64,000 bases of DNA from contig NZ_LODL01000013.1 in NCBI RefSeq assembly GCF_001551835.1, positions 62,001 through 126,000 of the forward strand. Reading direction: 5' to 3'. Shown one piece after another: positions 1-64,000 of this stretch; position 1 is the first letter of the stretch, and each line of letters begins with the position of its first letter. Under the pieces are notes generated by a model that saw only the letters and a program-made list of their open reading frames with translations, had not been told where the DNA came from and did no database searches. The position numbers and the translations under genes are program-made. The stretch is from Dechloromonas denitrificans (lineage in GTDB: Bacteria; Pseudomonadota; Gammaproteobacteria; Burkholderiales; Rhodocyclaceae).

Positions 1-343
1 AGGCGGTGGCCAGGATGTTGGCGACCAGCAGTTCGCTGGGCGCCTGACGGGCGCGATGGTCGAGCAGCAGTTTGCGCAGGTCTTCCCATTCGGGGATCGC
101 TTCGATCTCGCGTTGTTCGGGCTGGATGTCGCAGGCCGGGAAATAGGCGTGGTGCAGATGGCTGCAGGCAGCCTCGCCCAGACCGAGATGGCCGGGCAGG
201 CAACCGTCGCCGGCAGCCTGGCCGGCGACGATGCTGGCCAGCAATGAACGGTTCGGATCGCCCGCCGCCAGGCCGACGGCCGGCGTCGCCAGCAGTTCGG
301 CCAGCAGCAATGCCCGACGGGGCAGGCGATCAGGGCCGTTCAT
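1..343 (-). CDS. nifQ: NifQ, nitrogenase Mo-cofactor synthesis protein (5' part, cut by window edge)
   Basis: Translating the minus strand from the ATG at 343 gives 114 codons with no stop, running off the left edge. The protein contains a CLPGHLGLGEAACSHL stretch and a later DLRKLLLDHRARQAPSELL segment. These match the N-terminal half of NifQ, where a loosely conserved region precedes the HLW motif and the C-terminal cysteine cluster that binds iron and molybdenum. Those cysteines lie outside the window. NifQ is thought to donate molybdenum for FeMo-cofactor assembly on NifEN/NifH. It is the last visible gene of the leftward nifB operon, starting 7 bases after the stop of the FeSII-like gene, which implies translational coupling. 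Confidence 0.8.
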   Translation of the reverse strand, partial: MNGPDRLPRRALLLAELLATPAVGLAAGDPNRSLLASIVAGQAAGDGCLPGHLGLGEAACSHLHHAYFPACDIQPEQREIEAIPEWEDLRKLLLDHRARQAPSELLVANILATA

Positions 344-350
344 CGCAGCC

Positions 351-713
351 TCACTTGCTCGGGTATTCGACCAGGATGTCCTCGTCGCGGACGATCATCT
401 GGCAGGCGAGGCGCCACTGGGTCGGCGGGATGTCGTCAACGTACATCTGCTCGATTTCAGCCTTGGTGATATGGCCGAGTTCGGTCAGCGCGGCGACTTC
501 GCGGACATTGAGCGGGCCACCCATCGGCCGGCGCTTGCCGTCGACCGAGGATACCTTGACCAGGCAGGTGCCACAGTTGCCTTCCTGGCAACCGAAATCG
601 ATCGGGATGTGATGTTCCTTGGCCAGATCGAGGATGGTCTGGGTGTGGCTGCCGGCGACGGCGTAGACGGTTTTGTCCTTGTGCATCGGACTGCTGAAAG
701 TAATGAGGGCCAT
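351..713 (-). CDS. [2Fe-2S] ferredoxin resembling nitrogenase-protective FeSII (Shethna II) protein
   Basis: A 120-residue protein. The ATG at 713 has an AGGAGA ribosome site; longer in-frame starts have none. A plant-type [2Fe-2S] motif CQEGNCGTC lies near residues 42-50, with a fourth cysteine in WRLACQ near residue 100. The start (ALITFSSP), the loop insertion after the cluster and the end (PPTQWRLACQMIVRDEDILVEY) resemble Azotobacter FeSII, which forms an oxygen-tolerant inactive complex with nitrogenase. That function is known for FeSII and only inferred here. It sits between another [2Fe-2S] ferredoxin and nifQ in the nifB operon. An electron-transfer role is the alternative. Confidence 0.8.
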   Translation of the reverse strand: MALITFSSPMHKDKTVYAVAGSHTQTILDLAKEHHIPIDFGCQEGNCGTCLVKVSSVDGKRRPMGGPLNVREVAALTELGHITKAEIEQMYVDDIPPTQWRLACQMIVRDEDILVEYPSK

Positions 714-797
714 TATTCGGTTCTCCTGATAAGCGGGTTGATTTGAATTTCTCTGTCGGGGTTGGGTGATTGCTTTTAATCTTGTTCGGTACTTGCT

Positions 798-865
798 CGT
801 CATTCCCGACTCGATCGGGAATCCAGAGGTTTTGCACCTGGATTCCCGCCTGCGCGGGAATGACG
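798..865. repeat. Palindromic intergenic repeat, copy 1 (dRS3/REP-like)
   Basis: The element has terminal inverted repeats CGTCATTCCCG and CGGGAATGACG and two internal GGGAAT-bounded hairpins around a CCAGAGG...CCTGGAT core. It lies between two ferredoxin genes of the nifB operon. Near-identical elements occur at 2926-2991 and 27118-27184. Confidence 0.85.
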
Positions 866-875
866 TATGCGGAAG

Positions 876-1163
876 CTAGGCGGGTTTTACGACCAGTTCG
901 CCGCCGATGATCTGGGCCTGGCAGGCCAGGCGGTGGCCGCGCGGCGCCATGTTGTCCTTCAATACCTGGTCTTCCAGGATGCTCGGTGGGGCAAGGTTTT
1001 CGCCGCCGGAGACGATCTTGGTCAGGCAGGTGCAGCATTCGCCTTCGCGGCAGCCGTAGGTGATGCCGGCCCCGACTTTTTCCGATACTTCGATCAGGCG
1101 GGTGCCGGCCGGTACGGTGACCGAGACGCCGATATCTTCGAAGGTGACTTTGGCTTTTGGCAT
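876..1163 (-). CDS. [2Fe-2S] ferredoxin
   Basis: A 95-residue adrenodoxin/plant-type ferredoxin. The cluster loop reads CREGECCTC (about residues 38-46), and the fourth ligand is in HRLACQ near residue 80, a normal size for a free electron carrier. An extra cysteine sits inside the loop (ECCTC). It lies between the flavodiiron protein (16-base gap) and the FeSII-like ferredoxin in the leftward nifB operon. Plausible partners are the flavodiiron protein or a nif assembly step; the sequence does not decide. Related small ferredoxins occur in many proteobacterial nif clusters. Confidence 0.85.
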   Translation of the reverse strand: MPKAKVTFEDIGVSVTVPAGTRLIEVSEKVGAGITYGCREGECCTCLTKIVSGGENLAPPSILEDQVLKDNMAPRGHRLACQAQIIGGELVVKPA

Positions 1164-1178
1164 TTTTATCTCCCTGAT

Positions 1179-2450
1179 TTACGCGAGTGTCGCCATGTCG
1201 ATCTCGCGGTGTTCGACCCGGCCGGTCAGGTGACGGGCCAGGTTTTCGCCGAGGTTCCGGCAGGCTTCGAGTTCGCCGGTATCCGGCACCAGCTTGATGC
1301 GCAGGCCGTCGACCGGGACGCGCAGCTTGAGGCCGCGCAGGCGGTCCTCGATCAGCCGGACGGCTTCGCCGCTCCAGCCGTAGGAGCCGAAAGCGGCGCC
1401 CAGCTTGCCCTTGACGTTGACGGTGGTCAGCGACGAGAGCAGGTCCCAGATCGGCTTGACGGCGTCGGCATTGATGGTCGGGCTGCCGAAGGCAAGGCCG
1501 TCGGCTTCCTCGACCAGGTCGGTGAAGATTTCGGCTTCGCCGCCTTCGAGGTCGTACAGCGAAACGCGGACGCCGCCCAGGCTCTCGGCGCCGGCGGCGA
1601 GCGCCTCGGCCATGCGCCGGGTGTTGCCGTAGGCCGAGAGATAGAAGACGACCAGCGTCTTTTCGCTACGCGCCTCGTTGAACAGGCGCGGCGTGGCCAG
1701 TTCGCGGTAGCGGTGCACATAGTCGCGCGGCTGGTGGCGCAGGATGGGGCCGTGGGCCGGGGCGATCAGCTTGATAGGCAGCGGTTCGATCAGCGCGATG
1801 GCGTCGAGCACGTACTCGCGGAAGGGCCGCATGATGTGGGCGTAGTAGTACTCGAACGAGAAACGGAAATCGCCGACCGTGTCGTTGAACAGCCGGTTGT
1901 CGCAGAAGTGGCAGCCGAAGATGTCGCCGGTGAACAGCAGGCCATCTTCTTCGAGATAGGTGCACTGGGTGTCCGGCCAGTGCAGGTAGGGCGTGTGCAG
2001 AAAGCGCAGCGTGCGGCCGCCGAGGTCGACGGTATCGTCGGTGGTGACCGGGATGTATTCGGGCGGCTTTTCGCCGGAGGGTTTCAACAGCGCTTTCAAC
2101 ATCATCTGGGCGCGGCTGGAGAGATAGACCCGGGCCTGCGGGGCGCGCTTGAGCAATTCGGGCAGGGCGCCGCTGTGGTCCGGCTCCAGGTGGTTGAGGA
2201 CGATGGTGGTGATTTCGTCGTAGCGGGCCACCGATTCGAGACGGCGGAAGAAATCGTCGGCGAAGTTCTCCTTCACCGTGTCGATGATCGCCACGCCGTT
2301 CTCGCCGCGCACGACATACGAGTTGTAGCTCGTGCCGTTGGCGGTTTTGAGGATGATGTCGAAGCTCCGCAGATGCGGGTCGAGGGCGCCCACCCAGTGG
2401 ACGCCCGGCGCGATTTCTACGGCGTGGTCAGTGATTGCCGCAGCGACCAT
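1179..2450 (-). CDS. A-type flavodiiron protein (FprA family O2/NO reductase)
   Basis: A 423-residue protein. The N-terminal half is a metallo-beta-lactamase-like di-iron domain with the HLEPDH motif and later ligands in HWPDTQC, TGDIFG and APAHGPI. The C-terminal half is a flavodoxin domain (VVFYLSAYGNTRRMAEAL and GSPTINAD FMN loops). Such proteins reduce O2 to water or NO to N2O in the cytoplasm. The ATG at 2450 has a GAGG site; an upstream ATG at 2483 lies deeper inside the preceding gene and is less likely. It overlaps the NifO-like gene by 23 bases. Its place in a nif operon suggests local oxygen or NO removal, with electrons perhaps from the adjacent ferredoxin. Confidence 0.9.
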   Translation of the reverse strand: MVAAAITDHAVEIAPGVHWVGALDPHLRSFDIILKTANGTSYNSYVVRGENGVAIIDTVKENFADDFFRRLESVARYDEITTIVLNHLEPDHSGALPELLKRAPQARVYLSSRAQMMLKALLKPSGEKPPEYIPVTTDDTVDLGGRTLRFLHTPYLHWPDTQCTYLEEDGLLFTGDIFGCHFCDNRLFNDTVGDFRFSFEYYYAHIMRPFREYVLDAIALIEPLPIKLIAPAHGPILRHQPRDYVHRYRELATPRLFNEARSEKTLVVFYLSAYGNTRRMAEALAAGAESLGGVRVSLYDLEGGEAEIFTDLVEEADGLAFGSPTINADAVKPIWDLLSSLTTVNVKGKLGAAFGSYGWSGEAVRLIEDRLRGLKLRVPVDGLRIKLVPDTGELEACRNLGENLARHLTGRVEHREIDMATLA

Positions 2451-2907
2451 GGCTGCTTTCCTCTTCCGCGTGGTCATGCGCATGGCTGCCGCAACTGCCG
2501 TGGCCTTCCGGCCCGTGCACGCAGGCTTCGATATTGCCTTCCGGCAGGTCGACGTTTTTCAGCCCGATCCAGGCGTCGACCGCAGCAATATCGAACCCGA
2601 CCAGCCGTTCCTCGCCGATTTCCATCAGGGGGCGGCGAATGAGCAGCGGGTTCTCCAGCAACAGGCGCAGCGCATGCTCGAAGCTGATGTTCTCGGGCAC
2701 GATCTCGCCCGACTTGACGGCCGGCGCCGCCGGGTTGAACCACGCGCTGACCGGCAGTTTGCCGAGAAAGGCGAGCAGCCGTTCAGCCGTCCAGGCTTCG
2801 GTTTTCAGACTCTTGGCTTGGACGGTGTGGCCGGCCGCGGCGAGCAGGGTCTTTTGGCGAAGATTGCCCTTGCAGCCCGGTTTCTCGTAGAAGGTGACGA
2901 CGGCCAT
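2428..2907 (-). CDS. NifO-like nitrogenase-associated protein (ArsC/Spx fold) with His/Cys-rich tail
   Basis: A 159-residue protein. The thioredoxin-fold start VTFYEKPGCKGNLRQ and the helical arrangement match the ArsC-like nitrogenase-associated family (NifO in Azotobacter). Only one cysteine is present in the active-site loop, so classic arsenate reduction is doubtful. The last 30 residues are rich in His, Cys, Gly and Glu (HGSCGSHAHDH, HGRCGNH), which suggests metal binding. The ATG at 2907 has a GGGAG site; the longer ATG at 2961 lies in the palindromic repeat. In Azotobacter NifO has been linked to molybdenum/nitrate balance; a role here is inference. Confidence 0.75.
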   Translation of the reverse strand: MAVVTFYEKPGCKGNLRQKTLLAAAGHTVQAKSLKTEAWTAERLLAFLGKLPVSAWFNPAAPAVKSGEIVPENISFEHALRLLLENPLLIRRPLMEIGEERLVGFDIAAVDAWIGLKNVDLPEGNIEACVHGPEGHGSCGSHAHDHAEEESSHGRCGNH

Positions 2908-2925
2908 CAGTGGGCTCCCATGCTT

Positions 2926-2991
2926 GTCATTCCCGGCTTGACCGGGAATCCAGAGGCGCACATCCTGGATTCCCGCCTACGCGGGAATGAC
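2926..2991. repeat. Palindromic intergenic repeat, copy 2
   Basis: Same element as at 798-865, with ends GTCATTCCCG and CGGGAATGAC and the same CCAGAGG...CCTGGAT core. It lies between the nifB-linked dicluster ferredoxin and the NifO-like gene, inside the presumed operon. Confidence 0.85.
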
Positions 2992-3004
2992 GGCAACCGG
3001 GCGC

Positions 3005-3283
3005 TCATGCCGCTTCCCGCCACAAGCCAAACTCCTTCAGCTTCTCAATCGGGATGCCGGTCAGCGAGCCGGGTGGGTTCAGGAACTCGCCCAGTTCATC
3101 GACGATGGCCATTTCGATCGGGCAGATCGCGGCGCACTGCGGCACGCCGTGATCGCCCAGGCACTCGGTGCATTTGCCGTCGTCGATCAGGAAATGCGGG
3201 GTGTCCTTATAGATCGCATCGTTCGGGCAGACATCGACGCAAGCCCAGCAGTTGACACAGGATTGGGTAATTTGCAGAGCCAT
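3005..3283 (-). CDS. fdxN: nifB-associated 2[4Fe-4S] ferredoxin
   Basis: A 92-residue dicluster ferredoxin. The first cluster motif is CVNCWACVDVCP (residues 9-20); the second is the extended form CTECLGDHGVPQC...CP, as in FdxN-type ferredoxins found with nifB. The gene starts directly after the nifB stop (TAA then ATG), so the two are translationally coupled. FdxN-type ferredoxins supply electrons for NifB-cofactor synthesis in Azotobacter, which fits this position. The symbol rests on family resemblance and context. Confidence 0.85.
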   Translation of the reverse strand: MALQITQSCVNCWACVDVCPNDAIYKDTPHFLIDDGKCTECLGDHGVPQCAAICPIEMAIVDELGEFLNPPGSLTGIPIEKLKEFGLWREAA

Positions 3284-4792
3284 TTATGCCACCTTTTTGC
3301 TGTCGACCGCGGGCAGCAACTTGCCGGTCGCCGCGATTTCCTTGTACACCGCCAGCACGGCGTCCTCGATCGGCTCCATCGCGTGTTCGCCGTTCGGCGC
3401 GATGCCGGCGGCTTCCAGCTTGGCCCAGGGCTCGTAACCGATCTTCGAACAGAGAACGACCTCGCAGCCTTCGAGGATGCGGATATTCCTGTCGAGCAGG
3501 GATTCCGTAGCGCCCGCATCGACCACGTCGCCATCGCCGCAGGAGTCCATGCCGCCGCAGTACAGCTCGGTCTTGCGGTGGCTGATGAAGCGGACGCCGG
3601 CTGGCGAGGCTTCGTAGATCAGGAACTCCTTGGCATGCCCGAAGTGCTCGGCGACGACGCCGTTCTTGCCGGCCACCGCCATCAGCACCGGCCGCGACTC
3701 GGCCGGAATGCCCAGTTCCTCGGCTTTCGGCTTGGCGTTGCCGCGCTTGGCTTCGAGCTGCTCGATGATCGAGTCGTGCACTTCCTTGCGGCGGACCATG
3801 GCGGCTTCGTAATCGACATCCATGACGTCGATCTTGTCGAGCGTGAACTCGTCGCCGCGATCTTCGCCCAGCAGGCCGACCGCATCGGCCCGGCACTGGC
3901 GGCAATGGCGCATCATCGCCATGTCGCCGGCACAGGCGTCCTGCAGGTCCTGAAGCATTTCCGGGGTCGGTTCCGGCTGCTCCATGATGCCGTAGTAGGT
4001 GCCGTGTTCCGGTTCGGCGATCAGCGGCATGACGTTGTGCAGGAAGGCACCCTTGGCCTTGACGATCTTCGAAACTTCCTTCAGATGCTCGTCATTGACG
4101 CCGGGGATCAGCACCGAATTGACTTTGACCAGGATGCCGCGGTCGGTCAGCATCTGCAGACCCTTCTGCTGCTGCTCGATCAGGATCTTCGCGCCTTCGA
4201 TGCCGAAGATGCGCTTGTTTTCCCAGTAGATCCACGGATAGATCTTGGCGCCGACTTCGGGATCGACGCAGTTGATGGTGATCGTCACGTGGTCGATGTT
4301 GTGCTTGGCGATTTCGTCGACGTACTGCGGCAGGCTGAGGCCGTTGGTCGACACGCACAGCTTGATGTCCGGGGCACGCGCGGAGAGCTGTTCGAAGGTT
4401 TCAAAGGTGCGGCCCGGGTTGGCCAGGGGGTCGCCGGGACCGGCGATGCCGAGCACCGTCATCTGTGGAATCTCGGCGGCGACGGCGAGCACCTTCTTGA
4501 TCGCCTGGTCCGGCGTCAGCAGTTCGGAAACGACGCCGGGGCGGGATTCGTTCGAACAATCGTACTTGCGGTTGCAGTAGTTGCACTGGATGTTGCAGGC
4601 GGGTGCCACGGCGACGTGCATGCGGGCGAAGTAGTGGTGCGCTTCTTCCGAATAGCAGGGGTGGTCCTGCACCTTGGCGCGGATGTGGTCCGGCAGATGG
4701 CCCAATGCATCCGGGGCCGTACCGCAGCCGCTGGATGAGCAGCCGCCGCCTTCCGATTCCGACGGGGTGTTGCTGATGACTGGAAGTTCCAC
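3284..4792 (-). CDS. nifB: NifB, radical-SAM FeMo-cofactor synthase
   Basis: A 502-residue protein from a GTG at 4792 with AGGAG eight bases upstream. No ATG exists before residue 58 of that frame, and the length equals typical proteobacterial NifB. The radical SAM motif CNIQCNYCNRKYDC follows HVAVAPA; the C-terminal NifX-like domain starts at about residue 390 (PVLMAVAGKNGVVAEHFGHA). The N-terminal Cys-rich stretch (GGGCSSSGCG) is also typical. NifB converts two [4Fe-4S] clusters and SAM into the carbide-containing NifB-co precursor. A sigma-54 promoter (4829-4844) and a NifA site (4907-4922) lie upstream. Confidence 0.97.
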   Translation of the reverse strand: MELPVISNTPSESEGGGCSSSGCGTAPDALGHLPDHIRAKVQDHPCYSEEAHHYFARMHVAVAPACNIQCNYCNRKYDCSNESRPGVVSELLTPDQAIKKVLAVAAEIPQMTVLGIAGPGDPLANPGRTFETFEQLSARAPDIKLCVSTNGLSLPQYVDEIAKHNIDHVTITINCVDPEVGAKIYPWIYWENKRIFGIEGAKILIEQQQKGLQMLTDRGILVKVNSVLIPGVNDEHLKEVSKIVKAKGAFLHNVMPLIAEPEHGTYYGIMEQPEPTPEMLQDLQDACAGDMAMMRHCRQCRADAVGLLGEDRGDEFTLDKIDVMDVDYEAAMVRRKEVHDSIIEQLEAKRGNAKPKAEELGIPAESRPVLMAVAGKNGVVAEHFGHAKEFLIYEASPAGVRFISHRKTELYCGGMDSCGDGDVVDAGATESLLDRNIRILEGCEVVLCSKIGYEPWAKLEAAGIAPNGEHAMEPIEDAVLAVYKEIAATGKLLPAVDSKKVA

Positions 4793-4828
4793 GATGAAGG
4801 CTCCTCGATAGCTGTGCGGGGTCTTTTC

Positions 4829-4844
4829 AGCAATCGGTATGCCA
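4829..4844 (-). promoter_or_regulatory. Sigma-54 promoter of nifB
   Basis: The minus strand reads TGGCATACCGATTGCT, with the required GG-N10-GC spacing. The predicted transcript start is near 4818, 26 bases before the nifB GTG. The NifA site at 4907-4922 is centred about 96 bases upstream. Confidence 0.85.
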
Positions 4845-4906
4845 GGGGCTAAAGCCTTGTTAAAACAAGCGCTTGTCGTTTTTTGGCCGGGCCCTTGTTG
4901 GTGCCT

Positions 4907-4922
4907 TGTCGTGAACTCGACA
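4907..4922. promoter_or_regulatory. NifA upstream activator site 1 (shared by nifB and response regulator)
   Basis: TGT-N10-ACA inside a 24-base perfect palindrome, GCCTTGTCG-TGAACT-CGACAAGGC. It lies in the divergent region between nifB and the response regulator at 4997. Confidence 0.88.
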
Positions 4923-4996
4923 AGGCACTGTTTCACGCGGGGAGTGGCTCCCGGCCTTGGCTGGCACTAAACTGGGAAGCAGACGGGGAGAGCACC

Positions 4997-5815
4997 ATGA
5001 ATGAAAACCTGAACACGCCGCTGCCGGAGTCGCCCGATTCGCGCACCATCCTGCTGGTCGATGACGAAGAGAACATCCTGTCGTCGCTGAAGCGCTTGTT
5101 GCGGCGGGACGGCTATCGCATCCTGACCGCCAGCGGCGGCGAGGCCGGGCTGGAGATCCTGGCGGCCAACGCGGTCGATGTGATCATCTCGGACCAGCGC
5201 ATGCCGAACATGACCGGGGTCGAATTCCTACGCCGGGTGAAGACGCTTTACCCCGATACGGTGCGCCTCGTTCTCTCCGGCTACACCGAGTTCCAGTCGA
5301 TTACCGACGCCATCAACGAAGGGGCGATCTACAAGTTCCTGACCAAGCCGTGGGACGACGAGCAGTTGCGGGCCAGCATCCTGGAAGCCTTCCGGATCAA
5401 GGCGCTGGCCGACGAGAACCGGCGCCTGAGCGACGAGTTGCTGCTCGCCAACCAGCAGTTGCGCGTCGTGCTCGACGAGAAACAGCGCCAGTTGCAGCGC
5501 GACGAAGTCGTGCTCGGTATCGGCCAGGAAATCCTGCAACTGGTGCCGCTGCCGATCATCGGTCTGGACGATGACGACATGGTCGTTTTCGCCAACGCCG
5601 AGGCCGACCGGCTGTTCGGCCAGGGCGCGCCGCTGATCGGCTCGTTCGCCCAGGCCGTGCTGCCGCCGGCCCTGCTCGACATCATCGGCGGCGCGGTCGG
5701 TGAGCATCGCTGGGCGCAGGGCGGGCTCGACTGGCCGGTCAATTATCAGCGGATCGGCTTCAATGCGGCGACCCAGGGCCGCGTGCTGGTGCTGGGGCCG
5801 GCGGCCCGGCCCTGA
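4997..5815 (+). CDS. Response regulator, REC plus PAS-like domain
   Basis: A 272-residue protein. The receiver domain covers about residues 16-135 with acidic pocket DDEE, phospho-acceptor Asp near residue 66 (IISDQRMPNMTG) and conserved KPW. A coiled-coil stretch (about 140-180) leads to a PAS-like domain (LPIIGLDDDDMVVFANAEADRLFG). No DNA-binding, HD-GYP or GGDEF domain is seen. The ATG has a GGGGAG site; an in-frame ATG at 4883 lacks one. It diverges from nifB across one NifA site, so it is probably expressed with nitrogen fixation. A TGGCAC at 4962 lacks a proper -12 partner. The cognate kinase is unknown. Confidence 0.8.
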   Translation: MNENLNTPLPESPDSRTILLVDDEENILSSLKRLLRRDGYRILTASGGEAGLEILAANAVDVIISDQRMPNMTGVEFLRRVKTLYPDTVRLVLSGYTEFQSITDAINEGAIYKFLTKPWDDEQLRASILEAFRIKALADENRRLSDELLLANQQLRVVLDEKQRQLQRDEVVLGIGQEILQLVPLPIIGLDDDDMVVFANAEADRLFGQGAPLIGSFAQAVLPPALLDIIGGAVGEHRWAQGGLDWPVNYQRIGFNAATQGRVLVLGPAARP

Positions 5816-5835
5816 TTGCCGCCGAGGCTCATGCT

Positions 5836-5851
5836 TGTCGGGCTTGCGACA
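5836..5851. promoter_or_regulatory. NifA upstream activator site 2
   Basis: TGT-CGGGCTTGCG-ACA, flanked as CTTGTCG...CGACAAAG. It is centred about 76 bases before the predicted start of the transcript for the CCG protein. Confidence 0.88.
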
Positions 5852-5893
5852 AAGCCGGCTTTTTCAAGGTCTTGATAATTAAGCAGGTTTCTC

Positions 5894-5909
5894 TGGCGCC
5901 GCTCTTGCT
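5894..5909 (+). promoter_or_regulatory. Sigma-54 promoter of the CCG iron-sulfur gene
   Basis: TGGCGCCGCTCTTGCT with exact GG-N10-GC spacing. Transcription is predicted near 5920, one base before the annotated ATG, so the message would be nearly leaderless or the start codon lies further in. Confidence 0.85.
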
Positions 5910-5920
5910 AGGGCTAGACC

Positions 5921-7261
5921 ATGAAAACCCATCTCGACTGGTCGGCTTACGACACCTATGGCGTGGGCGATGCCTACGCCGGCATTCCCGCCACCGGCGG
6001 CAACTACGCCAAGGCGGTTGCCGTCTGCATGAACAATCACCAGTGCCAGCGCGACGGCAAGGGCGTGATGTGCCCGAGTTACCGCATCACGCACGACCCG
6101 GCCCATTCGACCGGGGCCCGCGTCAAGGCGTTCAAGGCGGCGCTGAACGGGGAATTGGGCGACGATCCCTTCGCCCATCCTGACCTGGCGCGGGCGATGG
6201 ATCTTTGCGTCTCCTGCAAGGGCTGCAAGAAGGAATGCCCGAGCGCCGTCGACATGACGCTGATCAAGACCGAGTATCTGGCCCAGAAAAACGAGCGCCT
6301 CGGCATCTCGCGCCGGACCCGGCTGTTTGCCGTTCTGCCGGCCTGGTTGCACCGATACCGCCGGTCGCTCGCCGTACTCGTCCGCTGGCGTAACGCCTCG
6401 CCGTGGCTGGCCGCTTTGGTCGAACGCTGGCTGGGCATCTCGGCCCGGCGGCCGATTCCGGAGATCGTCAGCCGGCCGTTTCGCGAGGCGAAAACCGAGT
6501 CCGCCGGTCAACGCGGCAAAGTGGCCCTTTTTGTCGATACCTTCAGCCATTACTACACGCCGGAAGTGGCCGAGGCGGCGATTGCCGTGCTCGAAGCCGG
6601 CGGTTACCGCGTCGAGGTGCTGCGCCCGGCGGCGGGCGATGCCGAACCGGCGCGGCCCTTGTGTTGCGGTCGCACCTACCTGTCGCAGGGCCTGGTCGAA
6701 GCGGCCAAAGTCGAGGCACGGCGGGTGATGGCAGCGCTCGGGCCGGCCCTGGCGGAAGGGACGCCGATTGTCGGCCTCGAACCTTCCTGCCTGCTCGCCT
6801 TGCGCGACGAGTTCTACAGCCTGGGGCTGGGGCCGGAAGTCGGGCAACTGGGCAAGCAGGCCTTCCTGTTCGAGGAATTCCTGATGCGCGAGGCCAACAA
6901 GGGCTTGCAGCTGAACCTGAAGCCGCTGCCGGGCGGCAAGGCGCTGGTGCATGGGCACTGCCACCAGAAAGCCTTCGGCGCGATGAAGTCAGTGAAGAAG
7001 GTGCTGGGCTGGATTCCGGATTTCGAATTCGAGATCGTCGATGCCAGTTGCTGCGGCATGTCCGGCAGTTTCGGGCTGGAGGCCGAGCATTACGAGGCCT
7101 CGGTGCAGATGGGCGAACTGGCTTTGCTGCCGGCGGTGCGGGCGGCGGCGAGCGACGCGCCGATCATCGCCGACGGGTTTTCCTGTCGCCACCAGATTCT
7201 CGACGGCACTGGCCGCCAGGCGATGCACGTCGCTACATTGCTGCAGCGCGCGCTAGCGTGA
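5921..7261 (+). CDS. Cysteine-rich (CCG) [4Fe-4S] protein, GlpC/HdrD/glycolate-oxidase Fe-S subunit-like
   Basis: A 446-residue protein. A first Cys group (about residues 36, 42, 51) precedes a [4Fe-4S] motif CVSCKGCKKECP (96-107). The C-terminal half has two cysteine-rich repeats with CCGRTYLSQG and CCGMSGSFG. The layout matches the C-terminal Fe-S part of FAD-linked oxidases (D-lactate/glycolate type), but no FAD domain is encoded next to it. It probably passes electrons between a flavoprotein and a membrane or ferredoxin acceptor; partner and substrate are unknown. A NifA site and a sigma-54 promoter directly upstream place it under nitrogen-fixation control. It overlaps the convergent hemerythrin gene by 29 bases. 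Confidence 0.8.
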   Translation: MKTHLDWSAYDTYGVGDAYAGIPATGGNYAKAVAVCMNNHQCQRDGKGVMCPSYRITHDPAHSTGARVKAFKAALNGELGDDPFAHPDLARAMDLCVSCKGCKKECPSAVDMTLIKTEYLAQKNERLGISRRTRLFAVLPAWLHRYRRSLAVLVRWRNASPWLAALVERWLGISARRPIPEIVSRPFREAKTESAGQRGKVALFVDTFSHYYTPEVAEAAIAVLEAGGYRVEVLRPAAGDAEPARPLCCGRTYLSQGLVEAAKVEARRVMAALGPALAEGTPIVGLEPSCLLALRDEFYSLGLGPEVGQLGKQAFLFEEFLMREANKGLQLNLKPLPGGKALVHGHCHQKAFGAMKSVKKVLGWIPDFEFEIVDASCCGMSGSFGLEAEHYEASVQMGELALLPAVRAAASDAPIIADGFSCRHQILDGTGRQAMHVATLLQRALA

Positions 7262-7685
7262 ACGGCTTTTCCGGGTCGTACAGGCCGGACGAAACCTGCT
7301 GCAGGTTGCGGCCGAGATTCAGGTCTTCTTCGCGGATATGCCGTTCGAACCAGTATTCGATATAGCGCAGGACGCCGAAGACATCGATTTTTTGCTGGTG
7401 CACTTCATCGATGGCCTTCGCGATGGCATCGAGCATTTTCTGGTGCTTGCGGGCATGGGCCGAAAAATTCAGCCCGTTTTCGCCGGCCAGGCGTTCTTCG
7501 GTGGCGCAATGCTCGCGCAACTGGTTCATCAAGGCTTCCGCCTCGGCCAGCGGCAGATCCGGCGTGTCGAGACACAGGACTTTCAGGGCGGCCAGCCTGG
7601 AGAAGAGCGCTGCATGCTGGTCGTCAATTTCCTCGATATTGATGACCAGCGTGCTGGGCAGGAAAGCAGCGGTTTCTTGGTTCAT
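7233..7685 (-). CDS. Bacteriohemerythrin
   Basis: A 150-residue single-domain hemerythrin. The iron-binding pattern includes DDQHAALF (near 22), the H-x3-E pair in REHCATEERL, HARKHQKML and the final HIREEDLNL. The ATG at 7685 follows a GGAG site; a TTG one codon upstream is less likely. Such proteins bind O2 reversibly at a non-heme di-iron site and can buffer or deliver oxygen in microaerobic cells. The 3' end overlaps the convergent CCG-protein gene by 29 bases. No NifA or sigma-54 element was found upstream, so nif control is not shown. Confidence 0.9.
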   Translation of the reverse strand: MNQETAAFLPSTLVINIEEIDDQHAALFSRLAALKVLCLDTPDLPLAEAEALMNQLREHCATEERLAGENGLNFSAHARKHQKMLDAIAKAIDEVHQQKIDVFGVLRYIEYWFERHIREEDLNLGRNLQQVSSGLYDPEKPFTLARAAAM

Positions 7686-7815
7686 CAATGGCTCCTTTTC
7701 TATCGGCTGGCGAGGTCCGGTCGTACAGCGGAGATTCCTGATTTTTCAGTATAGAGATCGAACGGTAAATTGCCAGATCAAAACTGCCGCCAATGAATAT
7801 TTATGCCAAAGTAAT

Positions 7816-8931
7816 TCAGGCCGGTGCTTTGCCTGTTGCCAGATTGGCCTCTGTCTTTGATGGCGAGTAGCGATTCTTCAGGCGGAGAAAAGGCTTTTCA
7901 AAATATTGATAGGAAAGCGGGGCGACCAGTACCAGCAGTACGAGGCCGACTCCCGGGTCGGGGGGCCAGGTCTGGCCGGGAATGCGATCGGGTCCGGTGT
8001 CGAGGAAAAGTCCCTGATACATGTAGATGCCGTAGGAAATGAGCCCGATGTACTTGAGCGGCGGAAACTCCAGGCCCCTGGTCAGGCGGCTGTCCTGGTT
8101 GAAGTAGAGCCAGGCCAGGCCCAGCGCGATGCCGATGGTGCGCAGGAAGTTGCCGCCAATGTTTTGCAGGAACCATGAGTCGCCCGTCAGATACAGGGAG
8201 TTGGCGTAGAGCAGGGTGGCAAGGGCCAGGCAGGCGGGCTGTGCGGCAAGCCCGCGGGCTGTTCGGGCTGTCCGCGGGCTGCCGATCAGGAGGGCGCTCA
8301 GGCAGCCTATGGCGATGGCGTAGCCGGCGATGAAGGACCAGCGCTCGACGAAATAGCCAGCCGCCAGCCCGGTCCTGACCAGATAGAGTTGAAGGAGCGG
8401 CGCGCTGACGATGAAAGTCAGGACCAGTCCGAGCAGGGCGAGACGGTATCGGCCGAAGAGCAGCAGAAAGACCGTCGGCCAGACCAGGTAGAAGTGTTCC
8501 TCGACGGCGAGCGACCAGGTATGGCCGATCAAGGAGGTGTAGATCCCGGTCGGGATGAAGTTGTAGGAGTAAATGTAGGCGTAGAACAGCGAATCCCACG
8601 AAGTGATGTTGGGTGCGGCGATGTGGAGCAGGCTGACGACGATCAGGAAAAGTATGTAGAGCGGGAAAATCCGCAGCGTCCGGCGCAGGATGAAATGCCT
8701 GATCGAGATGCAGCCCGTGTTGTTGAACTCGTTGATCAGCAGCGTCGTGATCAGGAAGCCCGACAGCACGAAGAAAGCCTGGACGCCGGTGCCGCCATGG
8801 ATCATCGGCATCAGCGCCGGGGGGAACAGCTTCAGCTCAAGCAACGCGCCAAAAACGCCGAGGTGGGTCAGAACGACGGCAATCACCGCCAGGCCGCGTA
8901 TGCCGTCGAATCCTTTGATCGTCCTGTGCAT
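7816..8931 (-). CDS. Acyltransferase 3 family membrane protein (OafA/YrhL-like)
   Basis: A 371-residue, largely hydrophobic protein with about ten membrane segments. The N-terminal FDGIRGLAVIAVVLTHLG holds the catalytic-type His, and FFVLSGFLI, RRTLRIFPLY and a TWSLAVEEHFYLVWP motif follow, all typical of acyltransferase family 3. Members move acetyl or other acyl groups across the inner membrane onto surface sugars. The ATG at 8931 has a GGAG site; an in-frame ATG at 9006 does not. It has no evident link to nitrogen fixation and may be an insertion in the island. Its acceptor cannot be told. Confidence 0.88.
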   Translation of the reverse strand: MHRTIKGFDGIRGLAVIAVVLTHLGVFGALLELKLFPPALMPMIHGGTGVQAFFVLSGFLITTLLINEFNNTGCISIRHFILRRTLRIFPLYILFLIVVSLLHIAAPNITSWDSLFYAYIYSYNFIPTGIYTSLIGHTWSLAVEEHFYLVWPTVFLLLFGRYRLALLGLVLTFIVSAPLLQLYLVRTGLAAGYFVERWSFIAGYAIAIGCLSALLIGSPRTARTARGLAAQPACLALATLLYANSLYLTGDSWFLQNIGGNFLRTIGIALGLAWLYFNQDSRLTRGLEFPPLKYIGLISYGIYMYQGLFLDTGPDRIPGQTWPPDPGVGLVLLVLVAPLSYQYFEKPFLRLKNRYSPSKTEANLATGKAPA

Positions 8932-9106
8932 GGCGGCGCACTCCGTCTCTTGGGTTGTCGAGTTCCGCCTGTGTTCATTGGCAGCAGGGAGCAGTGTGCC
9001 CTGCATCCAGCTTGTTTCGAATACCTGGAATTTGGGATTTTCAGGGCAGGCAAGTGGTTAATTGGCCGAAAACCACCGTTGACCGCAGGACTGCCCCCCC
9101 GGCCGC

Positions 9107-10585
9107 TTATCCGCCGGACTGAGCGGCGTGCTTTTCGCGCACCATCTGGTCAAGGGCGTGGATGACGCCGTCGCTACCGCGTTCCACTTCCTCGAAGGCC
9201 GAGAATAGTTTGGCCTGGACATCGAAGTCGGTTTCCCAGCCCTGGCCCATGAAATCGAGCGCGCGGTGCATGTTCTGATGCACTTCGCGGTGCGGGGCGG
9301 CGATTTGTTTGAATGCCCCGAGCTTGCCGAAAACCTCGGTGGTGGCTTCGCTGCCCAGCCACTTGCCGAGCCGGCAGCCGGTTTCGCTGACCTTGATGGC
9401 CTGGGCGTTATCGGAATCGGCCCCCCGGTTGATCGCCATGTAGCCGTTCTGCTTATAGATGAAGTGATCGACCTTGGCCAGCGAGGCGAAGCTGACGTCA
9501 TGGACGAAGCGAATCTGGGCCATGGCGGTGGCCGACGATGCGGCGACCGCGGCGAAGCGCTGATCGAAATCGCCGATGGTCTGCCGGGACTCGGAGGCGA
9601 TGCCGCGCATTTCCTCCGAATTGACCAGCATTTTCTCGGCATCTTCCTGCAGGGTCAGCATGACGCCGGATATGGCCGAGGAAGCATCCTTCGAGTGCTC
9701 GGCCAGTTTGCGCACCTCGTCGGCGACGACGGCAAAACCGCGCCCGTGTTCGCCGGCACGGGCGGCTTCGATGGCGGCATTCAGGGCGAGCAGGTTGGTC
9801 TGGTCGGCGATGGTGGCGATCAGGCTGACCGAACGGGCGATTTCTTCGCGATGGCCATTGAATTCGGTGATCGCCCGGCCGGTTTCCTCGATTTTTTGCA
9901 CCAGCCGGTTCATGCCGCCGACGACCTGGGCGATGGCGGCGCTGCTTTGCTCGGCGGCGGCCGCATTGGCGCTGGACAGTTCGGTCAGTTCGTCGGTCGA
10001 GGCGACGATGCCGAGCATGTCCTGCTGGCTGGTTCGCATGTTTTTCAGGAGGTTTTCGGCATTCAACTGGCCGAGGCGGGACAGCAGGTTGTTGCGCATT
10101 TCCCGGTGGTAATTGGCCATCAGGATGTCGAGCGACTGATTGCCACGCTCCACCGCCTCGCGGAAGACGCCTTGCAACGTGCTGCTCTCCATGTGGCGCT
10201 GAAACTGGTTGCTGCTGGCGGCAGCCAGTGCTTCGCGCTGCGCTTGGAAACAGGTTTCCATCTGGTCGAGCATGGCATTGACGTTGGTGCAGACCTGGCC
10301 CAGTTCGTCGCGCCGTGCCGTTGCCGGGATGCGGGCGCCGATGATGCCGCTGGCGATTTCACCGGAAATCCGGGCGATGTGCTGCAGCGGCGTCAGCGCC
10401 ACTTTCAGCTTGTGCAGGTAGAACAGGCCGCTGCCGATGCCGAAGCACATCAGCAGGATCATCCAGATAGCGTCGAGCAATTGCCAGCCGTGCGTCGCCA
10501 TGCCGACCAGGCCGGCGACGAGGAGCAGGATGTTCAGGAAAATGACTTCAAGGACGGCACTGGAGAGAAACGGGGAACGCTGCAT
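9107..10585 (-). CDS. Methyl-accepting chemotaxis protein with C-terminal CZB domain
   Basis: A 492-residue protein. Two membrane helices (about 10-30 and 35-57) with almost no periplasmic loop lead to a HAMP-like region, then a signalling domain with the hairpin motif ([41 protein letters not shown]). The last 120 residues carry the zinc-binding CZB pattern: His in KVDHFIYK, Cys in CRLGKWLG and His in HREVH. CZB receptors sense zinc or zinc-displacing oxidants such as hypochlorous acid. Without a periplasmic sensor domain the signal is likely cytoplasmic. It follows the nifLA unit after a strong hairpin. Confidence 0.9.
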
Positions 10586-10639
10586 GGGGTTTTCGCGATG
10601 GCTGATAAAAGTCCGGGATTATTCGGACGCAATGTGACA

Positions 10640-10668
10640 GCCGTTGGTCAATTGCCTTGACCAACGGC
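10640..10668. terminator. Hairpin between nifA and the chemoreceptor gene
   Basis: A 12-bp perfect inverted repeat (GCCGTTGGTCAA / TTGACCAACGGC) with a 5-base loop, 14 bases beyond the nifA stop. There is no T-run, so it may be a transcript-stabilising or weak terminator structure rather than a classic intrinsic terminator. Confidence 0.5.
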
Positions 10669-10681
10669 CTTGGACGGACGC

Positions 10682-12322
10682 TCAGAACTGCTTGACCTCG
10701 ATATTCAGGGTCTGGATCCGGTAGGCGATCTGGCGCGGCGTCATGCCGAGGATGCGGGCCGCCTTGGCCTGCACCCAGCCAGCCTGTTCGAGGGCGGCGA
10801 TGACCCGTTCCTTTTCCGACAGGTTGGGATCGTCGATATCGACTTCAGACAGGGCGCCGGGCGCCGATCCGGAAAGTGGGCTGAAAACCGGGTTGACCGC
10901 CGGATTGGCCAGACTGCGCTGGGCGCGCGGTGGCGTCCGCTCGCGGGCGCTCGGAAAGCGGATCAGATCGACGTCGATCTTGCCGTCTTCGGAGAGGACG
11001 GCGGCGCGTTCCAGGCAGTTTTCCAGTTCGCGGACATTGCCCGGCCATTCGTGGTTGGCCAGCCGGCGTTGCGCCATGTCGGTCAGGCTCAGCTTGCGTT
11101 TCTGATCGTTGCCGATCTTGCCGAGCAGGTGGCGGGCAATTTCCGGGATGTCCTCGATCCGCTCGCGCAGCGGCGGCAGGAAGAGGGGCATGACGTTCAG
11201 CCGGTAGAACAAGTCCTCGCGGAAATCGCCCATATCGACGGCGGTTTCCAGATCGCGGTGGGTGGCGGCGATGATCCGCACATCGACCTTGATCGTCTTG
11301 CTGCCGCCAACCCGCTCGAATTCGCCTTCCTGCAGGATGCGCAGCAGCTTGGCCTGGAAGGGGGCCGAGACTTCGCCGATTTCGTCGAGGAACAGCGTGC
11401 CGCCATGGGCCTGTTCGAAACGCCCCTTGCGCGACTCGACGGCGCCGGTGAAGGCGCCGCGTTCGTGGCCGAAGAGTTCCGATTCGAGCAGGTTTTCCGG
11501 TAGCGCCGCGCAGTTCAGGCGCACCATCGCATTCCTGGCGCGCGGCGAGTTGTAGTGGATGGCGTTGGCGATCAGCTCCTTGCCGGTGCCAGTTTCGCCG
11601 CGGATCAGCACTGTGGTGTTCCACTTGGCGACCAGCCGCGCTTGGTCAAAAACGCGTCGCATCACCGCCGAGCGGCCGACCATGCTGTCGAAGCCGAACT
11701 GGTGGCGGACGGTGCGGCGCAGCAAGTCGCGCTCTTCGAGCAGGGTCGATTTTTCCTGCGCCACTTCGAGCGACAGGCGCAGGCTCTGGCCGATCAGGTT
11801 GGCGACCATTTCGACGAACTGGGCGCGCTCTTCGAGCAGGCCGTCCTCCGGTCCTTCCGGCTGGACGGCGAGGACGCCCTGCAGGTTGCCGCCGACCTTG
11901 ATCGGCACGGCGATGAAGGGCAGTTCAGGGTCATAAAGCTGGGTTCGGTTCAGGAAGCGCGGCTCGTCGGCGACGCGCGGCAGCTTGATGGTGCGTGGTT
12001 TTTCCAGGATCAGGCCGATCACCCCTTCGCCCGGGCCGTACTGGGCGTCGTCCGAGTTCGGGCCGTCCGGGTTGTAGATGGTGTGGATGGCCAGCTTGCC
12101 GGTCTCGGCGTCGACGACACCGATCAGGCCGCGGCTCAGGCCGGCTTCGTCGTGCAGGACGCGCAGCACGTCGCGCAGCGTCTCATTGAAGGCAAGCGAG
12201 CGGCTGAGGACGCGGCTGACCGCGTACAACGCGGCGAGCAGCAGGATGTTCAACTCGTGCGTTCGGCAGTAGCCGTTGGCCGGAACGCACTCGTCTGCGG
12301 AATGGATGATGTGTTCGTGCAT
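10682..12322 (-). CDS. nifA: NifA, sigma-54-dependent activator of nif genes
   Basis: A 546-residue protein. A GAF domain (about 30-185) is followed by an AAA+ domain (about 210-450: GETGTGKE Walker A, GAFTGA sigma-54 loop, LFLDEIGE Walker B) and a C-terminal Fis-type helix-turn-helix (QAKAARILGMTPRQIAYRIQ). The linker before the HTH has no cysteines, so the CxxxxC motif of oxygen-sensitive NifA proteins is missing; this fits control by the adjacent NifL. It binds TGT-N10-ACA sites, six of which occur in this window. It begins 18 bases after the nifL stop. Confidence 0.97.
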   Translation of the reverse strand: MHEHIIHSADECVPANGYCRTHELNILLLAALYAVSRVLSRSLAFNETLRDVLRVLHDEAGLSRGLIGVVDAETGKLAIHTIYNPDGPNSDDAQYGPGEGVIGLILEKPRTIKLPRVADEPRFLNRTQLYDPELPFIAVPIKVGGNLQGVLAVQPEGPEDGLLEERAQFVEMVANLIGQSLRLSLEVAQEKSTLLEERDLLRRTVRHQFGFDSMVGRSAVMRRVFDQARLVAKWNTTVLIRGETGTGKELIANAIHYNSPRARNAMVRLNCAALPENLLESELFGHERGAFTGAVESRKGRFEQAHGGTLFLDEIGEVSAPFQAKLLRILQEGEFERVGGSKTIKVDVRIIAATHRDLETAVDMGDFREDLFYRLNVMPLFLPPLRERIEDIPEIARHLLGKIGNDQKRKLSLTDMAQRRLANHEWPGNVRELENCLERAAVLSEDGKIDVDLIRFPSARERTPPRAQRSLANPAVNPVFSPLSGSAPGALSEVDIDDPNLSEKERVIAALEQAGWVQAKAARILGMTPRQIAYRIQTLNIEVKQF

Positions 12323-12340
12323 GCTGTTCTCGTCTTGTTC

Positions 12341-13870
12341 TTAGATCGGGTCGCCGTCGAGGCGGAATTCGACGATCGCCGCGCAGCCGCCGCTCGGGCT
12401 TTCTTCAAGGTCGATGATGCCGCCGTGGTCGGCCACCACCTGCTGGGCGCGCGACAGGCCGGTGCCGATATGGCGGCCGCTGCCGTTCTTGGCCGTGAAG
12501 AAAGGCTCGAAGGCCTTGTGCCGCCAGTCCGGCGGAATGCCCGGGCCGCTGTCGAGCACCGAAACGATGATGCAGTCGTGGTCGACCGCGCTGGTCAAGC
12601 TCAATTCGCGACGCTTCCAGCCCTTGATGTTCATTGCCTCGATGGCGTTGTCGACCAGCGCCTTGAACAGCATGCGCAGTTGCAGCGGTCGGCCGAGGAT
12701 AGCCGGCAGGGTGGCAGCCGGCTGCCAGTCGACGACGATGCCGGCGGCGAGCAGGCGCGGCGTGCAGATTTCCAGCACGTCGCGCAGGATTTCGTTGAGG
12801 TTGATGCTGACGACGATCTCCTGCGGGCTCTGCGGAATCACTTGGCGCAGCGCTTCCATGTGCTCGCGACTGGCCGCCAGCGCCTGCGTCAGGACGCCGG
12901 CACTGGCCGGGTCGCGCCGTTGCAGCACCGAAGCGGCCGAAGCCATCACGTTCATCGGCTCTTCCAGCCGGAAAATGGCGGCCGACAGCCCCTCGCGGAT
13001 GGCCGCGGTACGTTCCTCGTCGGCCAGCACCGCCTGCAGGGCAGCGGCCCGGGCCCGTTCCTGTTCCTCGCGCAGGGAGCTGATGTCGGCGATGGCCAGC
13101 AGCAGGCCGGGCTGGCCCTCGGCGCAGAAATAGCTGTCGGCGCAGTCGCTGTGCATGTCGATCAGCGAGGCGCTGACCGACAGCCAGCGCGGCCGCCCGG
13201 CGGCGCGGTCGATGCGCGCTTCGCGGTTGGTAAAGCTGCATTTCTCCGGTGTTTCGGCCAGTGTCCTGGCCCAGGCTGGCAGCAGGCTGTCGAGCAGCGT
13301 GTGGGCCGGTTCCTTCAGGTGCAGGTCGCTGACCAGCTTCTTGTATTCCTGGTTGTCGAGGACCAGGCGGCCGTTCCGGTCGAGCAGTGCGAAGGCCATC
13401 GGCGCCGCATCGACGACCGACTCGATCAGGTGTTTCTGGTTGCGGACGACGCGTTCCAGGCGGTGCATCTCGGTCACGTCGCGATGCATGCCGAGGAAGT
13501 GCGTGGTCTGGCCCGTGTTATCGACGACCGGCGAGATGGTCAGTTCGGCCAGGTAGAGATCGCCATCCTTCTTGCGGTTGAGCAGTTTGCCCGACCACGG
13601 TCGCTGGTTGGACAGTTCGCCCCACATTGTCCGGTAGAGCTCGTCGGGCGTCGTGTGGTTGGAGAGTACCGCTTCGTTCTGGCCGATGATCTCATCGGCC
13701 GCGTAACCGGTGACGCGGGTGAAGGCTTCGTTGGCGAACAGGATGTTCGCCTTGGGGTCGGTGATCGAGATCGCCAGGTCGGCCTGGTCTACCGCCTGGC
13801 GGTAGGCTTCGGATGGCAGCTCTGTTTTCTGCTGAACAGTGGGCGCTGGGGCGCGGTTAACAGCCGACAT
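12341..13870 (-). CDS. nifL: NifL, redox/nitrogen-sensing anti-activator of NifA
   Basis: A 509-residue protein. An N-terminal PAS domain (about 20-140; ITDPKANILFANEAFTRVTGY) is of the FAD-binding NifL type, a second PAS follows (about 145-265), and the C-terminal half is a histidine-kinase-like ATPase with N-box NAIEAMN and G-box DSGPGIPP. The helix that would carry the phospho-acceptor reads RLEEPMNVM, with no histidine, as expected for NifL acting by direct binding rather than phosphorylation. The ATG follows AGGAGC. It is the first gene of nifLA, diverging from rnfA. Confidence 0.95.
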   Translation of the reverse strand: MSAVNRAPAPTVQQKTELPSEAYRQAVDQADLAISITDPKANILFANEAFTRVTGYAADEIIGQNEAVLSNHTTPDELYRTMWGELSNQRPWSGKLLNRKKDGDLYLAELTISPVVDNTGQTTHFLGMHRDVTEMHRLERVVRNQKHLIESVVDAAPMAFALLDRNGRLVLDNQEYKKLVSDLHLKEPAHTLLDSLLPAWARTLAETPEKCSFTNREARIDRAAGRPRWLSVSASLIDMHSDCADSYFCAEGQPGLLLAIADISSLREEQERARAAALQAVLADEERTAAIREGLSAAIFRLEEPMNVMASAASVLQRRDPASAGVLTQALAASREHMEALRQVIPQSPQEIVVSINLNEILRDVLEICTPRLLAAGIVVDWQPAATLPAILGRPLQLRMLFKALVDNAIEAMNIKGWKRRELSLTSAVDHDCIIVSVLDSGPGIPPDWRHKAFEPFFTAKNGSGRHIGTGLSRAQQVVADHGGIIDLEESPSGGCAAIVEFRLDGDPI

Positions 13871-13928
13871 GGACTTGCTCCTGAGTAGTACGTTGGGCGG
13901 GTTGTGGTAGTTCCTTGTGTCTAGTTAA

Positions 13929-13944
13929 AGCAGCTTCCGTGCCT
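13929..13944 (-). promoter_or_regulatory. Sigma-54-like promoter of nifLA
   Basis: The minus strand reads AGGCACGGAAGCTGCT, with correct GG-N10-GC spacing but A instead of T before GG. The predicted transcript start is near 13918, about 48 bases before the nifL ATG. Confidence 0.65.
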
Positions 13945-14009
13945 TTTGCCGAATGACCAGACGGCGGCGGCCAGCCGTCAGGCTTTCGGGGCAAATGCGA
14001 CGAAATTCC

Positions 14010-14025
14010 TGTCGCGTTTGCGACA
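14010..14025. promoter_or_regulatory. NifA upstream activator site 3 (nifLA / rnf)
   Basis: TGT-CGCGTTTGCG-ACA. It is centred about 121 bases before the predicted rnfA start and about 100 bases before the predicted nifL start. The core is identical to the site before nifE. Confidence 0.88.
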
Positions 14026-14111
14026 TTGCGCCATTCCTGGTTTTGCCCTGTTTTGGTGCGTCGACCGCCGGAACGTGCATCGATGCGGGTTTGCCGGGTG
14101 TTCGCCCGGTT

Positions 14112-14127
14112 TGGCACGGCTTGTGCA
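14112..14127 (+). promoter_or_regulatory. Sigma-54 promoter of the rnf operon
   Basis: TGGCACGGCTTGTGCA with exact GG-N10-GC spacing. The predicted transcript start is near 14138, 26 bases before the rnfA ATG. Confidence 0.88.
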
Positions 14128-14163
14128 ATGAAGGCGGCAGGTCAACTCGAACTCCTTACCGCC

Positions 14164-14742
14164 ATGAGCGAATTTATCCTGCTGCTTCTCTCCACTGCGC
14201 TGGTCAACAACGTGGTGTTGATCAAGTTCCTCGGCCTCTGCCCGGTGATGGGCGTGTCGAAGAGCGTCGACAGCGCCTTCGGCATGGGCCTGGCCACCAC
14301 CTTCGTCATCACGCTCGCCGCCGGTGCCTCGTGGATGCTCGACAACTGGCTGCTCGCCCCGTTCGGCCTGGGCTACCTGCGCATCCTGACCTTTATCCTG
14401 GTCATCGCCGCCGTCGTTCAATTCACCGAGATGTTCATCAAGAAGGCCAGCCCCGGTCTTTACCAGTCGCTCGGCATCTACCTGCCGCTGATCACCACCA
14501 ACTGCGCCGTGCTTGGCGTTGCGCTGCTCAACGTCGAACAGAAGTTCAGCCTGTTCAAGAGCCTGCTCTACGGTTTCGGCTCGGCGCTCGGCTTCACCAT
14601 CGTGCTGCTCATCTTCGCCGGCCTGCGCGAACGGGTGGCGCTGGCCCGCGTGCCCGCCGCCTTCGCCGGGGCGCCGATCGCCTTCATCACCATCAGCCTG
14701 CTCGCGCTGTCCTTCATGGGCTTCTCGGGCCTCAACGTTTAA
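14164..14742 (+). CDS. rnfA: RnfA, membrane subunit of the Rnf complex
   Basis: A 192-residue protein with about six membrane helices. The start [30 protein letters not shown] is typical of RnfA/RsxA. RnfA pairs with RnfE in opposite topology to form the membrane core around an intramembrane iron site; the conserved cysteines in LGLCP and TTNCAVLG are present. In diazotrophs the complex uses ion motive force to drive NADH-dependent reduction of ferredoxin or flavodoxin for nitrogenase. First gene of rnfABCDGEH, behind a NifA-controlled sigma-54 promoter; longer in-frame starts lie over that promoter and are rejected. Confidence 0.95.
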
Positions 14743-14753
14743 GGGGAGAAACG

Positions 14754-15281
14754 ATGATCGCCGCCATTCTTAGCCTGACCATTCTCGGTGCCGCGCTCGG
14801 CATCATCCTCGGCGTCGCCAATAAGTTCCTGCAGGTCGAAGGCAACCCGCTGGTCGACGAACTGATCGCCATGATGCCCGGCTCCAACTGCGGGCAGTGC
14901 GGTTTTCCCGGCTGTTCCGGCGCCGCCTCGGCGATTGCCGATGGTTCCGCGTCGCCGGCCTGCTGCCCGCCGGGCGGCAAGACGCTGGCGACGGCGATTG
15001 CCGCCAAGCTCGGCATCACCATCGACCTTTCGGCCCTGGCCGACGATGGTCCGAAGATCGCCACAGTGGCCGAAGAACTGTGCATCGGCTGCTGCCGGTG
15101 CAGCAAGGTCTGTCCGACCGATGCCATCCTCGGTGCCGCCAAGCAGATCCACAACGTGCTGCGCGAAGCCTGTACCGGCTGCAGCAGTTGCGTCGAAAAA
15201 TGCCCGACCGAGGCGCTGGTCATGACGCCGGTGCCGGTCACCCTGCAACACTGGGTCATGCCCAAACCTCTTGCCGCGTGA
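14754..15281 (+). CDS. rnfB: RnfB, ferredoxin-like subunit of the Rnf complex
   Basis: A 175-residue protein. One N-terminal membrane helix (residues 2-20) leads to the [4Fe-4S] motif CGQCGFPGC (about 43-51) with a further Cys pair downstream, then two ferredoxin-type clusters, CIGCCRCSKVCP and CTGCSSCVEKCP. RnfB is regarded as the site that exchanges electrons with soluble ferredoxin. The ATG follows AAGGGGAG. There are 11 bases between the rnfA stop and this start. Length and cluster order are normal for the family. Confidence 0.95.
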   Translation: MIAAILSLTILGAALGIILGVANKFLQVEGNPLVDELIAMMPGSNCGQCGFPGCSGAASAIADGSASPACCPPGGKTLATAIAAKLGITIDLSALADDGPKIATVAEELCIGCCRCSKVCPTDAILGAAKQIHNVLREACTGCSSCVEKCPTEALVMTPVPVTLQHWVMPKPLAA

Positions 15282-15288
15282 GATCACC

Positions 15289-16824
15289 ATGGGATTCATG
15301 AACCTCTTCAAGCACTTCCTCGGTAACGACTGGGGCGTGCATCCGGCCGACCACAAGCACCCGGCCGCCGCTGCTCCGACCCGCAAGCTGCCGATTCCGC
15401 CGCGGCTCCATCTGATGTTGTCGCAGCACGTCGGGGCACCGTCACGGCCAGTCGTGCTGGTTGGTCAGAAGGTGAAGAAGGGCGAGCTGATCGCCGCTGC
15501 CCACGGCAATATCTCGGCACCGCTGCATGCCTCGACCTCCGGCACGATCAGCGGCATCGGCGAGATCACCGCGCCGCATACCTCCGGTTTGCCCGGCATG
15601 GCGATTTCGATCGATAGCGACGGTGAAGATGCCTGGCTGGACAGCGAGCCGGTCGCCGATCCCTTTGCCCTGAGCCCCGAGGAAATCGCCAACCGTGTCG
15701 CGGCGGCCGGGGTAGTCGGGTTGGGGGGAGCGACCTTCCCCTCATCGGTCAAGCTCAACCTCGGGCGCCGCTCGAAAATCGACACGCTGATCATGAACGG
15801 CAGCGAGTGCGAACCCTATCTTTCCTGCGACGATCGCCTGATGCGCGACCGTGCCGCCGATATCGTGATCGGCATCCGGCTGATGCTGATCTCGACCGGC
15901 GCTCAGGTCGCCAAGGTCGGCATCGAGGACAACAAGCCGGAAGCGATTGCGGCGATGCAGGAGGCGGCGGCGCGCTTCGACAAGGTCAGCATCGTGCCCG
16001 TGCCGGCCCGTTATCCGATGGGTTCCGACCGCCAGTTGATCGTCGAACTGACTGGTCGCGAGGTGCCGTCCGACGCTCGTGCCGCCGATGTCGGCGTGAT
16101 TGTTCATAACGTCGGTACCGCCTATGCGGTACAGCAGGCCGTCTGTCTCGGCCGGCCGCTGGTCAGCCGGCTGATGACGCTGAACGGCGGGGCGGCGGCG
16201 ATGCCCGGCAATTACGAGGTGCCGCTCGGTACCTTGATCAGCGATCTGGTGGCATTCACTGGCGGCCTCAAGACTTCGGCTGCCAAGCTGGTGATGGGCG
16301 GCCCGATGATGGGCACCGTGCTGCCGCACCTGCGGGTGCCGGTGATCAAGGGCACCAGCGGCATTCTGCTGCTCGATGCCGGCGAGGCGGCCGAACTGGA
16401 GCCGGAGGCCTGCATCCGTTGCGGCAGTTGCGTCAAGGCCTGCCCGATGGGGCTGCTGCCGCTCGAAATGAGCGCCCGCATCCGCAACGACGACATGGAT
16501 GCCGCGGTCGATCTCGGTCTCTCCGATTGCATCGCCTGCGGCTGCTGTGCCTACGTCTGTCCGTCGCATATTCCGCTGGTCCAGTATTTCTATCACGCCA
16601 AGGGCGAACTCTCGGCGCGGCAGCGCACCCAGTTGCGTACCGAGGCAACCAAGAAACTCGCCACCCAACGCCAGGAACGGCTGGAGCGCGAAGCCCGTGA
16701 AAAGGCCGAGGCTGCCGCCAAGCGTAAGGCGGAACGGGCCGCGCAACAGGCGGCCGCTGCGGCGGCAGCCCAGGCAACCACCACTGCTGCGGTCGACACC
16801 GTAAAACAAGGAGAATCGGCATGA
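15289..16824 (+). CDS. rnfC: RnfC, NADH-binding subunit of the Rnf complex
   Basis: A 511-residue peripheral protein. An N-terminal barrel-sandwich region (about 40-115) precedes the Nqo1-like NADH/FMN domain (GLGGATFPSSVKL, NGSECEPYLSCDDRLM). Two [4Fe-4S] motifs follow, CIRCGSCVKACP and CIACGCCAYVCP (about 371-425). The C-terminus is an Ala/Glu/Lys-rich helical tail (about 450-505), a common RnfC feature of variable length. RnfC takes electrons from NADH. The ATG at 15289 is preferred to one 18 bases upstream that overlaps rnfB. It overlaps rnfD by four bases. Confidence 0.95.
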   Translation: MGFMNLFKHFLGNDWGVHPADHKHPAAAAPTRKLPIPPRLHLMLSQHVGAPSRPVVLVGQKVKKGELIAAAHGNISAPLHASTSGTISGIGEITAPHTSGLPGMAISIDSDGEDAWLDSEPVADPFALSPEEIANRVAAAGVVGLGGATFPSSVKLNLGRRSKIDTLIMNGSECEPYLSCDDRLMRDRAADIVIGIRLMLISTGAQVAKVGIEDNKPEAIAAMQEAAARFDKVSIVPVPARYPMGSDRQLIVELTGREVPSDARAADVGVIVHNVGTAYAVQQAVCLGRPLVSRLMTLNGGAAAMPGNYEVPLGTLISDLVAFTGGLKTSAAKLVMGGPMMGTVLPHLRVPVIKGTSGILLLDAGEAAELEPEACIRCGSCVKACPMGLLPLEMSARIRNDDMDAAVDLGLSDCIACGCCAYVCPSHIPLVQYFYHAKGELSARQRTQLRTEATKKLATQRQERLEREAREKAEAAAKRKAERAAQQAAAAAAAQATTTAAVDTVKQGESA

Positions 16825-17918
16825 ATAGCGCGACGCTCGCTGTCGAAACAATTGCCTCGCCGCATGCCCATGGCGGCAATTCGGTGACGCGGACGATGTT
16901 CCGGGTCCAGATGGCACTGGTCCCGGCCACCGCCTTCGGTTTCTGGCTGTTCGGCTGGCCGGCCTTCTTTCTCTGGCTGCTGACCATTCTTTCCTGCCTC
17001 GGTTTCGAGCTGCTATCGCTGAAGCTGATGGGGAGCCGGCGCATCAAGGGCACCTTGTGGGATGGCTCGGCGCTGCTCACCGGCTGGTTGCTGGCCCTGA
17101 CGCTGCCACCCTGGGCGCCATGGTGGGTGGCCGTGATCGGCGCTTTCATCGCGATCGTGATCGGCAAGCAGGTTTTTGGCGGAGTGGGGCAGAACGTCTT
17201 CAACCCGGCGATGGTGGCGCGGGTGGCGCTGCTGGTCTCCTTCCCGGTGCCGCTGACCCAGTGGGTGACACCATTGCCGCTGATGTCGGTCGGGGCGCCT
17301 GATTTTGTTCATGGCCTGCGCATCTTCCTGACCAGTCTGCCGCTGCCGGATGCGATGGCCAGCGCCTCGCTGCTCGGTTATACCAAGACCGAAATGTCGC
17401 GCGGCATCGACCTGCTCAATTCCCTGGCCGGCGCCCATGCCCCGGCCATGTCGTGGATCGGCGCCCGCTCGGGCAGCCTGGGTGAATCGGCCTCACTGCT
17501 GATCCTCGGCGGCGGCCTGTACCTGCTGGTCAGCGGCATCATCACCTGGCACACCCCGCTGGCGGTGCTGGCCGGCCTGGCGATCCCGGCGGCGATCGGC
17601 CATGCCGTCGATCCAGCGCATTACCTGAGCGTTTCCGCCCACCTGTTGTCCGGCGCGGCGATGCTCGGCGCCTTCTTCATCGCCACCGATTATGTCACTT
17701 CGCCGAATACCGGCAGCGGGCAGATCGTCTTCGGCCTGGGCGTCGGCCTGCTGACCTGGATCATCCGCAGCTACGGCGGCTACCCGGAGGGCATGGCCTT
17801 CGCCGTGCTGCTGATGAATGCGCTGACCCCGGTCATCGACCGTTTCGCCAAGCCGCGCATCCTCGGTCGCGACCGCAAGGGCAAGCCGCTCGATATTCCG
17901 GAAAACAAGGGAGCCTGA
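16821..17918 (+). CDS. rnfD: RnfD, membrane subunit of the Rnf complex
   Basis: A 365-residue integral membrane protein with about nine helices, homologous to NqrB. Recognisable blocks are KQVFGGVGQNVFNPAMVARV and FIATDYVTSPNTGSGQ with the following GYPEGMAFAVLLMNALTP. RnfD takes part in ion translocation and carries flavin cofactors. The start overlaps the rnfC stop (ATGA), showing translational coupling. I did not locate the usual SGAT flavin-attachment motif of some homologues, so its flavin attachment should be checked by alignment. Confidence 0.93.
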   Translation: MNSATLAVETIASPHAHGGNSVTRTMFRVQMALVPATAFGFWLFGWPAFFLWLLTILSCLGFELLSLKLMGSRRIKGTLWDGSALLTGWLLALTLPPWAPWWVAVIGAFIAIVIGKQVFGGVGQNVFNPAMVARVALLVSFPVPLTQWVTPLPLMSVGAPDFVHGLRIFLTSLPLPDAMASASLLGYTKTEMSRGIDLLNSLAGAHAPAMSWIGARSGSLGESASLLILGGGLYLLVSGIITWHTPLAVLAGLAIPAAIGHAVDPAHYLSVSAHLLSGAAMLGAFFIATDYVTSPNTGSGQIVFGLGVGLLTWIIRSYGGYPEGMAFAVLLMNALTPVIDRFAKPRILGRDRKGKPLDIPENKGA

Positions 17919-17919
17919 G

Positions 17920-18534
17920 ATGAACTTTGAATCCTTCCGCGAAAAGATGGGCTACCAGCCCATCCTGCTCGGCACCTTCGCGCTGCTCGCCAGCGGCGCG
18001 CTGGCCTGGGCCTCGAATGCCACCGGCGGTGCGATTGCCGCCGCCGAAGCCAAGGACTTGCGCGACTCGCTGTCGGAAGTGCTGCCGCAAGGTTTCGCCG
18101 ACAACGATTTTCTCAACGACAAGCTGGAAATCGAGCGTGACGGAAAAATGGTCACCATTTACCGCGCCCGCCAGGGCGAGACGGTCAAGGGGGCCGTCTT
18201 CAAGGTCGGCGAGCGTGGCTACGCGGCGGAAATCCAGGTCTTGATGGCGGTCGATGCCGAGGGGAAAACCCTGGGCGTCCGTGTCATCAAGCATGCCGAA
18301 ACGCCCGGCCTGGGCGACAAGATCGAAGTCAAGAAAGATCCGTGGATCAAGGATTTCGACGGCAAGGGCCTGGGCAATCCGGCCCCCGAGAAATGGGGCG
18401 TCAAGAAGGATGGCGGTATTTTCGACCAGTTCGCCGGGGCGACCATTACGCCACGTGCCGTGGTCAAGGCAGTCAAGGGCGGGCTGGATTTCTATGCCGC
18501 GCATCGCAAGGAAATTCTCGGAGACAAGTCATGA
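17920..18534 (+). CDS. rnfG: RnfG, FMN-carrying subunit of the Rnf complex
   Basis: A 204-residue protein. An N-terminal membrane anchor (about 12-33) is followed by a periplasmic FMN-binding domain with the conserved ETPGLGDKI block and, near residue 176, AGATITPRAV, whose threonine is the expected covalent FMN attachment site. RnfG relays electrons on the periplasmic side between RnfD and the membrane core. It starts one base after rnfD stops and overlaps rnfE by four bases. Confidence 0.94.
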   Translation: MNFESFREKMGYQPILLGTFALLASGALAWASNATGGAIAAAEAKDLRDSLSEVLPQGFADNDFLNDKLEIERDGKMVTIYRARQGETVKGAVFKVGERGYAAEIQVLMAVDAEGKTLGVRVIKHAETPGLGDKIEVKKDPWIKDFDGKGLGNPAPEKWGVKKDGGIFDQFAGATITPRAVVKAVKGGLDFYAAHRKEILGDKS

Positions 18535-19265
18535 GCGACGCCCTGAAAGAAGTCCCCTTGGGGGGCGCCCTGAAAGAAGTCCCCTCGGGGAACAACTACG
18601 GCAGCATCATGAAGGAAGGCTTGTGGGAGCAGAACGTCGTCTTCTCGCAACTGCTCGCCATGTGTCCGACGATGGCGGTTACCACCAGCGGCACCAACGG
18701 CCTTGGCATGGGGCTGGCCACGACGGCAGTGCTTATCGTTTCCAATATCCTGGTCTCGATGATCCGCCATACGGTCAGCTCGCAGGTGCGGATTCCGGTC
18801 TTCGTCGTGCTGATTGCGACCTTGGTCACCGTCGTCGATATGGCGATGAATGCCTGGCTGCATGATCTTTACAAGGTACTTGGCCTGTTCATTGCGCTGA
18901 TCGTGGTCAACTGCGCCATTCTCGGGCGGGCCGAGGCCTTTGCCGTGAAGTCGGGGGTGGCCGCGTCGGCGGTCGATGGGCTGGCGATGGGCCTCGGCTT
19001 TACCGGAGCGCTGACCTTCATCGGTCTGATTCGTGAATTTCTTGGGTCCGGCACCTTGTTTGCCCAGGCTTCCAACCTGCTTGGGCTGTCCTTCGCCTTT
19101 CTCGAAATGAAGGTGCCCGGCTACGGCGGGGCATTGCTGATGATTTTGCCGCCGGGCGGCTTCGCCATTCTTGGCTTCCTGCTGGCCGGCAAGCGTGTCA
19201 TGGAAAGGAGGCTGGACGAACGAGCAAAGCAACAGACGGGTGATGCAGCACCTGTCGCCGCCTAA
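18531..19265 (+). CDS. rnfE: RnfE, membrane subunit, with duplicated N-terminal insert
   Basis: A 244-residue protein with about six membrane helices. From residue 22 (NNYGSIMKEGLWEQNVVFSQ) it follows the normal RnfE pattern, including LLAMCPTMAVT and VVNCAILGRAEAFA with the conserved cysteines. Family members usually begin only a few residues before the GLW motif. Here the DNA just after the start codon holds a 27-base direct duplication (18540-18593) that adds the repeated peptide ALKEVPLGG / ALKEVPSGN in frame. The function should be intact, since the extra residues precede the first helix. Confidence 0.92.
   Translation: MSDALKEVPLGGALKEVPSGNNYGSIMKEGLWEQNVVFSQLLAMCPTMAVTTSGTNGLGMGLATTAVLIVSNILVSMIRHTVSSQVRIPVFVVLIATLVTVVDMAMNAWLHDLYKVLGLFIALIVVNCAILGRAEAFAVKSGVAASAVDGLAMGLGFTGALTFIGLIREFLGSGTLFAQASNLLGLSFAFLEMKVPGYGGALLMILPPGGFAILGFLLAGKRVMERRLDERAKQQTGDAAPVAA
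18540..18593 (+). repeat. 27-base tandem duplication in the rnfE 5' end
   Basis: Two consecutive 27-base units share GCCCTGAAAGAAGTCCCC and then differ (TTGGGGGGC versus TCGGGGAAC). Each contains a CCCC-N2-GGGG short palindrome. The unit length is a multiple of three, so the frame is kept. Confidence 0.9.
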
Positions 19266-19275
19266 GGAGAAAACC

Positions 19276-19548
19276 GTGCAGATTGGTATCGCCTATTCCG
19301 AGCCGGGACAACAGATCTGGCTGAATATCGAGGTTCCTGACGAGTCGACCGTAGCAGACGGCATCGAGCGTTCAGGCTTGCTCAAACAGTTTCCACATAT
19401 TGATCTGTCAACACAGAAAGTCGGAGTCTTCGGTCGTCTGGTAAAGTTGGAAGCCGCCTTGAAACCGGGCGACCGTATTGAAATATACCGGGCAATCATT
19501 GCCGACCCAGCAACCGTCCCGCGTCGGGACATGGATGATGAAGAATAA
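19276..19548 (+). CDS. rnfH: RnfH family protein
   Basis: A 90-residue ubiquitin-fold-like protein (IGIAYSEPGQQIWLNIEVPDESTV; VGVFGRLVKLEAALKPGDRIEIYR; ending in an acidic tail). The start is taken as GTG at 19276 because AAGGAGA lies at ideal distance; an ATG at 19243 would begin inside rnfE. RnfH is the last gene of nif-linked rnfABCDGEH operons, as in Azotobacter, where it supports nitrogenase maturation. Its biochemical role is unsettled. Confidence 0.9.
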   Translation: MQIGIAYSEPGQQIWLNIEVPDESTVADGIERSGLLKQFPHIDLSTQKVGVFGRLVKLEAALKPGDRIEIYRAIIADPATVPRRDMDDEE

Positions 19549-19553
19549 ACAAT

Positions 19554-20681
19554 ATGTCTTTAACGATAGGTGTGGTGCGCGAAAGCGCGCCAGGAGAACA
19601 TCGCGTCGCGCTTGTGCCGGAAACGGCCAAGAAGTTTCAGGCCCTCGGGGCCAAACTCGTCCTTGAGAATACCCTGGGGCTGGAAAGCCACTTCATGGAT
19701 TCAACCTATGAAGGGGCGACTTTCGACCAGGAAAAATCGGGGATTTACCGCAATTCGAACCTGATTCTGCGCGTTGCCCCGCCGACGCCGGAAGAAATCG
19801 CCGAAATGCCGGAAGGCTCGGTTTTGATCGGCCTGCTCAAGCCGTTTGAAGACAAGGCCCGTCTTGCCGCGCTCAATGCCCGCAAGATCACTGCCTTCGC
19901 CCTCGAACTGCTGCCGCGCATCTCGCGCGCCCAGAGCATGGATGCGCTGTCGTCGCAGGGCTCGTGCGCCGGCTACCAGTGCGGCCTGATCGCCGCCGCC
20001 CGCTGTACCAAGTTCTTCCCGATGCTGACCACTGCCGCCGGCACCATCCGGCCGGCCCGCGTCCTGGTCGTCGGGGCCGGTGTCGCCGGCCTGCAGGCGA
20101 TTGCCACCTGCAAGCGGCTCGGCGCCATGGTCGAAGCCTATGACGTGCGGGCCGCCGCCAAGGAGCAGATCGAATCGCTCGGCGCCAAGTTCGTCGATAC
20201 CGGCGTCTCGGCCGACGGGGCAGGGGGCTATGCCCGCGAGTTGTCCGCCGAAGAGAAGGCGCAGCAGGCTGAAAAATTGGCCAAGGCGGTCGCCATGGCC
20301 GATGTCGTGATCACCACGGCGGCCATCCCCGGCAAGAAGGCGCCGGTGATCATTACGGTCGACATGATCAAACGCATGAAATACGGCGCCATCATCGTCG
20401 ACATGGCCGCCGAATCCGGCGGCAACTGCGCGCTGACCCAGCCCGGCGAGCACGTCGTCGCCAACGACGTCAATATCCACGGCCCGTTGAATCTCCCTTC
20501 GCGCATGCCGACGCATGCTTCCGAGCTGTACGCCAAAAACCTCTACAACTTCCTGTCGCCGTGGATCAAGGACGGCCAGCTCGCCTTCGACTGGAGCGAC
20601 GAAGTGGTGGCCGGCACCTTGCTGTGCAAGGACGGCGCGACGGTGCACGCCACCGTGAAACAGGTTCTGGGAGACGCATGA
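19554..20681 (+). CDS. pntAA: NAD(P) transhydrogenase alpha subunit, NAD-binding part
   Basis: A 375-residue protein with the alanine-dehydrogenase-like fold of transhydrogenase domain I: GVVRESAPGEHRVALVPET at the start and the Rossmann motif VLVVGAGVAGLQAIATCKRLGA near residue 164. It ends before any membrane segment, so this is the split-subunit type. With the next two genes it forms the membrane enzyme moving hydride between NADH and NADP+ at the expense of proton motive force. It begins five bases after rnfH, suggesting co-transcription with rnf, an uncommon link. Confidence 0.95.
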   Translation: MSLTIGVVRESAPGEHRVALVPETAKKFQALGAKLVLENTLGLESHFMDSTYEGATFDQEKSGIYRNSNLILRVAPPTPEEIAEMPEGSVLIGLLKPFEDKARLAALNARKITAFALELLPRISRAQSMDALSSQGSCAGYQCGLIAAARCTKFFPMLTTAAGTIRPARVLVVGAGVAGLQAIATCKRLGAMVEAYDVRAAAKEQIESLGAKFVDTGVSADGAGGYARELSAEEKAQQAEKLAKAVAMADVVITTAAIPGKKAPVIITVDMIKRMKYGAIIVDMAAESGGNCALTQPGEHVVANDVNIHGPLNLPSRMPTHASELYAKNLYNFLSPWIKDGQLAFDWSDEVVAGTLLCKDGATVHATVKQVLGDA

Positions 20682-20962
20682 TGGATGGTTTGCTCGCTTT
20701 GTATATCTTCACGCTCGCCGCCTTCACCGGCTACGAGATCATCGCCAAGGTGCCGGTCATCCTGCACACGCCGCTGATGTCCGGTTCCAACTTCGTGCAC
20801 GGCGTGGTCGTGGTCGGCGCCATGCTGATGCTCGGCACCGCCGACACCGTCGTTCAGCAGGCCATCGGCTTCTTCGCGGTGGCACTGGGCGCGGCCAATG
20901 CGGCTGGCGGCTACGTGGTCACCGAGCGCATGCTCGCCATGTTCAAGAAGAAGGAGGCTTGA
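20678..20962 (+). CDS. pntAB: NAD(P) transhydrogenase alpha subunit, membrane part
   Basis: A 94-residue protein with three membrane helices (LLALYIFTLAAFTGYEIIAKVP, then SGSNFVHGVVVVGAMLML and a third near 65-85). It corresponds to the membrane portion of PntA in split transhydrogenases. The first ATG overlaps the pntAA stop (ATGATGG); a second ATG three bases on is equally possible. It sits between pntAA and pntB. Confidence 0.93.
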   Translation: MMDGLLALYIFTLAAFTGYEIIAKVPVILHTPLMSGSNFVHGVVVVGAMLMLGTADTVVQQAIGFFAVALGAANAAGGYVVTERMLAMFKKKEA

Positions 20963-20964
20963 TC

Positions 20965-22335
20965 ATGACGTTGCCGATCTACGTTCAAGGCGCCTGGTAC
21001 CTCGGCGCACTACTTTTCATCTTCGGTTTGAAAGGCATGGGCTCGCCGGCCAGCGCCCGCAAGGGCATCGTCATCGCCGGCTACGGCATGCTGCTGGCGA
21101 TTGCCGCCACTTTCCTGATTCCCGGCCTGCAGAACCTGGCGCTGATGGCTCTGGCGCTGGTTGTCGGCGGGGCGGTGGCCTGGATCTCCGGCAAGAAGGT
21201 CAAAATGACCGATATGCCGCAGATGGTCGCCATCTACAACGGCATGGGCGGCGGTGCAGCGGCGGCGATTGCGGCCATCGAGTTCGCTAAGGGTGATGCG
21301 CACAGCGTGGTCACCACCATCCTGGCGGTGGTCGGTGCGCTGATCGGTGCCGTTTCCTTCACCGGCTCCTGCGTCGCCTGGGCCAAGCTGCAGGGCGTGC
21401 TTAAGAAAGCGCATCGCCTGCCGGCCCAGAATGCCGTCAATGTCGTGCTGGCCTTGGTCGCCATCGGTCTCGGTGCCGCCATGGTCGCCATGGCCCCGGC
21501 CCAACCGCAATTGATCTTCGCCTTCTTCGCCGTTGCTCTGGTGCTCGGCCTGATCGTCACGCTGCCGATCGGTGGTGCCGACATGCCGGTGGTGATCTCG
21601 CTGTTCAATGCCTTCACCGGCCTGGCCGTCGGTTTCGAAGGCTACGTGCTGGGCAACCCGGCGCTGATCATTGCCGGTATCGTCGTTGGTGCAGCCGGTA
21701 CGCTGCTCACCCAACTGATGGCCAAGGCGATGAATCGGCCGCTGACCAACATTCTCTTCACGCCGATGGTGGCGAGCGGTCCGGGCGAGGCGATCTCCGG
21801 CACGATGAAGGAAGTCGGTCCAATCGATGCGGCGGCGATGATGCGCTACGCCAGCAAGGTCATCATCGTGCCGGGTTACGGCATGGCGGTGGCGCATGCC
21901 CAGCACAAGGTCTGGGAAATGACGGCGTTGCTCGAAGAAGCCGGGGTCGAGGTCAAGTTCGCCATCCACCCGGTAGCGGGGCGGATGCCGGGCCACATGA
22001 ACGTGTTGCTGGCCGAAGCCGGCGTGCCCTACGACAAGATTTTCGACCTTGAGGAAATCAATGGCGAATTCGGCCAGGCCGACGTCGCGCTGATCATCGG
22101 CGCCAACGACGTGGTCAATCCGACGGCACGTACCGACAAGTCGAGCCCGATCTACGGCATGCCCATCCTCAATGCCGACATGGCGCAAAACGTCATCGTC
22201 ATCAAGCGCGGCAAGGGTACGGGTTATTCCGGGGTTGAGAATGCGTTGTTCTACACGGACAATTGTCGGATGTTGTATGGCGATGCCCAGCCGATGGCCG
22301 GGGAAATCATCCAGCAACTGAAGGCCATGGGCTAA
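20965..22335 (+). CDS. pntB: NAD(P) transhydrogenase beta subunit
   Basis: A 456-residue protein. About eight membrane helices (to residue 260) are followed by the NADP-binding domain III with KVIIVPGYGMAVAHAQ (about 295-310), FAIHPVAGRMPGHMNVLLAEA and NDVVNPTARTDKSSPIYGMPI. The ATG at 20965 follows AAGGAGG; a TTG two codons earlier is unlikely. With PntAA and PntAB it completes a proton-translocating transhydrogenase. A strong intrinsic terminator lies 18 bases downstream, closing the rnf-pnt unit. Confidence 0.95.
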   Translation: MTLPIYVQGAWYLGALLFIFGLKGMGSPASARKGIVIAGYGMLLAIAATFLIPGLQNLALMALALVVGGAVAWISGKKVKMTDMPQMVAIYNGMGGGAAAAIAAIEFAKGDAHSVVTTILAVVGALIGAVSFTGSCVAWAKLQGVLKKAHRLPAQNAVNVVLALVAIGLGAAMVAMAPAQPQLIFAFFAVALVLGLIVTLPIGGADMPVVISLFNAFTGLAVGFEGYVLGNPALIIAGIVVGAAGTLLTQLMAKAMNRPLTNILFTPMVASGPGEAISGTMKEVGPIDAAAMMRYASKVIIVPGYGMAVAHAQHKVWEMTALLEEAGVEVKFAIHPVAGRMPGHMNVLLAEAGVPYDKIFDLEEINGEFGQADVALIIGANDVVNPTARTDKSSPIYGMPILNADMAQNVIVIKRGKGTGYSGVENALFYTDNCRMLYGDAQPMAGEIIQQLKAMG

Positions 22336-22353
22336 ACTCCGGCCCCTCGAAAA

Positions 22354-22375
22354 GCCCGGCCTGGCCGGGTTTTTT
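22354..22375 (+). terminator. Intrinsic terminator after pntB
   Basis: A 6-bp GC stem (CCCGGC / GCCGGG) with a 3-base loop, followed by TTTTTT. It separates pntB from the transporter gene. Confidence 0.85.
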
Positions 22376-22404
22376 ACAGATTTTCTTTTTGTGGATCATC
22401 CAGC

Positions 22405-23718
22405 ATGTATCGCTTATTGCCCTTGCTTGTCCTGTTTCCGGCCGCCGCTCAGGCGGCGGATACGTTGCCGATGGTCGGTGGTATTCCCGTCGATTTCATT
22501 CTCTTTGGCCTGACCCTGCTCGGTGTGGCCCTCTTTCACAACGCGACCTTGTATGTCGCCTTGACCGGCCTGGCGACGATCAGCCTGTACAAGATCCTGT
22601 TCACCGGCTTCAAGACCGGCGTCGGTATCGCCGGCTTTGCCGGTCACCTCGGCCATGAGTGGGTGACGCTGGCCAACCTGTTCTGCCTGCTGACCGGCTT
22701 TGCGCTGCTCGCCCGGCATTTCGAAAAGAGCCATGTCCCGGTCATCCTGCCCAAGTTCTTGCCGGACGACTGGAAGGGCGGCTTCGTGCTGCTGGTCATG
22801 GTCTTCTTTATTTCCAGTTTCCTCGACAACATCGCCGCGGCGCTGATCGGTGGCGCCATGGCCCACCAGTTGTTCAAGGCCAAGGTGCATATCGGCTTCC
22901 TGGCGGCCATCGTCGCTGCTTCGAATGCCGGTGGTTCCGGTTCGGTGGTCGGCGATACGACGACGACGATGATGTGGATCGACGGCATCAGCCCGCTGGT
23001 CGTGCTCGATGCCTATGTGGCTGCCTTCGTCGCCCTGCTCATCATCGGCTACTTCGGGGCCAAGCAGCAGCATGCCTATTCGCCGATCATCAAGAACGCC
23101 AACCAGCACACCCACGTCGATTGGGGCCGCATCTTCATCGTCGGCCTGATGCTGGTTTTTGCCGTGGTGACCAACGTTACCATCAACGTCAAGTTCCCAG
23201 AACTGGCCGAACATTTCCCCTTCATCGGGGTTGCCGTCTGGGTAGCGATCATCCTGACCATTCCGGTACGCCGTCATGATTGGGAGTTGTTGCCGGAAAC
23301 CATCAAGGGCTCGGTCTTCCTGCTCTCGCTCGTGCTCTGCGCCTCGATGATGCCGGTCGAGCAGTTGCCGCAAGCCTCGTGGCAGTCGGCCCTGGCCCTC
23401 GGCTTCATTTCCGCCATTTTCGACAACATTCCGCTGACCGCGCTGGCCTTGCGCCAGGGCGGCTACGACTGGGGCTTCCTGGCCTATGCCGTCGGTTTTG
23501 GCGGTTCGATGCTGTGGTTCGGCTCGTCGGCTGGTGTTGCACTGTCCAGCATGTTCCCGGAGGCCAAGTCCGCCGTTCAATGGCTGCGCCATGGCTGGCA
23601 CGTCGTGCTGGCCTACGTCGTTGGTTTCGCCGTATTGCTGGGCACCCTGGGCTGGCATCCGGAAGCATCGCACAAGAAGGTCGCTGCACCGGTCGCGGTG
23701 GTGGCGCCAGCGCACTGA
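22405..23718 (+). CDS. NhaD/ArsB-type ion transporter (probable Na+/H+ antiporter or citrate-transporter-family protein)
   Basis: A 437-residue protein. A cleavable-looking signal (LLPLLVLFPAAAQA) precedes about eleven membrane helices. The paired motifs FFISSFLDNIAAALIGG and GFISAIFDNIPLTALAL, each with an Asp-Asn in a broken helix, are typical of the ion transporter superfamily containing NhaD and ArsB. SNAGGSGSVVGDTTTTMMW is also NhaD-like. Substrate is inferred: Na+/H+ exchange would fit beside a possibly Na+-coupled Rnf. It lies between two terminators, so it has its own transcript. Confidence 0.75.
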   Translation: MYRLLPLLVLFPAAAQAADTLPMVGGIPVDFILFGLTLLGVALFHNATLYVALTGLATISLYKILFTGFKTGVGIAGFAGHLGHEWVTLANLFCLLTGFALLARHFEKSHVPVILPKFLPDDWKGGFVLLVMVFFISSFLDNIAAALIGGAMAHQLFKAKVHIGFLAAIVAASNAGGSGSVVGDTTTTMMWIDGISPLVVLDAYVAAFVALLIIGYFGAKQQHAYSPIIKNANQHTHVDWGRIFIVGLMLVFAVVTNVTINVKFPELAEHFPFIGVAVWVAIILTIPVRRHDWELLPETIKGSVFLLSLVLCASMMPVEQLPQASWQSALALGFISAIFDNIPLTALALRQGGYDWGFLAYAVGFGGSMLWFGSSAGVALSSMFPEAKSAVQWLRHGWHVVLAYVVGFAVLLGTLGWHPEASHKKVAAPVAVVAPAH

Positions 23719-23745
23719 TTTCCTGACGCCTTGGCATGACCAGAA

Positions 23746-23768
23746 GGGGCTCGTCAGAGCCCCTTTTT
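23746..23768 (+). terminator. Intrinsic terminator after the NhaD-like gene
   Basis: Stem GGGGCTC / GAGCCCC (7 bp) with a GTCA loop, followed by TTTTT, 27 bases beyond the stop. Confidence 0.9.
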
Positions 23769-23770
23769 CA

Positions 23771-23786
23771 TGTCGGGTTTGCGACA
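23771..23786. promoter_or_regulatory. NifA upstream activator site 4 (no matching sigma-54 promoter)
   Basis: TGT-CGGGTTTGCG-ACA, matching the other sites. No GG-N10-GC element was found in either direction within about 120 bases. Instead a TATAAT -10-like box lies at 23866-23871. Confidence 0.75.
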
Positions 23787-23865
23787 AAAAATGATGCCTT
23801 TTTGCACCATGACGGTGCCTTGAAATTAATAACTAACTATATGATAAAGAACGAAAAATAACTCC

Positions 23866-23871
23866 TATAAT
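23866..23871 (+). promoter_or_regulatory. Candidate sigma-70 -10 box of the helix-hairpin-helix gene
   Basis: A perfect TATAAT 34 bases before the chosen ATG, inside an AT-rich stretch. The -35 region is weak (GATAAA at 17-base spacing), so this is tentative. Confidence 0.4.
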
Positions 23872-23905
23872 GCGCGCCTTTTCCACGGCAAAACAGGCTG
23901 CGTTC

Positions 23906-24979
23906 ATGACATACATTTCCCCCGCCCATACTTCCAGCCGTCTCGGTGCCAACCATGGTTACCGCTTTGACGGCGATTTCGTCCATCTCAATGCCGAAGT
24001 CGATTTTTCCGCTGCAGATCTGGACGCCGGCCAGGCTTGGGCCGTGCAGTTGTGGGCCAGCGATAATGGTTTTGCCTGTGGCGAACTGAGCGGCGTCAAG
24101 GTGGCCGAAATGGCGATTCAGCCGCTGGCAGGGGTGCTGGCGACGGCCTGCTGCCATGCCATGCCGCCGGCCGGGGCGGTCGATCAGACGCTGGCGCTGG
24201 CGCTGGTCAGTTACGCCGCCGATGCGCTGCCGCAAGTCCGCGATCTGGCGGTTTATGCGACGCGCGAAAGTTTTTACCAGCCACGCCTGAGCGGTCAGGT
24301 CGATTGCACGCTGGCCGATGGTGCGGCGGTCATCGCCATCGACACCATCGCCAACCCGCGTGCCGCCGACAACCTGAGCGGCACGCTGGCCCTGGAAGTC
24401 TGGGCGCTGGATGCGCCTTATGCCGGCGGCGCCTGGACGGGTAGCCCGGTCGCCAGCGTCATTGTCGGCGTGCTGGCCGGCGGCAACGAATGGACGAACT
24501 GCCTGTTCAACGTCCCGGCCGCGCTGCCAGCGACGGGGGCTGCGCTGACCGTGATGCTGCGCGAATGGACGCCGGCCGGTTACGTGACGCGTGACTATCG
24601 CAATATCGCTGCGCCGCCGCTTCAAGTCGAAAAAACGGCGATGCCTGCGGTCGACGTCGCCGAAACGGCAAAAGCCAAACCGCAACCGGTCGAGAAGGCG
24701 GCGGCAAAGACCCCGGCCCCGGCAGCCAAGCCAGAAAAGCCAGTTCAGGAAGCCGTCAAGAAGCCGGCCCGCAAAGCCGCGGCCAGCAAGCCGGCCGCCA
24801 AGTCGGTCTCGGTCAACCGCGCCAGCGAGGCCGAACTGCTTGCCGTCAAGGGCCTGCCGCCCAGCGTTGCCCGCGCCATCATCGCCGCCCGCCCGTTTGC
24901 CATGCTGGACGAGGTGTGCAAGGCCAAGGGCATGGGGCCGAAGATGCTGGCCAAGCTGCGCGACCTGCTGGTGCTCTAG
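23906..24979 (+). CDS. Unknown protein: two tandem beta-type repeats, Ala/Lys/Pro linker, C-terminal helix-hairpin-helix
   Basis: A 357-residue protein of unrecognised function. Residues about 10-115 and 125-235 look like two copies of one domain: AWAVQLWASDNGFACG...GVKVAEM parallels LALEVWALDAPYAGG...GSPVASV. A low-complexity linker rich in Lys, Ala and Pro (about 240-305) follows, then a helix-hairpin-helix of ComEA type (VNRASEAELLAVKGLPPSVARAIIAARPF...CKAKGMGPKMLAKLRDLL). HhH domains bind DNA or mediate contacts. No signal peptide is seen. A NifA-type site lies 120 bases upstream. The ATG at 23906 is preferred because one at 23870 overlaps the likely -10 box. Confidence 0.6.
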   Translation: MTYISPAHTSSRLGANHGYRFDGDFVHLNAEVDFSAADLDAGQAWAVQLWASDNGFACGELSGVKVAEMAIQPLAGVLATACCHAMPPAGAVDQTLALALVSYAADALPQVRDLAVYATRESFYQPRLSGQVDCTLADGAAVIAIDTIANPRAADNLSGTLALEVWALDAPYAGGAWTGSPVASVIVGVLAGGNEWTNCLFNVPAALPATGAALTVMLREWTPAGYVTRDYRNIAAPPLQVEKTAMPAVDVAETAKAKPQPVEKAAAKTPAPAAKPEKPVQEAVKKPARKAAASKPAAKSVSVNRASEAELLAVKGLPPSVARAIIAARPFAMLDEVCKAKGMGPKMLAKLRDLLVL

Positions 24980-25031
24980 GAGCTGGCTGAAATGCCCGTC
25001 CTGGCTGCACGGCGTAGCGGGGCAGGGCGAA

Positions 25032-25466
25032 TCATGGATTGTCGGCTTGCACGCAAATGACCGGGACACTGGTCATTTGCAGCACTTTTCGGGTCACCGA
25101 GCCGAGCGCCAGGCCAGCAATCCCGCCCAGGCCGCGGGTGCCCATCACGATGCTGTCGCAGCCGAGTTCGCTGGCCAGCGCAACGATGCTCCTTGCCGTG
25201 TCGCCCAGCCTGACATGGACATGGTGGGCGATGCCGGCTGCTTCGAGTGCGTGCCGCACGCTGTTCATGGCCATCTTCGCCCGGGCGGCAAGCTGGGCTT
25301 CGATAGCCTCCGGTTCCAGACCGTAGGCTTGCCCTTTATGTGGCTCGGGCTCGATGTTGACGACATGCACGTCGAGCGGCCCGTGCATCTGGACGAAATC
25401 GATCAGGTAACGGGCGGCGGCAAACGAGTGCTTTGAGCCATCAACCGGTAATAGCACCTTGCGCAT
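25032..25466 (-). CDS. Universal stress protein (UspA family)
   Basis: A 144-residue single-domain protein. It begins RKVLLPVDGSKHSFAAARYL and ends with the ATP-binding type motif GTRGLGGIAGLALGSVTRKVLQMTSVPV (G-2x-G-9x-G-S/T), so it likely belongs to the ATP-binding class. The ATG at 25466 has AGGAGG upstream. It converges on the helix-hairpin-helix gene and diverges from nifE. Such proteins are common in low-oxygen stress responses; nif-specific control is not shown. Confidence 0.92.
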   Translation of the reverse strand: MRKVLLPVDGSKHSFAAARYLIDFVQMHGPLDVHVVNIEPEPHKGQAYGLEPEAIEAQLAARAKMAMNSVRHALEAAGIAHHVHVRLGDTARSIVALASELGCDSIVMGTRGLGGIAGLALGSVTRKVLQMTSVPVICVQADNP

Positions 25467-25598
25467 GTTGTCCTCCTGATCCGGGCGTGCTGGCAAATTG
25501 CCCAGCCCTTGTTCTCACTGTAGAACGCCGGTCGGCAGCCCGATAGTTGTTTTCCTGGCCCGACCCGGCCGGGCGGAATTGTCGCTGGGTTCGCCCCT

Positions 25599-25614
25599 TG
25601 TCGCGTTTGCGACA
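25599..25614. promoter_or_regulatory. NifA upstream activator site 5 (nifE operon)
   Basis: TGT-CGCGTTTGCG-ACA, identical to site 3. It is centred about 67 bases before the predicted nifE transcript start. Confidence 0.9.
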
Positions 25615-25647
25615 AATTATTATTCAAATAAAACAATGAATTAAAGG

Positions 25648-25663
25648 TGGCACTCGTCTTGCT
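25648..25663 (+). promoter_or_regulatory. Sigma-54 promoter of the nifE operon
   Basis: TGGCACTCGTCTTGCT with exact GG-N10-GC spacing. Transcription is predicted near 25674, leaving about 19 bases of leader containing GGAGAA before the nifE ATG. Confidence 0.9.
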
Positions 25664-25692
25664 AATTGCTAACCAGACCTCTGGAGAACAGC

Positions 25693-27093
25693 ATGAAAGC
25701 CAGCGAAATCCAGGCTCTGCTCGACGAGCCAGCCTGTAGCCACAACAAGAAGGAAAAGTCCGGGTGCGCCAAGCCCAAACCCGGTGCCACGGCCGGTGGC
25801 TGCTCCTTCGACGGCGCGCAGATCGCGCTGCTGCCGATTGCCGACGTGGCCCACATCGTCCATGGCCCGATCGCCTGTGCCGGTTCGTCCTGGGACAACC
25901 GCGGTACGCGCTCTTCCGGCGCCACGCTGTACCGCATCGGCATGACCACCGACCTCTCGGAAACCGATGTCGTCATGGGGCGCGGCGAAAAGCGGCTGTT
26001 CCATGCCATCAAGCAGGCCATCGACAGCTATTCGCCGGCCGCCGTCTTCGTCTATAACACCTGCGTCACCGCGCTGATCGGCGATGACGTTGAGGCCGTC
26101 TGCCGCGCCTCCACTGAACGGAGCGGTATCCCGGTCGTGCCGGTCGATGCAGCCGGTTTCTACGGCACCAAGAATCTCGGCAACCGACTGGCTGGCGAGG
26201 CGATGTTCAAGCACGTTATCGGCACCGCCGAACCGGCGCCGGCCGCACCGCGTGCCGACGGCCTGCCGACCTACGACGTCAATCTGATCGGCGAGTACAA
26301 CATTGCCGGCGAGTTCTGGCACGTGGCGCCGCTCTTCGACGAACTCGGGCTGCGCATCCTCTGCACGCTGTCCGGCGATTCGCGCTTCCATGAAGTGCAG
26401 ACCATGCATCGGGCCCGGGTCAATATGGTGGTCTGCGCCAAGGCCCTGCTCAACGTCGCGCGCAAGATGGAAGACAGCTTCGGCATCCCTTTCTTCGAAG
26501 GCAGTTTCTACGGCGTGCAGGACGTTTCCAACGCGCTGCGCGACTTCGCCCGCCTGATCGGCGACCCGGATCTGACGGCGCGGACCGAGGCGGTGATCGC
26601 CCGCGAGGAAGCCAAGGCGCACGCTGCCCTTGAACCCTGGCGCGCCCGCCTGAAGGACAAGCGGGTGCTGCTCTACACCGGCGGCGTCAAGTCGTGGTCC
26701 ATCGTTTCGGCCTTGCAGGATCTCGGTCTGAAGGTTGTCGCCACCGGCACCAACAAGTCGACCGAAGAGGACAAGGCACGCATCCGCGAACTGATGGGCG
26801 AGGAAACCAAGATGATTACCGACGGCAGCCCGAAAGCCTTGCTGGCGACCTACCACGAGTACCAGGCCGACATCCTGATCGCCGGTGGCCGCAATCTCTA
26901 CACGGCGCTCAAGGCGCGGATTCCCTTCCTCGACATCAACCAGGAGCGCGAATTCGGCTACGCCGGCTACAGCGGCATGGTCGAACTGGCACGGCAACTG
27001 GCCTTGTCGATGGAAAGCCCGGTCTGGCAGGCGGTGCGCAAGCCGGCGCCGTGGGCCAAACAGAGCGGTCCGGGCAGCGTGCTGGCGGCGTGA
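25693..27093 (+). CDS. nifE: NifE, FeMo-cofactor scaffold alpha-like subunit
   Basis: A 466-residue protein of the nitrogenase component 1 family. The N-terminus carries Cys-rich segments ([27 protein letters not shown]) and the P-cluster-type ligand region [27 protein letters not shown] and the late [14 protein letters not shown] are NifE-like. NifE and NifN form the heterotetramer on which the NifB-co precursor matures to FeMo-co. First gene of the operon running to 31342; the ATG has a GGAGAA site. Confidence 0.96.
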
Positions 27094-27117
27094 TGAAAAT
27101 GCTGAAGCCTGTTAGTT

Positions 27118-27184
27118 CGTCGTTCCCGCGCAGGCGGGAACCCAGAAAACACAAGGCCTGGATCCCCGCCTGCGCGGGGATGAC
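27118..27184. repeat. Palindromic intergenic repeat, copy 3
   Basis: This is a variant of the elements at 798 and 2926, with ends CGTCGTTCCCG and GGGGATGAC and internal stems CCCGCGCAGGCGGG and CCCCGCCTGCGCGGGG. It lies between nifE and nifN. Confidence 0.8.
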
Positions 27185-27208
27185 CGGTCGTATTGGACGC
27201 TAAGTCTC

Positions 27209-28618
27209 ATGGCTGAAATCATTGTTTCCAAGAAAGCACTGGCCGTCAATCCGCTCAAGGTCAGCCAGCCGATCGGCGCCTCGCTCGCCTTCCTCGGCCT
27301 CGCCCGCAGCCTGCCGCTGATGCATGGTTCGCAGGGCTGCACGGCCTTCGGCAAGGTCTTCTTCGTGCGCCACTTCCGCGAACCGATTCCGCTGCAGACG
27401 ACGGCGATGGATCAGGTATCGACCATCATGGGTGCCGACGAGAACATCATTGAGGCGCTGCGCACGCTGTCCGACAAGAGCAAGCCGGACATCATCGGCC
27501 TGGTCACCACCGGTCTCTCGGAAACCCAGGGCACCGACATTCGCCGGGCACTGCGCGACTTCCGCACGGCGCACCCGGAATTCGCCCACGTCGCCGTCGT
27601 TCCGGTCAACACGCCGGATTACGTCGGTTGCCTGGAAAGCGGTTATGCGCTGGCCATCGAATCGCTGATCGAAACGCTGGTCCCGGAAAGCAATTGCGTC
27701 GGCAAGCGGCCGAAGCAGGTCAATGTACTGGCCTCGGCCATGCTGACGCCGGGCGATATCGAGGCGATCAAGGAGTGGGTCGAAGCCTTCGGACTGCGCC
27801 CGATCGTCGTGCCGGACATCGGCGATTCGCTCGATGGCCATCTGGTCGAAGCCGAGACCTCTTCGCTGACCCTCGGTGGCACGCCACGCTCGGAAATCGA
27901 GATCATGGGCGAGTCCACCGCAAGCCTGGTGGTCGGCCCCTCCCTGAACAAGGCGGCTGACATCCTGAAGAAGCGGACCGGGGTGCCCGATTACCGTTTC
28001 GCCGGCCTGCTCGGCCTCGACGATTGCGATGCTTTCACGCAGGCGCTGGCCGAGATTTCCGGCAAGCCGGTGCCGGCGAAGGTCGAGCGCCATCGTGCCC
28101 AGTTGCAGGATGCGATGGTCGATTGCCATTTCATGGTCGGTTTCGCCCGCGTCGCGCTGGCCGCCGACCCGGATCTGCTCGGCATGCAGGTTCGTTTCCT
28201 GACCGGCATGGGAGCCGAAGTGGTCAGCGCGGTCAGCCCGCACAAACACGAAAGCCTGGCCAGCCTGCCGATCGAGAAAGTCGTCATCGGCGATCTGGAA
28301 GACATGGAAAAGCAGGCGAGGGCGGCTGATGCGCAATTCATCATCGCCAACTCGCACGCCGCCGAAACAGCGCACCGACTCGGCCTGCCGCTGCTGCGCG
28401 CCGGCTTCCCGCAGTACGACCACGTGGGCGGTTATGCCCGCACCTGGGTGGGTTACCGCGGCACGCGGCAAGCCCTGTTCGATCTCGCCAACCTGATGCT
28501 GGGACAACACCATGAACTCGAACCCTATCGATCAATCTACTGGGCCGCTGACCGGGATGAACTCGGCGCCGGCAAACAACATGTCCTCTCGTCGTCTGCA
28601 ACTGGTCTGGTCCATTAA
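27209..28618 (+). CDS. nifN: NifN, FeMo-cofactor scaffold beta-like subunit
   Basis: A 469-residue protein. The start [46 protein letters not shown] with the cluster cysteine, and [26 protein letters not shown] are typical of NifN. It pairs with NifE. The C-terminus runs about 25 residues past the usual DLANL...YRSIY ending, and this tail overlaps the nifX frame by 107 bases if nifX starts at its first ATG. It is separated from nifE by a palindromic repeat. Confidence 0.96.
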
Positions 28619-29066
28619 GCAGGAGCCGGAAGCCGTGATCAAGGTCGCTTTCGCCTCGACCGACCGGACCCGGGTCAATCAGCACTTCGGTGCCGCCGAG
28701 GGTTTTGTCGTCTATGACGTGACGCCGGACAAGGCGACGCTGGTCGGCGTCGCCGAATTCGCCGAAGAGGCGATGGACGGCAACGAAGACAAGCTCGCCG
28801 TCAAGGTGGACTTCCTCGAAGGCTGCGCCGCCGTCTATGTCATGGCGATTGGCGCCTCGGCGATCAAGAAATTGATGGCCAAGGGCGTCCAGCCGATCCG
28901 GATCAACGAGGTTGATGCGGTCGACGACCTGCTGGGCGAGATTTCCAAGGCGATGAGCGAAGGCGGCGTGGCCTGGATCGACCGTGCCATTGCCGCCCAG
29001 ACCAAGGCCAAGGCCAAGGCCGAGGACCGCTTCGCCAGTATGGAAGAAGAGGGGTGGGAAGGATGA
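28512..29066 (+). CDS. nifX: NifX, FeMo-cofactor precursor carrier
   Basis: A 184-residue protein from the first ATG, overlapping nifN by 107 bases. Residues from MSSRRLQLV onward (ATG at 28581) align with usual NifX starts, so the true protein may be 161 residues; neither start has a strong ribosome site. The core [28 protein letters not shown] and [30 protein letters not shown] define the family. NifX binds NifB-co and VK-cluster and passes them to NifEN. A Lys/Ala-rich helix ([10 protein letters not shown]) ends the protein. Confidence 0.92.
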
Positions 29067-29533
29067 GCGCCCATCTGATCGAACACCGCGGCATCGTCCA
29101 GCGCATCGAGGGCGGCAAGGCGATTGTCGCCATGGAAACGGCCGGTTGCTCGTCCTGTGGCCAGGGCGGCAACTGCGGCATCGGCAAGATGGCCAGCGGT
29201 CGCGCCGCCACCTTGTTGTCGCTGCCGGCGACGGCCAATCTGAAGGCCGGCGACGTCGTCTGCATTACCTTGCCGCAAAGCCGGCTGACCCTTTCGGCGC
29301 TGCTCGGCTATCTCTTCCCGGCCTTTGCCATGCTGCTCGGCGCCGGACTCGGCGCGACGCTGCAAGGCAGCGATGCGGCGACGGCGGTCGGCGGCATTGC
29401 CGGCTTCCTCGGGGCCTTGGCCATCGCCCGCGTCGTCATCGGCCTGATTCCCGGGCTGCTGCCGGCCCCCCAACTGATTCCCGTTTCAAACCAATCCAAT
29501 GCTTCACAACAGGAGTTCCACCATGAGCGCTGA
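29063..29533 (+). CDS. RseC/RsxC-type SoxR-reducing family protein
   Basis: A 156-residue membrane protein. An N-terminal domain with the Cys pattern CSSCGQGGNCG (about residues 29-39) is followed by two membrane helices (about 78-95 and 104-126), the RseC architecture. RseC proteins work with Rsx/Rnf complexes, in E. coli in resetting SoxR. Presence inside the nifENX operon, with rnf 14 kb away under the same control, suggests a link with the nitrogenase electron path. It overlaps nifX by four bases (ATGA) and the next gene by 11. Confidence 0.85.
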   Translation: MSAHLIEHRGIVQRIEGGKAIVAMETAGCSSCGQGGNCGIGKMASGRAATLLSLPATANLKAGDVVCITLPQSRLTLSALLGYLFPAFAMLLGAGLGATLQGSDAATAVGGIAGFLGALAIARVVIGLIPGLLPAPQLIPVSNQSNASQQEFHHER

Positions 29534-29972
29534 TCCCATCTTCGAAACCGACTTCGTCAAGGAAATGGCCCGCCAGATGCGCGCGCTGGACACCTACGGC
29601 ACCTACACCGGCTGGACGGTCGAGAAAATTCTCGATCCGTATGTCCTGACCAAGGAACGCAAGGCGGAAATTCCGCTGATCGGCGACCCGGACGATGAAA
29701 CCATTTCCCGCGTCAAGGCGTTCTACAACGCCATCGCCGTACTGATCGAGAAGGAATGCAAGCTGCTGGCCGTGCCGCTGGTCCATCTGACCCACGAAGG
29801 CTTCGGTCGGGCGCTGATTACCGTCGGCAAGCTGGTCGCCGTCGATCGCACCCTGCGCGACGTGCATCGCTTCGGCTTTGCCAGCCTGTCCAAGATGAAG
29901 GACGAAGCCGACAAGATCCTCGGCGTCGCCATCGAACGCATCGGCCAGAACTCGGCCGTCGCCGGTCTGTAA
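29523..29972 (+). CDS. NifX-associated protein (DUF269 family)
   Basis: A 149-residue protein. The start DPIFETDFVKEMARQMRALDTYGTYTGW and HLTHEGFGRALITVGKLVAVDRTLRDVHRFGF are characteristic of the DUF269 nitrogen-fixation family almost always found after nifX. Its biochemical role is not established; cofactor assembly or nitrogenase stabilisation has been suggested for neighbours of this type. The ATG at 29523 has GGAG seven bases upstream; a start at 29499 lacks one. Confidence 0.92.
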   Translation: MSADPIFETDFVKEMARQMRALDTYGTYTGWTVEKILDPYVLTKERKAEIPLIGDPDDETISRVKAFYNAIAVLIEKECKLLAVPLVHLTHEGFGRALITVGKLVAVDRTLRDVHRFGFASLSKMKDEADKILGVAIERIGQNSAVAGL

Positions 29973-29984
29973 GGGGAGGGCGGC

Positions 29985-30203
29985 ATGACCGATGAAGAAC
30001 TCGCCGCCCTCGACAAGGAAGTGAAGAAGTTGAAGCGCATCGCTTCCGAATGGGCCTCGCAAATGCACGATCTGGTGGAGGACCGCCTGCCGGCGGCCTA
30101 CCACGAGATTCCAGAACTTTCCCAATCCACCTTTGACGCCTGCAAGGCCTGGGCCGAGGCCAGCACTCGCCTGGCCGCCGCACAGAAAGGACTCCCCGCA
30201 TGA
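29985..30203 (+). CDS. DUF683 / CCE_0567-type small metalloprotein
   Basis: A 72-residue helical protein (TDEELAALDKEVKKLKRIASEWASQMHDLVEDRLP...). Small proteins of this family regularly follow the DUF269 gene in nif operons; the cyanobacterial CCE_0567 crystal structure is a helical hairpin with metal bound near a His. Here MHDLVEDRLP provides a comparable His/Asp/Glu group. It starts 12 bases after the DUF269 gene with an AAGGGGAG site and overlaps fdxB by four bases. Confidence 0.88.
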   Translation: MTDEELAALDKEVKKLKRIASEWASQMHDLVEDRLPAAYHEIPELSQSTFDACKAWAEASTRLAAAQKGLPA

Positions 30204-30469
30204 TTACCGGACTCACCCGCGGCGGCGCCGAATGGACGCCGCAATTCGCCACCCATCTCGACCAGTCCAAGTGCATCGGCTGCGGCCGCTGCTACAAGGT
30301 CTGCCCGCGCAATGTCCTCGATCTGGTCGAGCGCGAACTCGATGATGACAACGACGACGAAGACGACAACATGATGGTGATGTCCCTGGCCAATGCCATG
30401 GACTGCATCGGTTGCGGCTCCTGTGGCCGCGTCTGTCCGAAAGACTGCTACACCTACGCGCCGGCCTGA
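30200..30469 (+). CDS. fdxB: Ferredoxin III, nif-specific (2[4Fe-4S])
   Basis: An 89-residue ferredoxin. Cluster motifs CIGCGRCYKVCP (about 25-36) and CIGCGSCGRVCP (about 70-81) are separated by an acidic loop (DDDNDDEDDNMMVM), the hallmark of the FdxB type encoded with nifENX. It is thought to feed electrons to cofactor assembly or to nitrogenase. It overlaps the DUF683 gene by four bases. Confidence 0.94.
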   Translation: MITGLTRGGAEWTPQFATHLDQSKCIGCGRCYKVCPRNVLDLVERELDDDNDDEDDNMMVMSLANAMDCIGCGSCGRVCPKDCYTYAPA

Positions 30470-30500
30470 GTCGGCGGGCGCTGCTACTCGCGTGGGTTTC

Positions 30501-30527
30501 GGGGCTCCCGCTCGGGCGGGACGCCCC
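30501..30527. other. Strong hairpin between fdxB and the next gene
   Basis: GGGGC-TCCCGC and GCGGGA-C-GCCCC form an 11-bp stem with one bulged base and a TCGG loop. No T-run follows, so it more likely protects or attenuates the message than ends it. Confidence 0.5.
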
Positions 30528-30574
30528 GGGCCTCGGCGTGGGCGGCGCCTGGACAAAGGCAAATGGAGGCAAAG

Positions 30575-30922
30575 ATGAGCCAAGGCATTCCTGATTCATC
30601 CGTCGGCGAAGCTGTCTGTAGCGCGCTGCGCAGCCAGGTGGGCAAACTCGGCCTGACGATCGGTGACGAGCCGGTCTGGGCCGAGGCGGCATTCGAGGAA
30701 ACGACCGATCCGTTTTCGCAGGAGATCAGCGTGATCGCCTACTGGCGCGGCGGGGCGCGTTTCGGCAAGGCGACCTTCTTTCCCGATGGTCGGATCTTTG
30801 CCGAGTACCAGGTCTTGTTGCCGCATCCTGAAAAGGCGGGCAGCTACGTGGATTCCGTGCAAATCTGGGGTCGACCGCAGCAATTGCGCGGCGAGGCCGT
30901 GCTGGCCGAGTACGCGACCTAA
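30575..30922 (+). CDS. Unknown small protein in the nifE operon
   Basis: A 115-residue soluble protein that I do not recognise. It has no cysteines beyond one near the start, no signal peptide and no membrane segment. Beta-type blocks (EISVIAYWRGGARFGKATFFPDGRIFAEYQVLLPHP) suggest a small mixed fold. The ATG has an excellent GGAGG site. It is four bases from the next gene and in the same direction as nifE-fdxB, so it probably belongs to the NifA-controlled operon. Codon use is like its neighbours, arguing for a real gene. Confidence 0.65.
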   Translation: MSQGIPDSSVGEAVCSALRSQVGKLGLTIGDEPVWAEAAFEETTDPFSQEISVIAYWRGGARFGKATFFPDGRIFAEYQVLLPHPEKAGSYVDSVQIWGRPQQLRGEAVLAEYAT

Positions 30923-30925
30923 GCG

Positions 30926-31342
30926 ATGCCCGCCTCGCCCCGCCTGATCCTGCTCCATAAACATGGCACCAGCGGTCGTCTCCGTTTCCTCTGCCTGAGC
31001 TCGGGCGTCGTTGCCTTCCTGCCGCTGCCGGCCTTGGCGGCGCTGCGCGACGAGGGCTATTCGCCAACCCTGCAGTTCCATCCGACGGCGCTTATCCGCG
31101 AGGCGGAAATCCATCTCGGGCTGCCGGAAGGCCGTATCGAGCCGGTCGCCGACTTCCAAGCCTGGGTCGATACCCCGGCCGGCGATGTTCCGGTACTGCT
31201 CGCTGCCTTCACCGGTATCGATCCGCCTTTTACCGCGGCCGAGCAGAGCGGCGGCCGCTTTATCGCAATTACCGAATCGCGCCAGTTGAGCGAGCTCGAA
31301 CGTAACCTGCTGCGTCGGGCCTACGAACACGTTTTGGGGTGA
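30926..31342 (+). CDS. Unknown protein, last gene of the nifE operon
   Basis: A 138-residue soluble protein of unknown function. LLHKHGTSGRLRFLCLSSGVVAFLPLPALAALRDEGYSP and a later PVLLAAFTGIDPPF form the core. It starts four bases after the preceding unknown gene, so the two are likely co-translated. The ribosome site is weak. A NifA site for the next operon begins two bases after its stop codon, which marks the end of this unit. Confidence 0.6.
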   Translation: MPASPRLILLHKHGTSGRLRFLCLSSGVVAFLPLPALAALRDEGYSPTLQFHPTALIREAEIHLGLPEGRIEPVADFQAWVDTPAGDVPVLLAAFTGIDPPFTAAEQSGGRFIAITESRQLSELERNLLRRAYEHVLG

Positions 31343-31343
31343 T

Positions 31344-31359
31344 TGTCGCAAAAGCGACA
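31344..31359. promoter_or_regulatory. NifA upstream activator site 6 (iscA-nifUS)
   Basis: TGT-CGCAAAAGCG-ACA, with a perfect TTGTCGC / GCGACAA outer palindrome. It is centred about 90 bases before the predicted transcript start. Confidence 0.88.
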
Positions 31360-31415
31360 AAGCGCTGCGCTGCAACAATTCAATGAATTCAGTCGCTTAG
31401 TTGTTTATTTGAACA

Positions 31416-31431
31416 TGGCACAGGGCTTGCA
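31416..31431 (+). promoter_or_regulatory. Sigma-54 promoter of iscA-nifU-nifS
   Basis: TGGCACAGGGCTTGCA with exact GG-N10-GC spacing. The predicted transcript start is near 31442, and a GGGAG ribosome site precedes the ATG at 31464. Confidence 0.9.
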
Positions 31432-31463
31432 ATGAATAGCCCATCTACTCTGGGAGAATCGCC

Positions 31464-31787
31464 ATGATCAATCTGACCCCCGCTGCTGTAAAAGCTGTTC
31501 AACGCTTTATCCGTGGTTCCGAAACGCCGGTCGCCGGCTTGCGCCTGGTCATTTCCGGTGGCGGCTGCTCCGGCCTGCAATACGGCATGAAGCTCGAAGC
31601 CGAGAAGGCTGACGACGACTGGGAGCTGGAAGTCGAAGGCGTCAAGTTGCTGGTTGACCCGATGACTTTCCCGATGATCGACAACGTCAATATCGACTTC
31701 GTCGACACGCTGACCCACACCGGTTTCAAATTCGACAACCCCAACGCCAGCTCGCAGTGTTCCTGCGGCTCTTCATTCTCGGTTTAA
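31464..31787 (+). CDS. Nif-type IscA, Fe-S cluster carrier
   Basis: A 107-residue A-type carrier. The three conserved cysteines are present: GGCSGLQYGM (about residue 35) and CSCGSS near the C-terminus. It begins INLTPAAVKAVQRFI, as in the IscA copies found before nifU. It probably holds and passes Fe-S clusters made by NifU/NifS to nitrogenase proteins. First gene of the third NifA-controlled unit; nifU follows after 12 bases. Confidence 0.93.
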   Translation: MINLTPAAVKAVQRFIRGSETPVAGLRLVISGGGCSGLQYGMKLEAEKADDDWELEVEGVKLLVDPMTFPMIDNVNIDFVDTLTHTGFKFDNPNASSQCSCGSSFSV

Positions 31788-31799
31788 GGAGCGCACGCC

Positions 31800-32696
31800 A
31801 TGTGGGAATACTCTGACAAGGTTCGCGAACATTTTTTCAACCCGCGCAACTCCGGTCCGCTGGAAGAGGCGAACGGTATCGGTGATGTCGGTTCCATCCA
31901 GTGCGGCGACGCACTGCGCCTGATGCTCAAGGTCGAGCCGGAAACCGAGATCATCCTCGACGCCCATTTCCAGACCTTCGGCTGCGGCTCGGCCATCGCT
32001 TCCTCTTCCGCGCTGACCGAAATGGTCAAGGGCATGACGCTGGACCAGGCGCTCGAAGTCTCGAACCAGAATATCGCCGACTACCTCGACGGTCTGCCGC
32101 CGGAAAAGATGCACTGTTCGGTGATGGGCCGCGAAGCCCTGCAGGCCGCCATCGCCAACTACCGCGGCGAGGAGTGGTCGGATGATCACGAAGAGGGCGC
32201 GCTGATCTGCAAGTGTTTCGCCATCGACGCCGTGATGATCGAGGACGTGGTCAAGGCCAACAACCTGAACACGGTCGAGGAAGTGACCTTCTACACCAAG
32301 GCGGGTGGCGGTTGCGCGGCTTGCCACGAGGGGATCGAGGAAATTCTCGCCAAGGTCATGGCCGATCGTGCCGGCCCGGGCGAAGTGTCGCCGCCGCCGG
32401 CCTGCCCGGCAACGCCGGAAGCCCCGAAGCCGCCGGCCAAGAAGCTGTCGATCGTCGAGAAGATCAAGAAGATCGAGGAAGTGCTTGAGTCGGTCCGCCC
32501 GATGCTGCAGCGCGACCATGGTGATGTCGAACTGGCCGACGTGCAGGGCAAGAAGATCTACGTCCATCTGAAGGGAGCCTGCTCCGGTTGCATGATGGAA
32601 GCAGCGACCTTGGGCGGCATCCAGCAGAAGATGATCGAAACCCTGGGCGAACTGGTGCAGGTGCTGCCGTCATCGCACATGCCGGCCGAAGTCTGA
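31800..32696 (+). CDS. nifU: NifU, Fe-S cluster assembly scaffold
   Basis: A 298-residue three-domain protein. The IscU-like N-terminal domain (1-125) has cysteines in [21 protein letters not shown] and KMHCSVMG; a central [2Fe-2S] domain (about 135-185) has CKCF and CAACHEG; a Pro/Ala-rich linker leads to the Nfu domain with [10 protein letters not shown] (about 260). NifU builds [4Fe-4S] clusters with sulfur from NifS for NifB and NifH. Length and order are canonical. Confidence 0.97.
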
Positions 32697-32740
32697 TCCC
32701 CAAGCCCCCAATCCCGACAGAAAACGCAAAGGACAGCGCC

Positions 32741-33949
32741 ATGGACCCCATCTATCTGGACAACAACGCCACCACGCGCTGCGACCCTGCAGTGGTGGAA
32801 GCCATGCTCCCGTTCTTCACGGAGCATTTCGGCAACGCCTCGTCGATTCATGCCTTCGGCAGCGAAGTCGGCAAGGCCCTGAAGAAGGCCCGGGGCCAGG
32901 TGCAGGCGCTGCTCGGCGCCGAACATGACTCGGAAATCATCTTCACTTCCTGCGGCACCGAGTCCGACTCGACCGCCATCCTGTCGGCGCTGAAGGCGCA
33001 GCCGGACCGCAATACGGTGATCACCACCGTCGTCGAGCATCCGGCCATCCTGACGCTGTGTGAATGGCTGGAAAAGGAAGGCTACATCGTCCACAAGCTG
33101 AAGGTGGACAAGAAGGGACGCATCGACATCGACGAGTACCGTTCCCTGTTGAACGACCGCGTCGCCATCGTTTCGGTGATGTGGGCCAACAACGAAACCG
33201 GCACCATCTTCCCGGTCGAGCAGATGGCCGAAATGGCGGCAGCCAAGGGCATCATGTTCCACACCGATGCGGTACAGGCCGTCGGCAAGATCCCCATCGA
33301 TCTGAAGAACACCAAGATCGACATGCTGTCGCTTTCCGGGCACAAGCTGCACGCCCCGAAAGGGATCGGCGTGCTCTACCTGCGTCGTGGTTGCCGCTTC
33401 CGCCCGCTGTTGCGCGGCGGCCATCAGGAACGCGGTCGGCGGGCCGGTACCGAGAATTCGGCCTCCATCGTCGGCCTCGGCATGGCCTGCGAACTGGCCA
33501 TGCAGCATATGGCCGAGGAGAACACCACGGTCAAGCGCCTGCGCGACAAGCTGGAAACCGGCATCCTGAGCCAGATCACGCATTGCTTCCCAACCGGCGA
33601 CGTCAGCAACCGGCTGCCCAACACCAGCAATATCGCCTTCGAATATATCGAGGGCGAGGCCATCCTGCTGCTCTTGAACAAAATGGGGATTGCCGGCAGC
33701 TCCGGTTCGGCCTGTACCTCCGGCTCGCTGGAACCCTCGCACGTCATGCGCGCCATGGGCATTCCCTATACCGCAGCCCACGGCACCATCCGTTTCTCGC
33801 TGTCCCGCTACAACACCGAAGCCGAAGTCGATCGGGTGATCGAGGCCGTACCGCCGATCATCGCCCAACTGCGCAAGCTTTCGCCGTACTGGAACGACAA
33901 GGGCCCGGCCACCAATCCGGAGGCAGCGTTCGCCCCGACTTACGCCTGA
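32741..33949 (+). CDS. nifS: NifS, cysteine desulfurase
   Basis: A 402-residue PLP enzyme. It begins PIYLDNNATTRCDP; the PLP lysine lies in SLSGHKLHAPKGIGVLY, and the catalytic cysteine loop reads SGSACTSGSLEPSHVM (about 323-338). It releases sulfur from cysteine for assembly on NifU. The ATG at 32741 has AAAGGA upstream; a longer in-frame ATG overlaps nifU. An intrinsic terminator follows 34 bases downstream. Confidence 0.97.
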   Translation: MDPIYLDNNATTRCDPAVVEAMLPFFTEHFGNASSIHAFGSEVGKALKKARGQVQALLGAEHDSEIIFTSCGTESDSTAILSALKAQPDRNTVITTVVEHPAILTLCEWLEKEGYIVHKLKVDKKGRIDIDEYRSLLNDRVAIVSVMWANNETGTIFPVEQMAEMAAAKGIMFHTDAVQAVGKIPIDLKNTKIDMLSLSGHKLHAPKGIGVLYLRRGCRFRPLLRGGHQERGRRAGTENSASIVGLGMACELAMQHMAEENTTVKRLRDKLETGILSQITHCFPTGDVSNRLPNTSNIAFEYIEGEAILLLLNKMGIAGSSGSACTSGSLEPSHVMRAMGIPYTAAHGTIRFSLSRYNTEAEVDRVIEAVPPIIAQLRKLSPYWNDKGPATNPEAAFAPTYA

Positions 33950-34239
33950 CGGCAAACCGTCTCTCTCTGCAGTAACCTCGGTTAGCCCTGGAAGAAATTC
34001 CGGGGCTCTTTTTTGGCACATTTTCAGGACGGATTGGCGCCGGAGATCACCTCGGCTTCTTGTTCTTGAGAATTACCCTGTAAAATCCGCGCTGCAGCTT
34101 TTTCGCCGCTTGCCTGATGGCTGGCGGCGATCCTCAAAGCAGCATTCTTGAAGCAGCGCAAACAGTTTGCCGGTGTTCCTGCATACGCTTTGCGCCAAGG
34201 TTTGAAAGCGAGCCACGCTTCTCCTTGCTTCAAGCACAC
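33950..34239. other. Gap between nifS and tRNA-Arg
   Basis: Apart from the terminator at 33984-34014 I see no supported gene in these 290 bases. Open frames on the minus strand across it continue through the tRNA and are artefacts. Confidence 0.6.
33984..34014 (+). terminator. Intrinsic terminator after nifS
   Basis: Stem AGCCCTGGAA / TTCCGGGGCT (10 bp with one mismatch) and a GAAA loop, followed by CTTTTTT. Confidence 0.85.
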
Positions 34240-34316
34240 GTGCCCGTAGCTCAACTGGATAGAGCAGCTGCCTTCTAAGCAGCAGGTCGGGGGTTCGAGT
34301 CCCTCCGGGCACGCCA
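34240..34316 (+). tRNA. tRNA-Arg (anticodon TCT)
   Basis: A 77-base cloverleaf. Acceptor GTGCCCG pairs with CGGGCAC, and the D-arm is GCTC...GAGC. The anticodon arm is GCTGC-CTTCTAA-GCAGC with anticodon TCT (codon AGA), and the T-arm carries TTCGAGT. The 3' CCA is encoded. It lies between the nif island and the more AT-rich polysaccharide region. Confidence 0.97.
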
Positions 34317-34492
34317 AACTCTTGTGGCGACATTCCTTGACTCAGTTTTTGCGCTGCGGCGCCATTTTGCCAAATTTTGCCGGGTTTCTATTTGGCATTA
34401 AATGTTGGCTGGGGCTGCTGTCTCAGGCAAAATCGGACCTTCGTCTTTATCAGTGATGCCGCTTCAGGGAAGTCGGTAACGAGGGCTAACAA

Positions 34493-35503
34493 ATGATTTT
34501 GGTGACAGGCGGGGCTGGCTATATTGGCTCTCATACCGTGGTTGAATTGCTGGCCAGCGGACACGAACTGGTGGTGTTCGACAATTTCTCGAATAGTTCG
34601 CCAAAGGTCTTTGAGCGGATCGAGACTATTTCGGGTAAGCGCCCCATTGTGCTTGAGGGCGATATCCGCGATGGCGAATCATTGAAGGCGGTCTTCCGGG
34701 ATTACCCGATATCGGCGGTGATTCATTTTGCCGGGCTGAAGGCCGTGGGCGAGTCGGTCGAGCAACCGATGCGTTACTACGACAACAATGTCGTTGGCTC
34801 CCTGCGCCTGTTTGAAGCGATGGCTGAAGCCAATGTCTTCAATTTGGTCTTCAGTTCTTCGGCAACGGTCTATGGTGATCCGCACACGGTGCCTATCCTT
34901 GAGCATTTTCCGTTGCAGGCTACCAACCCGTATGGACGCTCGAAGCTGGTTATCGAAGATATGTTGCGTGACATTGCACGAGCCGATTTGCGCTGGAAAA
35001 TTGCTCTTCTGCGCTATTTCAATCCGGTCGGCGCTCATGTCAGCGGGCTTATCGGAGAGGACCCGCAGGGCATTCCGAATAATCTGATGCCCTTTGTTGC
35101 CCAGGTTGCGATTGGACGGCGTCAGGAGCTGGGGGTTTTTGGTGATGACTACCCGACGATAGATGGAACTGGAGTCAGAGACTACATCCATGTCGTAGAT
35201 CTGGCGAAAGGCCATCTCGCGGCCTTGGACGCACTGCCATCGCTGAATGGGGCAACTCCGATCAACCTCGGCACCGGGCAGGGCCATAGCGTTCTGGAGG
35301 TTGTTGCGGCTTTTGAACGAGCTTCCGGGCGTCCCGTTCCCTATCGTATTGCACCAAGACGGGCCGGTGACGTTGCTGCATGCTATGCCGATCCCTCCTG
35401 TGCACAAGAATTACTGGGCTGGTCGGCCATGCATGGCCTTGACTCGATGTGTCAGGATGTTTGGCGCTGGCAGTCAGCGAATCCGCTGGGTTACAACGAA
35501 TAA
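34493..35503 (+). CDS. galE: UDP-glucose 4-epimerase
   Basis: A 336-residue short-chain dehydrogenase-type epimerase. The NAD motif VTGGAGYIGSHT is at the start, the catalytic Ser/Tyr/Lys are in FSSSATVYG and NPYGRSK, and the GalE-type substrate loop includes YFNPVGAH and IPNNLMPFVAQVA. It interconverts UDP-glucose and UDP-galactose, giving precursors for the exopolysaccharide genes to its right. It begins the region of visibly lower GC content. Confidence 0.93.
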   Translation: MILVTGGAGYIGSHTVVELLASGHELVVFDNFSNSSPKVFERIETISGKRPIVLEGDIRDGESLKAVFRDYPISAVIHFAGLKAVGESVEQPMRYYDNNVVGSLRLFEAMAEANVFNLVFSSSATVYGDPHTVPILEHFPLQATNPYGRSKLVIEDMLRDIARADLRWKIALLRYFNPVGAHVSGLIGEDPQGIPNNLMPFVAQVAIGRRQELGVFGDDYPTIDGTGVRDYIHVVDLAKGHLAALDALPSLNGATPINLGTGQGHSVLEVVAAFERASGRPVPYRIAPRRAGDVAACYADPSCAQELLGWSAMHGLDSMCQDVWRWQSANPLGYNE

Positions 35504-35843
35504 TTGCAAGAAGCCCTGTGCGGCATGCGGTTGGTGGTGTTGGATATTCTCACCTAACACGATTTTGCTGCCAGTCTGTATTTGGTGATTCAAAAAGGCA
35601 TGTCGGAATAATTTACAGTGCCCTGGTTGCTTTGCTGCGTTTATTTGGACTTTTGGTTTTATTTTTCATTGAATCAATAGGTTGGATTGGTTTTTGTTGC
35701 TTGGTTTGGAATTTGCTTTACTGAGACATGGGACATGCTGCATCGCGTGTTCTTTATGTGAAGTAACTCACAACAACGCGGTTGGATGTTTGTTATCCTT
35801 GGTCTAATCAGCAATGGTTGGGGTGAAAGGTGAGGATAGGGTC
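35504..35843. other. AT-rich gap with a sigma-54-like promoter
   Basis: This stretch holds no gene I can support; a 91-codon frame at 35449-35724 starts inside galE and lacks a ribosome site. A sigma-54-like element lies at 35702-35717, followed by leader sequence for the gene at 35844. Confidence 0.6.
35702..35717 (+). promoter_or_regulatory. Sigma-54-like promoter upstream of the HPr-rel-A locus
   Basis: TGGTTTGGAATTTGCT has exact GG-N10-GC spacing and a good TTTGCT -12 half, but a weak -24 half (TGGTTT). The predicted start is near 35728. The window's PrsR is a possible activator. Confidence 0.55.
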
Positions 35844-36554
35844 ATGGACGATAAAAAAATCGAACTAGAAAACAATGGAGCCGCTGACCTTGTGTCGGAT
35901 TCGCCAAGCAAAATTGACAGTGCTCAATCCCGTCGCCGCCTGTTCAGGAAAGGTGCATCGGTTATTGCGGTGACCTTGGTAAGTCGCCCTGTTTTGGCTT
36001 GGCACTGCAAGTCGCCCTCGGCTTGGGGGTCTGAACTAATTAATCCGAATACCAGCCTGAAGACAAATGACGGGCACGATTCTTACGCTGATGAGACTTG
36101 GACTATTTCAAACTGGGTGTCGAATCAATCGAGAAATAATTTTGGCAAGCCTTGGGCGAAGCTCAAAAGCAAGTTTCCTGCATTGAAAGATAGCTCGACT
36201 ACGTCTACTGATAGCCAAGGTAGGACCTATTTTGATTTCACCAAGGTAACGGTATTAAAACTATTTACCTCGGTATCTGGCTTGGCCCGGCCGAGTGGTT
36301 TGACTGACAGCACGAAAATGACGGAAGTATTGAGTCTAGGTAGCGATCTTCAGAAATATACGATCGTTGCTCAGTTGAACTATATTCTTCTGGCGCCGTT
36401 AGGCACTCCGAATGATCTTGATAAGTGCCTGACGCTTCAGGACCTTCAAAGAATGGCAACTGGCTCTTATTCCCCCTCGAATATGGGGAGCGTAACTTGG
36501 GGGCCGATGGAGATTAAGGACTATCTGTTCAACAACTGGATTGTCAGGCCTTAA
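35844..36554 (+). CDS. Unknown exported protein with Tat-like signal, first gene of the HPr-rel-A locus
   Basis: A 236-residue protein that I do not recognise. After 28 mostly polar residues comes SRRRLFRKG (29-37), close to the twin-arginine consensus, then a hydrophobic stretch (about 38-50) and a likely cleavage after VLA (52). The mature start WHCKSPSAWGSELINPN has one Cys and is Trp/Ser/Asn-rich; the rest has no membrane segment or known motif. The ATG at 35844 has an AGGATAGGG site; 35814 is a weaker alternative. Position directly before PqqD-, HprK- and nucleotidyltransferase-like genes suggests it is the substrate of that set, which is inference. Confidence 0.65.
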   Translation: MDDKKIELENNGAADLVSDSPSKIDSAQSRRRLFRKGASVIAVTLVSRPVLAWHCKSPSAWGSELINPNTSLKTNDGHDSYADETWTISNWVSNQSRNNFGKPWAKLKSKFPALKDSSTTSTDSQGRTYFDFTKVTVLKLFTSVSGLARPSGLTDSTKMTEVLSLGSDLQKYTIVAQLNYILLAPLGTPNDLDKCLTLQDLQRMATGSYSPSNMGSVTWGPMEIKDYLFNNWIVRP

Positions 36555-36589
36555 TTGTCAGTGCAGTTAGTGATCATTTTCCAAACCGG

Positions 36590-36880
36590 ATGCCGGAAGC
36601 GATAATTTTTTTGCAAAGCACGGACTTGATTTTCCGTGTTTTTGAAGACGAGGATCTCGCGGTTGTTTATGATCCTCGCAATGGAAATACCCACTTATTC
36701 AGTATTGTCGCTCACGAACTCTACCAACTTCTGGCAAGTGCACCTGCGACCTTGCAGGAACTGAAATTCTCGTTGTTCCAGCGCTTTTCCGACGATGATC
36801 AGGATATGATTACCGCCGCTGTTGATGCTGCATTTGTTCAGCTTCAGTGTGCTGACCTGATTGATATAGTAGCCAATTGA
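36590..36880 (+). CDS. PqqD-like protein of the HPr-rel-A system
   Basis: A 96-residue small protein. FRVFEDEDLAVVYDPRNGNTHLFSIVAHELYQLL and a winged-helix-like second half (QELKFSLFQRFSDDDQDMITAAVDAAFVQLQCADLI) follow the PqqD pattern. PqqD proteins present peptide substrates to modifying enzymes. The next gene starts at a TTG overlapping this stop codon (TTGA), so both are translationally coupled. The ribosome site of this ATG is weak. Confidence 0.75.
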   Translation: MPEAIIFLQSTDLIFRVFEDEDLAVVYDPRNGNTHLFSIVAHELYQLLASAPATLQELKFSLFQRFSDDDQDMITAAVDAAFVQLQCADLIDIVAN

Positions 36881-37797
36881 AGGTTTCCGAGTTTTCCAAA
36901 CATGCTCTTTTTGCGACTCTCCGGTGTGGAGAGTTGTGTATAGACATGTCTCCCTTTGTGGTTCGAGTTCGTTCCGATATTTCGGAGTTGGCTGAAGACA
37001 TTGGCCGGATGTACCAGGATTTCCCTGTTCTTTCCCCAAATTCTTTTGCAGATTTTCATGTCGAAGTTTCCTACGAACGCGGTATTCGGAGATGGGTTAG
37101 GCCGCTGGCCCGGTTTTATTTTGACGGCCGTCCGTCTTTCATCCCGCTTCCTGTGCATCAGGCCTTTCCGATGCTCGAATGGGGGATCAACTGGTGTGTG
37201 GCTGCCCATAGCCATAGCTTTTTGATAGTTCATGCAGCTGTTATTGAGCGGCAGGGGATGGCCGTGGTTATGCCCGCCCCCCCCGGTTCTGGGAAAAGTA
37301 CCTTATGTGCCGCGCTGATAAATCGTGGCTGGCGATTATTGTCCGATGAGTTGGCGCTTTATGATTCTAAAAACAAGCAGCTCTACGGTATGGCGCGCCC
37401 GGTCAGCTTAAAAAACCAGTCGATCCCGGTGATACAGGCTCATACGCCGGCGGCAGAAATCACGTTACCTGTGCCTGATACGACCAAAGGCACGGTAGCC
37501 TTGCTTCGGCCACCATCGGAAAGTGTGCAACAGGTTAAGACTCCGGCCAGACCAACCTGGATAGTTTTGCCACGCTATCAGGCTGATGCGGAGGCTTCCC
37601 TTGAGTCGCTGAACAAAGGTAAGGCATTCATGTTGATTGCAGAGCAGTCCTTCAACTACAACGTCCATGGTCGTGAGGGCTTTGAGGCAGTTGGTGACCT
37701 TGTTGATAGCTGTGAATGCTTTGAATTTACCTATAGTCGTTTAAGTGATGCCGAGCGTGTTTTTGATGATTTACTGGCCAGTCAGATCAAGGGGTGA
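36877..37797 (+). CDS. HprK-related kinase A
   Basis: A 306-residue protein starting at a TTG that overlaps the preceding stop. The central part resembles HPr kinase/phosphorylase: IVHAAVIERQG, the P-loop MPAPPGSGKST (132-142) and LLSDELALY (about 155-163) with the acidic pair. The HPr-specific signature of true HprK was not seen. Haft and colleagues described such proteins as part of an HPr-rel-A system with PqqD-like and nucleotidyltransferase partners; the reaction is unknown. A run of eight C residues (37277-37284) lies in the P-loop codons, so slippage there would disrupt it. Confidence 0.8.
   Translation: MKVSEFSKHALFATLRCGELCIDMSPFVVRVRSDISELAEDIGRMYQDFPVLSPNSFADFHVEVSYERGIRRWVRPLARFYFDGRPSFIPLPVHQAFPMLEWGINWCVAAHSHSFLIVHAAVIERQGMAVVMPAPPGSGKSTLCAALINRGWRLLSDELALYDSKNKQLYGMARPVSLKNQSIPVIQAHTPAAEITLPVPDTTKGTVALLRPPSESVQQVKTPARPTWIVLPRYQADAEASLESLNKGKAFMLIAEQSFNYNVHGREGFEAVGDLVDSCECFEFTYSRLSDAERVFDDLLASQIKG
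37277..37284 (+). repeat. C8 homopolymer tract in the HprK-like P-loop
   Basis: Eight consecutive C residues spanning the Ala-Pro-Pro codons just before GSGKST. A slip here would inactivate the kinase. Confidence 0.85.
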
Positions 37798-37804
37798 CAA
37801 AGGC

Positions 37805-38905
37805 GTGCTTGTTCAATGTTTGCGGGATCCCCGGGCGGTTTTGTCGCTGGGGCCCAGTGGCTGGGATCTGCTAATTCGCCAAGGACGTAGGGCGAACTTG
37901 CTTGGGAAACTTGCTGTTCTGCTTTCAGATTCAGGCTTGATGGCATTGCTCCCTGCGTCACCGAAGGCGCATCTACTTTCCGCTCTGAAAATGGCTGAGC
38001 GTCAGAATTCTGCTATTCATTGGGAGGTGTCTCGTATTTCGGAGGCGTTACGCTCAATCGGTGTGGATATTATTCTTTTGAAGGGGGCTGCCTATGTCTT
38101 GGCCGGGCTGCCGTCTTCAAGAGGGCGTACGTTTTCAGACGTGGATATTCTGGTTCGGAAGAGCGAGATTGTCGATGTCGAGAGTGCGTTGATGATTCAT
38201 GGTTGGCAGGGAAGCCATCATGATGAGTATGACCAGCGGTATTACCGGGAGTGGATGCACGAAATTCCACCGATGTTGCATGTTCGTCGCGGAACAACTA
38301 TCGACGTTCATCATACGATTTTGCCGGAAACCGCTCGCATTCAAGTCGATACGCAAGCGTTGCTGGATCACCCCTTGCCTGTAGAAGGCTTTCACAATGT
38401 TTTCGTTCTCAAACCTATTGACATGGTTTTGCATAGTGCGACCCACTTGTTCCACGAGGGGGAGCTTGACAACGGTTTACGCGATCTTGCGGATTTGGAT
38501 TCAATGCTGCGTCATTTTGGCGCTGAGCATAGTTTTTGGCTTGGGCTTATCCCAAGGGCCAGAGAATTGGGATTGCACCGCCCTCTGTATTACGCCCTGG
38601 TGTTCTCTATGCGTATTTTTAATACCCCATGCCCCAAGAGCATCGTCGCTGAATTGAAGGCAATATCTCCACCATGGCTTGTCAGATGGCTGATGGATGC
38701 TTGCTACACGAGGGCATTGCGCCCGAATCATGCTAGTACTCATACCAGAGGTGCATGGTTGGCAAGGAAAGCACTGTACATAAGATCGCATTGGATAAAA
38801 ATGCCAATGCCGTTGTTGGTCTGGCATTTGTTGCATAAGGCAATAAAAACACCGTCAAAAGAGAGTGAGTTTAATACTCAAAATAGGAAGATTGACGCTC
38901 AATAA
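37805..38905 (+). CDS. Nucleotidyltransferase family protein (HPr-rel-A associated)
   Basis: A 366-residue protein from the GTG at 37805; an ATG at 37748 inside the HprK-like gene is an alternative. The motif LLKGAAYVLAGLPSSRGRTFSDVDILV holds the S-D-V-D metal-binding pair of nucleotidyltransferases. TTIDVHHTIL and HLFHEGELDNGLRDLADLD follow, as in the NTP_transf_5 group. The N-terminus LRDPRAVLSLGPSGWDLLIRQGRRANLL is typical of the family in such loci. It may transfer a nucleotide or sugar-nucleotide group to the exported protein; that is inference. Confidence 0.78.
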   Translation: MLVQCLRDPRAVLSLGPSGWDLLIRQGRRANLLGKLAVLLSDSGLMALLPASPKAHLLSALKMAERQNSAIHWEVSRISEALRSIGVDIILLKGAAYVLAGLPSSRGRTFSDVDILVRKSEIVDVESALMIHGWQGSHHDEYDQRYYREWMHEIPPMLHVRRGTTIDVHHTILPETARIQVDTQALLDHPLPVEGFHNVFVLKPIDMVLHSATHLFHEGELDNGLRDLADLDSMLRHFGAEHSFWLGLIPRARELGLHRPLYYALVFSMRIFNTPCPKSIVAELKAISPPWLVRWLMDACYTRALRPNHASTHTRGAWLARKALYIRSHWIKMPMPLLVWHLLHKAIKTPSKESEFNTQNRKIDAQ

Positions 38906-38906
38906 G

Positions 38907-39671
38907 TTACTGAGATTCCAGCATGTTTTTTAGATGATTGGCTGGAATGGCATAGCTTATGCCGGAAGGCTGGCTCAAAACAGCTTCTTTTGTGCTCTTG
39001 ATGAAGACCATGTTAATGATGCCAATGATTTCACCATGCTCAATGTCAAAGACTGGACTGCCACTATTTCCGGGGTAGGCGGTAGCATCAAGCTGAAAAA
39101 TATTAAATGTTCCACTTTTTATGCGACGGATTACTTTTTCATTGAGTTGCTGTGCGTTCCCTCCTGGCAGCACGATCGGGGTGATTGAGGAAATCATCCC
39201 TCGGTGCGTAACCGGTGAGAAGCCGAGAGCTCCTCCGATAGGGAAACCGGTAAAACCGATGAGTTGTCCTTCGCGAACTGAGTCGGAGTTCCTAAGTTTG
39301 AGAGCGGGGAGGGCGGAACCCTCGATTCGCAAAATCGCTAAGTCATGATCGCGATCGCGAGACGACAAATAAGCCTGCCTAAGCTGTGAAACTCCGTTGG
39401 CATTTTTTACCTGGACCGCAAGTACGGCTGAGTCAGGGTCTGTACTCTCTGGTACAACATGAGCGTTGGTGGCTACCAGGTTTCCATTGCCGATGATGAA
39501 TCCGGTGCCACGTAGAACAAATTGGGGGCTATTGGTTTTTTTGTAGGTGCCAACAACAACGATCGAAGGTTTTATGTGCTCAATCAAGTCAGCAATTTCA
39601 GCGGTAGCGAGTATTGGCTGCATCAAGACAAATGCAAAAAAAAGCCGTTTCGCCGATGAGTTCAGTCTCAT
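38907..39671 (-). CDS. Trypsin-like serine protease (S1C, HtrA-like without PDZ)
   Basis: A 254-residue protein. A signal peptide (LFFAFVLMQPILATA) is followed by a protease domain with catalytic His in VATNAHVV, Asp in RDHDLAIL and Ser in AYPGNSGSPVF. There is no PDZ domain, so it is shorter than HtrA/DegP. It acts in the periplasm. The ATG overlaps the stop of the lytic transglycosylase upstream (TGATG), so both are one unit. Its stop codon lies just after the end of the convergent nucleotidyltransferase gene. Confidence 0.9.
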   Translation of the reverse strand: MRLNSSAKRLFFAFVLMQPILATAEIADLIEHIKPSIVVVGTYKKTNSPQFVLRGTGFIIGNGNLVATNAHVVPESTDPDSAVLAVQVKNANGVSQLRQAYLSSRDRDHDLAILRIEGSALPALKLRNSDSVREGQLIGFTGFPIGGALGFSPVTHRGMISSITPIVLPGGNAQQLNEKVIRRIKSGTFNIFQLDATAYPGNSGSPVFDIEHGEIIGIINMVFIKSTKEAVLSQPSGISYAIPANHLKNMLESQ

Positions 39672-40561
39672 CACATTAGCCTGCGTGAAGCAATTTTTTG
39701 TAACTCAGGCGAAGGGCCTGTAACGCTTGGATCAAAGGGGTGATCCTCTCGTTTGAATATGTCTCTAATCCGCTTTACGTAGCCTTGAGTTTCTGGATAG
39801 GGAGGAATACCTGCGAATCGGTTTACCGCTCCTTCGCCTGCATTGTATGCCGCGGCAACCAGTGTCACATCACCTTTAAAGTAGGCCAATAACCAACGCA
39901 GGTAGGCGAGTCCTCCTCGGATATTTTGTTCGGGGTCGAACGGCTTTCTGACGTTGAATCGTTCAGCTGTTTCCGGAATCAGTTGCATTAGGCCTTGCGC
40001 ATTCTTTGGTGATACGGCAACTGGGTTAAAATTTGATTCAGCACGGATTATTGCCATCGCAAGTCTAGGGTAGACCCCATATTCAGGGGCAAGCTTAAGC
40101 ACCAGATCCATGACTTTTTTGTGTTCAGGAGTCGCTTTGGCCAAAATGTCATGACCATCGCTATCAAAAAGGCATTCAGGTGCTTTTGAGACTGGGTCGC
40201 CCACTTGGCGGAGCATGCGTAGGGAAAGAGGATCCCCTTGTTTTGCCGCCATGCTAAAAAAGTAGGCAGCAGTAGCGTCATCCCGCTGAATACCTCGTCC
40301 ATTGGCGTACATCCAACCAAGATTGTATTGCGCTTCAACATCGCCAAGGCGTGCAGCCTCGCAGTACAACTGGATGGCTTTTTCGGCATCGCGCTTTACG
40401 CCGTCACCGTGTTCATAAGTGCGCCCTTCAAGCCTTAACGCGATAGCGAGCTCTGCATTGCGATTTTCTGCGAATGCCGGCTTGAATATGATGCTACCTA
40501 GAACTAAAGCAAACAACACCCAAGGTTTTGAGTTACGGTAAATTAACCTTGGGTGTGTCAT
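39671..40561 (-). CDS. Sel1-repeat lytic transglycosylase (SLT domain)
   Basis: A 296-residue exported protein. A signal peptide (FALVLGSIIFKPAFA) precedes two Sel1-type repeats (AIQLYCEAARLGDVEAQYNLGWMYANGRG...) and a C-terminal transglycosylase domain with catalytic Glu in IRAESNFNPVAVSPKNAQGLMQL and the AAYNAGEGAVNRFAG motif. It cleaves peptidoglycan glycan strands, perhaps opening the wall for export machinery of this locus. The ATG has GGGGAG upstream. It overlaps the protease gene. Confidence 0.92.
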   Translation of the reverse strand: MTHPRLIYRNSKPWVLFALVLGSIIFKPAFAENRNAELAIALRLEGRTYEHGDGVKRDAEKAIQLYCEAARLGDVEAQYNLGWMYANGRGIQRDDATAAYFFSMAAKQGDPLSLRMLRQVGDPVSKAPECLFDSDGHDILAKATPEHKKVMDLVLKLAPEYGVYPRLAMAIIRAESNFNPVAVSPKNAQGLMQLIPETAERFNVRKPFDPEQNIRGGLAYLRWLLAYFKGDVTLVAAAYNAGEGAVNRFAGIPPYPETQGYVKRIRDIFKREDHPFDPSVTGPSPELQKIASRRLM

Positions 40562-40572
40562 GTCATGCTCCC

Positions 40573-41853
40573 CTAGAGTCGCCAGACGCTTATTCCTGCA
40601 GCGCTGAAAGCTGCTGATTCAAACATGCTTTTCACATCGGTGATCACCCCATCTGTCTCTAGTTTAGACAAGAAATCAGCGGTAGCACGTTCTTTGAATT
40701 CTTTATGATTTACAGCGGCAACGATGGCAGCCGCTTTGGGAAGATCAGTCCAAGAGACGAGGTCAACACCATACTCATGGTGTGCCTCTTTTACGTCAGC
40801 GACCGGGTCATGAACTACAACGCGAGCACCGTAGGATTCGAGTTCCCGGATAACGTCAATGACACGGGAGTTTCGAAGGTCAGGGCAATCTTCTTTAAAG
40901 GTTAGACCTAGAATGATGATCGGGCTGTTTTTGATGGGGTGTCCTTTGCGCACCAGTTGCTTGATGGTCTGCTCAGCAACAAATTTTCCCATGCCGTCAT
41001 TAATTCGACGGCCGGCAAGGATAACCTCAGGGTGATATCCTAATTTTTGTGCTTTATGGGTAAGGTAGTAGGGGTCAACGCCAATACAGTGACCGCCGAC
41101 CAGGCCTGGTCTGAATGGCAGGAAATTCCACTTGGTTCCAGCCGCTTGCAGGACCTCAAGAGTATCAATGCCAATTCGGTCAAATATTATGGCTAACTCG
41201 TTCATCAGTGCAATATTGAGATCGCGTTGAGTGTTCTCAATCACTTTTGCTGCTTCGGCTACTTTGATTGATGATGCCGGAAATACGCCGGCGGTAATTA
41301 CGCTGGCGTATATCTCCTGAACGGTGGCAAGGGTTTCCGGTGTGTCACCAGAAACGACCTTGACGATCTTGGTTACAGTGCGTTCCTTGTCACCTGGATT
41401 GATCCGCTCAGGCGAGTAGCCGACAAAGAAATCCTTTTTCCATTTCTTGCCAGAGTGCTGCTCGATGATAGGAATACAGACTTCTTCCGTAGCCCCGGGA
41501 TATACGGTCGATTCGAAAACAATGATCGCACCCTCTTTAAGGTTTTGGCCCACTGCACGGGAGGAGCTGACCAAGGGGCTGAAATCCGGCTGGTGGGCAT
41601 CGTCTACTGGAGTGGGGACTGCAACGATGACAAAGTCAGCTTCTTTCAGCGCAGTTGCATCAGTGCCAACTTCAAGAAAAGTAGCTTCTTTCAGGTCTTG
41701 GTTACTGACTTCGCCTGTTGGATCAATGTGCTGTTTATAGCTCGCAATTTTTTCTGCAGATAAATCTATGCCGATAGTACGAAATTTTTTACCAAATTCG
41801 ACTGCTAACGGGAGTCCGACATAACCAAGTCCAACGACAGCGATTGTTTTCAT
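40573..41853 (-). CDS. tviB: UDP-N-acetylglucosamine C6-dehydrogenase (TviB/WecC-type nucleotide-sugar dehydrogenase)
   Basis: A 426-residue enzyme. The NAD motif VVGLGYVGLPLAVEFG is at the start; VPTPVDDAHQPD, FESTVYPGATEE and the substrate domain with GLVGGHCIGVDPYYL holding the catalytic Cys follow. The whole resembles TviB, which oxidises UDP-GlcNAc to the uronic acid. It supplies an acidic sugar precursor for the exopolysaccharide. Its neighbours are prsT upstream and the transglycosylase downstream, all leftward. Confidence 0.88.
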   Translation of the reverse strand: MKTIAVVGLGYVGLPLAVEFGKKFRTIGIDLSAEKIASYKQHIDPTGEVSNQDLKEATFLEVGTDATALKEADFVIVAVPTPVDDAHQPDFSPLVSSSRAVGQNLKEGAIIVFESTVYPGATEEVCIPIIEQHSGKKWKKDFFVGYSPERINPGDKERTVTKIVKVVSGDTPETLATVQEIYASVITAGVFPASSIKVAEAAKVIENTQRDLNIALMNELAIIFDRIGIDTLEVLQAAGTKWNFLPFRPGLVGGHCIGVDPYYLTHKAQKLGYHPEVILAGRRINDGMGKFVAEQTIKQLVRKGHPIKNSPIIILGLTFKEDCPDLRNSRVIDVIRELESYGARVVVHDPVADVKEAHHEYGVDLVSWTDLPKAAAIVAAVNHKEFKERATADFLSKLETDGVITDVKSMFESAAFSAAGISVWRL

Positions 41854-41882
41854 CTTTGAGCTCTTGGAATAAAGGGAAATAG

Positions 41883-44654
41883 TTAAAGTTCTTTTTGAAG
41901 GCGGGCTACATCAGCTTGCCCTTGGAATTTTTCACCGAGTTTGGCTAGCGCGTTTAGTTCAGCACGTGCCTCCTCTTTTCGTCCTGAACTGATCAGTATC
42001 TTTGCTAAATTAAGCTGTATCGCAGCCGCATTAGGGGAAATGACCAACGCCTTGCGCAGAATTTCGATGGCTTTGGCTGTTTCGCCTTTTTCCGCCAGAA
42101 GCATCGCCAAGGTGTCCATGAATGGCGGTTGGTTGGGGGCCAATTGATTGGCTTTTTCCGCATACTCCAATGCTTTTGGAGATTTTATTTGTCCCGAAAC
42201 CCAGGCCAGATTGTTCAGTACGAAAGGGTTGTTGGGTTGTATCTCAAGTACAGCGCGATAGTGCTGAACTGCGCTTGGGTAGTCTTTCCTCGCAGTCGCT
42301 ACATCACCTAAATGGGAACGGAAGATAGTATCTTTCGGATGCTCTTTTACCCAAGTATTTGAGAATTTTTCTTGTTCAATGGTGTTGCCAGAAGCTAACA
42401 GTACTGAGTGAAGTTTTACAGCGAGTTCTGGCGCTGCTCCTTGCTTTATTCCTGCACGATAGGCTGCGATGGCTTCCGGCCAGTGCTTGTTTGATGCATG
42501 AATATCACCTTCCAGAATGAAACCGCTCGGCTCCTTGGGGCGCTGCTTTTGCACTTCTCGCGCTAGCGCTAAGGCATCTTCAGGTTTTTTGTTGTCCAGA
42601 GCCAACAGGATCAGGCCTCGCTGAGCTTCAAGAAGATCTGGCTTGACTTCAAGAGCCTTGCGCAGACTTTTTGATGCATCATCCTTGTTGGCGTTGGCGA
42701 TGTGAATTTCAGCCATGCGCATATACGCAACTGGCGAAGCTGGCTGCAGGGCCGCCAGCTTTCCGTAGGTTACCAATGCTTGATTGGAATCGCCTGCAGC
42801 TCTTTGCGTGCGGCCTACAGCGTCAAGCAACTCGGGTTTGTCGGGCATCGCTGCCAGCGCATCCTGAGCTGCTGTCTGCGCTTTTTTTGTTTCCTTGCTG
42901 CGCAGATAAAACTCGATTAAGGCTAAACGGGGGGCTAGTTCTGCCGGATTGGTTTCAATCGCCTTGTTAATTAGGGCAACAACTTCTTCTGGTTTGCCCC
43001 CTGATGCATTTTTAAGATCAGCCAGAGCGATTAGCGCTCCAAGGTTATTGGGATCCGTAGCAAGCACTCTCTCAAAGCGCTTACGGGCATCATCAGGTTT
43101 TTTGTCCGCCATATCCATTGCTGCAAGACTGACCGCTGCAGGAAGGAATGCTGGATTGATTGATAGCGATTTTTCAAAACTAATGCGCGCTCCAGCGGGA
43201 TCATTCTTAGCCAATTGCGTGCGGGCTCGCAAATTGTAGGTGGCTGGATTGTCAGGTTGCTTGCGTTCCAAACTGTCGATGGCCTTGAGAGCCTTGTCCA
43301 GTTCATTACGTCGCAAGTAGGTTGCAATTAACGCCAGGTCCGCAGTTATGCCTTTGTCTGATGCCGATATTTTTTCCAGTTCGGTGTAACCGGTATTTAT
43401 GTCGCCAAGAGCCATATGGGCAATGGCTAGCGATGTTCTCTTCGCTGGGTCGCTAGGATCAAGCTGGTTTGCTTTGGCAAAAAACTCTTCTGCCTTCTTG
43501 GCGTCACCGTTCTGGAGGAATGTTTGTCCAGCCAGTGTAAGCAAGGCGGGATCTTTATCGATTCGTCCGAGTGCCGGCGAGAGTGTGGTCATGGCTTTGG
43601 CAGCTTGTCCTGTCCGCAAGTAATTCGAGACAAGGAGGCGACGAGCAAGAAGCATGTCCGGCGCCTGTTGCAGTGCCTTGTTCAAATATGACTCAGCTTG
43701 TATGTAGGAGCGAAGTTGATATTCGATGGCCCCTGCAATTTGTAGAGCATTCGGATTGTTCGGGGTGAGCCTCAAGAGTTGTTGAGCCAACTCACGAGCG
43801 GCTTTGTAGTCCTTCCGCTGATAGGTGAGTTGAGTGTCCAAATAGATAGTCTGCGGATGTTTCGCAGCTATTTTCTTTAGTGCATCAAGTTGCTTGTTTG
43901 CATCATCTACTTTCCCTTGCTGCATGAGTATCGAGATAATCGCGGCGTGAGCTGGCAGAAAGTCATTTTTGACTTCCGTTGCCTTGCGATACAGCTCAAG
44001 CGATTTTTCCTGATTACCCTGAACCGTAGCGAGCGAGGCATTGAGAAAAAGCGCCTCGTGATTATTGGATGCTTTGGCCAGAACACTGTCGACGATGGCT
44101 TGAGCGCCTGCGTAATCGCTGTTCGCAGCTTTTAACCGGGCTTCTGCCAACAACGCTGGTGCGTAATCTGGTTGAGCTGTTAATGCAGCCTTCAATGCTG
44201 CAAGAGCGGCCTCTCGATTTCCCTGGACTAGATAAGCTGCGCTCAATGTAGTCTTTAGGTTGGCGGATGGTTCCGTTGAGGAAAGTTCTAGCTTTGAGAA
44301 TTCATCGGTGATTTTTTTTGCTTGCCCGGTGCCGAGCAAGGCTCTAGCAAGCAAGGGTACGGTTTCTTCTTGCGAGAACTTGAGTTCCAAAGCTTTTCTA
44401 AGTTCGACTTCGGCTCCTGCTGCATCGCCGCTTTCAAGCAGGGCTTTACCCAATAGGAAGCGAGCCTCACCGAGATTCGGATTTTGTTGAAGAGCATTTT
44501 TAAATTGGATTGCAGCTGCTTTGCTATCGTTCTTGGAAAGATAGTCTCGCCCGGATGCAATAAGCGTTTCCGGCTTGTCGCCACTACAGCCAGCTAAGGC
44601 TGTCAGCAAGACCGTCGAGATTGCTGCAGACCGAAAAAGGTTTCTTTTACTCAT
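41883..44654 (-). CDS. prsT: PrsT, TPR-repeat lipoprotein of the XrtA/PEP-CTERM system
   Basis: A 923-residue protein. A lipoprotein signal with lipobox ALAGC (Cys 23) is followed by a long array of tetratricopeptide repeats through the C-terminus. The start ETLIASGRDYLSKNDSKAAAIQFKNALQQNPN is typical of PrsT. It is probably anchored to a periplasmic face of the envelope and helps assembly or export of exopolysaccharide. prsT, prsR and prsK form a consecutive leftward set. A transcription unit with prsR is likely (23-base gap). Confidence 0.9.
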   Translation of the reverse strand: MSKRNLFRSAAISTVLLTALAGCSGDKPETLIASGRDYLSKNDSKAAAIQFKNALQQNPNLGEARFLLGKALLESGDAAGAEVELRKALELKFSQEETVPLLARALLGTGQAKKITDEFSKLELSSTEPSANLKTTLSAAYLVQGNREAALAALKAALTAQPDYAPALLAEARLKAANSDYAGAQAIVDSVLAKASNNHEALFLNASLATVQGNQEKSLELYRKATEVKNDFLPAHAAIISILMQQGKVDDANKQLDALKKIAAKHPQTIYLDTQLTYQRKDYKAARELAQQLLRLTPNNPNALQIAGAIEYQLRSYIQAESYLNKALQQAPDMLLARRLLVSNYLRTGQAAKAMTTLSPALGRIDKDPALLTLAGQTFLQNGDAKKAEEFFAKANQLDPSDPAKRTSLAIAHMALGDINTGYTELEKISASDKGITADLALIATYLRRNELDKALKAIDSLERKQPDNPATYNLRARTQLAKNDPAGARISFEKSLSINPAFLPAAVSLAAMDMADKKPDDARKRFERVLATDPNNLGALIALADLKNASGGKPEEVVALINKAIETNPAELAPRLALIEFYLRSKETKKAQTAAQDALAAMPDKPELLDAVGRTQRAAGDSNQALVTYGKLAALQPASPVAYMRMAEIHIANANKDDASKSLRKALEVKPDLLEAQRGLILLALDNKKPEDALALAREVQKQRPKEPSGFILEGDIHASNKHWPEAIAAYRAGIKQGAAPELAVKLHSVLLASGNTIEQEKFSNTWVKEHPKDTIFRSHLGDVATARKDYPSAVQHYRAVLEIQPNNPFVLNNLAWVSGQIKSPKALEYAEKANQLAPNQPPFMDTLAMLLAEKGETAKAIEILRKALVISPNAAAIQLNLAKILISSGRKEEARAELNALAKLGEKFQGQADVARLQKEL

Positions 44655-44677
44655 AATCGTGGTCTCGCTAAAGGTGA

Positions 44678-46036
44678 TTATTTCAGGCCTAGTCTATGCA
44701 TCAGGTCATACAGAGTAGGGCGGCTGATCCCTAGGATTTCTGATGCTCGCATGAGGTTGCCATTAGCTCGCCCAAGCGCTGTAACAATGGCGCGTCTTTC
44801 TGCCTCATCGCGTACACGGCGTAGGTCAATAAACTCACTGTCGTCTTCTGCTGCTTGATTGAGGCCAATGTCTTCGCGCGTAATTTGGGAGCCATCAGCC
44901 ATAATAACTGAACGTTTTATGCAGTTTTCAAGCTCTCGTACATTGCCTGGCCATGGATGAGCCTCTATTGCCCGAACAGCATCTTCAGTAAGTGCCATGT
45001 TGCCGCAATTTTGCTCTGCGGCAAAACGCCTGACAAAGGCATGTGCGAGTAATGCAGGGTCACCCTTGCGTAGCCGGAGCGGGGGGATAGTAATAATTAT
45101 TTCCGCAAGCCGGTAGTAGAGATCTTCGCGGAAGCGACCTTCTTTTATTAGGGTGTCAAGGTCTTGATGGGTAGCGCAGACAATGCGGACGTCGACAGGA
45201 ATTTCCTGGCGTCCACCGATACGTTCAATGACCCGCTCCTGAAGGAATCGTAACAATTTGGATTGCAAGGGGAGTGGCAAATCACCGATTTCATCCAGAA
45301 ACAGGGTGCCGGTATGGGCTGTTTCGATTTTCCCTGGCGTGGTCTTGGCGGCTCCGGTAAATGCCCCCTTTTCGTAACCAAAAAGTTCGCTTTCAAGCAA
45401 ATTGTCAGGAATGGCTGCGCAATTTATGGCTACAAAGCGCTCTTTTCTTCGTGGCGAACTATCATGCAAGCCTCGCGCCAGAACTTCTTTGCCGGTCCCA
45501 CTTTCGCCTAGTAAGAGGACAGTTGCATTGCTGTTCGCCACTTTTTCAATGGTACGGCACACACGCAGCATTTCAGCATCACGAGTAATCAACCCGGCAA
45601 GAGCAGCAGGATGTTGCATTTCCTGCAGACGCCGGTTTTCCTGCTGAAGGTCAAATAGGCGGAATGCGCGCTCAATCGTTAGCGTAAGTAATTCGGGTTC
45701 GAATGGTTTTGCAAAAAAATCATAGGCACCGAGGGCTATTGCACGCAATGCATTGGCCCGGTCATTTTGTCCGGTTAGTACAATTACTTTAGTTTCGGGC
45801 GCAGTGGATACGATCTGTTCCAGTAGACGAAATCCCTCGGAGACTGAGTCTGCATCAGGTGGGAGCCCAAGATCCATGGTTACGACAGGTGGACTGTGTC
45901 GGTGAATCTGCAGTAGCGCACTTTCACGGTCATCTGCGGTCAACGTTTCAAATTGATCAAAAGACCAGCGCAATTGTTTTTGAAGGGCCGGGTCGTCTTC
46001 GACGATAAGTAAAGGGCGGCGCTTTTCGGTGCTCAC
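44678..46036 (-). CDS. prsR: PrsR, sigma-54 response regulator of the PEP-CTERM system
   Basis: A 452-residue NtrC-family regulator. A receiver domain (about 7-125, phospho-acceptor Asp 55 in VTMDLGLPP) is followed by AAA+ ([15 protein letters not shown] loop, [10 protein letters not shown]) and a C-terminal Fis helix-turn-helix ([20 protein letters not shown]). With PrsK it controls PEP-CTERM protein genes from sigma-54 promoters. It overlaps prsK by four bases. The sigma-54-like element at 35702 in this window is a possible target. Confidence 0.94.
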
Positions 46037-48150
46037 GAAGCATCCCCTTCTTTCAAGTCGGACTCGGTTCGCAGATCGAAGAGGGGCAAAATCATTGTGA
46101 TTCTTGTCCCACGGTTTTCTTCACTATCAACCAGCATTTCCCCACCTAGTTCTTTAATGTACTGCGCACTTTCAAAGGCACCAATTCCCATTCCCGATTG
46201 TTTAGTGCTTTGAAATGGTTTGAAGAGACGATTTCGGATGAACTCCTGACTCATGCCGTGACCTGTATCACCAACTTCTATGGCAGCCCGGTCTCCTCGT
46301 TTTTCCAGGGATATCCAAACCCGACCACTCGGATCGGTGGCATCCAGCGCATTTTGAACTAGATGGCCGATGACCCTTTCGAGGCGCTCTTCGTGGCCGC
46401 GAGTGGTTAGCCGCTCATGGAGGCGTATTTCCAATAGTCGACCTTGGTTGATTTTACCGCGTTGTATACGTTCAATGACATCTGGAAGGTTTACGCCACA
46501 TGGAGTACCCGGTGGCGTTGCCCCTTCTCTTAATTGCATCATAAGTTGACGCATACGCTCGACCGAGTGCTCCACCGTCATCAGCATATCCTGTTGGAAC
46601 TCGGGATTGTCTCGATGGCGCTCAGCATTACGCAGCATCAAGGACAACTGGGTGACGATATTTTTCAGGTCATGTACAACGAAGGCTGACATCTTGTTGA
46701 ACGCATCAAATTTCTTTGATTCCAGCAGTGCTTCGGTTGCTTGCATCTTGGCGAGGAAGCCCGCTGCTTGACAGCCGGCCGTGCGTAGCAAATCGTTGAC
46801 TTCCCAATTGATGTCGATTCGGGTTCGAGAACTTGTCAGGATCACAAAGCCATTGATCTCGGTGCCCACCATTAACGGAACAATAAGCCACGCGTTCGGA
46901 ATGTTTGACACCCAAGCCGGAATATCGAGCTGACCGTAGCGGCCAGGAAAACAACGGTACTCTTCTAGATTGATGACCCAGCCACTGGTCAAAAGAAATT
47001 GGACTAGAGGAGACTCGAAGCCTTCTCTGCTGCTTTCAACAGGAATGTTCCAGCGAGCAGCTTGGCAAAAAATGGTGCGTCCGGAATCGAGTAACCAGAG
47101 TCCGCCACCAGGGCTTTCAACCATGTTGGCCAAGCCGCGAACGACTTGCTGTCCCATGGCTTGCGGCGAGTCCTGGGTGGATAGCGTTTGTGTGAAGCGT
47201 AGCCATTCCTCTCTGTAATCATAGCGATAGCTGAAAAAGTGCTTGCCGACCAATACGCGCAATTTGGCGCGCATCGATCCGGAAACTACTAAATAACCTA
47301 GGCCTAACAGTCCGGCGAACAGCAAACCCAATTGAAGTGCCCGGCCCCAGTCTCCGCCAAAATAGCGAACGTAGTAACCAATGCCGGACATGAATAACAA
47401 ATACAGACCGGCGATTAGCAGTGTTGCTGAATGAAAGGCGGCTTTTTGTGAGAGGCGGATTTTTGAGGTCCAGTCGCGGCTTCGTAGTGTGGAGGCTATG
47501 AAAAGTGGAATGACTAGTGTATTGACAAAGCCACGGACGGCTAAAGCATCAGCATCAATCCGGTTGAACATCAATGCGTCGGAATAAAGATACAAGTCGA
47601 AGATGAAAAGACCGCCAAGACCAAGGCAGAGCGGTTTTACGTTCCATCGAGAGTCTTCCGATACGTTGCGGAACAATTGCTCAACCAGGATCAGGCCGAG
47701 AAGTATCATCAACAATGCTTGGAAAAGTACTGTCCTGGCCCAATGTTCTATCGAGATCAGGCCAAAACCTATCGCCAGATGCAATGCAATGCCGCTGATG
47801 ACGGCAACCCAGCAAGCGGGCGTAAGCCACGACGCTATCGTGGGTCGTGTTTTCTCGACGGACTTTTTGTCAAACGCGAGAAGTAGAATCAAAAAGCCAT
47901 ACCAACTTCCGTAGCGAAGAAAGTCGGCGAGGGTGTTGGCCAAAAGAAGGAGGGGGGAGTCGGTAAGCGCAAAGGCGGTGCCTAGGCCTGCCCAGCAAGC
48001 CGAAATCAGCATCGTTAACAGCAATGCTCGAGGGCGAGCGCTATGGCGCCATTCTGTGCCAAGTGAAAATAAGTAGGCAGCAAACAGCAGGTAGCCACTT
48101 GCTGCAATTCCGAAGCTCCAGGCGATCAGCGATGCCGGTTGGTTTTCCAT
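46033..48150 (-). CDS. prsK: PrsK, membrane sensor histidine kinase of the XrtA/PEP-CTERM system
   Basis: A 705-residue protein. About ten N-terminal membrane helices (to residue 290) are followed by a GAF-like domain (about 310-450), then a kinase core with FVVHDLKNIVTQLSLMLRNAERH (His acceptor) and ATPase motifs LVQNALDAT, VGDTGHGMS and GMGIGAFES. This is the PrsK architecture. It probably phosphorylates PrsR, encoded immediately downstream with a four-base overlap. The signal is unknown. Confidence 0.93.
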   Translation of the reverse strand: MENQPASLIAWSFGIAASGYLLFAAYLFSLGTEWRHSARPRALLLTMLISACWAGLGTAFALTDSPLLLLANTLADFLRYGSWYGFLILLLAFDKKSVEKTRPTIASWLTPACWVAVISGIALHLAIGFGLISIEHWARTVLFQALLMILLGLILVEQLFRNVSEDSRWNVKPLCLGLGGLFIFDLYLYSDALMFNRIDADALAVRGFVNTLVIPLFIASTLRSRDWTSKIRLSQKAAFHSATLLIAGLYLLFMSGIGYYVRYFGGDWGRALQLGLLFAGLLGLGYLVVSGSMRAKLRVLVGKHFFSYRYDYREEWLRFTQTLSTQDSPQAMGQQVVRGLANMVESPGGGLWLLDSGRTIFCQAARWNIPVESSREGFESPLVQFLLTSGWVINLEEYRCFPGRYGQLDIPAWVSNIPNAWLIVPLMVGTEINGFVILTSSRTRIDINWEVNDLLRTAGCQAAGFLAKMQATEALLESKKFDAFNKMSAFVVHDLKNIVTQLSLMLRNAERHRDNPEFQQDMLMTVEHSVERMRQLMMQLREGATPPGTPCGVNLPDVIERIQRGKINQGRLLEIRLHERLTTRGHEERLERVIGHLVQNALDATDPSGRVWISLEKRGDRAAIEVGDTGHGMSQEFIRNRLFKPFQSTKQSGMGIGAFESAQYIKELGGEMLVDSEENRGTRITMILPLFDLRTESDLKEGDAS

Positions 48151-48194
48151 TGAGAGGTGTTTATGCCAGAGCGCTCTCGCGTCTCGGCGTTGCC

Positions 48195-49577
48195 TTAGTG
48201 AGCACCTTTGCCTGTCAAGACGACACCAACTGTTTCGAATAGAACGACCATGTCAAGGAAAAGAGAGTGGTTCTTAACGTAGTAGAGATCGTATTGCAAC
48301 TTTTCAGCTGAGTCCTCAACGGTGGCACCATAGTGATAGCGTACTTGTGCCCAGCCAGTGACTCCCGGTTTGACACTATGGCGAACGGCATAAAAAGGAA
48401 TTTCTTTGGTTAATTGGTCGACAAAAAATGGGCGTTCTGGGCGAGGGCCAACGAGGCTCATGTCGCCTTTTAGAACGCTGAACAGTTGAGGAAGTTCGTC
48501 AATGCGTAGTCTTCGGATGAATTTTCCAACCTTGGTGACGCGATCATCCTGCGCCTTGGCCCAGATCGGTTTGCCATCCTTTTCTGCATCACGCCGCATG
48601 CTGCGAAACTTGATGACATTAAACAAGCGGCCGTTCAGACCAACCCGCTCTTGGCGATAAAACAATGGGAATCCATTTTCCGCGACGATCAGGATGCCTG
48701 TCGCCAGCATTACCGGCATTGCGAGAATAATCAGGATCGAAGCAAAAACAATGTCGAATAAACGTTTGACGACGGTTCGTAGGGTTCCCTGGCGAAACCC
48801 ATCACCGAAAATAAGCCAGCCAGCATAGAGAGAGTCGAGGCGGATTTGCCCTAGTGTTTGCTCGAAATGGCTGGCCAGATCCATTACGCGTATGCCGTGC
48901 AGCTTGCAGTCGAGTAGTTCGCGAAGTGGCATTGATCCGCCACGGCGCTCACTCAGTGCCACCACAATTTCATTGGCTCTCAGAGCAATCGCGGTATCAG
49001 TCAGGGTTTTGCTCCGGGAGAGAATCTGTGTCTCCGGGACGACATGCGCCTCCTCGTTCGGGCTGGGAATGAAGCCAATTATTTCGGCGGACGGATCTGA
49101 TTTGGCGAGGGCGCGCTTGACTGAAAGTGCTTGTGAGCCGGCGCCAAATATCAGTATGCGACGGCTGACGAGTGTGCTGCTATTTCTATGGGAGGCACTG
49201 ACGCGATTGACCAGCATGCCGAATACCGCAGACATTGCGGATAGCTGAGCAAATTCCCGACTAATGTCGGTTACTGGAAGCAATGCAAAAACCGCATAGG
49301 CAAGGGGTACGGCTAAATAGAGCGACAACACAGCTCTTGCTCTGCTTTCGCTGACCGTACGGTTGTGTATCCGCTGATAAAAGCCTAGCCAGCCATTGAC
49401 GATTAGCACAGTCACGCCAAGGATTGCGGCAAACAGTAGGAGGTGACTGTGATTGATCGGAAGGCCGCTACTGATCCACATGAAGGCAATGAGCATCCCG
49501 ACAATAATGAATGAGAGGTCAAAGATCATCTGTATCAAGCTGCGCCAACTGAACCAGTGACTAAAGATTTTGACCAT
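48195..49577 (-). CDS. XrtA/PEP-CTERM-associated undecaprenyl-phosphate sugar transferase
   Basis: A 460-residue protein. Four or five N-terminal membrane helices, a Rossmann-like middle (RRILIFGAGSQALSVKRAL) and a C-terminal bacterial sugar transferase domain (KRLFDIVFASILIILAMPVM, FYRQERVGLNGRLFNVIKFRSMR, DELPQLFSVLKGDMSLVGPRPERP). It starts repeat-unit assembly by putting a sugar-phosphate on the lipid carrier. The C-terminal block matches the family seen only with XrtA loci. It lies ahead of prsK in the same direction. Confidence 0.93.
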   Translation of the reverse strand: MVKIFSHWFSWRSLIQMIFDLSFIIVGMLIAFMWISSGLPINHSHLLLFAAILGVTVLIVNGWLGFYQRIHNRTVSESRARAVLSLYLAVPLAYAVFALLPVTDISREFAQLSAMSAVFGMLVNRVSASHRNSSTLVSRRILIFGAGSQALSVKRALAKSDPSAEIIGFIPSPNEEAHVVPETQILSRSKTLTDTAIALRANEIVVALSERRGGSMPLRELLDCKLHGIRVMDLASHFEQTLGQIRLDSLYAGWLIFGDGFRQGTLRTVVKRLFDIVFASILIILAMPVMLATGILIVAENGFPLFYRQERVGLNGRLFNVIKFRSMRRDAEKDGKPIWAKAQDDRVTKVGKFIRRLRIDELPQLFSVLKGDMSLVGPRPERPFFVDQLTKEIPFYAVRHSVKPGVTGWAQVRYHYGATVEDSAEKLQYDLYYVKNHSLFLDMVVLFETVGVVLTGKGAH

Positions 49578-50032
49578 TGCTTACCTCCGAACTCATCCCG
49601 TAAATGCCAATGCCCTGCAAAATCATTTACCTCTACTTAATGGGCAATGCCTTCTCGTAGATCATGACCACTTCCATCCAGCAAGTCGTCTGAAATAATT
49701 CTACGAGTCATGGCACATATTGCCTGTGTACTATTTCACGGCGACTTCACATTCAAACGCTTCATCATCTGGAATGCTTAATGTCATAAAATTGAGGAGT
49801 TTCGGACAGCGATTCTGAGCAATATCAGTTATCTGCGGTCGTCGACCCAAAGACGAACAAAGCTGACTATGACGATTGCGCATTGTACTGAGTTCAGTCA
49901 TTAAAAGCCCTACAACCAAAGTGATAGATCCGCTTGCATTGTGATCTTCTCTGGCTATCAACTCAAATGAAGAGTGGTGTATAACACTGACATCGCCCTT
50001 AGGTACTACTTGGCTCCAACGAGGTGTCGCTG
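49578..50032. other. Divergent intergenic region with no supported gene
   Basis: This 455-base gap separates the sugar transferase from the acyltransferase. Only short frames occur, such as 76 codons at 49731-49961, with no ribosome site or recognisable product. TGGCAC...TTGC at 49711-49723 has eight bases between GG and GC and so fails the sigma-54 rule. It presumably carries promoters for both flanks. Confidence 0.6.
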
Positions 50033-51343
50033 ATGGCTATTAATCCCGTCAAAGCCTTACGCAGGTTAGTGCATCAAAGCATCCGAAAAATGATTGCTGC
50101 ATTGCCAAAAGAGGCGAGGTTTGCGGTTTACCGTTCTTTTGTCGATTGCGACCCCGCGCCGAGTGAGCGTCTGCAGTTAAAAATTGCTCAGACAAAGGAA
50201 GAGTTGGAAGCCTGCTTTCGACTGCTGCACGACGCGTATGTTGAGAGCGGCTTCATGCAAGCCCAACCTTCTGGGATGAGGGTAACTATTTACCACGCCC
50301 TGCCATCGACAACCACTCTGTGCGCGAAATGGGACGGTGAGGTGGTGGGTACCATTTCCCTTATTCGCGAGAGTGCTTTTGGTTTTCCGCTGCAGAAAAT
50401 TTTTGATCTCAGTGGCGTCCGACAAAACGAAGGAAACCTTGCAGAGGTATCCGCCTTGGCGGTTCACCCAAAGTTTCGCAAGACCGGTGGAGCGATTCTA
50501 TTTCCACTGATGAAATTCATGTATGAGTACGCCACGCAATACTTCGATACACGCCATTTGTTGATTGCGGTAAACCCCAATCGGATTGAGATGTATGAAT
50601 CCTTGTTGTTTTTTGAGCGGTTGGTGGCGAATGTGGTCGAAAACTATGATTTCGCGAATGGCGCGCCCGCTGTTGGGGCTTCACTTGATCTGCGGTTTGC
50701 TCCGACTGTTTTGGAGCGGGTTTACGCGAAAAAATCGCCGCGTAAAAACCTGCATCAGTATTTCACCAAAATTTGCTTGCCGAACCTGATGCTTCCTAAT
50801 CGTCGTTATTTCACTACGAACGATCCGGTTTTGACGCCTGAGTTGCTTGATTATTTTTTTAATGTTCGAACTCACGGCTTTGCCAGCCTGGATCAGCGGA
50901 AGAGAGTCTTGCTTCACTCGATATATGACTTGCCGAGTTATCGCGACATTCTGCCTGCGCTACCGGATAGCGGAGAAGGGGTGCTGACGCGCCAGCACCA
51001 ACGGTTCTCTGTTCGTTGTCCCGGGCATCTTCGCCTGGATGAGGCGGGCAGTCGGGAGTGCGAATTCACCGTTCAGGTTATTGAAGTATCTGAATACGGT
51101 TTCCAGGCATATGCCAAGGAAGACTTGCCGCTGAATATCTGGAGTTCGGCCACGGTACGCCTTGGGAAGTCGGAGGTGTCAGTGATCAAGGCACTCGCTG
51201 TCCGTGATCATGCAAATGGCTTTAACGGGTTTTACGGCTTTCGTGTTGGTGAGCCGGACCTGATCTGGCGGAAATTTGTCAATGCGCTACAAAAAGGGCG
51301 TACGCATGAGGATCTCGAGCATGCAACACTCTACCTGGCCTAA
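50033..51343 (+). CDS. N-acyltransferase (FeeM/GNAT-like) fused to a C-terminal PilZ domain
   Basis: A 436-residue protein. The N-terminal part (about 45-250) is an N-acyl-amino-acid-synthase-like GNAT domain (FRLLHDAYVESGF, GTISLI, NLAEVSALAVHPKFR). The last 110 residues look like PilZ: QRFSVR gives the RxxxR motif and EVSEYGFQ the partner loop with Glu in place of the usual Asp/Asn. c-di-GMP control of acyl transfer is therefore possible but not shown. The ATG at 50033 has GAGG eight bases upstream; a GTG at 50024 is less likely. Acyl groups may come from the ACP encoded at 54382. Confidence 0.78.
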   Translation: MAINPVKALRRLVHQSIRKMIAALPKEARFAVYRSFVDCDPAPSERLQLKIAQTKEELEACFRLLHDAYVESGFMQAQPSGMRVTIYHALPSTTTLCAKWDGEVVGTISLIRESAFGFPLQKIFDLSGVRQNEGNLAEVSALAVHPKFRKTGGAILFPLMKFMYEYATQYFDTRHLLIAVNPNRIEMYESLLFFERLVANVVENYDFANGAPAVGASLDLRFAPTVLERVYAKKSPRKNLHQYFTKICLPNLMLPNRRYFTTNDPVLTPELLDYFFNVRTHGFASLDQRKRVLLHSIYDLPSYRDILPALPDSGEGVLTRQHQRFSVRCPGHLRLDEAGSRECEFTVQVIEVSEYGFQAYAKEDLPLNIWSSATVRLGKSEVSVIKALAVRDHANGFNGFYGFRVGEPDLIWRKFVNALQKGRTHEDLEHATLYLA

Positions 51344-52584
51344 ACAAGTACTTCAGTAACCTCAGGGTGACCCAGGAAGCGTTGTGGGCTGGCGCTGGCG
51401 CCATATGCACCTGACTGAAAAATTACCACGTAGTCGCCAGGCTGGGCTACGGACAGTTCCATCTTGTCCGCTAACAGATCGAGTGGTGTGCACAGCGGGC
51501 CAACGACGGAGGCTATTTCCCGATTGCCGGCATTCATTTTGTTGCCGATCGCAACCGGATAGTTTTTCCGGATGACCTGGCCGAAGTTGCCGGAGGCTGA
51601 GAGATGGTGGTTCAGCCCGCCGTCCACGACAAGGAAGGTCTGTCCCCGTGAAATCTTGCGGTCAACGACTTGGGTAACATAAATTCCAGCCTCACCGACC
51701 AGATAGCGGCCCAGTTCGATGACGATATGAGCTTCCGGCATCTCGGCCTTGGCTCGGCTGGCTAACTGTTCAAGGTTGTCGCCAATTGCATCCAGCTCAA
51801 GCGGACGCTCGCCAGGAAAGTAGGGGATACCAAAACCGCCGCCCAAGTTGAGAAATTTGACCGGTGAGGGGGTGTGTTTGGCAAGGTCTAGCGCGAGTTG
51901 ATAGGATTTTTGTTGCGCCTCGCAGATTGATTCGGCCTTCAGGTTTTGTGACCCTGCAAACAGGTGAAATCCCTCAAACTGCAGATTTGCCTTGCTGATT
52001 TCCGATAGTAATTCCGGTATGCATTCTGCGTCGACGCCAAATTGCTTGGGGCCGCCCCCCATTTTCATGCCTGAACCTTTCAGTTCAAAATCTGGATTGA
52101 CGCGGACAGCAACTCTTGCCGCTAGCGCTAGCTTCTTGGCAATTGAGGCGAGTTCCCTCACTTCCCGGAAAGACTCGATATTGATCAGTACCCCCGCAGC
52201 AACTGCCTGCTCCAACTCGGTCTGCCGTTTTCCCGGGCCGGCAAAGCTGATCTCTTGCACAGGTGCGCCGGCATCCAGTGCAATCTTTAACTCTCCGGCA
52301 GAGGCTACATCAATGCCATCAACTAAGCCGGCCATGAAACCCACCACCGCTGGCAGAGGGTTTGCCTTCATGGCGTAATGCAGCTTTATCGATGTTGGCA
52401 GCGCTTTGCGCAATTGTTCAACACGCATGCGAAGTAGCTGGCGGTCATAAGCATAAAACGGTGTTTGCCCAACCCGGGCTGCAAGTTGTTTTAATGGAAT
52501 GCCATTTATTACCAACTGATCATTCGCAATTGAAAACTGTTCCATCTGGGTGTGCGTGGGCAGCGGGCGGGCTTGGTTTGACAT
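51340..52584 (-). CDS. PLP-dependent decarboxylase, exosortase A system-associated
   Basis: A 414-residue fold-type III decarboxylase. The PLP lysine is in YAMKANPLPAVV, the glycine loop in GGGFGIPY and the ring-binding C-terminal cysteine region in VVGPLCTPLDLL; DAPDC/ornithine/lysine decarboxylase signatures are present throughout. The family has a subgroup restricted to XrtA loci. The amino-acid substrate is not determinable. The ATG at 52584 is the last start before the family's conserved beginning. It converges on the acyltransferase-PilZ gene (four-base overlap) and follows the AMP-ligase. Confidence 0.88.
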   Translation of the reverse strand: MSNQARPLPTHTQMEQFSIANDQLVINGIPLKQLAARVGQTPFYAYDRQLLRMRVEQLRKALPTSIKLHYAMKANPLPAVVGFMAGLVDGIDVASAGELKIALDAGAPVQEISFAGPGKRQTELEQAVAAGVLINIESFREVRELASIAKKLALAARVAVRVNPDFELKGSGMKMGGGPKQFGVDAECIPELLSEISKANLQFEGFHLFAGSQNLKAESICEAQQKSYQLALDLAKHTPSPVKFLNLGGGFGIPYFPGERPLELDAIGDNLEQLASRAKAEMPEAHIVIELGRYLVGEAGIYVTQVVDRKISRGQTFLVVDGGLNHHLSASGNFGQVIRKNYPVAIGNKMNAGNREIASVVGPLCTPLDLLADKMELSVAQPGDYVVIFQSGAYGASASPQRFLGHPEVTEVLV

Positions 52585-52669
52585 TCTCTGGAGTTCCAAG
52601 GAGAGCTGATCGATGAGCTTGCATTTACTCAGGGGCTTGCGGTCGGATGCGAAGCAAATGTTCGCCAAT

Positions 52670-54286
52670 CTAAGATGCGTTTTTCTCGATCCATGCGGTC
52701 GACAGTGTTTTTCGGTCGATTTTCCCGTTGGGGTTGCGTGGCAGTGGGCCTGTGTGAATCTCGATGCCTTGTGGGACCATGTAGGCCGGCATCCGGCTTC
52801 GACACTCCATGAGCAGTGCTGTGATATCAAGATGCCCTTGCGGGGGGGCTGTGGCGATTACCTGGATGGCTTGCCCCAAGCGTTCGTCATCCACGCCGAA
52901 CGCAACGCATTCGCCTACCATCTTGGTCGCATAGAGAATTTCTTCCACTTCAGTCGGGCTGACTCGATAGCCTGAAGTTTTCATCATTTCATCGCGGCGC
53001 CCAATGAAGTACAGGAAGCCATCCTCATCCATGCGAACGGTGTCGCCGGAGAAAACGGCAATCTCTGGTAGAACAAGTCCCGCCTCACGGCCCGGTGCGT
53101 GGACAGGCAATGGTTTGTAACGTTCGGCGGTTTTTTCTGGATCGTTCCAGTAACCTTGGCCGACCAATGCGCCGCGGTGAACAAGTTCACCCGGCTCGTT
53201 TGGTGCACAAGGAAAACCGTCATCGCGGAGCACCAGAATTTCTGCATTTGGGATGGCTTTGCCAATCGAGTCCGGTCGTTTGTCGACTTCACTTGGTGGC
53301 AGGTAGGTCGAGCGAAATGCTTCGGTCAGACCGTACATCAAATATGGTTTGGTTTTTGGTAGATGCCGACGTAAGGCTTCCAGCGTCTCGCGTGGCATGC
53401 GGCCACCGGTATTGGCAAAGTAGCGCAGGTGTTCGGTCGTTGATTCCGGCCAGGCAAGTTGGGTGAGTTGAATATAAAGCGGCGGCACAGCGGTCAAACC
53501 GGTGACCTTTTCACGCTCGATAGCCTTCAGCACATCACGGGGGAGCAGGTAATTCAATAGAACGACCCGCGCGCCGACGTGAAAGGCGGTGGTCAACTGG
53601 CTGAAGCCTGCATCAAAGGAGAGCGGGAGGGCGGCAAGTAGTGTGTCGCCAGCGTGATTTTCCAGATAGCTTGAAACGCTTTTTGCGCCGGCCACCATGT
53701 TTCGATGGGAAAGTACGACGCCCTTGGGCTTACCAGTGCTGCCTGATGTGTAAAGTATGCTTAATACATCGGTATCAATCAGCCGATGCCCAGCGCGTGC
53801 TGGCTGATCAAGTAATTCTCCCCAGCAACAGAGGTTCGGTGTGTCGACGGCTGCAATGGTGTTGGGATGGTCGAGAACGACAACATGACGGAGGTCATGG
53901 CAGCTTGGCAATGTTTCCTGCAGCAGCGCAAGTCGTTCGGGGGAGGTCACCAGAATACGAACGTTGCAGTCACGAAGGATGTAAGCAACCTGATCGGCTT
54001 TAAGCAGCGGGTTTATTGGCACAAAAACGCCGCCCGCAGCCGGTGTGCCAAAACTGGCGATAACCATTTCAAAGCGTTTCTCAAGGTAGATCGCCACTCG
54101 CTCACCGCGCTGGAGACCGATGGCGAGCAGGCCGCTGGCAAAACGATTTACTGCATCCTGCAACTCGGCATAAGAAAGCGTTGATTTGCCGAAGGTGAGC
54201 GCCGGCGCGCTCGGAGCACGCTCGGCAGCACGGTAAATTAGTTCGGGAAGAAGTATTGAGTCGCGCATGATGAGTGATTCTGCCAT
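52670..54286 (-). CDS. AMP-forming acyl-CoA/ACP ligase, exosortase A system-associated
   Basis: A 538-residue adenylating enzyme. ILYTSGSTGKPKGVVLSHRNM is the P-loop core, LMYGLTEAFRSTYLPP the second motif, and GDTVRMDEDGFLYFIGRRDEMMKTSGYRVSP the hinge region; the C-terminal lysine is in NPNGKIDRK. It activates a carboxylate for transfer, probably to the ACP encoded divergently at 54382. The start may instead be the ATG at 54268; neither has a clear ribosome site. Seven consecutive G residues occur near 52842. Confidence 0.9.
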   Translation of the reverse strand: MAESLIMRDSILLPELIYRAAERAPSAPALTFGKSTLSYAELQDAVNRFASGLLAIGLQRGERVAIYLEKRFEMVIASFGTPAAGGVFVPINPLLKADQVAYILRDCNVRILVTSPERLALLQETLPSCHDLRHVVVLDHPNTIAAVDTPNLCCWGELLDQPARAGHRLIDTDVLSILYTSGSTGKPKGVVLSHRNMVAGAKSVSSYLENHAGDTLLAALPLSFDAGFSQLTTAFHVGARVVLLNYLLPRDVLKAIEREKVTGLTAVPPLYIQLTQLAWPESTTEHLRYFANTGGRMPRETLEALRRHLPKTKPYLMYGLTEAFRSTYLPPSEVDKRPDSIGKAIPNAEILVLRDDGFPCAPNEPGELVHRGALVGQGYWNDPEKTAERYKPLPVHAPGREAGLVLPEIAVFSGDTVRMDEDGFLYFIGRRDEMMKTSGYRVSPTEVEEILYATKMVGECVAFGVDDERLGQAIQVIATAPPQGHLDITALLMECRSRMPAYMVPQGIEIHTGPLPRNPNGKIDRKTLSTAWIEKNAS

Positions 54287-54340
54287 GGGCCAAGGTATGA
54301 CGATGTGGAGTATCTCACAGTCGAAATGGCATTCTGTGCC

Positions 54341-54346
54341 TATAAT
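54341..54346 (+). promoter_or_regulatory. Candidate -10 box of the acyl-carrier gene
   Basis: A perfect TATAAT 35 bases before the chosen TTG start. No good -35 box was seen, so confidence is modest. Confidence 0.4.
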
Positions 54347-54381
54347 GCTGCGTCTGAAATCTGATGTATCTGGAGCAAGGT

Positions 54382-54633
54382 TTGAATACCGAAAATGAAG
54401 TGCTGTCCCTTCTGGATGAAATTCTAAGTTTGAATGGCCGTTCCGCAGAGTTCTCGCTGAACACCCCTCTGCTGGGGGCAATCCCGGAACTGGATTCGAT
54501 GGCGGTAGTTGCCTTGATTACCAGCTTCGAAGACCGTTTCGGTTTTACCGTAGATGACGATGAAATTGAGGGCAGTACTTTTGCAACCCTCGGTTCGCTC
54601 ATTGCGTTTGTCGACGCCAAACTGGCTTCCTGA
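54382..54633 (+). CDS. Acyl carrier protein of the exosortase-associated ligase set
   Basis: An 83-residue carrier protein. The phosphopantetheine site is in LGAIPELDSMAVVALI (Ser about residue 40) within an acidic four-helix pattern. The TTG at 54382 is chosen because GGAG lies at good distance and the family begins NTENEVLSLLDEILSL; an ATG at 54364 is an alternative. It probably carries the acyl group activated by the divergent ligase. Confidence 0.87.
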   Translation: MNTENEVLSLLDEILSLNGRSAEFSLNTPLLGAIPELDSMAVVALITSFEDRFGFTVDDDEIEGSTFATLGSLIAFVDAKLAS

Positions 54634-54779
54634 AAGCTGTTCTGGCTTGCGTGTTTCGCAAGCTGAAGCATGAAGGTTTTCACAGTTGGTGTTGGTGTTT
54701 TGCTGTGGCCAATTTTTGCCGGTATTTGAAGCGCAGGGTCTGACTTTGGTGGGGGGCGCTTCTTTTGAGCTGAGTTGAG

Positions 54780-57191
54780 ATGCCCGGGAAAAATATTCTC
54801 CTGCTCCGTGTGGTGATGTTCTGCGTGGGGGCTGTTTCAGTCCTCGCAGCAGCTTTTTTGCTTTTGCATCACCCTATGCGGAGCGATTGGCTTTTGGGCA
54901 GCCTTTGTTTCGCTGCTTTTTTTACGGCTGCGCTTTACCCCCCCCTCGTTTTTTTCCTAGTTCCGACGCTGCTCCCGGTGGTTGATCTCGCTCCATGGAC
55001 TGGGTGGATCACTTTTGAGGAGTTTGACCTCCTTGTGCTCCTTCTTCTTGGCGGGGCATACCTTCGGCATGCCCTGACATTTCCCTGGCTCATCGGGAAA
55101 AATCATCGACTGAAGGTCTCCTGGGGCACCTTGTTGCTCCTTGCCATGTTGGGGTCAGTGCTGATTTCGCTGTTCCGCGGCCTAGCGGAAAGCGGCGGAT
55201 TCAGCTTTTCCTGGTTTCATGGCTACTATCAGTCGATGAACAGTATTCGGTTGGCAAAGCCTTTCCTGCTGGCTGTTTTGCTGCTGCCACTTTGTCTGGT
55301 TCTTCGGCCTCAAGAAAAGAAAGGGGTTAGCTGTTTTTCCTTGCTGGGGCTGGGGCTGGGGATGACGGCCGGTCTTTGTCTTGTTTCACTCGCAACGATC
55401 TGGGAGCGCGTGGCCTTCCTTGGTTTGCTCGACTTTTCTTCGGATTATCGAACGACCGCCTTATTCTGGGAAATGCATGTAGGCGGTGCCGCACTTGATG
55501 GTTTTCTGGCCTTGACAGTGCCTTTTGCCGCTCGGGAGTTGATTTTCGCCAAATCGCGTTGGCACCTTGCATTCGTGCTGGCAGCCCTTGCTTTGGCCTC
55601 TTATGCCTGCCTGACGACTTTTTCGCGAGGTGTCTACGCTGCAATTCCGATTGCCTTGGGGCTAAGTATCTGGCTCTCGATGCGCGAGATTGGATCCGCT
55701 AATTTGCTCTTGCCCGTCAAGAAAAGTGCTCTTGCTGTCGCACTTTTTGGCATGGCCCTATTCACCATTGCTGCTTATTGGGTATTTGAGACTTCTGGTT
55801 ATCGGGGAATGTTTGTATTTCTGGTGGCTAGCGGGCTCTTTTATCCCGTAGGTCTTGCACTGGCTTCAGTTTCCAGTGCTACTTGGTGGCGCGGGATATC
55901 TCTGGGGCTACTGTCATCGATGATTGGCTTAGCTCTGGCCATCAGTGTGCCGAAAGGTGCTTATCTGGTTTTTGCCGTTTCGGCATTGTTGACCGCAGGA
56001 AGTCTTATTGGGAGACGTCAGAGGGTCTCCGCAATTGCCCAAGGCTTGCTCATTCCTGCCTATGTTTCGATGCTAAGTAGTGGTGTGCTGGTCGCCTGGC
56101 ATTGGGGCGGGAATGAAGCTATTGCAAGCATGGCTATATCTTGCACGATTTTGCTTTGTGGGATTTTCGTCGCTAGTCGCCGGACTCTACCGCAGTGTGG
56201 TTTTCGCTCACAGTTGTCGATTGCCGTTGTGCTGGCATTACTGGCGGCGGTCGTCGCAATTTTTTCTGGTGGGCGATACATGGCTGATCGCTTTTCGACA
56301 ACGAACAAGGATCTGGATTATCGTCTGCAGCACTGGGAGACCGGGCTTGGCCAACTTCAAGGCGCCGATTGGTGGTTGGGTAAAGGTCTCGGGCGAGTTC
56401 CGGCAACATACTTCTTTGCTGCGCCCCAAAGCGAGTATCCCGGCGGTTTCCATTTGCAATCCGATTCCTCCGGGAATACATATTTACGCCTCGTCGGTGG
56501 GCGTCATATTAATGGATGGGGTGAGGTCTTTCGGGTAACGCAGCGCATCAGGCCGGAACCGGGCGTGTACCGGGTTCAATTCAACGTTCGAGCGGAAAAA
56601 GATGTCATTTTTGTTTTCGAGGTCTGCGCCAAGCATTTGCTTTATCAAGGCCGGTGTGTTGCTCGTCAGGTGGAAGTAAAAGGAGAGGGCGGCACGTGGC
56701 AACGGATGGAGGTTGAACTGCAGGGTGACTTGCCGGGCGGTGGGGCGTGGTATGCCCCGGAGCTAGTGGTTTTTTCTATTGCAATGCTCTCCAGAGGCGG
56801 AGTTGCTGATTTTGACAACTTGGCTTTACAAAACAACGGCATGGAATTGCTTGCCAATGGCAATTTCGACAGTGAACTGACACGCTGGTTTTCATCGTCA
56901 GACAAATATCATATGCCGTGGCATATGAAGAACGTTTTCCTGCACATCCTGTTCGAGCAGGGAGGGCTAGGGTTGGTCGTATTGTTGGTGATGTTGGCAT
57001 CCGCATTTTTCCGCCTGGTCTGGGGAAAGGCGGCGAGCCATCCGCTTGCCCCTGCTGTGGCAGGGGGACTTGCCGGCTTCTGTATTGTAGGTGTTTTCGA
57101 CAGCCTGCTTGATGTTCCCAGGGTGGCGACGCTCTTTTACTTGTTGCTGCTACTGGGGCTTTTTATCCGGCGCCCAAATAGCGAGCATTAA
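54780..57191 (+). CDS. Wzy-like O-antigen/exopolysaccharide polymerase with a C-terminal beta-rich insert
   Basis: An 803-residue membrane protein with roughly fourteen helices. DYRLQHWETGLGQLQGADWWLGKGLGRVP (about 510-540) is the periplasmic-loop motif of O-antigen ligase/polymerase proteins. A soluble insert (about 560-715; GWGEVFRVTQRI..., NGNFDSELTRWF) resembles carbohydrate-binding modules, and three helices follow. It probably polymerises the repeat units. Eight consecutive C residues (54948-54955) lie early in the gene, a possible slippage site. The ATG has only a weak ribosome site. Confidence 0.75.
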   Translation: MPGKNILLLRVVMFCVGAVSVLAAAFLLLHHPMRSDWLLGSLCFAAFFTAALYPPLVFFLVPTLLPVVDLAPWTGWITFEEFDLLVLLLLGGAYLRHALTFPWLIGKNHRLKVSWGTLLLLAMLGSVLISLFRGLAESGGFSFSWFHGYYQSMNSIRLAKPFLLAVLLLPLCLVLRPQEKKGVSCFSLLGLGLGMTAGLCLVSLATIWERVAFLGLLDFSSDYRTTALFWEMHVGGAALDGFLALTVPFAARELIFAKSRWHLAFVLAALALASYACLTTFSRGVYAAIPIALGLSIWLSMREIGSANLLLPVKKSALAVALFGMALFTIAAYWVFETSGYRGMFVFLVASGLFYPVGLALASVSSATWWRGISLGLLSSMIGLALAISVPKGAYLVFAVSALLTAGSLIGRRQRVSAIAQGLLIPAYVSMLSSGVLVAWHWGGNEAIASMAISCTILLCGIFVASRRTLPQCGFRSQLSIAVVLALLAAVVAIFSGGRYMADRFSTTNKDLDYRLQHWETGLGQLQGADWWLGKGLGRVPATYFFAAPQSEYPGGFHLQSDSSGNTYLRLVGGRHINGWGEVFRVTQRIRPEPGVYRVQFNVRAEKDVIFVFEVCAKHLLYQGRCVARQVEVKGEGGTWQRMEVELQGDLPGGGAWYAPELVVFSIAMLSRGGVADFDNLALQNNGMELLANGNFDSELTRWFSSSDKYHMPWHMKNVFLHILFEQGGLGLVVLLVMLASAFFRLVWGKAASHPLAPAVAGGLAGFCIVGVFDSLLDVPRVATLFYLLLLLGLFIRRPNSEH
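54948..54955 (+). repeat. C8 homopolymer tract in the Wzy-like gene
   Basis: Eight consecutive C residues at codons about 57-59, in the Tyr-Pro-Pro segment. Confidence 0.85.
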
Positions 57192-57301
57192 GTCCTTCAT
57201 GTTTCACAACTGCCGCATAAAGATGATCCAGATAGGTGAGAAAGTTTCTCAGTAGAGAGTCTGAATGCGTGATGCCAATAATTGCCAAGGAATCATTTCC
57301 A

Positions 57302-58978
57302 ATGAGCGCTGATAAAAAAACACTATTAACAGGTCATCCCAAATTCTCCGCAGGCGCGTTTGCCGGTCTTGCTCACACGGAGGGGGATCTGGCTGCTTGG
57401 GAAAAGCTCTTTGCGACACATGGCGCCAGCGGAGTGAAGGACGTTGCTGGAGATTTCGCCGTCGGCCTCACGGATGGCAATGGGCGTACGATCCTTGCGG
57501 TCGACCGTTTCGCTGTACGCAGCCTGTGTTATCGGGTGGCGGGGGGGGGGATTTATTTTGCCTCGAGAGCGGATGAGTTGGCCGATGTTGATACAGAAAT
57601 TGATGCTCAAGCGATCTTCGACTATCTATATTTTCACGTTATTCCTTCCCCTAGAACCATCTTCAAGAATGTCTACCGCCTACCGCCTGGGCACTACGCC
57701 GTTTTCGAGAATGGTCAGCTGGGACTTGGACGTTATTGGACACCTGATTTCCAGGAAGAAAAAAAGGCTTCATTTGACCAGCTTCGCACTGAGTTCAGGC
57801 ATCTATTGGCAGAGGGGGTGCGTCGCCAATTGGACGGGAGCAAACCCGCCTGCTTTCTCAGTGGCGGAACAGATAGCTCCACCGTGGCGGGAATGATCGG
57901 GCAGGTCTCAGGGCAAGCTGCTGCCACCTATTCAATCGGTTTTGATGCCGAAGGCTACGATGAAATGGAGTATGCCCGCATAGCCGCCCGCCATTTCCAT
58001 ACTGATCACCATGAGTACTACGTGACGCCGGCTGACCTCGTGCGAAGTATCCCGGATGTCGCGCGCTTTTATGATCAGCCATTTGGTAACTCATCGGCTT
58101 TGCCAGCCTACTACTGTGCAAAAATGGCTCAGGAGGATGGGGTTACACGCATACTTGCCGGCGATGGTGGTGATGAGCTTTTCGGTGGCAATACACGTTA
58201 TGCCAAGCAAAAGGTATTCGGTTTCTACGATCAGCTTCCGTCGGCACTGCGCCATACTTTGCTCGAGCCGCTGCTGCTCGGATCGCCGTTAGGAAAACTG
58301 CCTCTGTTGAGCAAAGGCGCGAGTTATATCCGCCAAGCAAAGGTGCCGCTACCTGACCGGACCCAGACCTACAACCTGCTATTCCGTTTTGGCGTTCATG
58401 ATGTGTTTACCGCAGACTTTCTGGAAGGGGTCGACCAGGCAGAGCCTGTTGAGCAGCAGAGAGCTATTTGGGCTGAAACAGGGTCTGCCGTGCAAACAAA
58501 TAAGGAATTGGCGTTTGACTGGCGATACACGCTGGCAGAGTGTGATCTGCCTAAAGTCGTTGGTACGGCCATGCTGGCCGGAATTGACGTTGGCTTTCCC
58601 ATGCTTGATGCAGACTTGCTTGCCTTCTCAATGCGCCTACCTACCGAATATAAATTGAAAGGTTTGAAACTTCGCTGGTTCTTCAAGGAGGCTTTACGCG
58701 GCTTTCTCCCTGATGAAATTCTTACCAAGAAAAAGCAGGGGTTTGGGCTTCCGTTCGGTGTCTGGGTCACCCAGAACAACGAGTTAAGAGATTTGGCGGA
58801 AAACTCTGTCAGGGCCTTGGCGGAGCGAAAAATCTTTAAGTCGGAGTTTGTCGATCAGATATTCAAGCATTTGCGCGAACATCCTGGCTACTATGGAGAG
58901 ATGATTTGGATTTCCATCATGCTTGAGCAATGGTTACGCGGGCATGATGACAAGTGCTCTGGTAGAAATAGCAGTTAA
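57302..58978 (+). CDS. Asparagine-synthase-like protein lacking the N-terminal nucleophile cysteine
   Basis: A 558-residue protein. The N-terminal domain (about 20-190) resembles class II glutamine amidotransferases, but the residue after Met is Ser and no Cys starts the chain, so glutamine hydrolysis is unlikely. The synthetase domain is intact: FLSGGTDSSTVAGMI holds the SGGxDS PP-loop, with YDQPFGNSSALP and ILAGDGGDELFGGN. It may use free ammonia or activate another acceptor, as in beta-lactam synthetase-type relatives. A run of ten G (57541-57550) lies in the N-terminal domain. The ATG has AAGGA at 10 bases. Confidence 0.85.
   Translation: MSADKKTLLTGHPKFSAGAFAGLAHTEGDLAAWEKLFATHGASGVKDVAGDFAVGLTDGNGRTILAVDRFAVRSLCYRVAGGGIYFASRADELADVDTEIDAQAIFDYLYFHVIPSPRTIFKNVYRLPPGHYAVFENGQLGLGRYWTPDFQEEKKASFDQLRTEFRHLLAEGVRRQLDGSKPACFLSGGTDSSTVAGMIGQVSGQAAATYSIGFDAEGYDEMEYARIAARHFHTDHHEYYVTPADLVRSIPDVARFYDQPFGNSSALPAYYCAKMAQEDGVTRILAGDGGDELFGGNTRYAKQKVFGFYDQLPSALRHTLLEPLLLGSPLGKLPLLSKGASYIRQAKVPLPDRTQTYNLLFRFGVHDVFTADFLEGVDQAEPVEQQRAIWAETGSAVQTNKELAFDWRYTLAECDLPKVVGTAMLAGIDVGFPMLDADLLAFSMRLPTEYKLKGLKLRWFFKEALRGFLPDEILTKKKQGFGLPFGVWVTQNNELRDLAENSVRALAERKIFKSEFVDQIFKHLREHPGYYGEMIWISIMLEQWLRGHDDKCSGRNSS
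57541..57550 (+). repeat. G10 homopolymer tract
   Basis: Ten consecutive G residues within the coding sequence (Ala-Gly-Gly-Gly codons). The length is sufficient for slippage; loss or gain of a base would shift the frame after about 80 codons. Confidence 0.9.
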
Positions 58979-58998
58979 TGCCAATAACGAGGTCCTAC

Positions 58999-59760
58999 AT
59001 GTCCAAATTATTTTCACTTGTTTTTCTGGTGCTTGCATCCGTAAGTGTTTCATCCAATGCTGCCGTCGAGGACTGCGGCGAGTTGAAAAACTACGGCGAT
59101 ATTGGGCCTTGGGATTACTCTGACCCATCAAGTTCAGCCTCTACCGGAGCAGACCCGATGGGGCGAATCAAGCGAGTTGAAAATGTCCATTTTAATTCGG
59201 ATGTTAGGAGCTTAAACAGAAAACGGTATTCCATCGATCAATTGACCGCGGAGATTCACTATACACTCCGCATGTTCCCAAATCATACAGAGGCTTTGGT
59301 TTCTGTTTCCCGGCTGGAAAAAATGGCTGGTGGAAAGCTGCCTCAAACTTCAGCAACGATTTACACACCAAGGTTGTCAGCTTACTGCTTTTTTGATCGG
59401 GCCATACGGTTTAAGGAAAACGATAAGAATGTTCGTTTTGCCTACGCTATCCATTTGCATCAAAATGGAAAGTTTAAAGAGGCTTTGGAACAATATCTGC
59501 TAGCAGAGTCGCAGTGGGAAGATAATCGTTATTTCCAGTACAATCTTGGGCTGTTATATGCTGATATGAGAAACTGGGAAAAGGCTGTCGATTACGCGCA
59601 GCGAGCTTACAGCTATGGGGTAACCTTTCCGTCTCTGCGGCAAAGAATAGAAAAATCTGGGTATAAGTTAAACATACCAACGCCAAGCATTGGCAATGGT
59701 TTGAGTGAGTCGGAGAGTAATCAGGAGGAAAAAAATATTGGGGGTGGAGGTTTGAAATAA
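58999..59760 (+). CDS. Exported TPR-containing protein, unknown function
   Basis: A 253-residue protein. A signal peptide (KLFSLVFLVLASVSVSSNA) precedes a region with conserved-looking CGELKNYGDIGPWDYSDP (one Cys near the start), then tetratricopeptide-like helices (about 130-210: NVRFAYAIHLHQNGKFKEALEQYLLAE, YNLGLLYADMRNWEKAVDYAQRA). It is likely periplasmic and involved in polysaccharide assembly. The ATG at 58999 has GAGG upstream; 58978 is weaker. The same direction as the polymerase and asparagine-synthase genes suggests one unit. Confidence 0.75.
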   Translation: MSKLFSLVFLVLASVSVSSNAAVEDCGELKNYGDIGPWDYSDPSSSASTGADPMGRIKRVENVHFNSDVRSLNRKRYSIDQLTAEIHYTLRMFPNHTEALVSVSRLEKMAGGKLPQTSATIYTPRLSAYCFFDRAIRFKENDKNVRFAYAIHLHQNGKFKEALEQYLLAESQWEDNRYFQYNLGLLYADMRNWEKAVDYAQRAYSYGVTFPSLRQRIEKSGYKLNIPTPSIGNGLSESESNQEEKNIGGGGLK

Positions 59761-59778
59761 ATTTAGTAGTCTTAATTT

Positions 59779-61212
59779 TTATCTGTTTTTTATAGAACTG
59801 GCTATTGTGGTTATTTCTGTATATAGCGGATGTTTGCTGGAGTAGATGGCTAAAATCCAACCGAGTGTTGATGAAATCATGCAGCCGATTACAATAATAA
59901 AATTTCCGGATTCGCTAGCAATTGTTTTAAATAAAAAGCAGGCGACTCCTGCACAAGTTGCAATGTATGCGGATGAGCTCATGGATATAGCCAACTCTTT
60001 CCATGAGAATCCGGTTAGTTTTCTTAGTGTGCGAATGACATAAGCCGCAATCAATAAGTCCCCAAATGCCATGGCTAGAGCTACATGGCTAAGAGAGTAA
60101 AAACATGCAATGAGCACCAGCAAGAGCTTCGCTGGTTGCCCAAATAGTTGGAAACGTAATGAGTATTTCGTTTCCCCCAAGCCAGCTACTGCTGAGCCTC
60201 CCACCACGGCGATGCTTAATCCAAGCATACCCATGCAGAGAATGCGGGCAGGTTGAATGCTTGCTAGCCATTGATTTCCATATAGAAACATCACTACAGA
60301 ATCCATCGCTACAAAAAGAGACGAGAAGATTGGGAAGGTTAGAGCCGATACGTTATTGATTGTCTTGATGAATTTTTTGCCAATGTCCTGCTGTTCTCGA
60401 TGGCTTTGGGCAAAATGCGGCATAAGCACAGGGGCCAAACCTTCCATAATGGTCCGATATATCAATCCAACCACCCCTTGGGCTCGCCCTAAAAAAGCGG
60501 TGCTTTCAAGGCCCATGGTCTTTCCGACAATTAGTTCTGGCCCACTTATGCCTGACTCCCAAAGCAAGGAAGCGCCACTAAAGCGCCCCCCTGTTTTTAA
60601 AATATGGAGCCAGTCGACAAAGTGCGGACGCAAACTTATTTTGCTATCAGAAAAATAAATTGTCGTTAATACTGTTGTTATGGTGCTAAATACACCCGCC
60701 CAAGCAAGGCTGACAAAGCCGAAGTCCAATAAGCATAAAGAAACAGAAGCCAACGCATGAACAATGGCTGCGCTGATGTTTATCTTTAATAAACAGTCAA
60801 ACCGCATCTCTCGTCTTAGTAAGGCCGATGACAAAGCCCCAAAGGGTAGTATCAGAAAGTTTAACGATAGAACTATTATTACTTTGCTTACCCCCGGTTC
60901 TGAATAATATGATGCTGCATATCCATTAACCGACCACAATATAATTGCCAGACTCCAACTTGTCGCGAAAAGCAGACTCTGTGCTGTTTGGAGTCTATCT
61001 TTGCTTAGGTTTCGTTCCTGAATAACATAGTTTGAAATCCCAATGTCCCGGAATATATGTGAGAAAGATAGAAAAATGCTGCCGATTGAAAATATCCCAA
61101 ACTCGGCGGGGGTGAGTAACCGCGCAATAATTATCGATGTGCAAAACTGAATTGCAAAAATTATATATTTTTCGCCAACTGAAAATAATATCGATTTCTT
61201 GAAGCTGCTCAT
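59779..61212 (-). CDS. Lipopolysaccharide/exopolysaccharide flippase (Wzx-like, PST/MATE type)
   Basis: A 477-residue protein with about twelve to fourteen membrane helices. LLTPAEFGIFSIGSIFLSFSHIFRDIGISNYVIQE and the later helix pattern match the PST family that moves undecaprenyl-linked sugar units to the periplasm. It pairs with the Wzy-like polymerase at 54780. The DNA is markedly AT-rich compared with its left neighbours, suggesting separate origin. Six bases separate it from the GT2 gene upstream. Confidence 0.88.
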   Translation of the reverse strand: MSSFKKSILFSVGEKYIIFAIQFCTSIIIARLLTPAEFGIFSIGSIFLSFSHIFRDIGISNYVIQERNLSKDRLQTAQSLLFATSWSLAIILWSVNGYAASYYSEPGVSKVIIVLSLNFLILPFGALSSALLRREMRFDCLLKINISAAIVHALASVSLCLLDFGFVSLAWAGVFSTITTVLTTIYFSDSKISLRPHFVDWLHILKTGGRFSGASLLWESGISGPELIVGKTMGLESTAFLGRAQGVVGLIYRTIMEGLAPVLMPHFAQSHREQQDIGKKFIKTINNVSALTFPIFSSLFVAMDSVVMFLYGNQWLASIQPARILCMGMLGLSIAVVGGSAVAGLGETKYSLRFQLFGQPAKLLLVLIACFYSLSHVALAMAFGDLLIAAYVIRTLRKLTGFSWKELAISMSSSAYIATCAGVACFLFKTIASESGNFIIVIGCMISSTLGWILAIYSSKHPLYTEITTIASSIKNR

Positions 61213-61218
61213 TCGGTT

Positions 61219-62190
61219 TTAAGCTGCCTCTGTCTTTCTGACTGGGAATATGGCTTTAATGGCATGGAGTAAGTGTTTTCCTGATTTTGACCATTTCCAT
61301 GCATTAATGTAAGCGTTTATTGATTTTTTTCGTATTTTCTTGCATCGATACATCCATCCCAGATCATCGTAGTAGCTTGATATTCGATTAGCCAAGAGTT
61401 TTTTTTCTTGTTGGTTTATTTTGTCTGATATTCTAATGAAATTATATTCCATTAGAATAAGTGCGTCCTCTTGGACTTTTATCTGATTGCGAGTGATGTT
61501 TGTGCCGTGCTGTCGATAACTGGCTAGCGATTCATCCAAATAAATCATCTGGCCAGAAAGACCTAGCCTTATCCACAAATCAGTGTCGTCGCAAACTTGG
61601 AAGCGTGTATCAAATGATAAATTATTGCGGCCAAATCGTTCGATCGCAATCATTATCGATATGGTGTGAATGGCTGCATATTTTATGCTTTGAAATGCAA
61701 AGAACCTTATGTTGCATATGTATTTTGATGTGCCAATGCCTTGTAAATATTGATTGGCCTCTACAGTGAAATTATCAAGGTATTTGTTCAGGAAATTTCC
61801 GTGCTCGTCTACCAAGTCAATATCGTGAAAGGCTGCTATGCATTCGGGGTTTTGAATTAAAATGCTTAAAAGATATTCAATTTTTTTTGGGTGGTAATAG
61901 TCGTCATGATCAAGAAAGCATACAAATTCGCCAGTGATATATTCAAGTCCCGTGTTCTTGGTGATTGCCGGGCGTCCACCACGTTGTTTTCTTTGTATGA
62001 GGCGGATGCGCTGATCGCGTGCTATATATTCATTGATTAAAGCAACGGTACCATCAGTTGAACAGTCGTCCACTAAAATTAACTCAATATTTTTGTAAGT
62101 CTGATTGAGTACCGAATCGATGGTGCATGACAAATATCGAACACTGTTAAAACAGGCGATAACTACTGAAACAAGAGGTAGATCTGGCAT
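61219..62190 (-). CDS. Glycosyltransferase family 2
   Basis: A 323-residue GT-A enzyme. It begins PLVSVVIACFNSVRYLSCTIDSVLNQTYKNIELILVDDCSTDGT; the metal-binding motif is DHDDYYHPKK and the later acceptor-side motif is in DDTDLWIRLG. It adds one sugar to the exopolysaccharide repeat unit; donor and linkage cannot be told. AT-rich like its neighbours. Flanked by a flippase and a GT4-type enzyme in the same direction. Confidence 0.92.
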   Translation of the reverse strand: MPDLPLVSVVIACFNSVRYLSCTIDSVLNQTYKNIELILVDDCSTDGTVALINEYIARDQRIRLIQRKQRGGRPAITKNTGLEYITGEFVCFLDHDDYYHPKKIEYLLSILIQNPECIAAFHDIDLVDEHGNFLNKYLDNFTVEANQYLQGIGTSKYICNIRFFAFQSIKYAAIHTISIMIAIERFGRNNLSFDTRFQVCDDTDLWIRLGLSGQMIYLDESLASYRQHGTNITRNQIKVQEDALILMEYNFIRISDKINQQEKKLLANRISSYYDDLGWMYRCKKIRKKSINAYINAWKWSKSGKHLLHAIKAIFPVRKTEAA

Positions 62191-62217
62191 GGTTATATTT
62201 TCGTCAGCTAATACTGA

Positions 62218-63405
62218 TCAGGCTACAGTCGGGTTTTCGGTGATTTTTCTAAAAATTCTCAAATAGCCTTCAAGCATAGATTTCGCTGAGAATTGATTGG
62301 AGACACGTTGCTGTAAATTTATGCCTCTTTTTTTTGCCCGATCGGGTGAGCGCAATGTCTCTGATATAGCTGCCGTCAATTCATCGATATTTCCATTGTT
62401 GAATAGCAAGCCAAAATCAGAGGAGGGAATTATTTCTGGTATTCCGCCAACTCTAGTTGCTATAACAGGGGTTTGACATGCGCCCGCCTCTATCAACACC
62501 AAGCCAAAAGACTCATATTTTGCAGTATGCACGAGGCAATTTGTGTTGCGCATCAACGATGCAATTTGATTCTGAGGCTTGTTTTCCAAGAAGGTTACAC
62601 GAGTTTCGATGTTTAGCTTATTGACGAGTTCTTTTAAGTGCTTGAGCCAACTGCCGTTGTCGGTTCCGCCAACACAAACAATGTTGAGCTCTGGATATTC
62701 CGTGGCTATGCGCGCAAAGGCGGTTAAAAAAATATCTTGCGCCTTGATCGGAACATAATTTCCTACATTTAATAAGTAGGGCGTATCTATATGCGGCGGG
62801 GTAGGAGCGCTATTACGAGTGAAATTTTCAGAATCAATACCATTGTGAATGACATCTACGGGCTGATAGAAGAACTTAAGTTCTTCTATCCGGTTGGCCA
62901 GCGCCGCTGAGCAGGCTGTAATTGCATTAGTTTGTTTGGCAATTATTTTCCATCGCGGACTATCGGTGGCTATCGCACTTACATCGGACCCGTGGAAGGA
63001 GAGCACGAGTTTCCCCTTCCATAGTCCAAAAAACTTAAGCAAAGCCAGTGGATAAGCATTTAATGTCGGAAAATGAACGTTGACCGTAGTGATATTGTGT
63101 ATTCGCAGGTCGTGTTGTGCGCTAATAAGGCGACGCAGCAAAGTAAGGATGTATCTGAAGGGGAGGTGACCGTGAGCAGAGGGGGGGGCTGGCAGATTCA
63201 AATGAAGAAATCGCCTGCCTTGCTCATCAGTTCTTTCGCCGCGGTCTATCCAGTCTTGAATGCCAATACTCGCCACGCCGGGAAAGCGGTTTTCCATCCC
63301 GCGCCATAGACGTTCGACAACAACGTCCACTCCACCCAGCATGTCGAACTCCCAGGGAAGATATAGAAGCAATTTCCCCGGTTTGTCTTTCGCCATTTTA
63401 GTCAT
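62218..63405 (-). CDS. Glycosyltransferase family 4 (GT-B)
   Basis: A 395-residue enzyme. An N-terminal domain with LPWEFDMLGGVDVVVERLW is followed by a C-terminal Rossmann domain with NVGNYVPIKAQDIFLTAF and ESFGLVLIEAGACQTPVIATRVGGIPEII, which holds the EX7E-type donor site. The start may be ATG 63405 or one three codons in; both overlap the end of the upstream gene. A run of eight G on the plus strand (63181-63188) lies in the coding region as eight C. Confidence 0.92.
   Translation of the reverse strand: MTKMAKDKPGKLLLYLPWEFDMLGGVDVVVERLWRGMENRFPGVASIGIQDWIDRGERTDEQGRRFLHLNLPAPPSAHGHLPFRYILTLLRRLISAQHDLRIHNITTVNVHFPTLNAYPLALLKFFGLWKGKLVLSFHGSDVSAIATDSPRWKIIAKQTNAITACSAALANRIEELKFFYQPVDVIHNGIDSENFTRNSAPTPPHIDTPYLLNVGNYVPIKAQDIFLTAFARIATEYPELNIVCVGGTDNGSWLKHLKELVNKLNIETRVTFLENKPQNQIASLMRNTNCLVHTAKYESFGLVLIEAGACQTPVIATRVGGIPEIIPSSDFGLLFNNGNIDELTAAISETLRSPDRAKKRGINLQQRVSNQFSAKSMLEGYLRIFRKITENPTVA
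63181..63188 (-). repeat. C8 tract (coding strand) in the GT4 gene
   Basis: Eight consecutive G on the plus strand, C on the coding strand, near codons 73-75. Confidence 0.85.
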
Positions 63406-64000
63406 CTCTATCGGGACGAGCGGTCAAGCCATAACGGGTTGGGCTTGAGTTCGCGATATCCATCATCAATGCATCTGCATAAAACTTTGTCGCCCAGTTT
63501 GGGTATTGCCATGGGTGATAGCCGCCGTTGATCGGGTGAGATCCTTTTATTCCACCGACGGTGTCTTTGTTCGGTCCGAGTAGTTGTTGGGTTTTTTTGA
63601 CAAACGCTAGAACTTTTGTAGTGGCTTCCCGATACTTGTGGTCACCGGTTGTTTTGAATAGGCGTCCCCAATTGATGCCGAGTTGGCAATCTCCTGTCAG
63701 GCAAGACCAGGTAACTGTTGGTTGCCAATTCTTATTGAAGCGTCCGGGGAGTCTGCCATCGGGTGGGAGTGCAGTGAGCATCGCGTCGCCAATAGTACGT
63801 GCGGCGACAATCAAATCTTCCCGTTCTGCAGCTATGCCAATTTCGAGCAGCCCACGCATCGCGTAAGCAATTGTGTGGGTGAATGGTTGGGTGCTGTCCT
63901 GAAGGCAGTTCTCGGCCAGCCAGCCTCGTTCATTGCGTTGACTCATTGCCCAATCGGCATTTTTTAAGGCTGCGTTGAGATAGCGGCGATCACCGGTAAT
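63398..64000 (-). CDS. Partial protein with alpha-helical toroid-like features (start beyond window)
   Basis: The last 200 residues of a longer protein; the frame stays open to the right edge, so a 182-residue start at 63946 is not the true start. Blocks such as TIAYAMRGLLEIGIAAEREDLIVAARTIGDAM and FVKKTQQLLG alternate helices with Trp/Gly-rich turns (NWQPTVTWSCLTGDCQLGINWGRLF), as in (alpha/alpha)6-barrel sugar-acting enzymes. The exact family is not assigned. It overlaps the GT4 gene by eight bases. Confidence 0.55.
   Translation of the reverse strand: MTGDRRYLNAALKNADWAMSQRNERGWLAENCLQDSTQPFTHTIAYAMRGLLEIGIAAEREDLIVAARTIGDAMLTALPPDGRLPGRFNKNWQPTVTWSCLTGDCQLGINWGRLFKTTGDHKYREATTKVLAFVKKTQQLLGPNKDTVGGIKGSHPINGGYHPWQYPNWATKFYADALMMDIANSSPTRYGLTARPDRDD

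Follow-up and report, generated by a model that had tools for sequence, protein, structure and literature searches.

Four genes and their surroundings

The 64,000-nucleotide stretch of Dechloromonas denitrificans DNA analyzed here (the window) contained four genes in the order EXP (an exported protein), PqqD-like protein, HprK-related kinase, and nucleotidyltransferase. Open frames, sequence, and family models bore out a sequence-only reading that had placed such a set at positions 35702 to 38905 (Table 1). Specifically, the PqqD-like protein scored 44.1 bits against TIGR04353 (cutoff, 35), the kinase 400 bits against TIGR04352 (cutoff, 200), and the nucleotidyltransferase 198.8 bits against PF14907 (cutoff, 31.2). 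The TTG start codon of the kinase gene overlapped the stop codon of the PqqD-like gene, and the true start of the nucleotidyltransferase is perhaps about 37805 rather than the start of its open reading frame (37745). For EXP, the start at 35844 was favored because a one-base difference between 35814 and 35844 put the upstream ATG out of frame in the closest relative, locus L037.

Table 1. Features of the cassette and its neighborhood in the window
Feature	Positions	Strand	Basis
GalE, UDP-glucose 4-epimerase, upstream neighbor (context only)	34493..35503	+	NCBIfam galE, 449 bits (cutoff, 262)
PrsR-type box TGTCGGAATAATTTACA (PEP-CTERM "motif 1")	35601..35617	+	de novo dyad and genome search
σ54 -24/-12-like site TGGTTTGGAATTTGCT, 84 nt after the box	35702..35717	+	score 18/23
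EXP, Tat-leader exported protein, proposed substrate, 236 aa	35844..36554	+	open frame; no Pfam/NCBIfam match
Tat-like leader (SRRRLFRKG ... PVLA), EXP residues 29-52	35928..35999	+	direct reading; leaders listed for 99 loci
Cys/Ser segment C55-K-S57-P-S59-x3-S63 of EXP, candidate modification site	36006..36032	+	conservation
PqqD-like protein (TIGR04353), proposed leader-binding RRE	36590..36880	+	NCBIfam
HprK-related kinase A (TIGR04352)	36877..37797	+	NCBIfam; TTG start
NTP_transf_5 nucleotidyltransferase (PF14907)	37745..38905	+	Pfam; probable start near 37805
PrsT, PEP-CTERM TPR protein	41883..44654	-	TIGR02917, 969 bits
PrsR, σ54 activator expected to bind the box	44678..46036	-	TIGR02915, 748 bits
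PrsK, partner histidine kinase	46033..48150	-	TIGR02916, 907 bits
EpsB_2, XrtA/PEP-CTERM system glycosyltransferase	48195..49577	-	TIGR03013, 520 bits

EXP had been called unrecognized, and it indeed matched nothing in the Pfam or NCBIfam libraries at an E value of ≤1; a search of PDB sequences also gave nothing useful. The SRRRLFRKG motif and export signal attributed to it were both present, with the motif followed by a hydrophobic stretch, and no NCBIfam TAT_signal model matched the protein.

The kinase and the adjacent PqqD-like protein exceeded both curated cutoffs of the HPr-rel-A models of NCBIfam (TIGR04352 and TIGR04353). This name had been credited to the literature, where our searches found no relevant paper; it stems from the NCBIfam models. 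The HPr-rel-A names cover the kinase and PqqD-like protein but not EXP, its leader, the linkage to the nucleotidyltransferase, or the PrsR box, none of which appeared in any paper found by our literature searches. A second named system, the SynChlorMet cassette, pairs ScmC (HprK-related) with ScmD (PqqD-related). This cassette resembles the one described here in having HprK-like and PqqD-like members, but our kinase scored only 30.7 bits against ScmC (cutoff, 125), and no radical SAM family was present among the four genes. Literature searches returned no paper on NTP_transf_5 or on SynChlorMet.

The PEP-CTERM/exosortase system, including PrsK, PrsR, PrsT, and XrtA, shared the genomic region of the cassette; XrtA (G000:C13:130821) was some 31 kb away from the kinase. 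However, EXP has a Tat-like leader and lacks the PEP-CTERM tail (PEP-helix-Arg), ending instead in DYLFNNWIVRP, so by its sequence it is not an exosortase substrate. XrtA exceeded its cutoff in 22 of 27 cassette genomes, compared to 4 of 27 other genomes that were hand-picked from those with no over-cutoff kinase, some of them for their sub-cutoff kinases. EXP-profile matches were found in three of these comparison genomes: beside the sub-cutoff kinases of G184 and G101, and in G036, where no cassette gene was seen within 1.5 kb of the match (L105). Parts of the PEP-CTERM/exopolysaccharide machinery are reported to be needed for floc formation by activated-sludge bacteria (PMC9850573). In the text available from an Accumulibacter secretome paper (PMC12019908), no mention of Tat or HprK was found.

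EXP is a dedicated partner of the cassette

Profiles for EXP, PqqD, HprK, and the nucleotidyltransferase were built iteratively on 43 loci, so that matches at those loci were not independent of the profiles, and 35 further family loci were scored with the same profiles, unchanged. Near-identical loci (such as L043 to L045) were kept in all counts.

When places were found with the kinase model alone, an EXP gene lay just upstream in 65 of 66 cases, and the sole exception was cut by a contig end. The possibility that EXP occurs mostly without the other three genes, which had been raised as a check on the sequence-only reading, was thus not borne out. PqqD was undetected in 6 of the 66 loci, where the gap between EXP and the kinase was 198 to 293 nt. 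Within the family, the kinase model identified 40 places in 39 of 101 genomes, all with EXP. BLAST with the window EXP alone matched only 5 of the 101 genomes, the window's own included, and a single-sequence search was therefore misleading.

The converse search gave a similar picture. We searched 249 genomes across the phylum with the EXP profile and opened 30 loci; once core-domain-only matches were set aside, PqqD and/or HprK adjoined 27 of 28 loci, and two of these 28 (the window and G107) also belong to the 66 kinase-found places. Places in G377, G593, and G502:C12 were left unopened and lie outside these counts. EXP occurred without an adjacent kinase at four of the phylum-search loci (L124/L151, L125/L152, L128/L154, and L132); the first also had no PqqD and its contig ended 1.2 kb downstream, and only about 1 kb was seen of L132. 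In the 27 cassette genomes searched with the EXP profile, 24 gave a single match, located at the cassette, G015 gave only a core-domain match elsewhere, and G259 and G091 gave none. An extra core-only match was found in G249, and there was no second leader-type match in any of the 27. Taken together, EXP is a dedicated partner of the cassette.

EXP proteins share a leader but not a core

The comparison covered 96 of 99 EXP proteins; left out were a masked one, one truncated at a contig end, and one mis-anchored by the script. All 96 had the twin arginine, which by eye was followed by a hydrophobic stretch and an AxA-like site. Within this set, the leaders also seemed by eye to share a recurrent Thr/Ser-Leu-x-Ser stretch.

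The leader was conserved, whereas the exported part varied in length between about 13 and 246 residues and fell into unrelated classes. The class I core contained C-x2-3-S...S, often with S/TPGYWK. Class II (24 proteins) carried a C-terminal SC[WL]xS-like motif, by which the class was assigned, so that the motif is not independent evidence. The set also included a 74-residue precursor (L065) and an EXP with a Ser-rich tail (L181). The S/TPGYWK core was also found in larger secreted proteins (L097 and L107) that had no leader and, over about 1.5 kb around them, no cassette genes, and the core was dropped as a family-defining feature. A conserved leader and a divergent core encoded beside modifying enzymes constitute a RiPP-type trait that EXP shows, the unrelated cores behind its leader resembling those of RiPP precursors.

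Candidate modification sites lie just after the leader. C55, S57, S59, and S63 were invariant in 12 close members, and the Ser pair equivalent to S59 and S63 was invariant across 17 divergent members. More broadly, S-x3-S followed the leader in 66 of 73 non-class-II proteins, compared to 277 of 1,400 control windows, and was missing from the other 7. No one Ser was kept across all core classes.

The spacing C-x2-3-S was present in 87 of 96 proteins, compared to 46.2 expected by shuffling, and in both core classes. This spacing counts in favor of the model proposed below, and it also speaks for a scheme in which phosphorylation serves only for activation, with the phospho-Ser being eliminated and the neighboring Cys adding to give a lanthipeptide-like Cys-Ser thioether. 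We consider that scheme highly improbable: no lyase or cyclase family was found among the four genes with Pfam and NCBIfam, disulfides account more simply for the conserved Cys, and the Cys lies N-terminal to the Ser, which is the less usual direction.

Conserved catalytic residues and a likeness to lasso-peptide tailoring

Counting from the TTG start at 36877, kinase residues H119, K140, D157, and E158 were invariant in 94 of 94 proteins; in the nucleotidyltransferase, counted from 37745, K113, G114, D132, D134, and D187 were invariant in 90 of 90. In searches against the PDB, the kinase gave only weak HPrK matches (best E value, 0.0054), the PqqD profile nothing convincing, and the nucleotidyltransferase nothing useful. 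The window PqqD-like protein had no Pfam PqqD match at an E value of ≤1; 10 of 23 family members did touch that model at this threshold (best, 1.1e-5).

The closest parallels were lasso-peptide clusters, the only subject of the papers found when twin-arginine, RRE, PqqD, and HPr kinase were combined in literature searches. PadeK of the paeninodin cluster is reported to phosphorylate a Ser of its precursor, and PsmN of pseudomycoidin, an annotated nucleotidyltransferase, is reported to add one or two hexoses on phospho-Ser, with a review leaving room for nucleotidylation followed by host glycosylation (PMC9266682 and PMC8498205). Like the clusters with PadeK or PsmK/PsmN and a PqqD-like B1, the cassette combines an HprK-homologous kinase, a PqqD-like protein, and an annotated nucleotidyltransferase with a leader-bearing precursor. 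In addition, the window nucleotidyltransferase matched a Deinococcus plasmid protein in which PF14907 is fused to a lasso B2 domain, at a locus that also encodes a 63-residue peptide, a PqqD protein, and a protein with a weak likeness to HprK. The two systems also differ. The four genes include no macrolactam synthetase or B2 protease, EXP is usually 100 to 250 residues long with a Tat-like signal whereas lasso precursors are short peptides served by an ABC exporter, and the fourth catalytic kinase residue is Glu in 94 of 94 proteins (H-K-D-E) rather than the Asp of the His-Lys-Asp-Asp motif reported for lasso tailoring kinases (PMC9266682). An asparagine-synthase-like gene at 57236 to 58978, about 18 kb away, was rejected as a lasso cyclase (126 bits; cutoff, 525).

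The surroundings allow another function for the trio, namely, making a small phosphorylated or nucleotidylated sugar as an exopolysaccharide precursor, with EXP being cotranscribed and secreted unmodified to bind or process this sugar. The exopolysaccharide locus in which the cassette lies does include GalE and EpsB_2, and Pfam still labels PF14907 "Uncharacterised nucleotidyltransferase". Yet EXP keeps its leader and not its core, whereas the reverse would be expected of an enzyme or a binding partner; PqqD-type proteins are known from characterized systems as peptide binders, and the like module of lasso clusters is reported to work on peptides. We judge this function unlikely.

Mirror-tree comparisons, with permutations that ignored phylogeny, showed that PqqD distances followed the EXP leader (partial correlation, 0.17; 0 of 500 permutations) but not the core (-0.05). 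Kinase distances followed both leader and core (0.25 and 0.25), and the leader covaried with the nucleotidyltransferase (0.15) nearly as with PqqD; all effects were small. That the kinase and nucleotidyltransferase follow the leader, the shared part of EXP with its recurrent Thr/Ser-Leu-x-Ser stretch, would also suit a PqqD-like protein acting chiefly as a Tat proofreading chaperone, with the two enzymes modifying the leader or chaperone as an export license and the mature protein left unmodified. Such a license would explain neither the need for a nucleotidyltransferase nor the conservation of Cys-Ser motifs in the exported part, and we regard it as improbable.

The cassette carries a PEP-CTERM regulatory box

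The PEP-CTERM regulon motif has been described as a 17-nt box ending in TTTACA, a spacer of 32 to 92 nt, and a -24(GG)/-12(GC) site (PMC1569441), and the window shows this arrangement, with a spacer of 84 nt and a GG/GC site. The presence of this box at the cassette is new in this analysis. The exact box occurred four times in the window's genome, upstream of three PEP-CTERM genes and this cassette; base arithmetic predicts about two per genome of this size, and a reversed-pattern control gave none. When one mismatch was allowed and only the window was considered, the single match was not beyond chance (0.70 expected).

Across cassettes, a de novo dyad, TGTC-N8-TTAC, was present in 48 of 97 upstream regions, compared to about 1.5 expected from control windows. 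Relative to control stretches drawn at random from the same loci, some of them overlapping real sites, σ54 sites were strongly enriched before the cassette across the family, and the box plus σ54 site lay ahead of 45 of 97 cassettes, compared to 21 of 1,940 control windows. By the pattern used, the composite was missing from 52 of 97 regions, that of L037 included.

The sequence-only reading had proposed a σ54-like promoter and made no mention of the box. The site is present and right in kind, but it is mediocre by itself and not kept in L037, and its PEP-CTERM regulon meaning had been missed. We dropped it as proof of regulation, and the claim instead rests on the box and the family statistics. 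The cassette appears to be activated jointly with biofilm surface proteins.

A model for modification of EXP

We propose, with a probability of about 0.6 for the whole scheme, coregulation by PrsR and σ54 included, that the cassette makes one posttranslationally modified exported protein with EXP as the substrate. The Tat signal region of EXP would double as a RiPP-like leader gripped in the cytoplasm by the PqqD-like protein, acting as an RRE. The HprK-related kinase would then phosphorylate a Ser or Thr of the exported part; the likeliest targets are the Ser residues (S59 and S63 in the window EXP) beside the conserved Cys that closely follows the leader or, in class II, the Ser of C-W/L-x-S near the C terminus. 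Next, the NTP_transf_5 enzyme may add a sugar or nucleotide cap to the phosphate, as reported for PsmN. Finished EXP would be exported by Tat and join the exopolysaccharide/PEP-CTERM layer, and a PrsR-activated σ54 promoter would transcribe the cassette together with PEP-CTERM genes. In outline, the cassette would thereby tag its protein in a manner resembling the finishing of peptide antibiotics in some bacteria. Gene linkage lends good support to the earlier proposal that the trio acts on EXP prior to Tat export; the chemistry we infer from lasso-peptide homologues.

A more specific form of this pathway, which we hold to be quite unlikely, would have the Tat signal as the leader and a whole folded protein as the product, with the nucleotidyltransferase priming a sugar on phospho-Ser and so tying exopolysaccharide covalently by a phosphodiester to EXP, which would be coexpressed with the PEP-CTERM proteins. 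If that polysaccharide-linking form were true, EXP would be the protein core that joins polysaccharide to the protein layer of flocs or biofilms.

For an enzyme set hitherto known by placeholder names alone, the analysis provides a family of proposed substrates with their leader and candidate sites, as well as a regulon, and this makes a vague annotation testable in one coexpression experiment. Under the proposed pathway, a module that tailors lasso peptides would also serve whole Tat-exported proteins, and a cytoplasmic protein modification system would be tied to the PEP-CTERM/exopolysaccharide machinery.

EXP accompanies the kinase in the class and family samples

EXP, the exported protein with a Tat leader that is the proposed substrate of the other three cassette genes, is a constant partner of the HprK-related kinase. 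The kinase model, rather than EXP, was used as the query to keep the count unbiased. In the class sample (274 genomes), a kinase scoring over the curated cut-off was found in 27 genomes, and a same-strand EXP gene was located directly upstream in 26 of them; the exception was a locus cut by a contig end (L070). In the family sample (101 genomes), over-cut-off kinases were found at 40 places in 39 genomes, and EXP was present at all 40, although the start of one EXP gene (L163) was cut off. The two samples overlapped only in the window's own place, and together they contained EXP at 65 of 66 kinase places. PqqD was detected at 60 of the 66 places and the nucleotidyltransferase at 65; the latter was missing in L071, which reaches a contig end, and was on the opposite strand in four class-sample loci (L065, L067, L072, and L074). 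The 43 training loci of the profiles included 5 of the 40 family places, and the other 35 were scored without retraining. A BLAST search with EXP alone found only 5 of the 101 family genomes because the EXP core diverges quickly.

The coordinates of the cassette and of other features are listed in the table. The plasmid-borne set of Vibrio alfacsensis was annotated as a hypothetical protein, HprK-related kinase A, and a nucleotidyltransferase; its incomplete gene table lists no PqqD in the gap, and the PqqD profile had no match there.

Features of the window and of other loci
Feature	Location	Strand	Basis or remark
EXP, PqqD-like protein, HprK-related kinase, NTP_transf_5 nucleotidyltransferase	window 35844-38905		gene calls and family models
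EXP	window 35844-36554		Tat leader
PrsR-type box	window 35601-35617
Sigma-54-like site	window 35702-35717
Genes like IscA/NifU/NifS	window 31464-33949		iron-sulphur assembly, by eye only
Trypsin-like protease and Sel1/lytic transglycosylase genes	window 38907-40561	-	convergent with cassette
Asparagine-synthase-like amidotransferase	window 57236-58978		inside exopolysaccharide locus
Decayed upstream region, D. hortensis	L037, around 1660-1960
Plasmid-borne set, V. alfacsensis	L157, 4013-7080
Partner protein with low-complexity tail	L181, 4279-4725
Sister set	L195 (G307), 1340-5115		also in L196 (G365)
Tiny Tat-leader peptides beside kinase homologue	L156 (G101), 4576-6391
Tiny Tat-leader peptide beside kinase homologue	L155 (G184), 6446-6709
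Tat-leader peptide	L105, 1477-1734	-

A conserved leader precedes unrelated cores

We collected 99 EXP genes, and twin arginines were present in all 96 usable proteins. The leader consensus, drawn by eye, was roughly RRRLLKGxxAxPVxxTLxSxPALA, and the cores behind this conserved leader were unrelated to each other. In class I, the core contained C-x2-3-S...S, frequently together with S/TPGYWK...ALLNA. The 24 class II proteins were defined by their C[WL]xS motif close to the C-terminus. Odd cases included the 74-aa precursor of L065 and the partner protein of L181, which had a Ser/Gly/Asn-rich tail. That tail was rich in Gly/Asn and then in Ser, and it is attractive for testing multi-site phosphorylation. 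Eight scanned EXP proteins (of the 99) had no Pfam match and none scored over an NCBIfam cut-off, and the EXP gene was labeled "hypothetical protein" in two annotated plasmid records.

A profile built from 17 class I proteins and run on 249 phylum genomes identified 33 places in 32 genomes. Of 30 loci opened from this search, two (L111 and L136) matched in the core domain only, with no cassette seen there. In the other 28 loci, PqqD and/or the kinase adjoined EXP in 27 and the kinase in 24, and L124 had neither beside EXP. Core-only matches in L097 and L107 were within larger secreted proteins that had no leader, and no cassette genes were found within ~1.5 kb of them.

S-x3-S was present within 36 residues past the leader in 66 of 73 non-class-II proteins, compared to 277 of 1,400 windows further along the same proteins. 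Likewise, C-x2-3-S was present in 87 of 96 mature parts, compared to 46.2 by shuffling. The corresponding residues of the window's EXP (C55, S57, S59, and S63) form a candidate modification site.

Cassette enzymes resemble a lasso peptide tailoring module

Residues H119, K140, D157, and E158 were invariant in the kinases (94/94), as were K113, G114, D132, D134, and D187 in the nucleotidyltransferases (90/90). According to excerpts of a review, His-Lys-Asp-Asp is kept in lasso kinases (PMC9266682); in the cassette kinases, the fourth residue is Glu. Excerpts of two reviews (PMC9266682 and PMC8498205) describe two such enzymes. PadeK, an HPr kinase homologue, is reported to phosphorylate the paeninodin precursor at its C-terminal Ser, and PsmN, an annotated nucleotidyltransferase, is reported to be needed for the addition of one or two hexoses to the phospho-Ser of pseudomycoidin. 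One of these reviews also mentions nucleotidyltransferases of the PsmN kind fused to lasso B2.

When the window nucleotidyltransferase was used as the query, a Deinococcus plasmid protein was matched (E 5e-5, 30% identity over half of the query), and this protein is such a fusion, with PF14907 and the lasso B2 domain. The Deinococcus locus also contained PqqD, a weakly HPr-kinase-like protein, and a 63-aa peptide, with an endonuclease gene in between. The cassette appears to be linked to the lasso tailoring module, with PsmN likened to the cassette enzyme by its annotation as a nucleotidyltransferase.

A sister set in two loci had a different order (nucleotidyltransferase, PqqD, and an HprK-like kinase below the cut-off). 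About 0.9 kb downstream of the set in L195 lies a gene for a different RR-leader protein, which contains LPEKWVKPVIDTVIVPAHAQ; the set is possibly a related module serving a second leader type. Tiny Tat-leader peptides of 57-87 aa were also found beside sub-cut-off HprK homologues, and in L156 two of them flanked one kinase. L105 encodes a Tat-leader peptide whose core (GCNNGVGNG...CNPGN) is rich in Gly, Asn, Cys, and Pro; none of the cassette genes was found within 1.5 kb of it.

Co-divergence of cassette proteins

Distance correlations were calculated across 76 cassettes, with the PqqD value taken after removing kinase and nucleotidyltransferase distances and with permutations that ignore phylogeny. 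PqqD distance had a correlation of 0.17 with leader distance (0/500 permutations) and -0.05 with core distance. The kinase values were 0.25 for the leader and 0.25 for the core, and the nucleotidyltransferase value for the leader was 0.15; the leader signal was not unique to PqqD. Binding of the leader by PqqD and action of the kinase on the core would yield the PqqD and kinase correlations, which are small effects uncorrected for phylogeny.

A probable promoter region of the PEP-CTERM type precedes the cassette

Of the 97 regions upstream of cassettes, 80 had a sigma-54 score of at least 18, compared to 23% of control windows. An unsupervised dyad count identified TGTC-N8-TTAC in 48 of the 97 regions, compared to ~1.5 expected. 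Excerpts of the work of Haft and co-workers describe a 17-nt "motif 1" located before PEP-CTERM genes; it ends in TTTACA, is separated by 32-92 nt from a sigma-54 site downstream, and is assigned to PrsR (PMC1569441). The dyad fits the text description of this motif. Elsewhere, one PEP-CTERM gene was shown to be RpoN-dependent, according to excerpts of PMC9850573.

The exact box had four copies in the 4.24-Mb source genome of the window, compared to 0 for a reversed-pattern control and ~2 by chance per simple base arithmetic. The three other copies were 72-171 nt ahead of genes whose products have typical PEP-CTERM tails, as judged by eye. A box plus a sigma-54 site was found in 45 of 97 cassettes and in 21 of 1,940 control windows, with a mean spacer of 75 nt, and this combination was rarer (4/20) in mixed-class loci plus a Sphingomonas plasmid. 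In D. hortensis, the closest relative, the box and the sigma-54 spacing look decayed, as if control had been lost or changed; its EXP is otherwise 93% identical to that of the window, which suggested a Dechloromonas-like source bacterium.

Of the 27 cassette genomes, 22 had an XrtA scoring over the cut-off, compared to 4 of 27 other genomes, which were hand-picked among those without an over-cut-off kinase. The PEP-CTERM genes PrsT, PrsR, and PrsK are 3 to 9 kb downstream of the window cassette, and the exosortase XrtA is ~5 kb past the right end of the window. The amidotransferase in the exopolysaccharide locus scored 253 bits against the XrtA/PEP-CTERM amidotransferase model, which is below the cut-off of 817.

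A proposed mechanism

The simplest account of the cassette is that EXP is modified under the guidance of its leader and only then exported by Tat. PqqD would hold the EXP leader, the kinase would phosphorylate a Ser near the conserved Cys, and the nucleotidyltransferase would cap the phosphate. The Tat system would then export the modified EXP; the Tat route makes sense because EXP would have to be finished in the cytoplasm. Of this account, the analysis shows the linkage of the genes, the leader/core architecture, the intact catalytic residues, and the regulatory box, and we infer the binding, the reaction, its site, the export route, and the fate of EXP. The kinase and PqqD families were already named, and no relevant paper was found under the system and model names in the limited library searched. 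Judged by that library, what appears to be new is the family of dedicated partners with a Tat leader, the division of these proteins into leader and core, the link to the lasso module, and the position of the cassette within the PEP-CTERM regulon.
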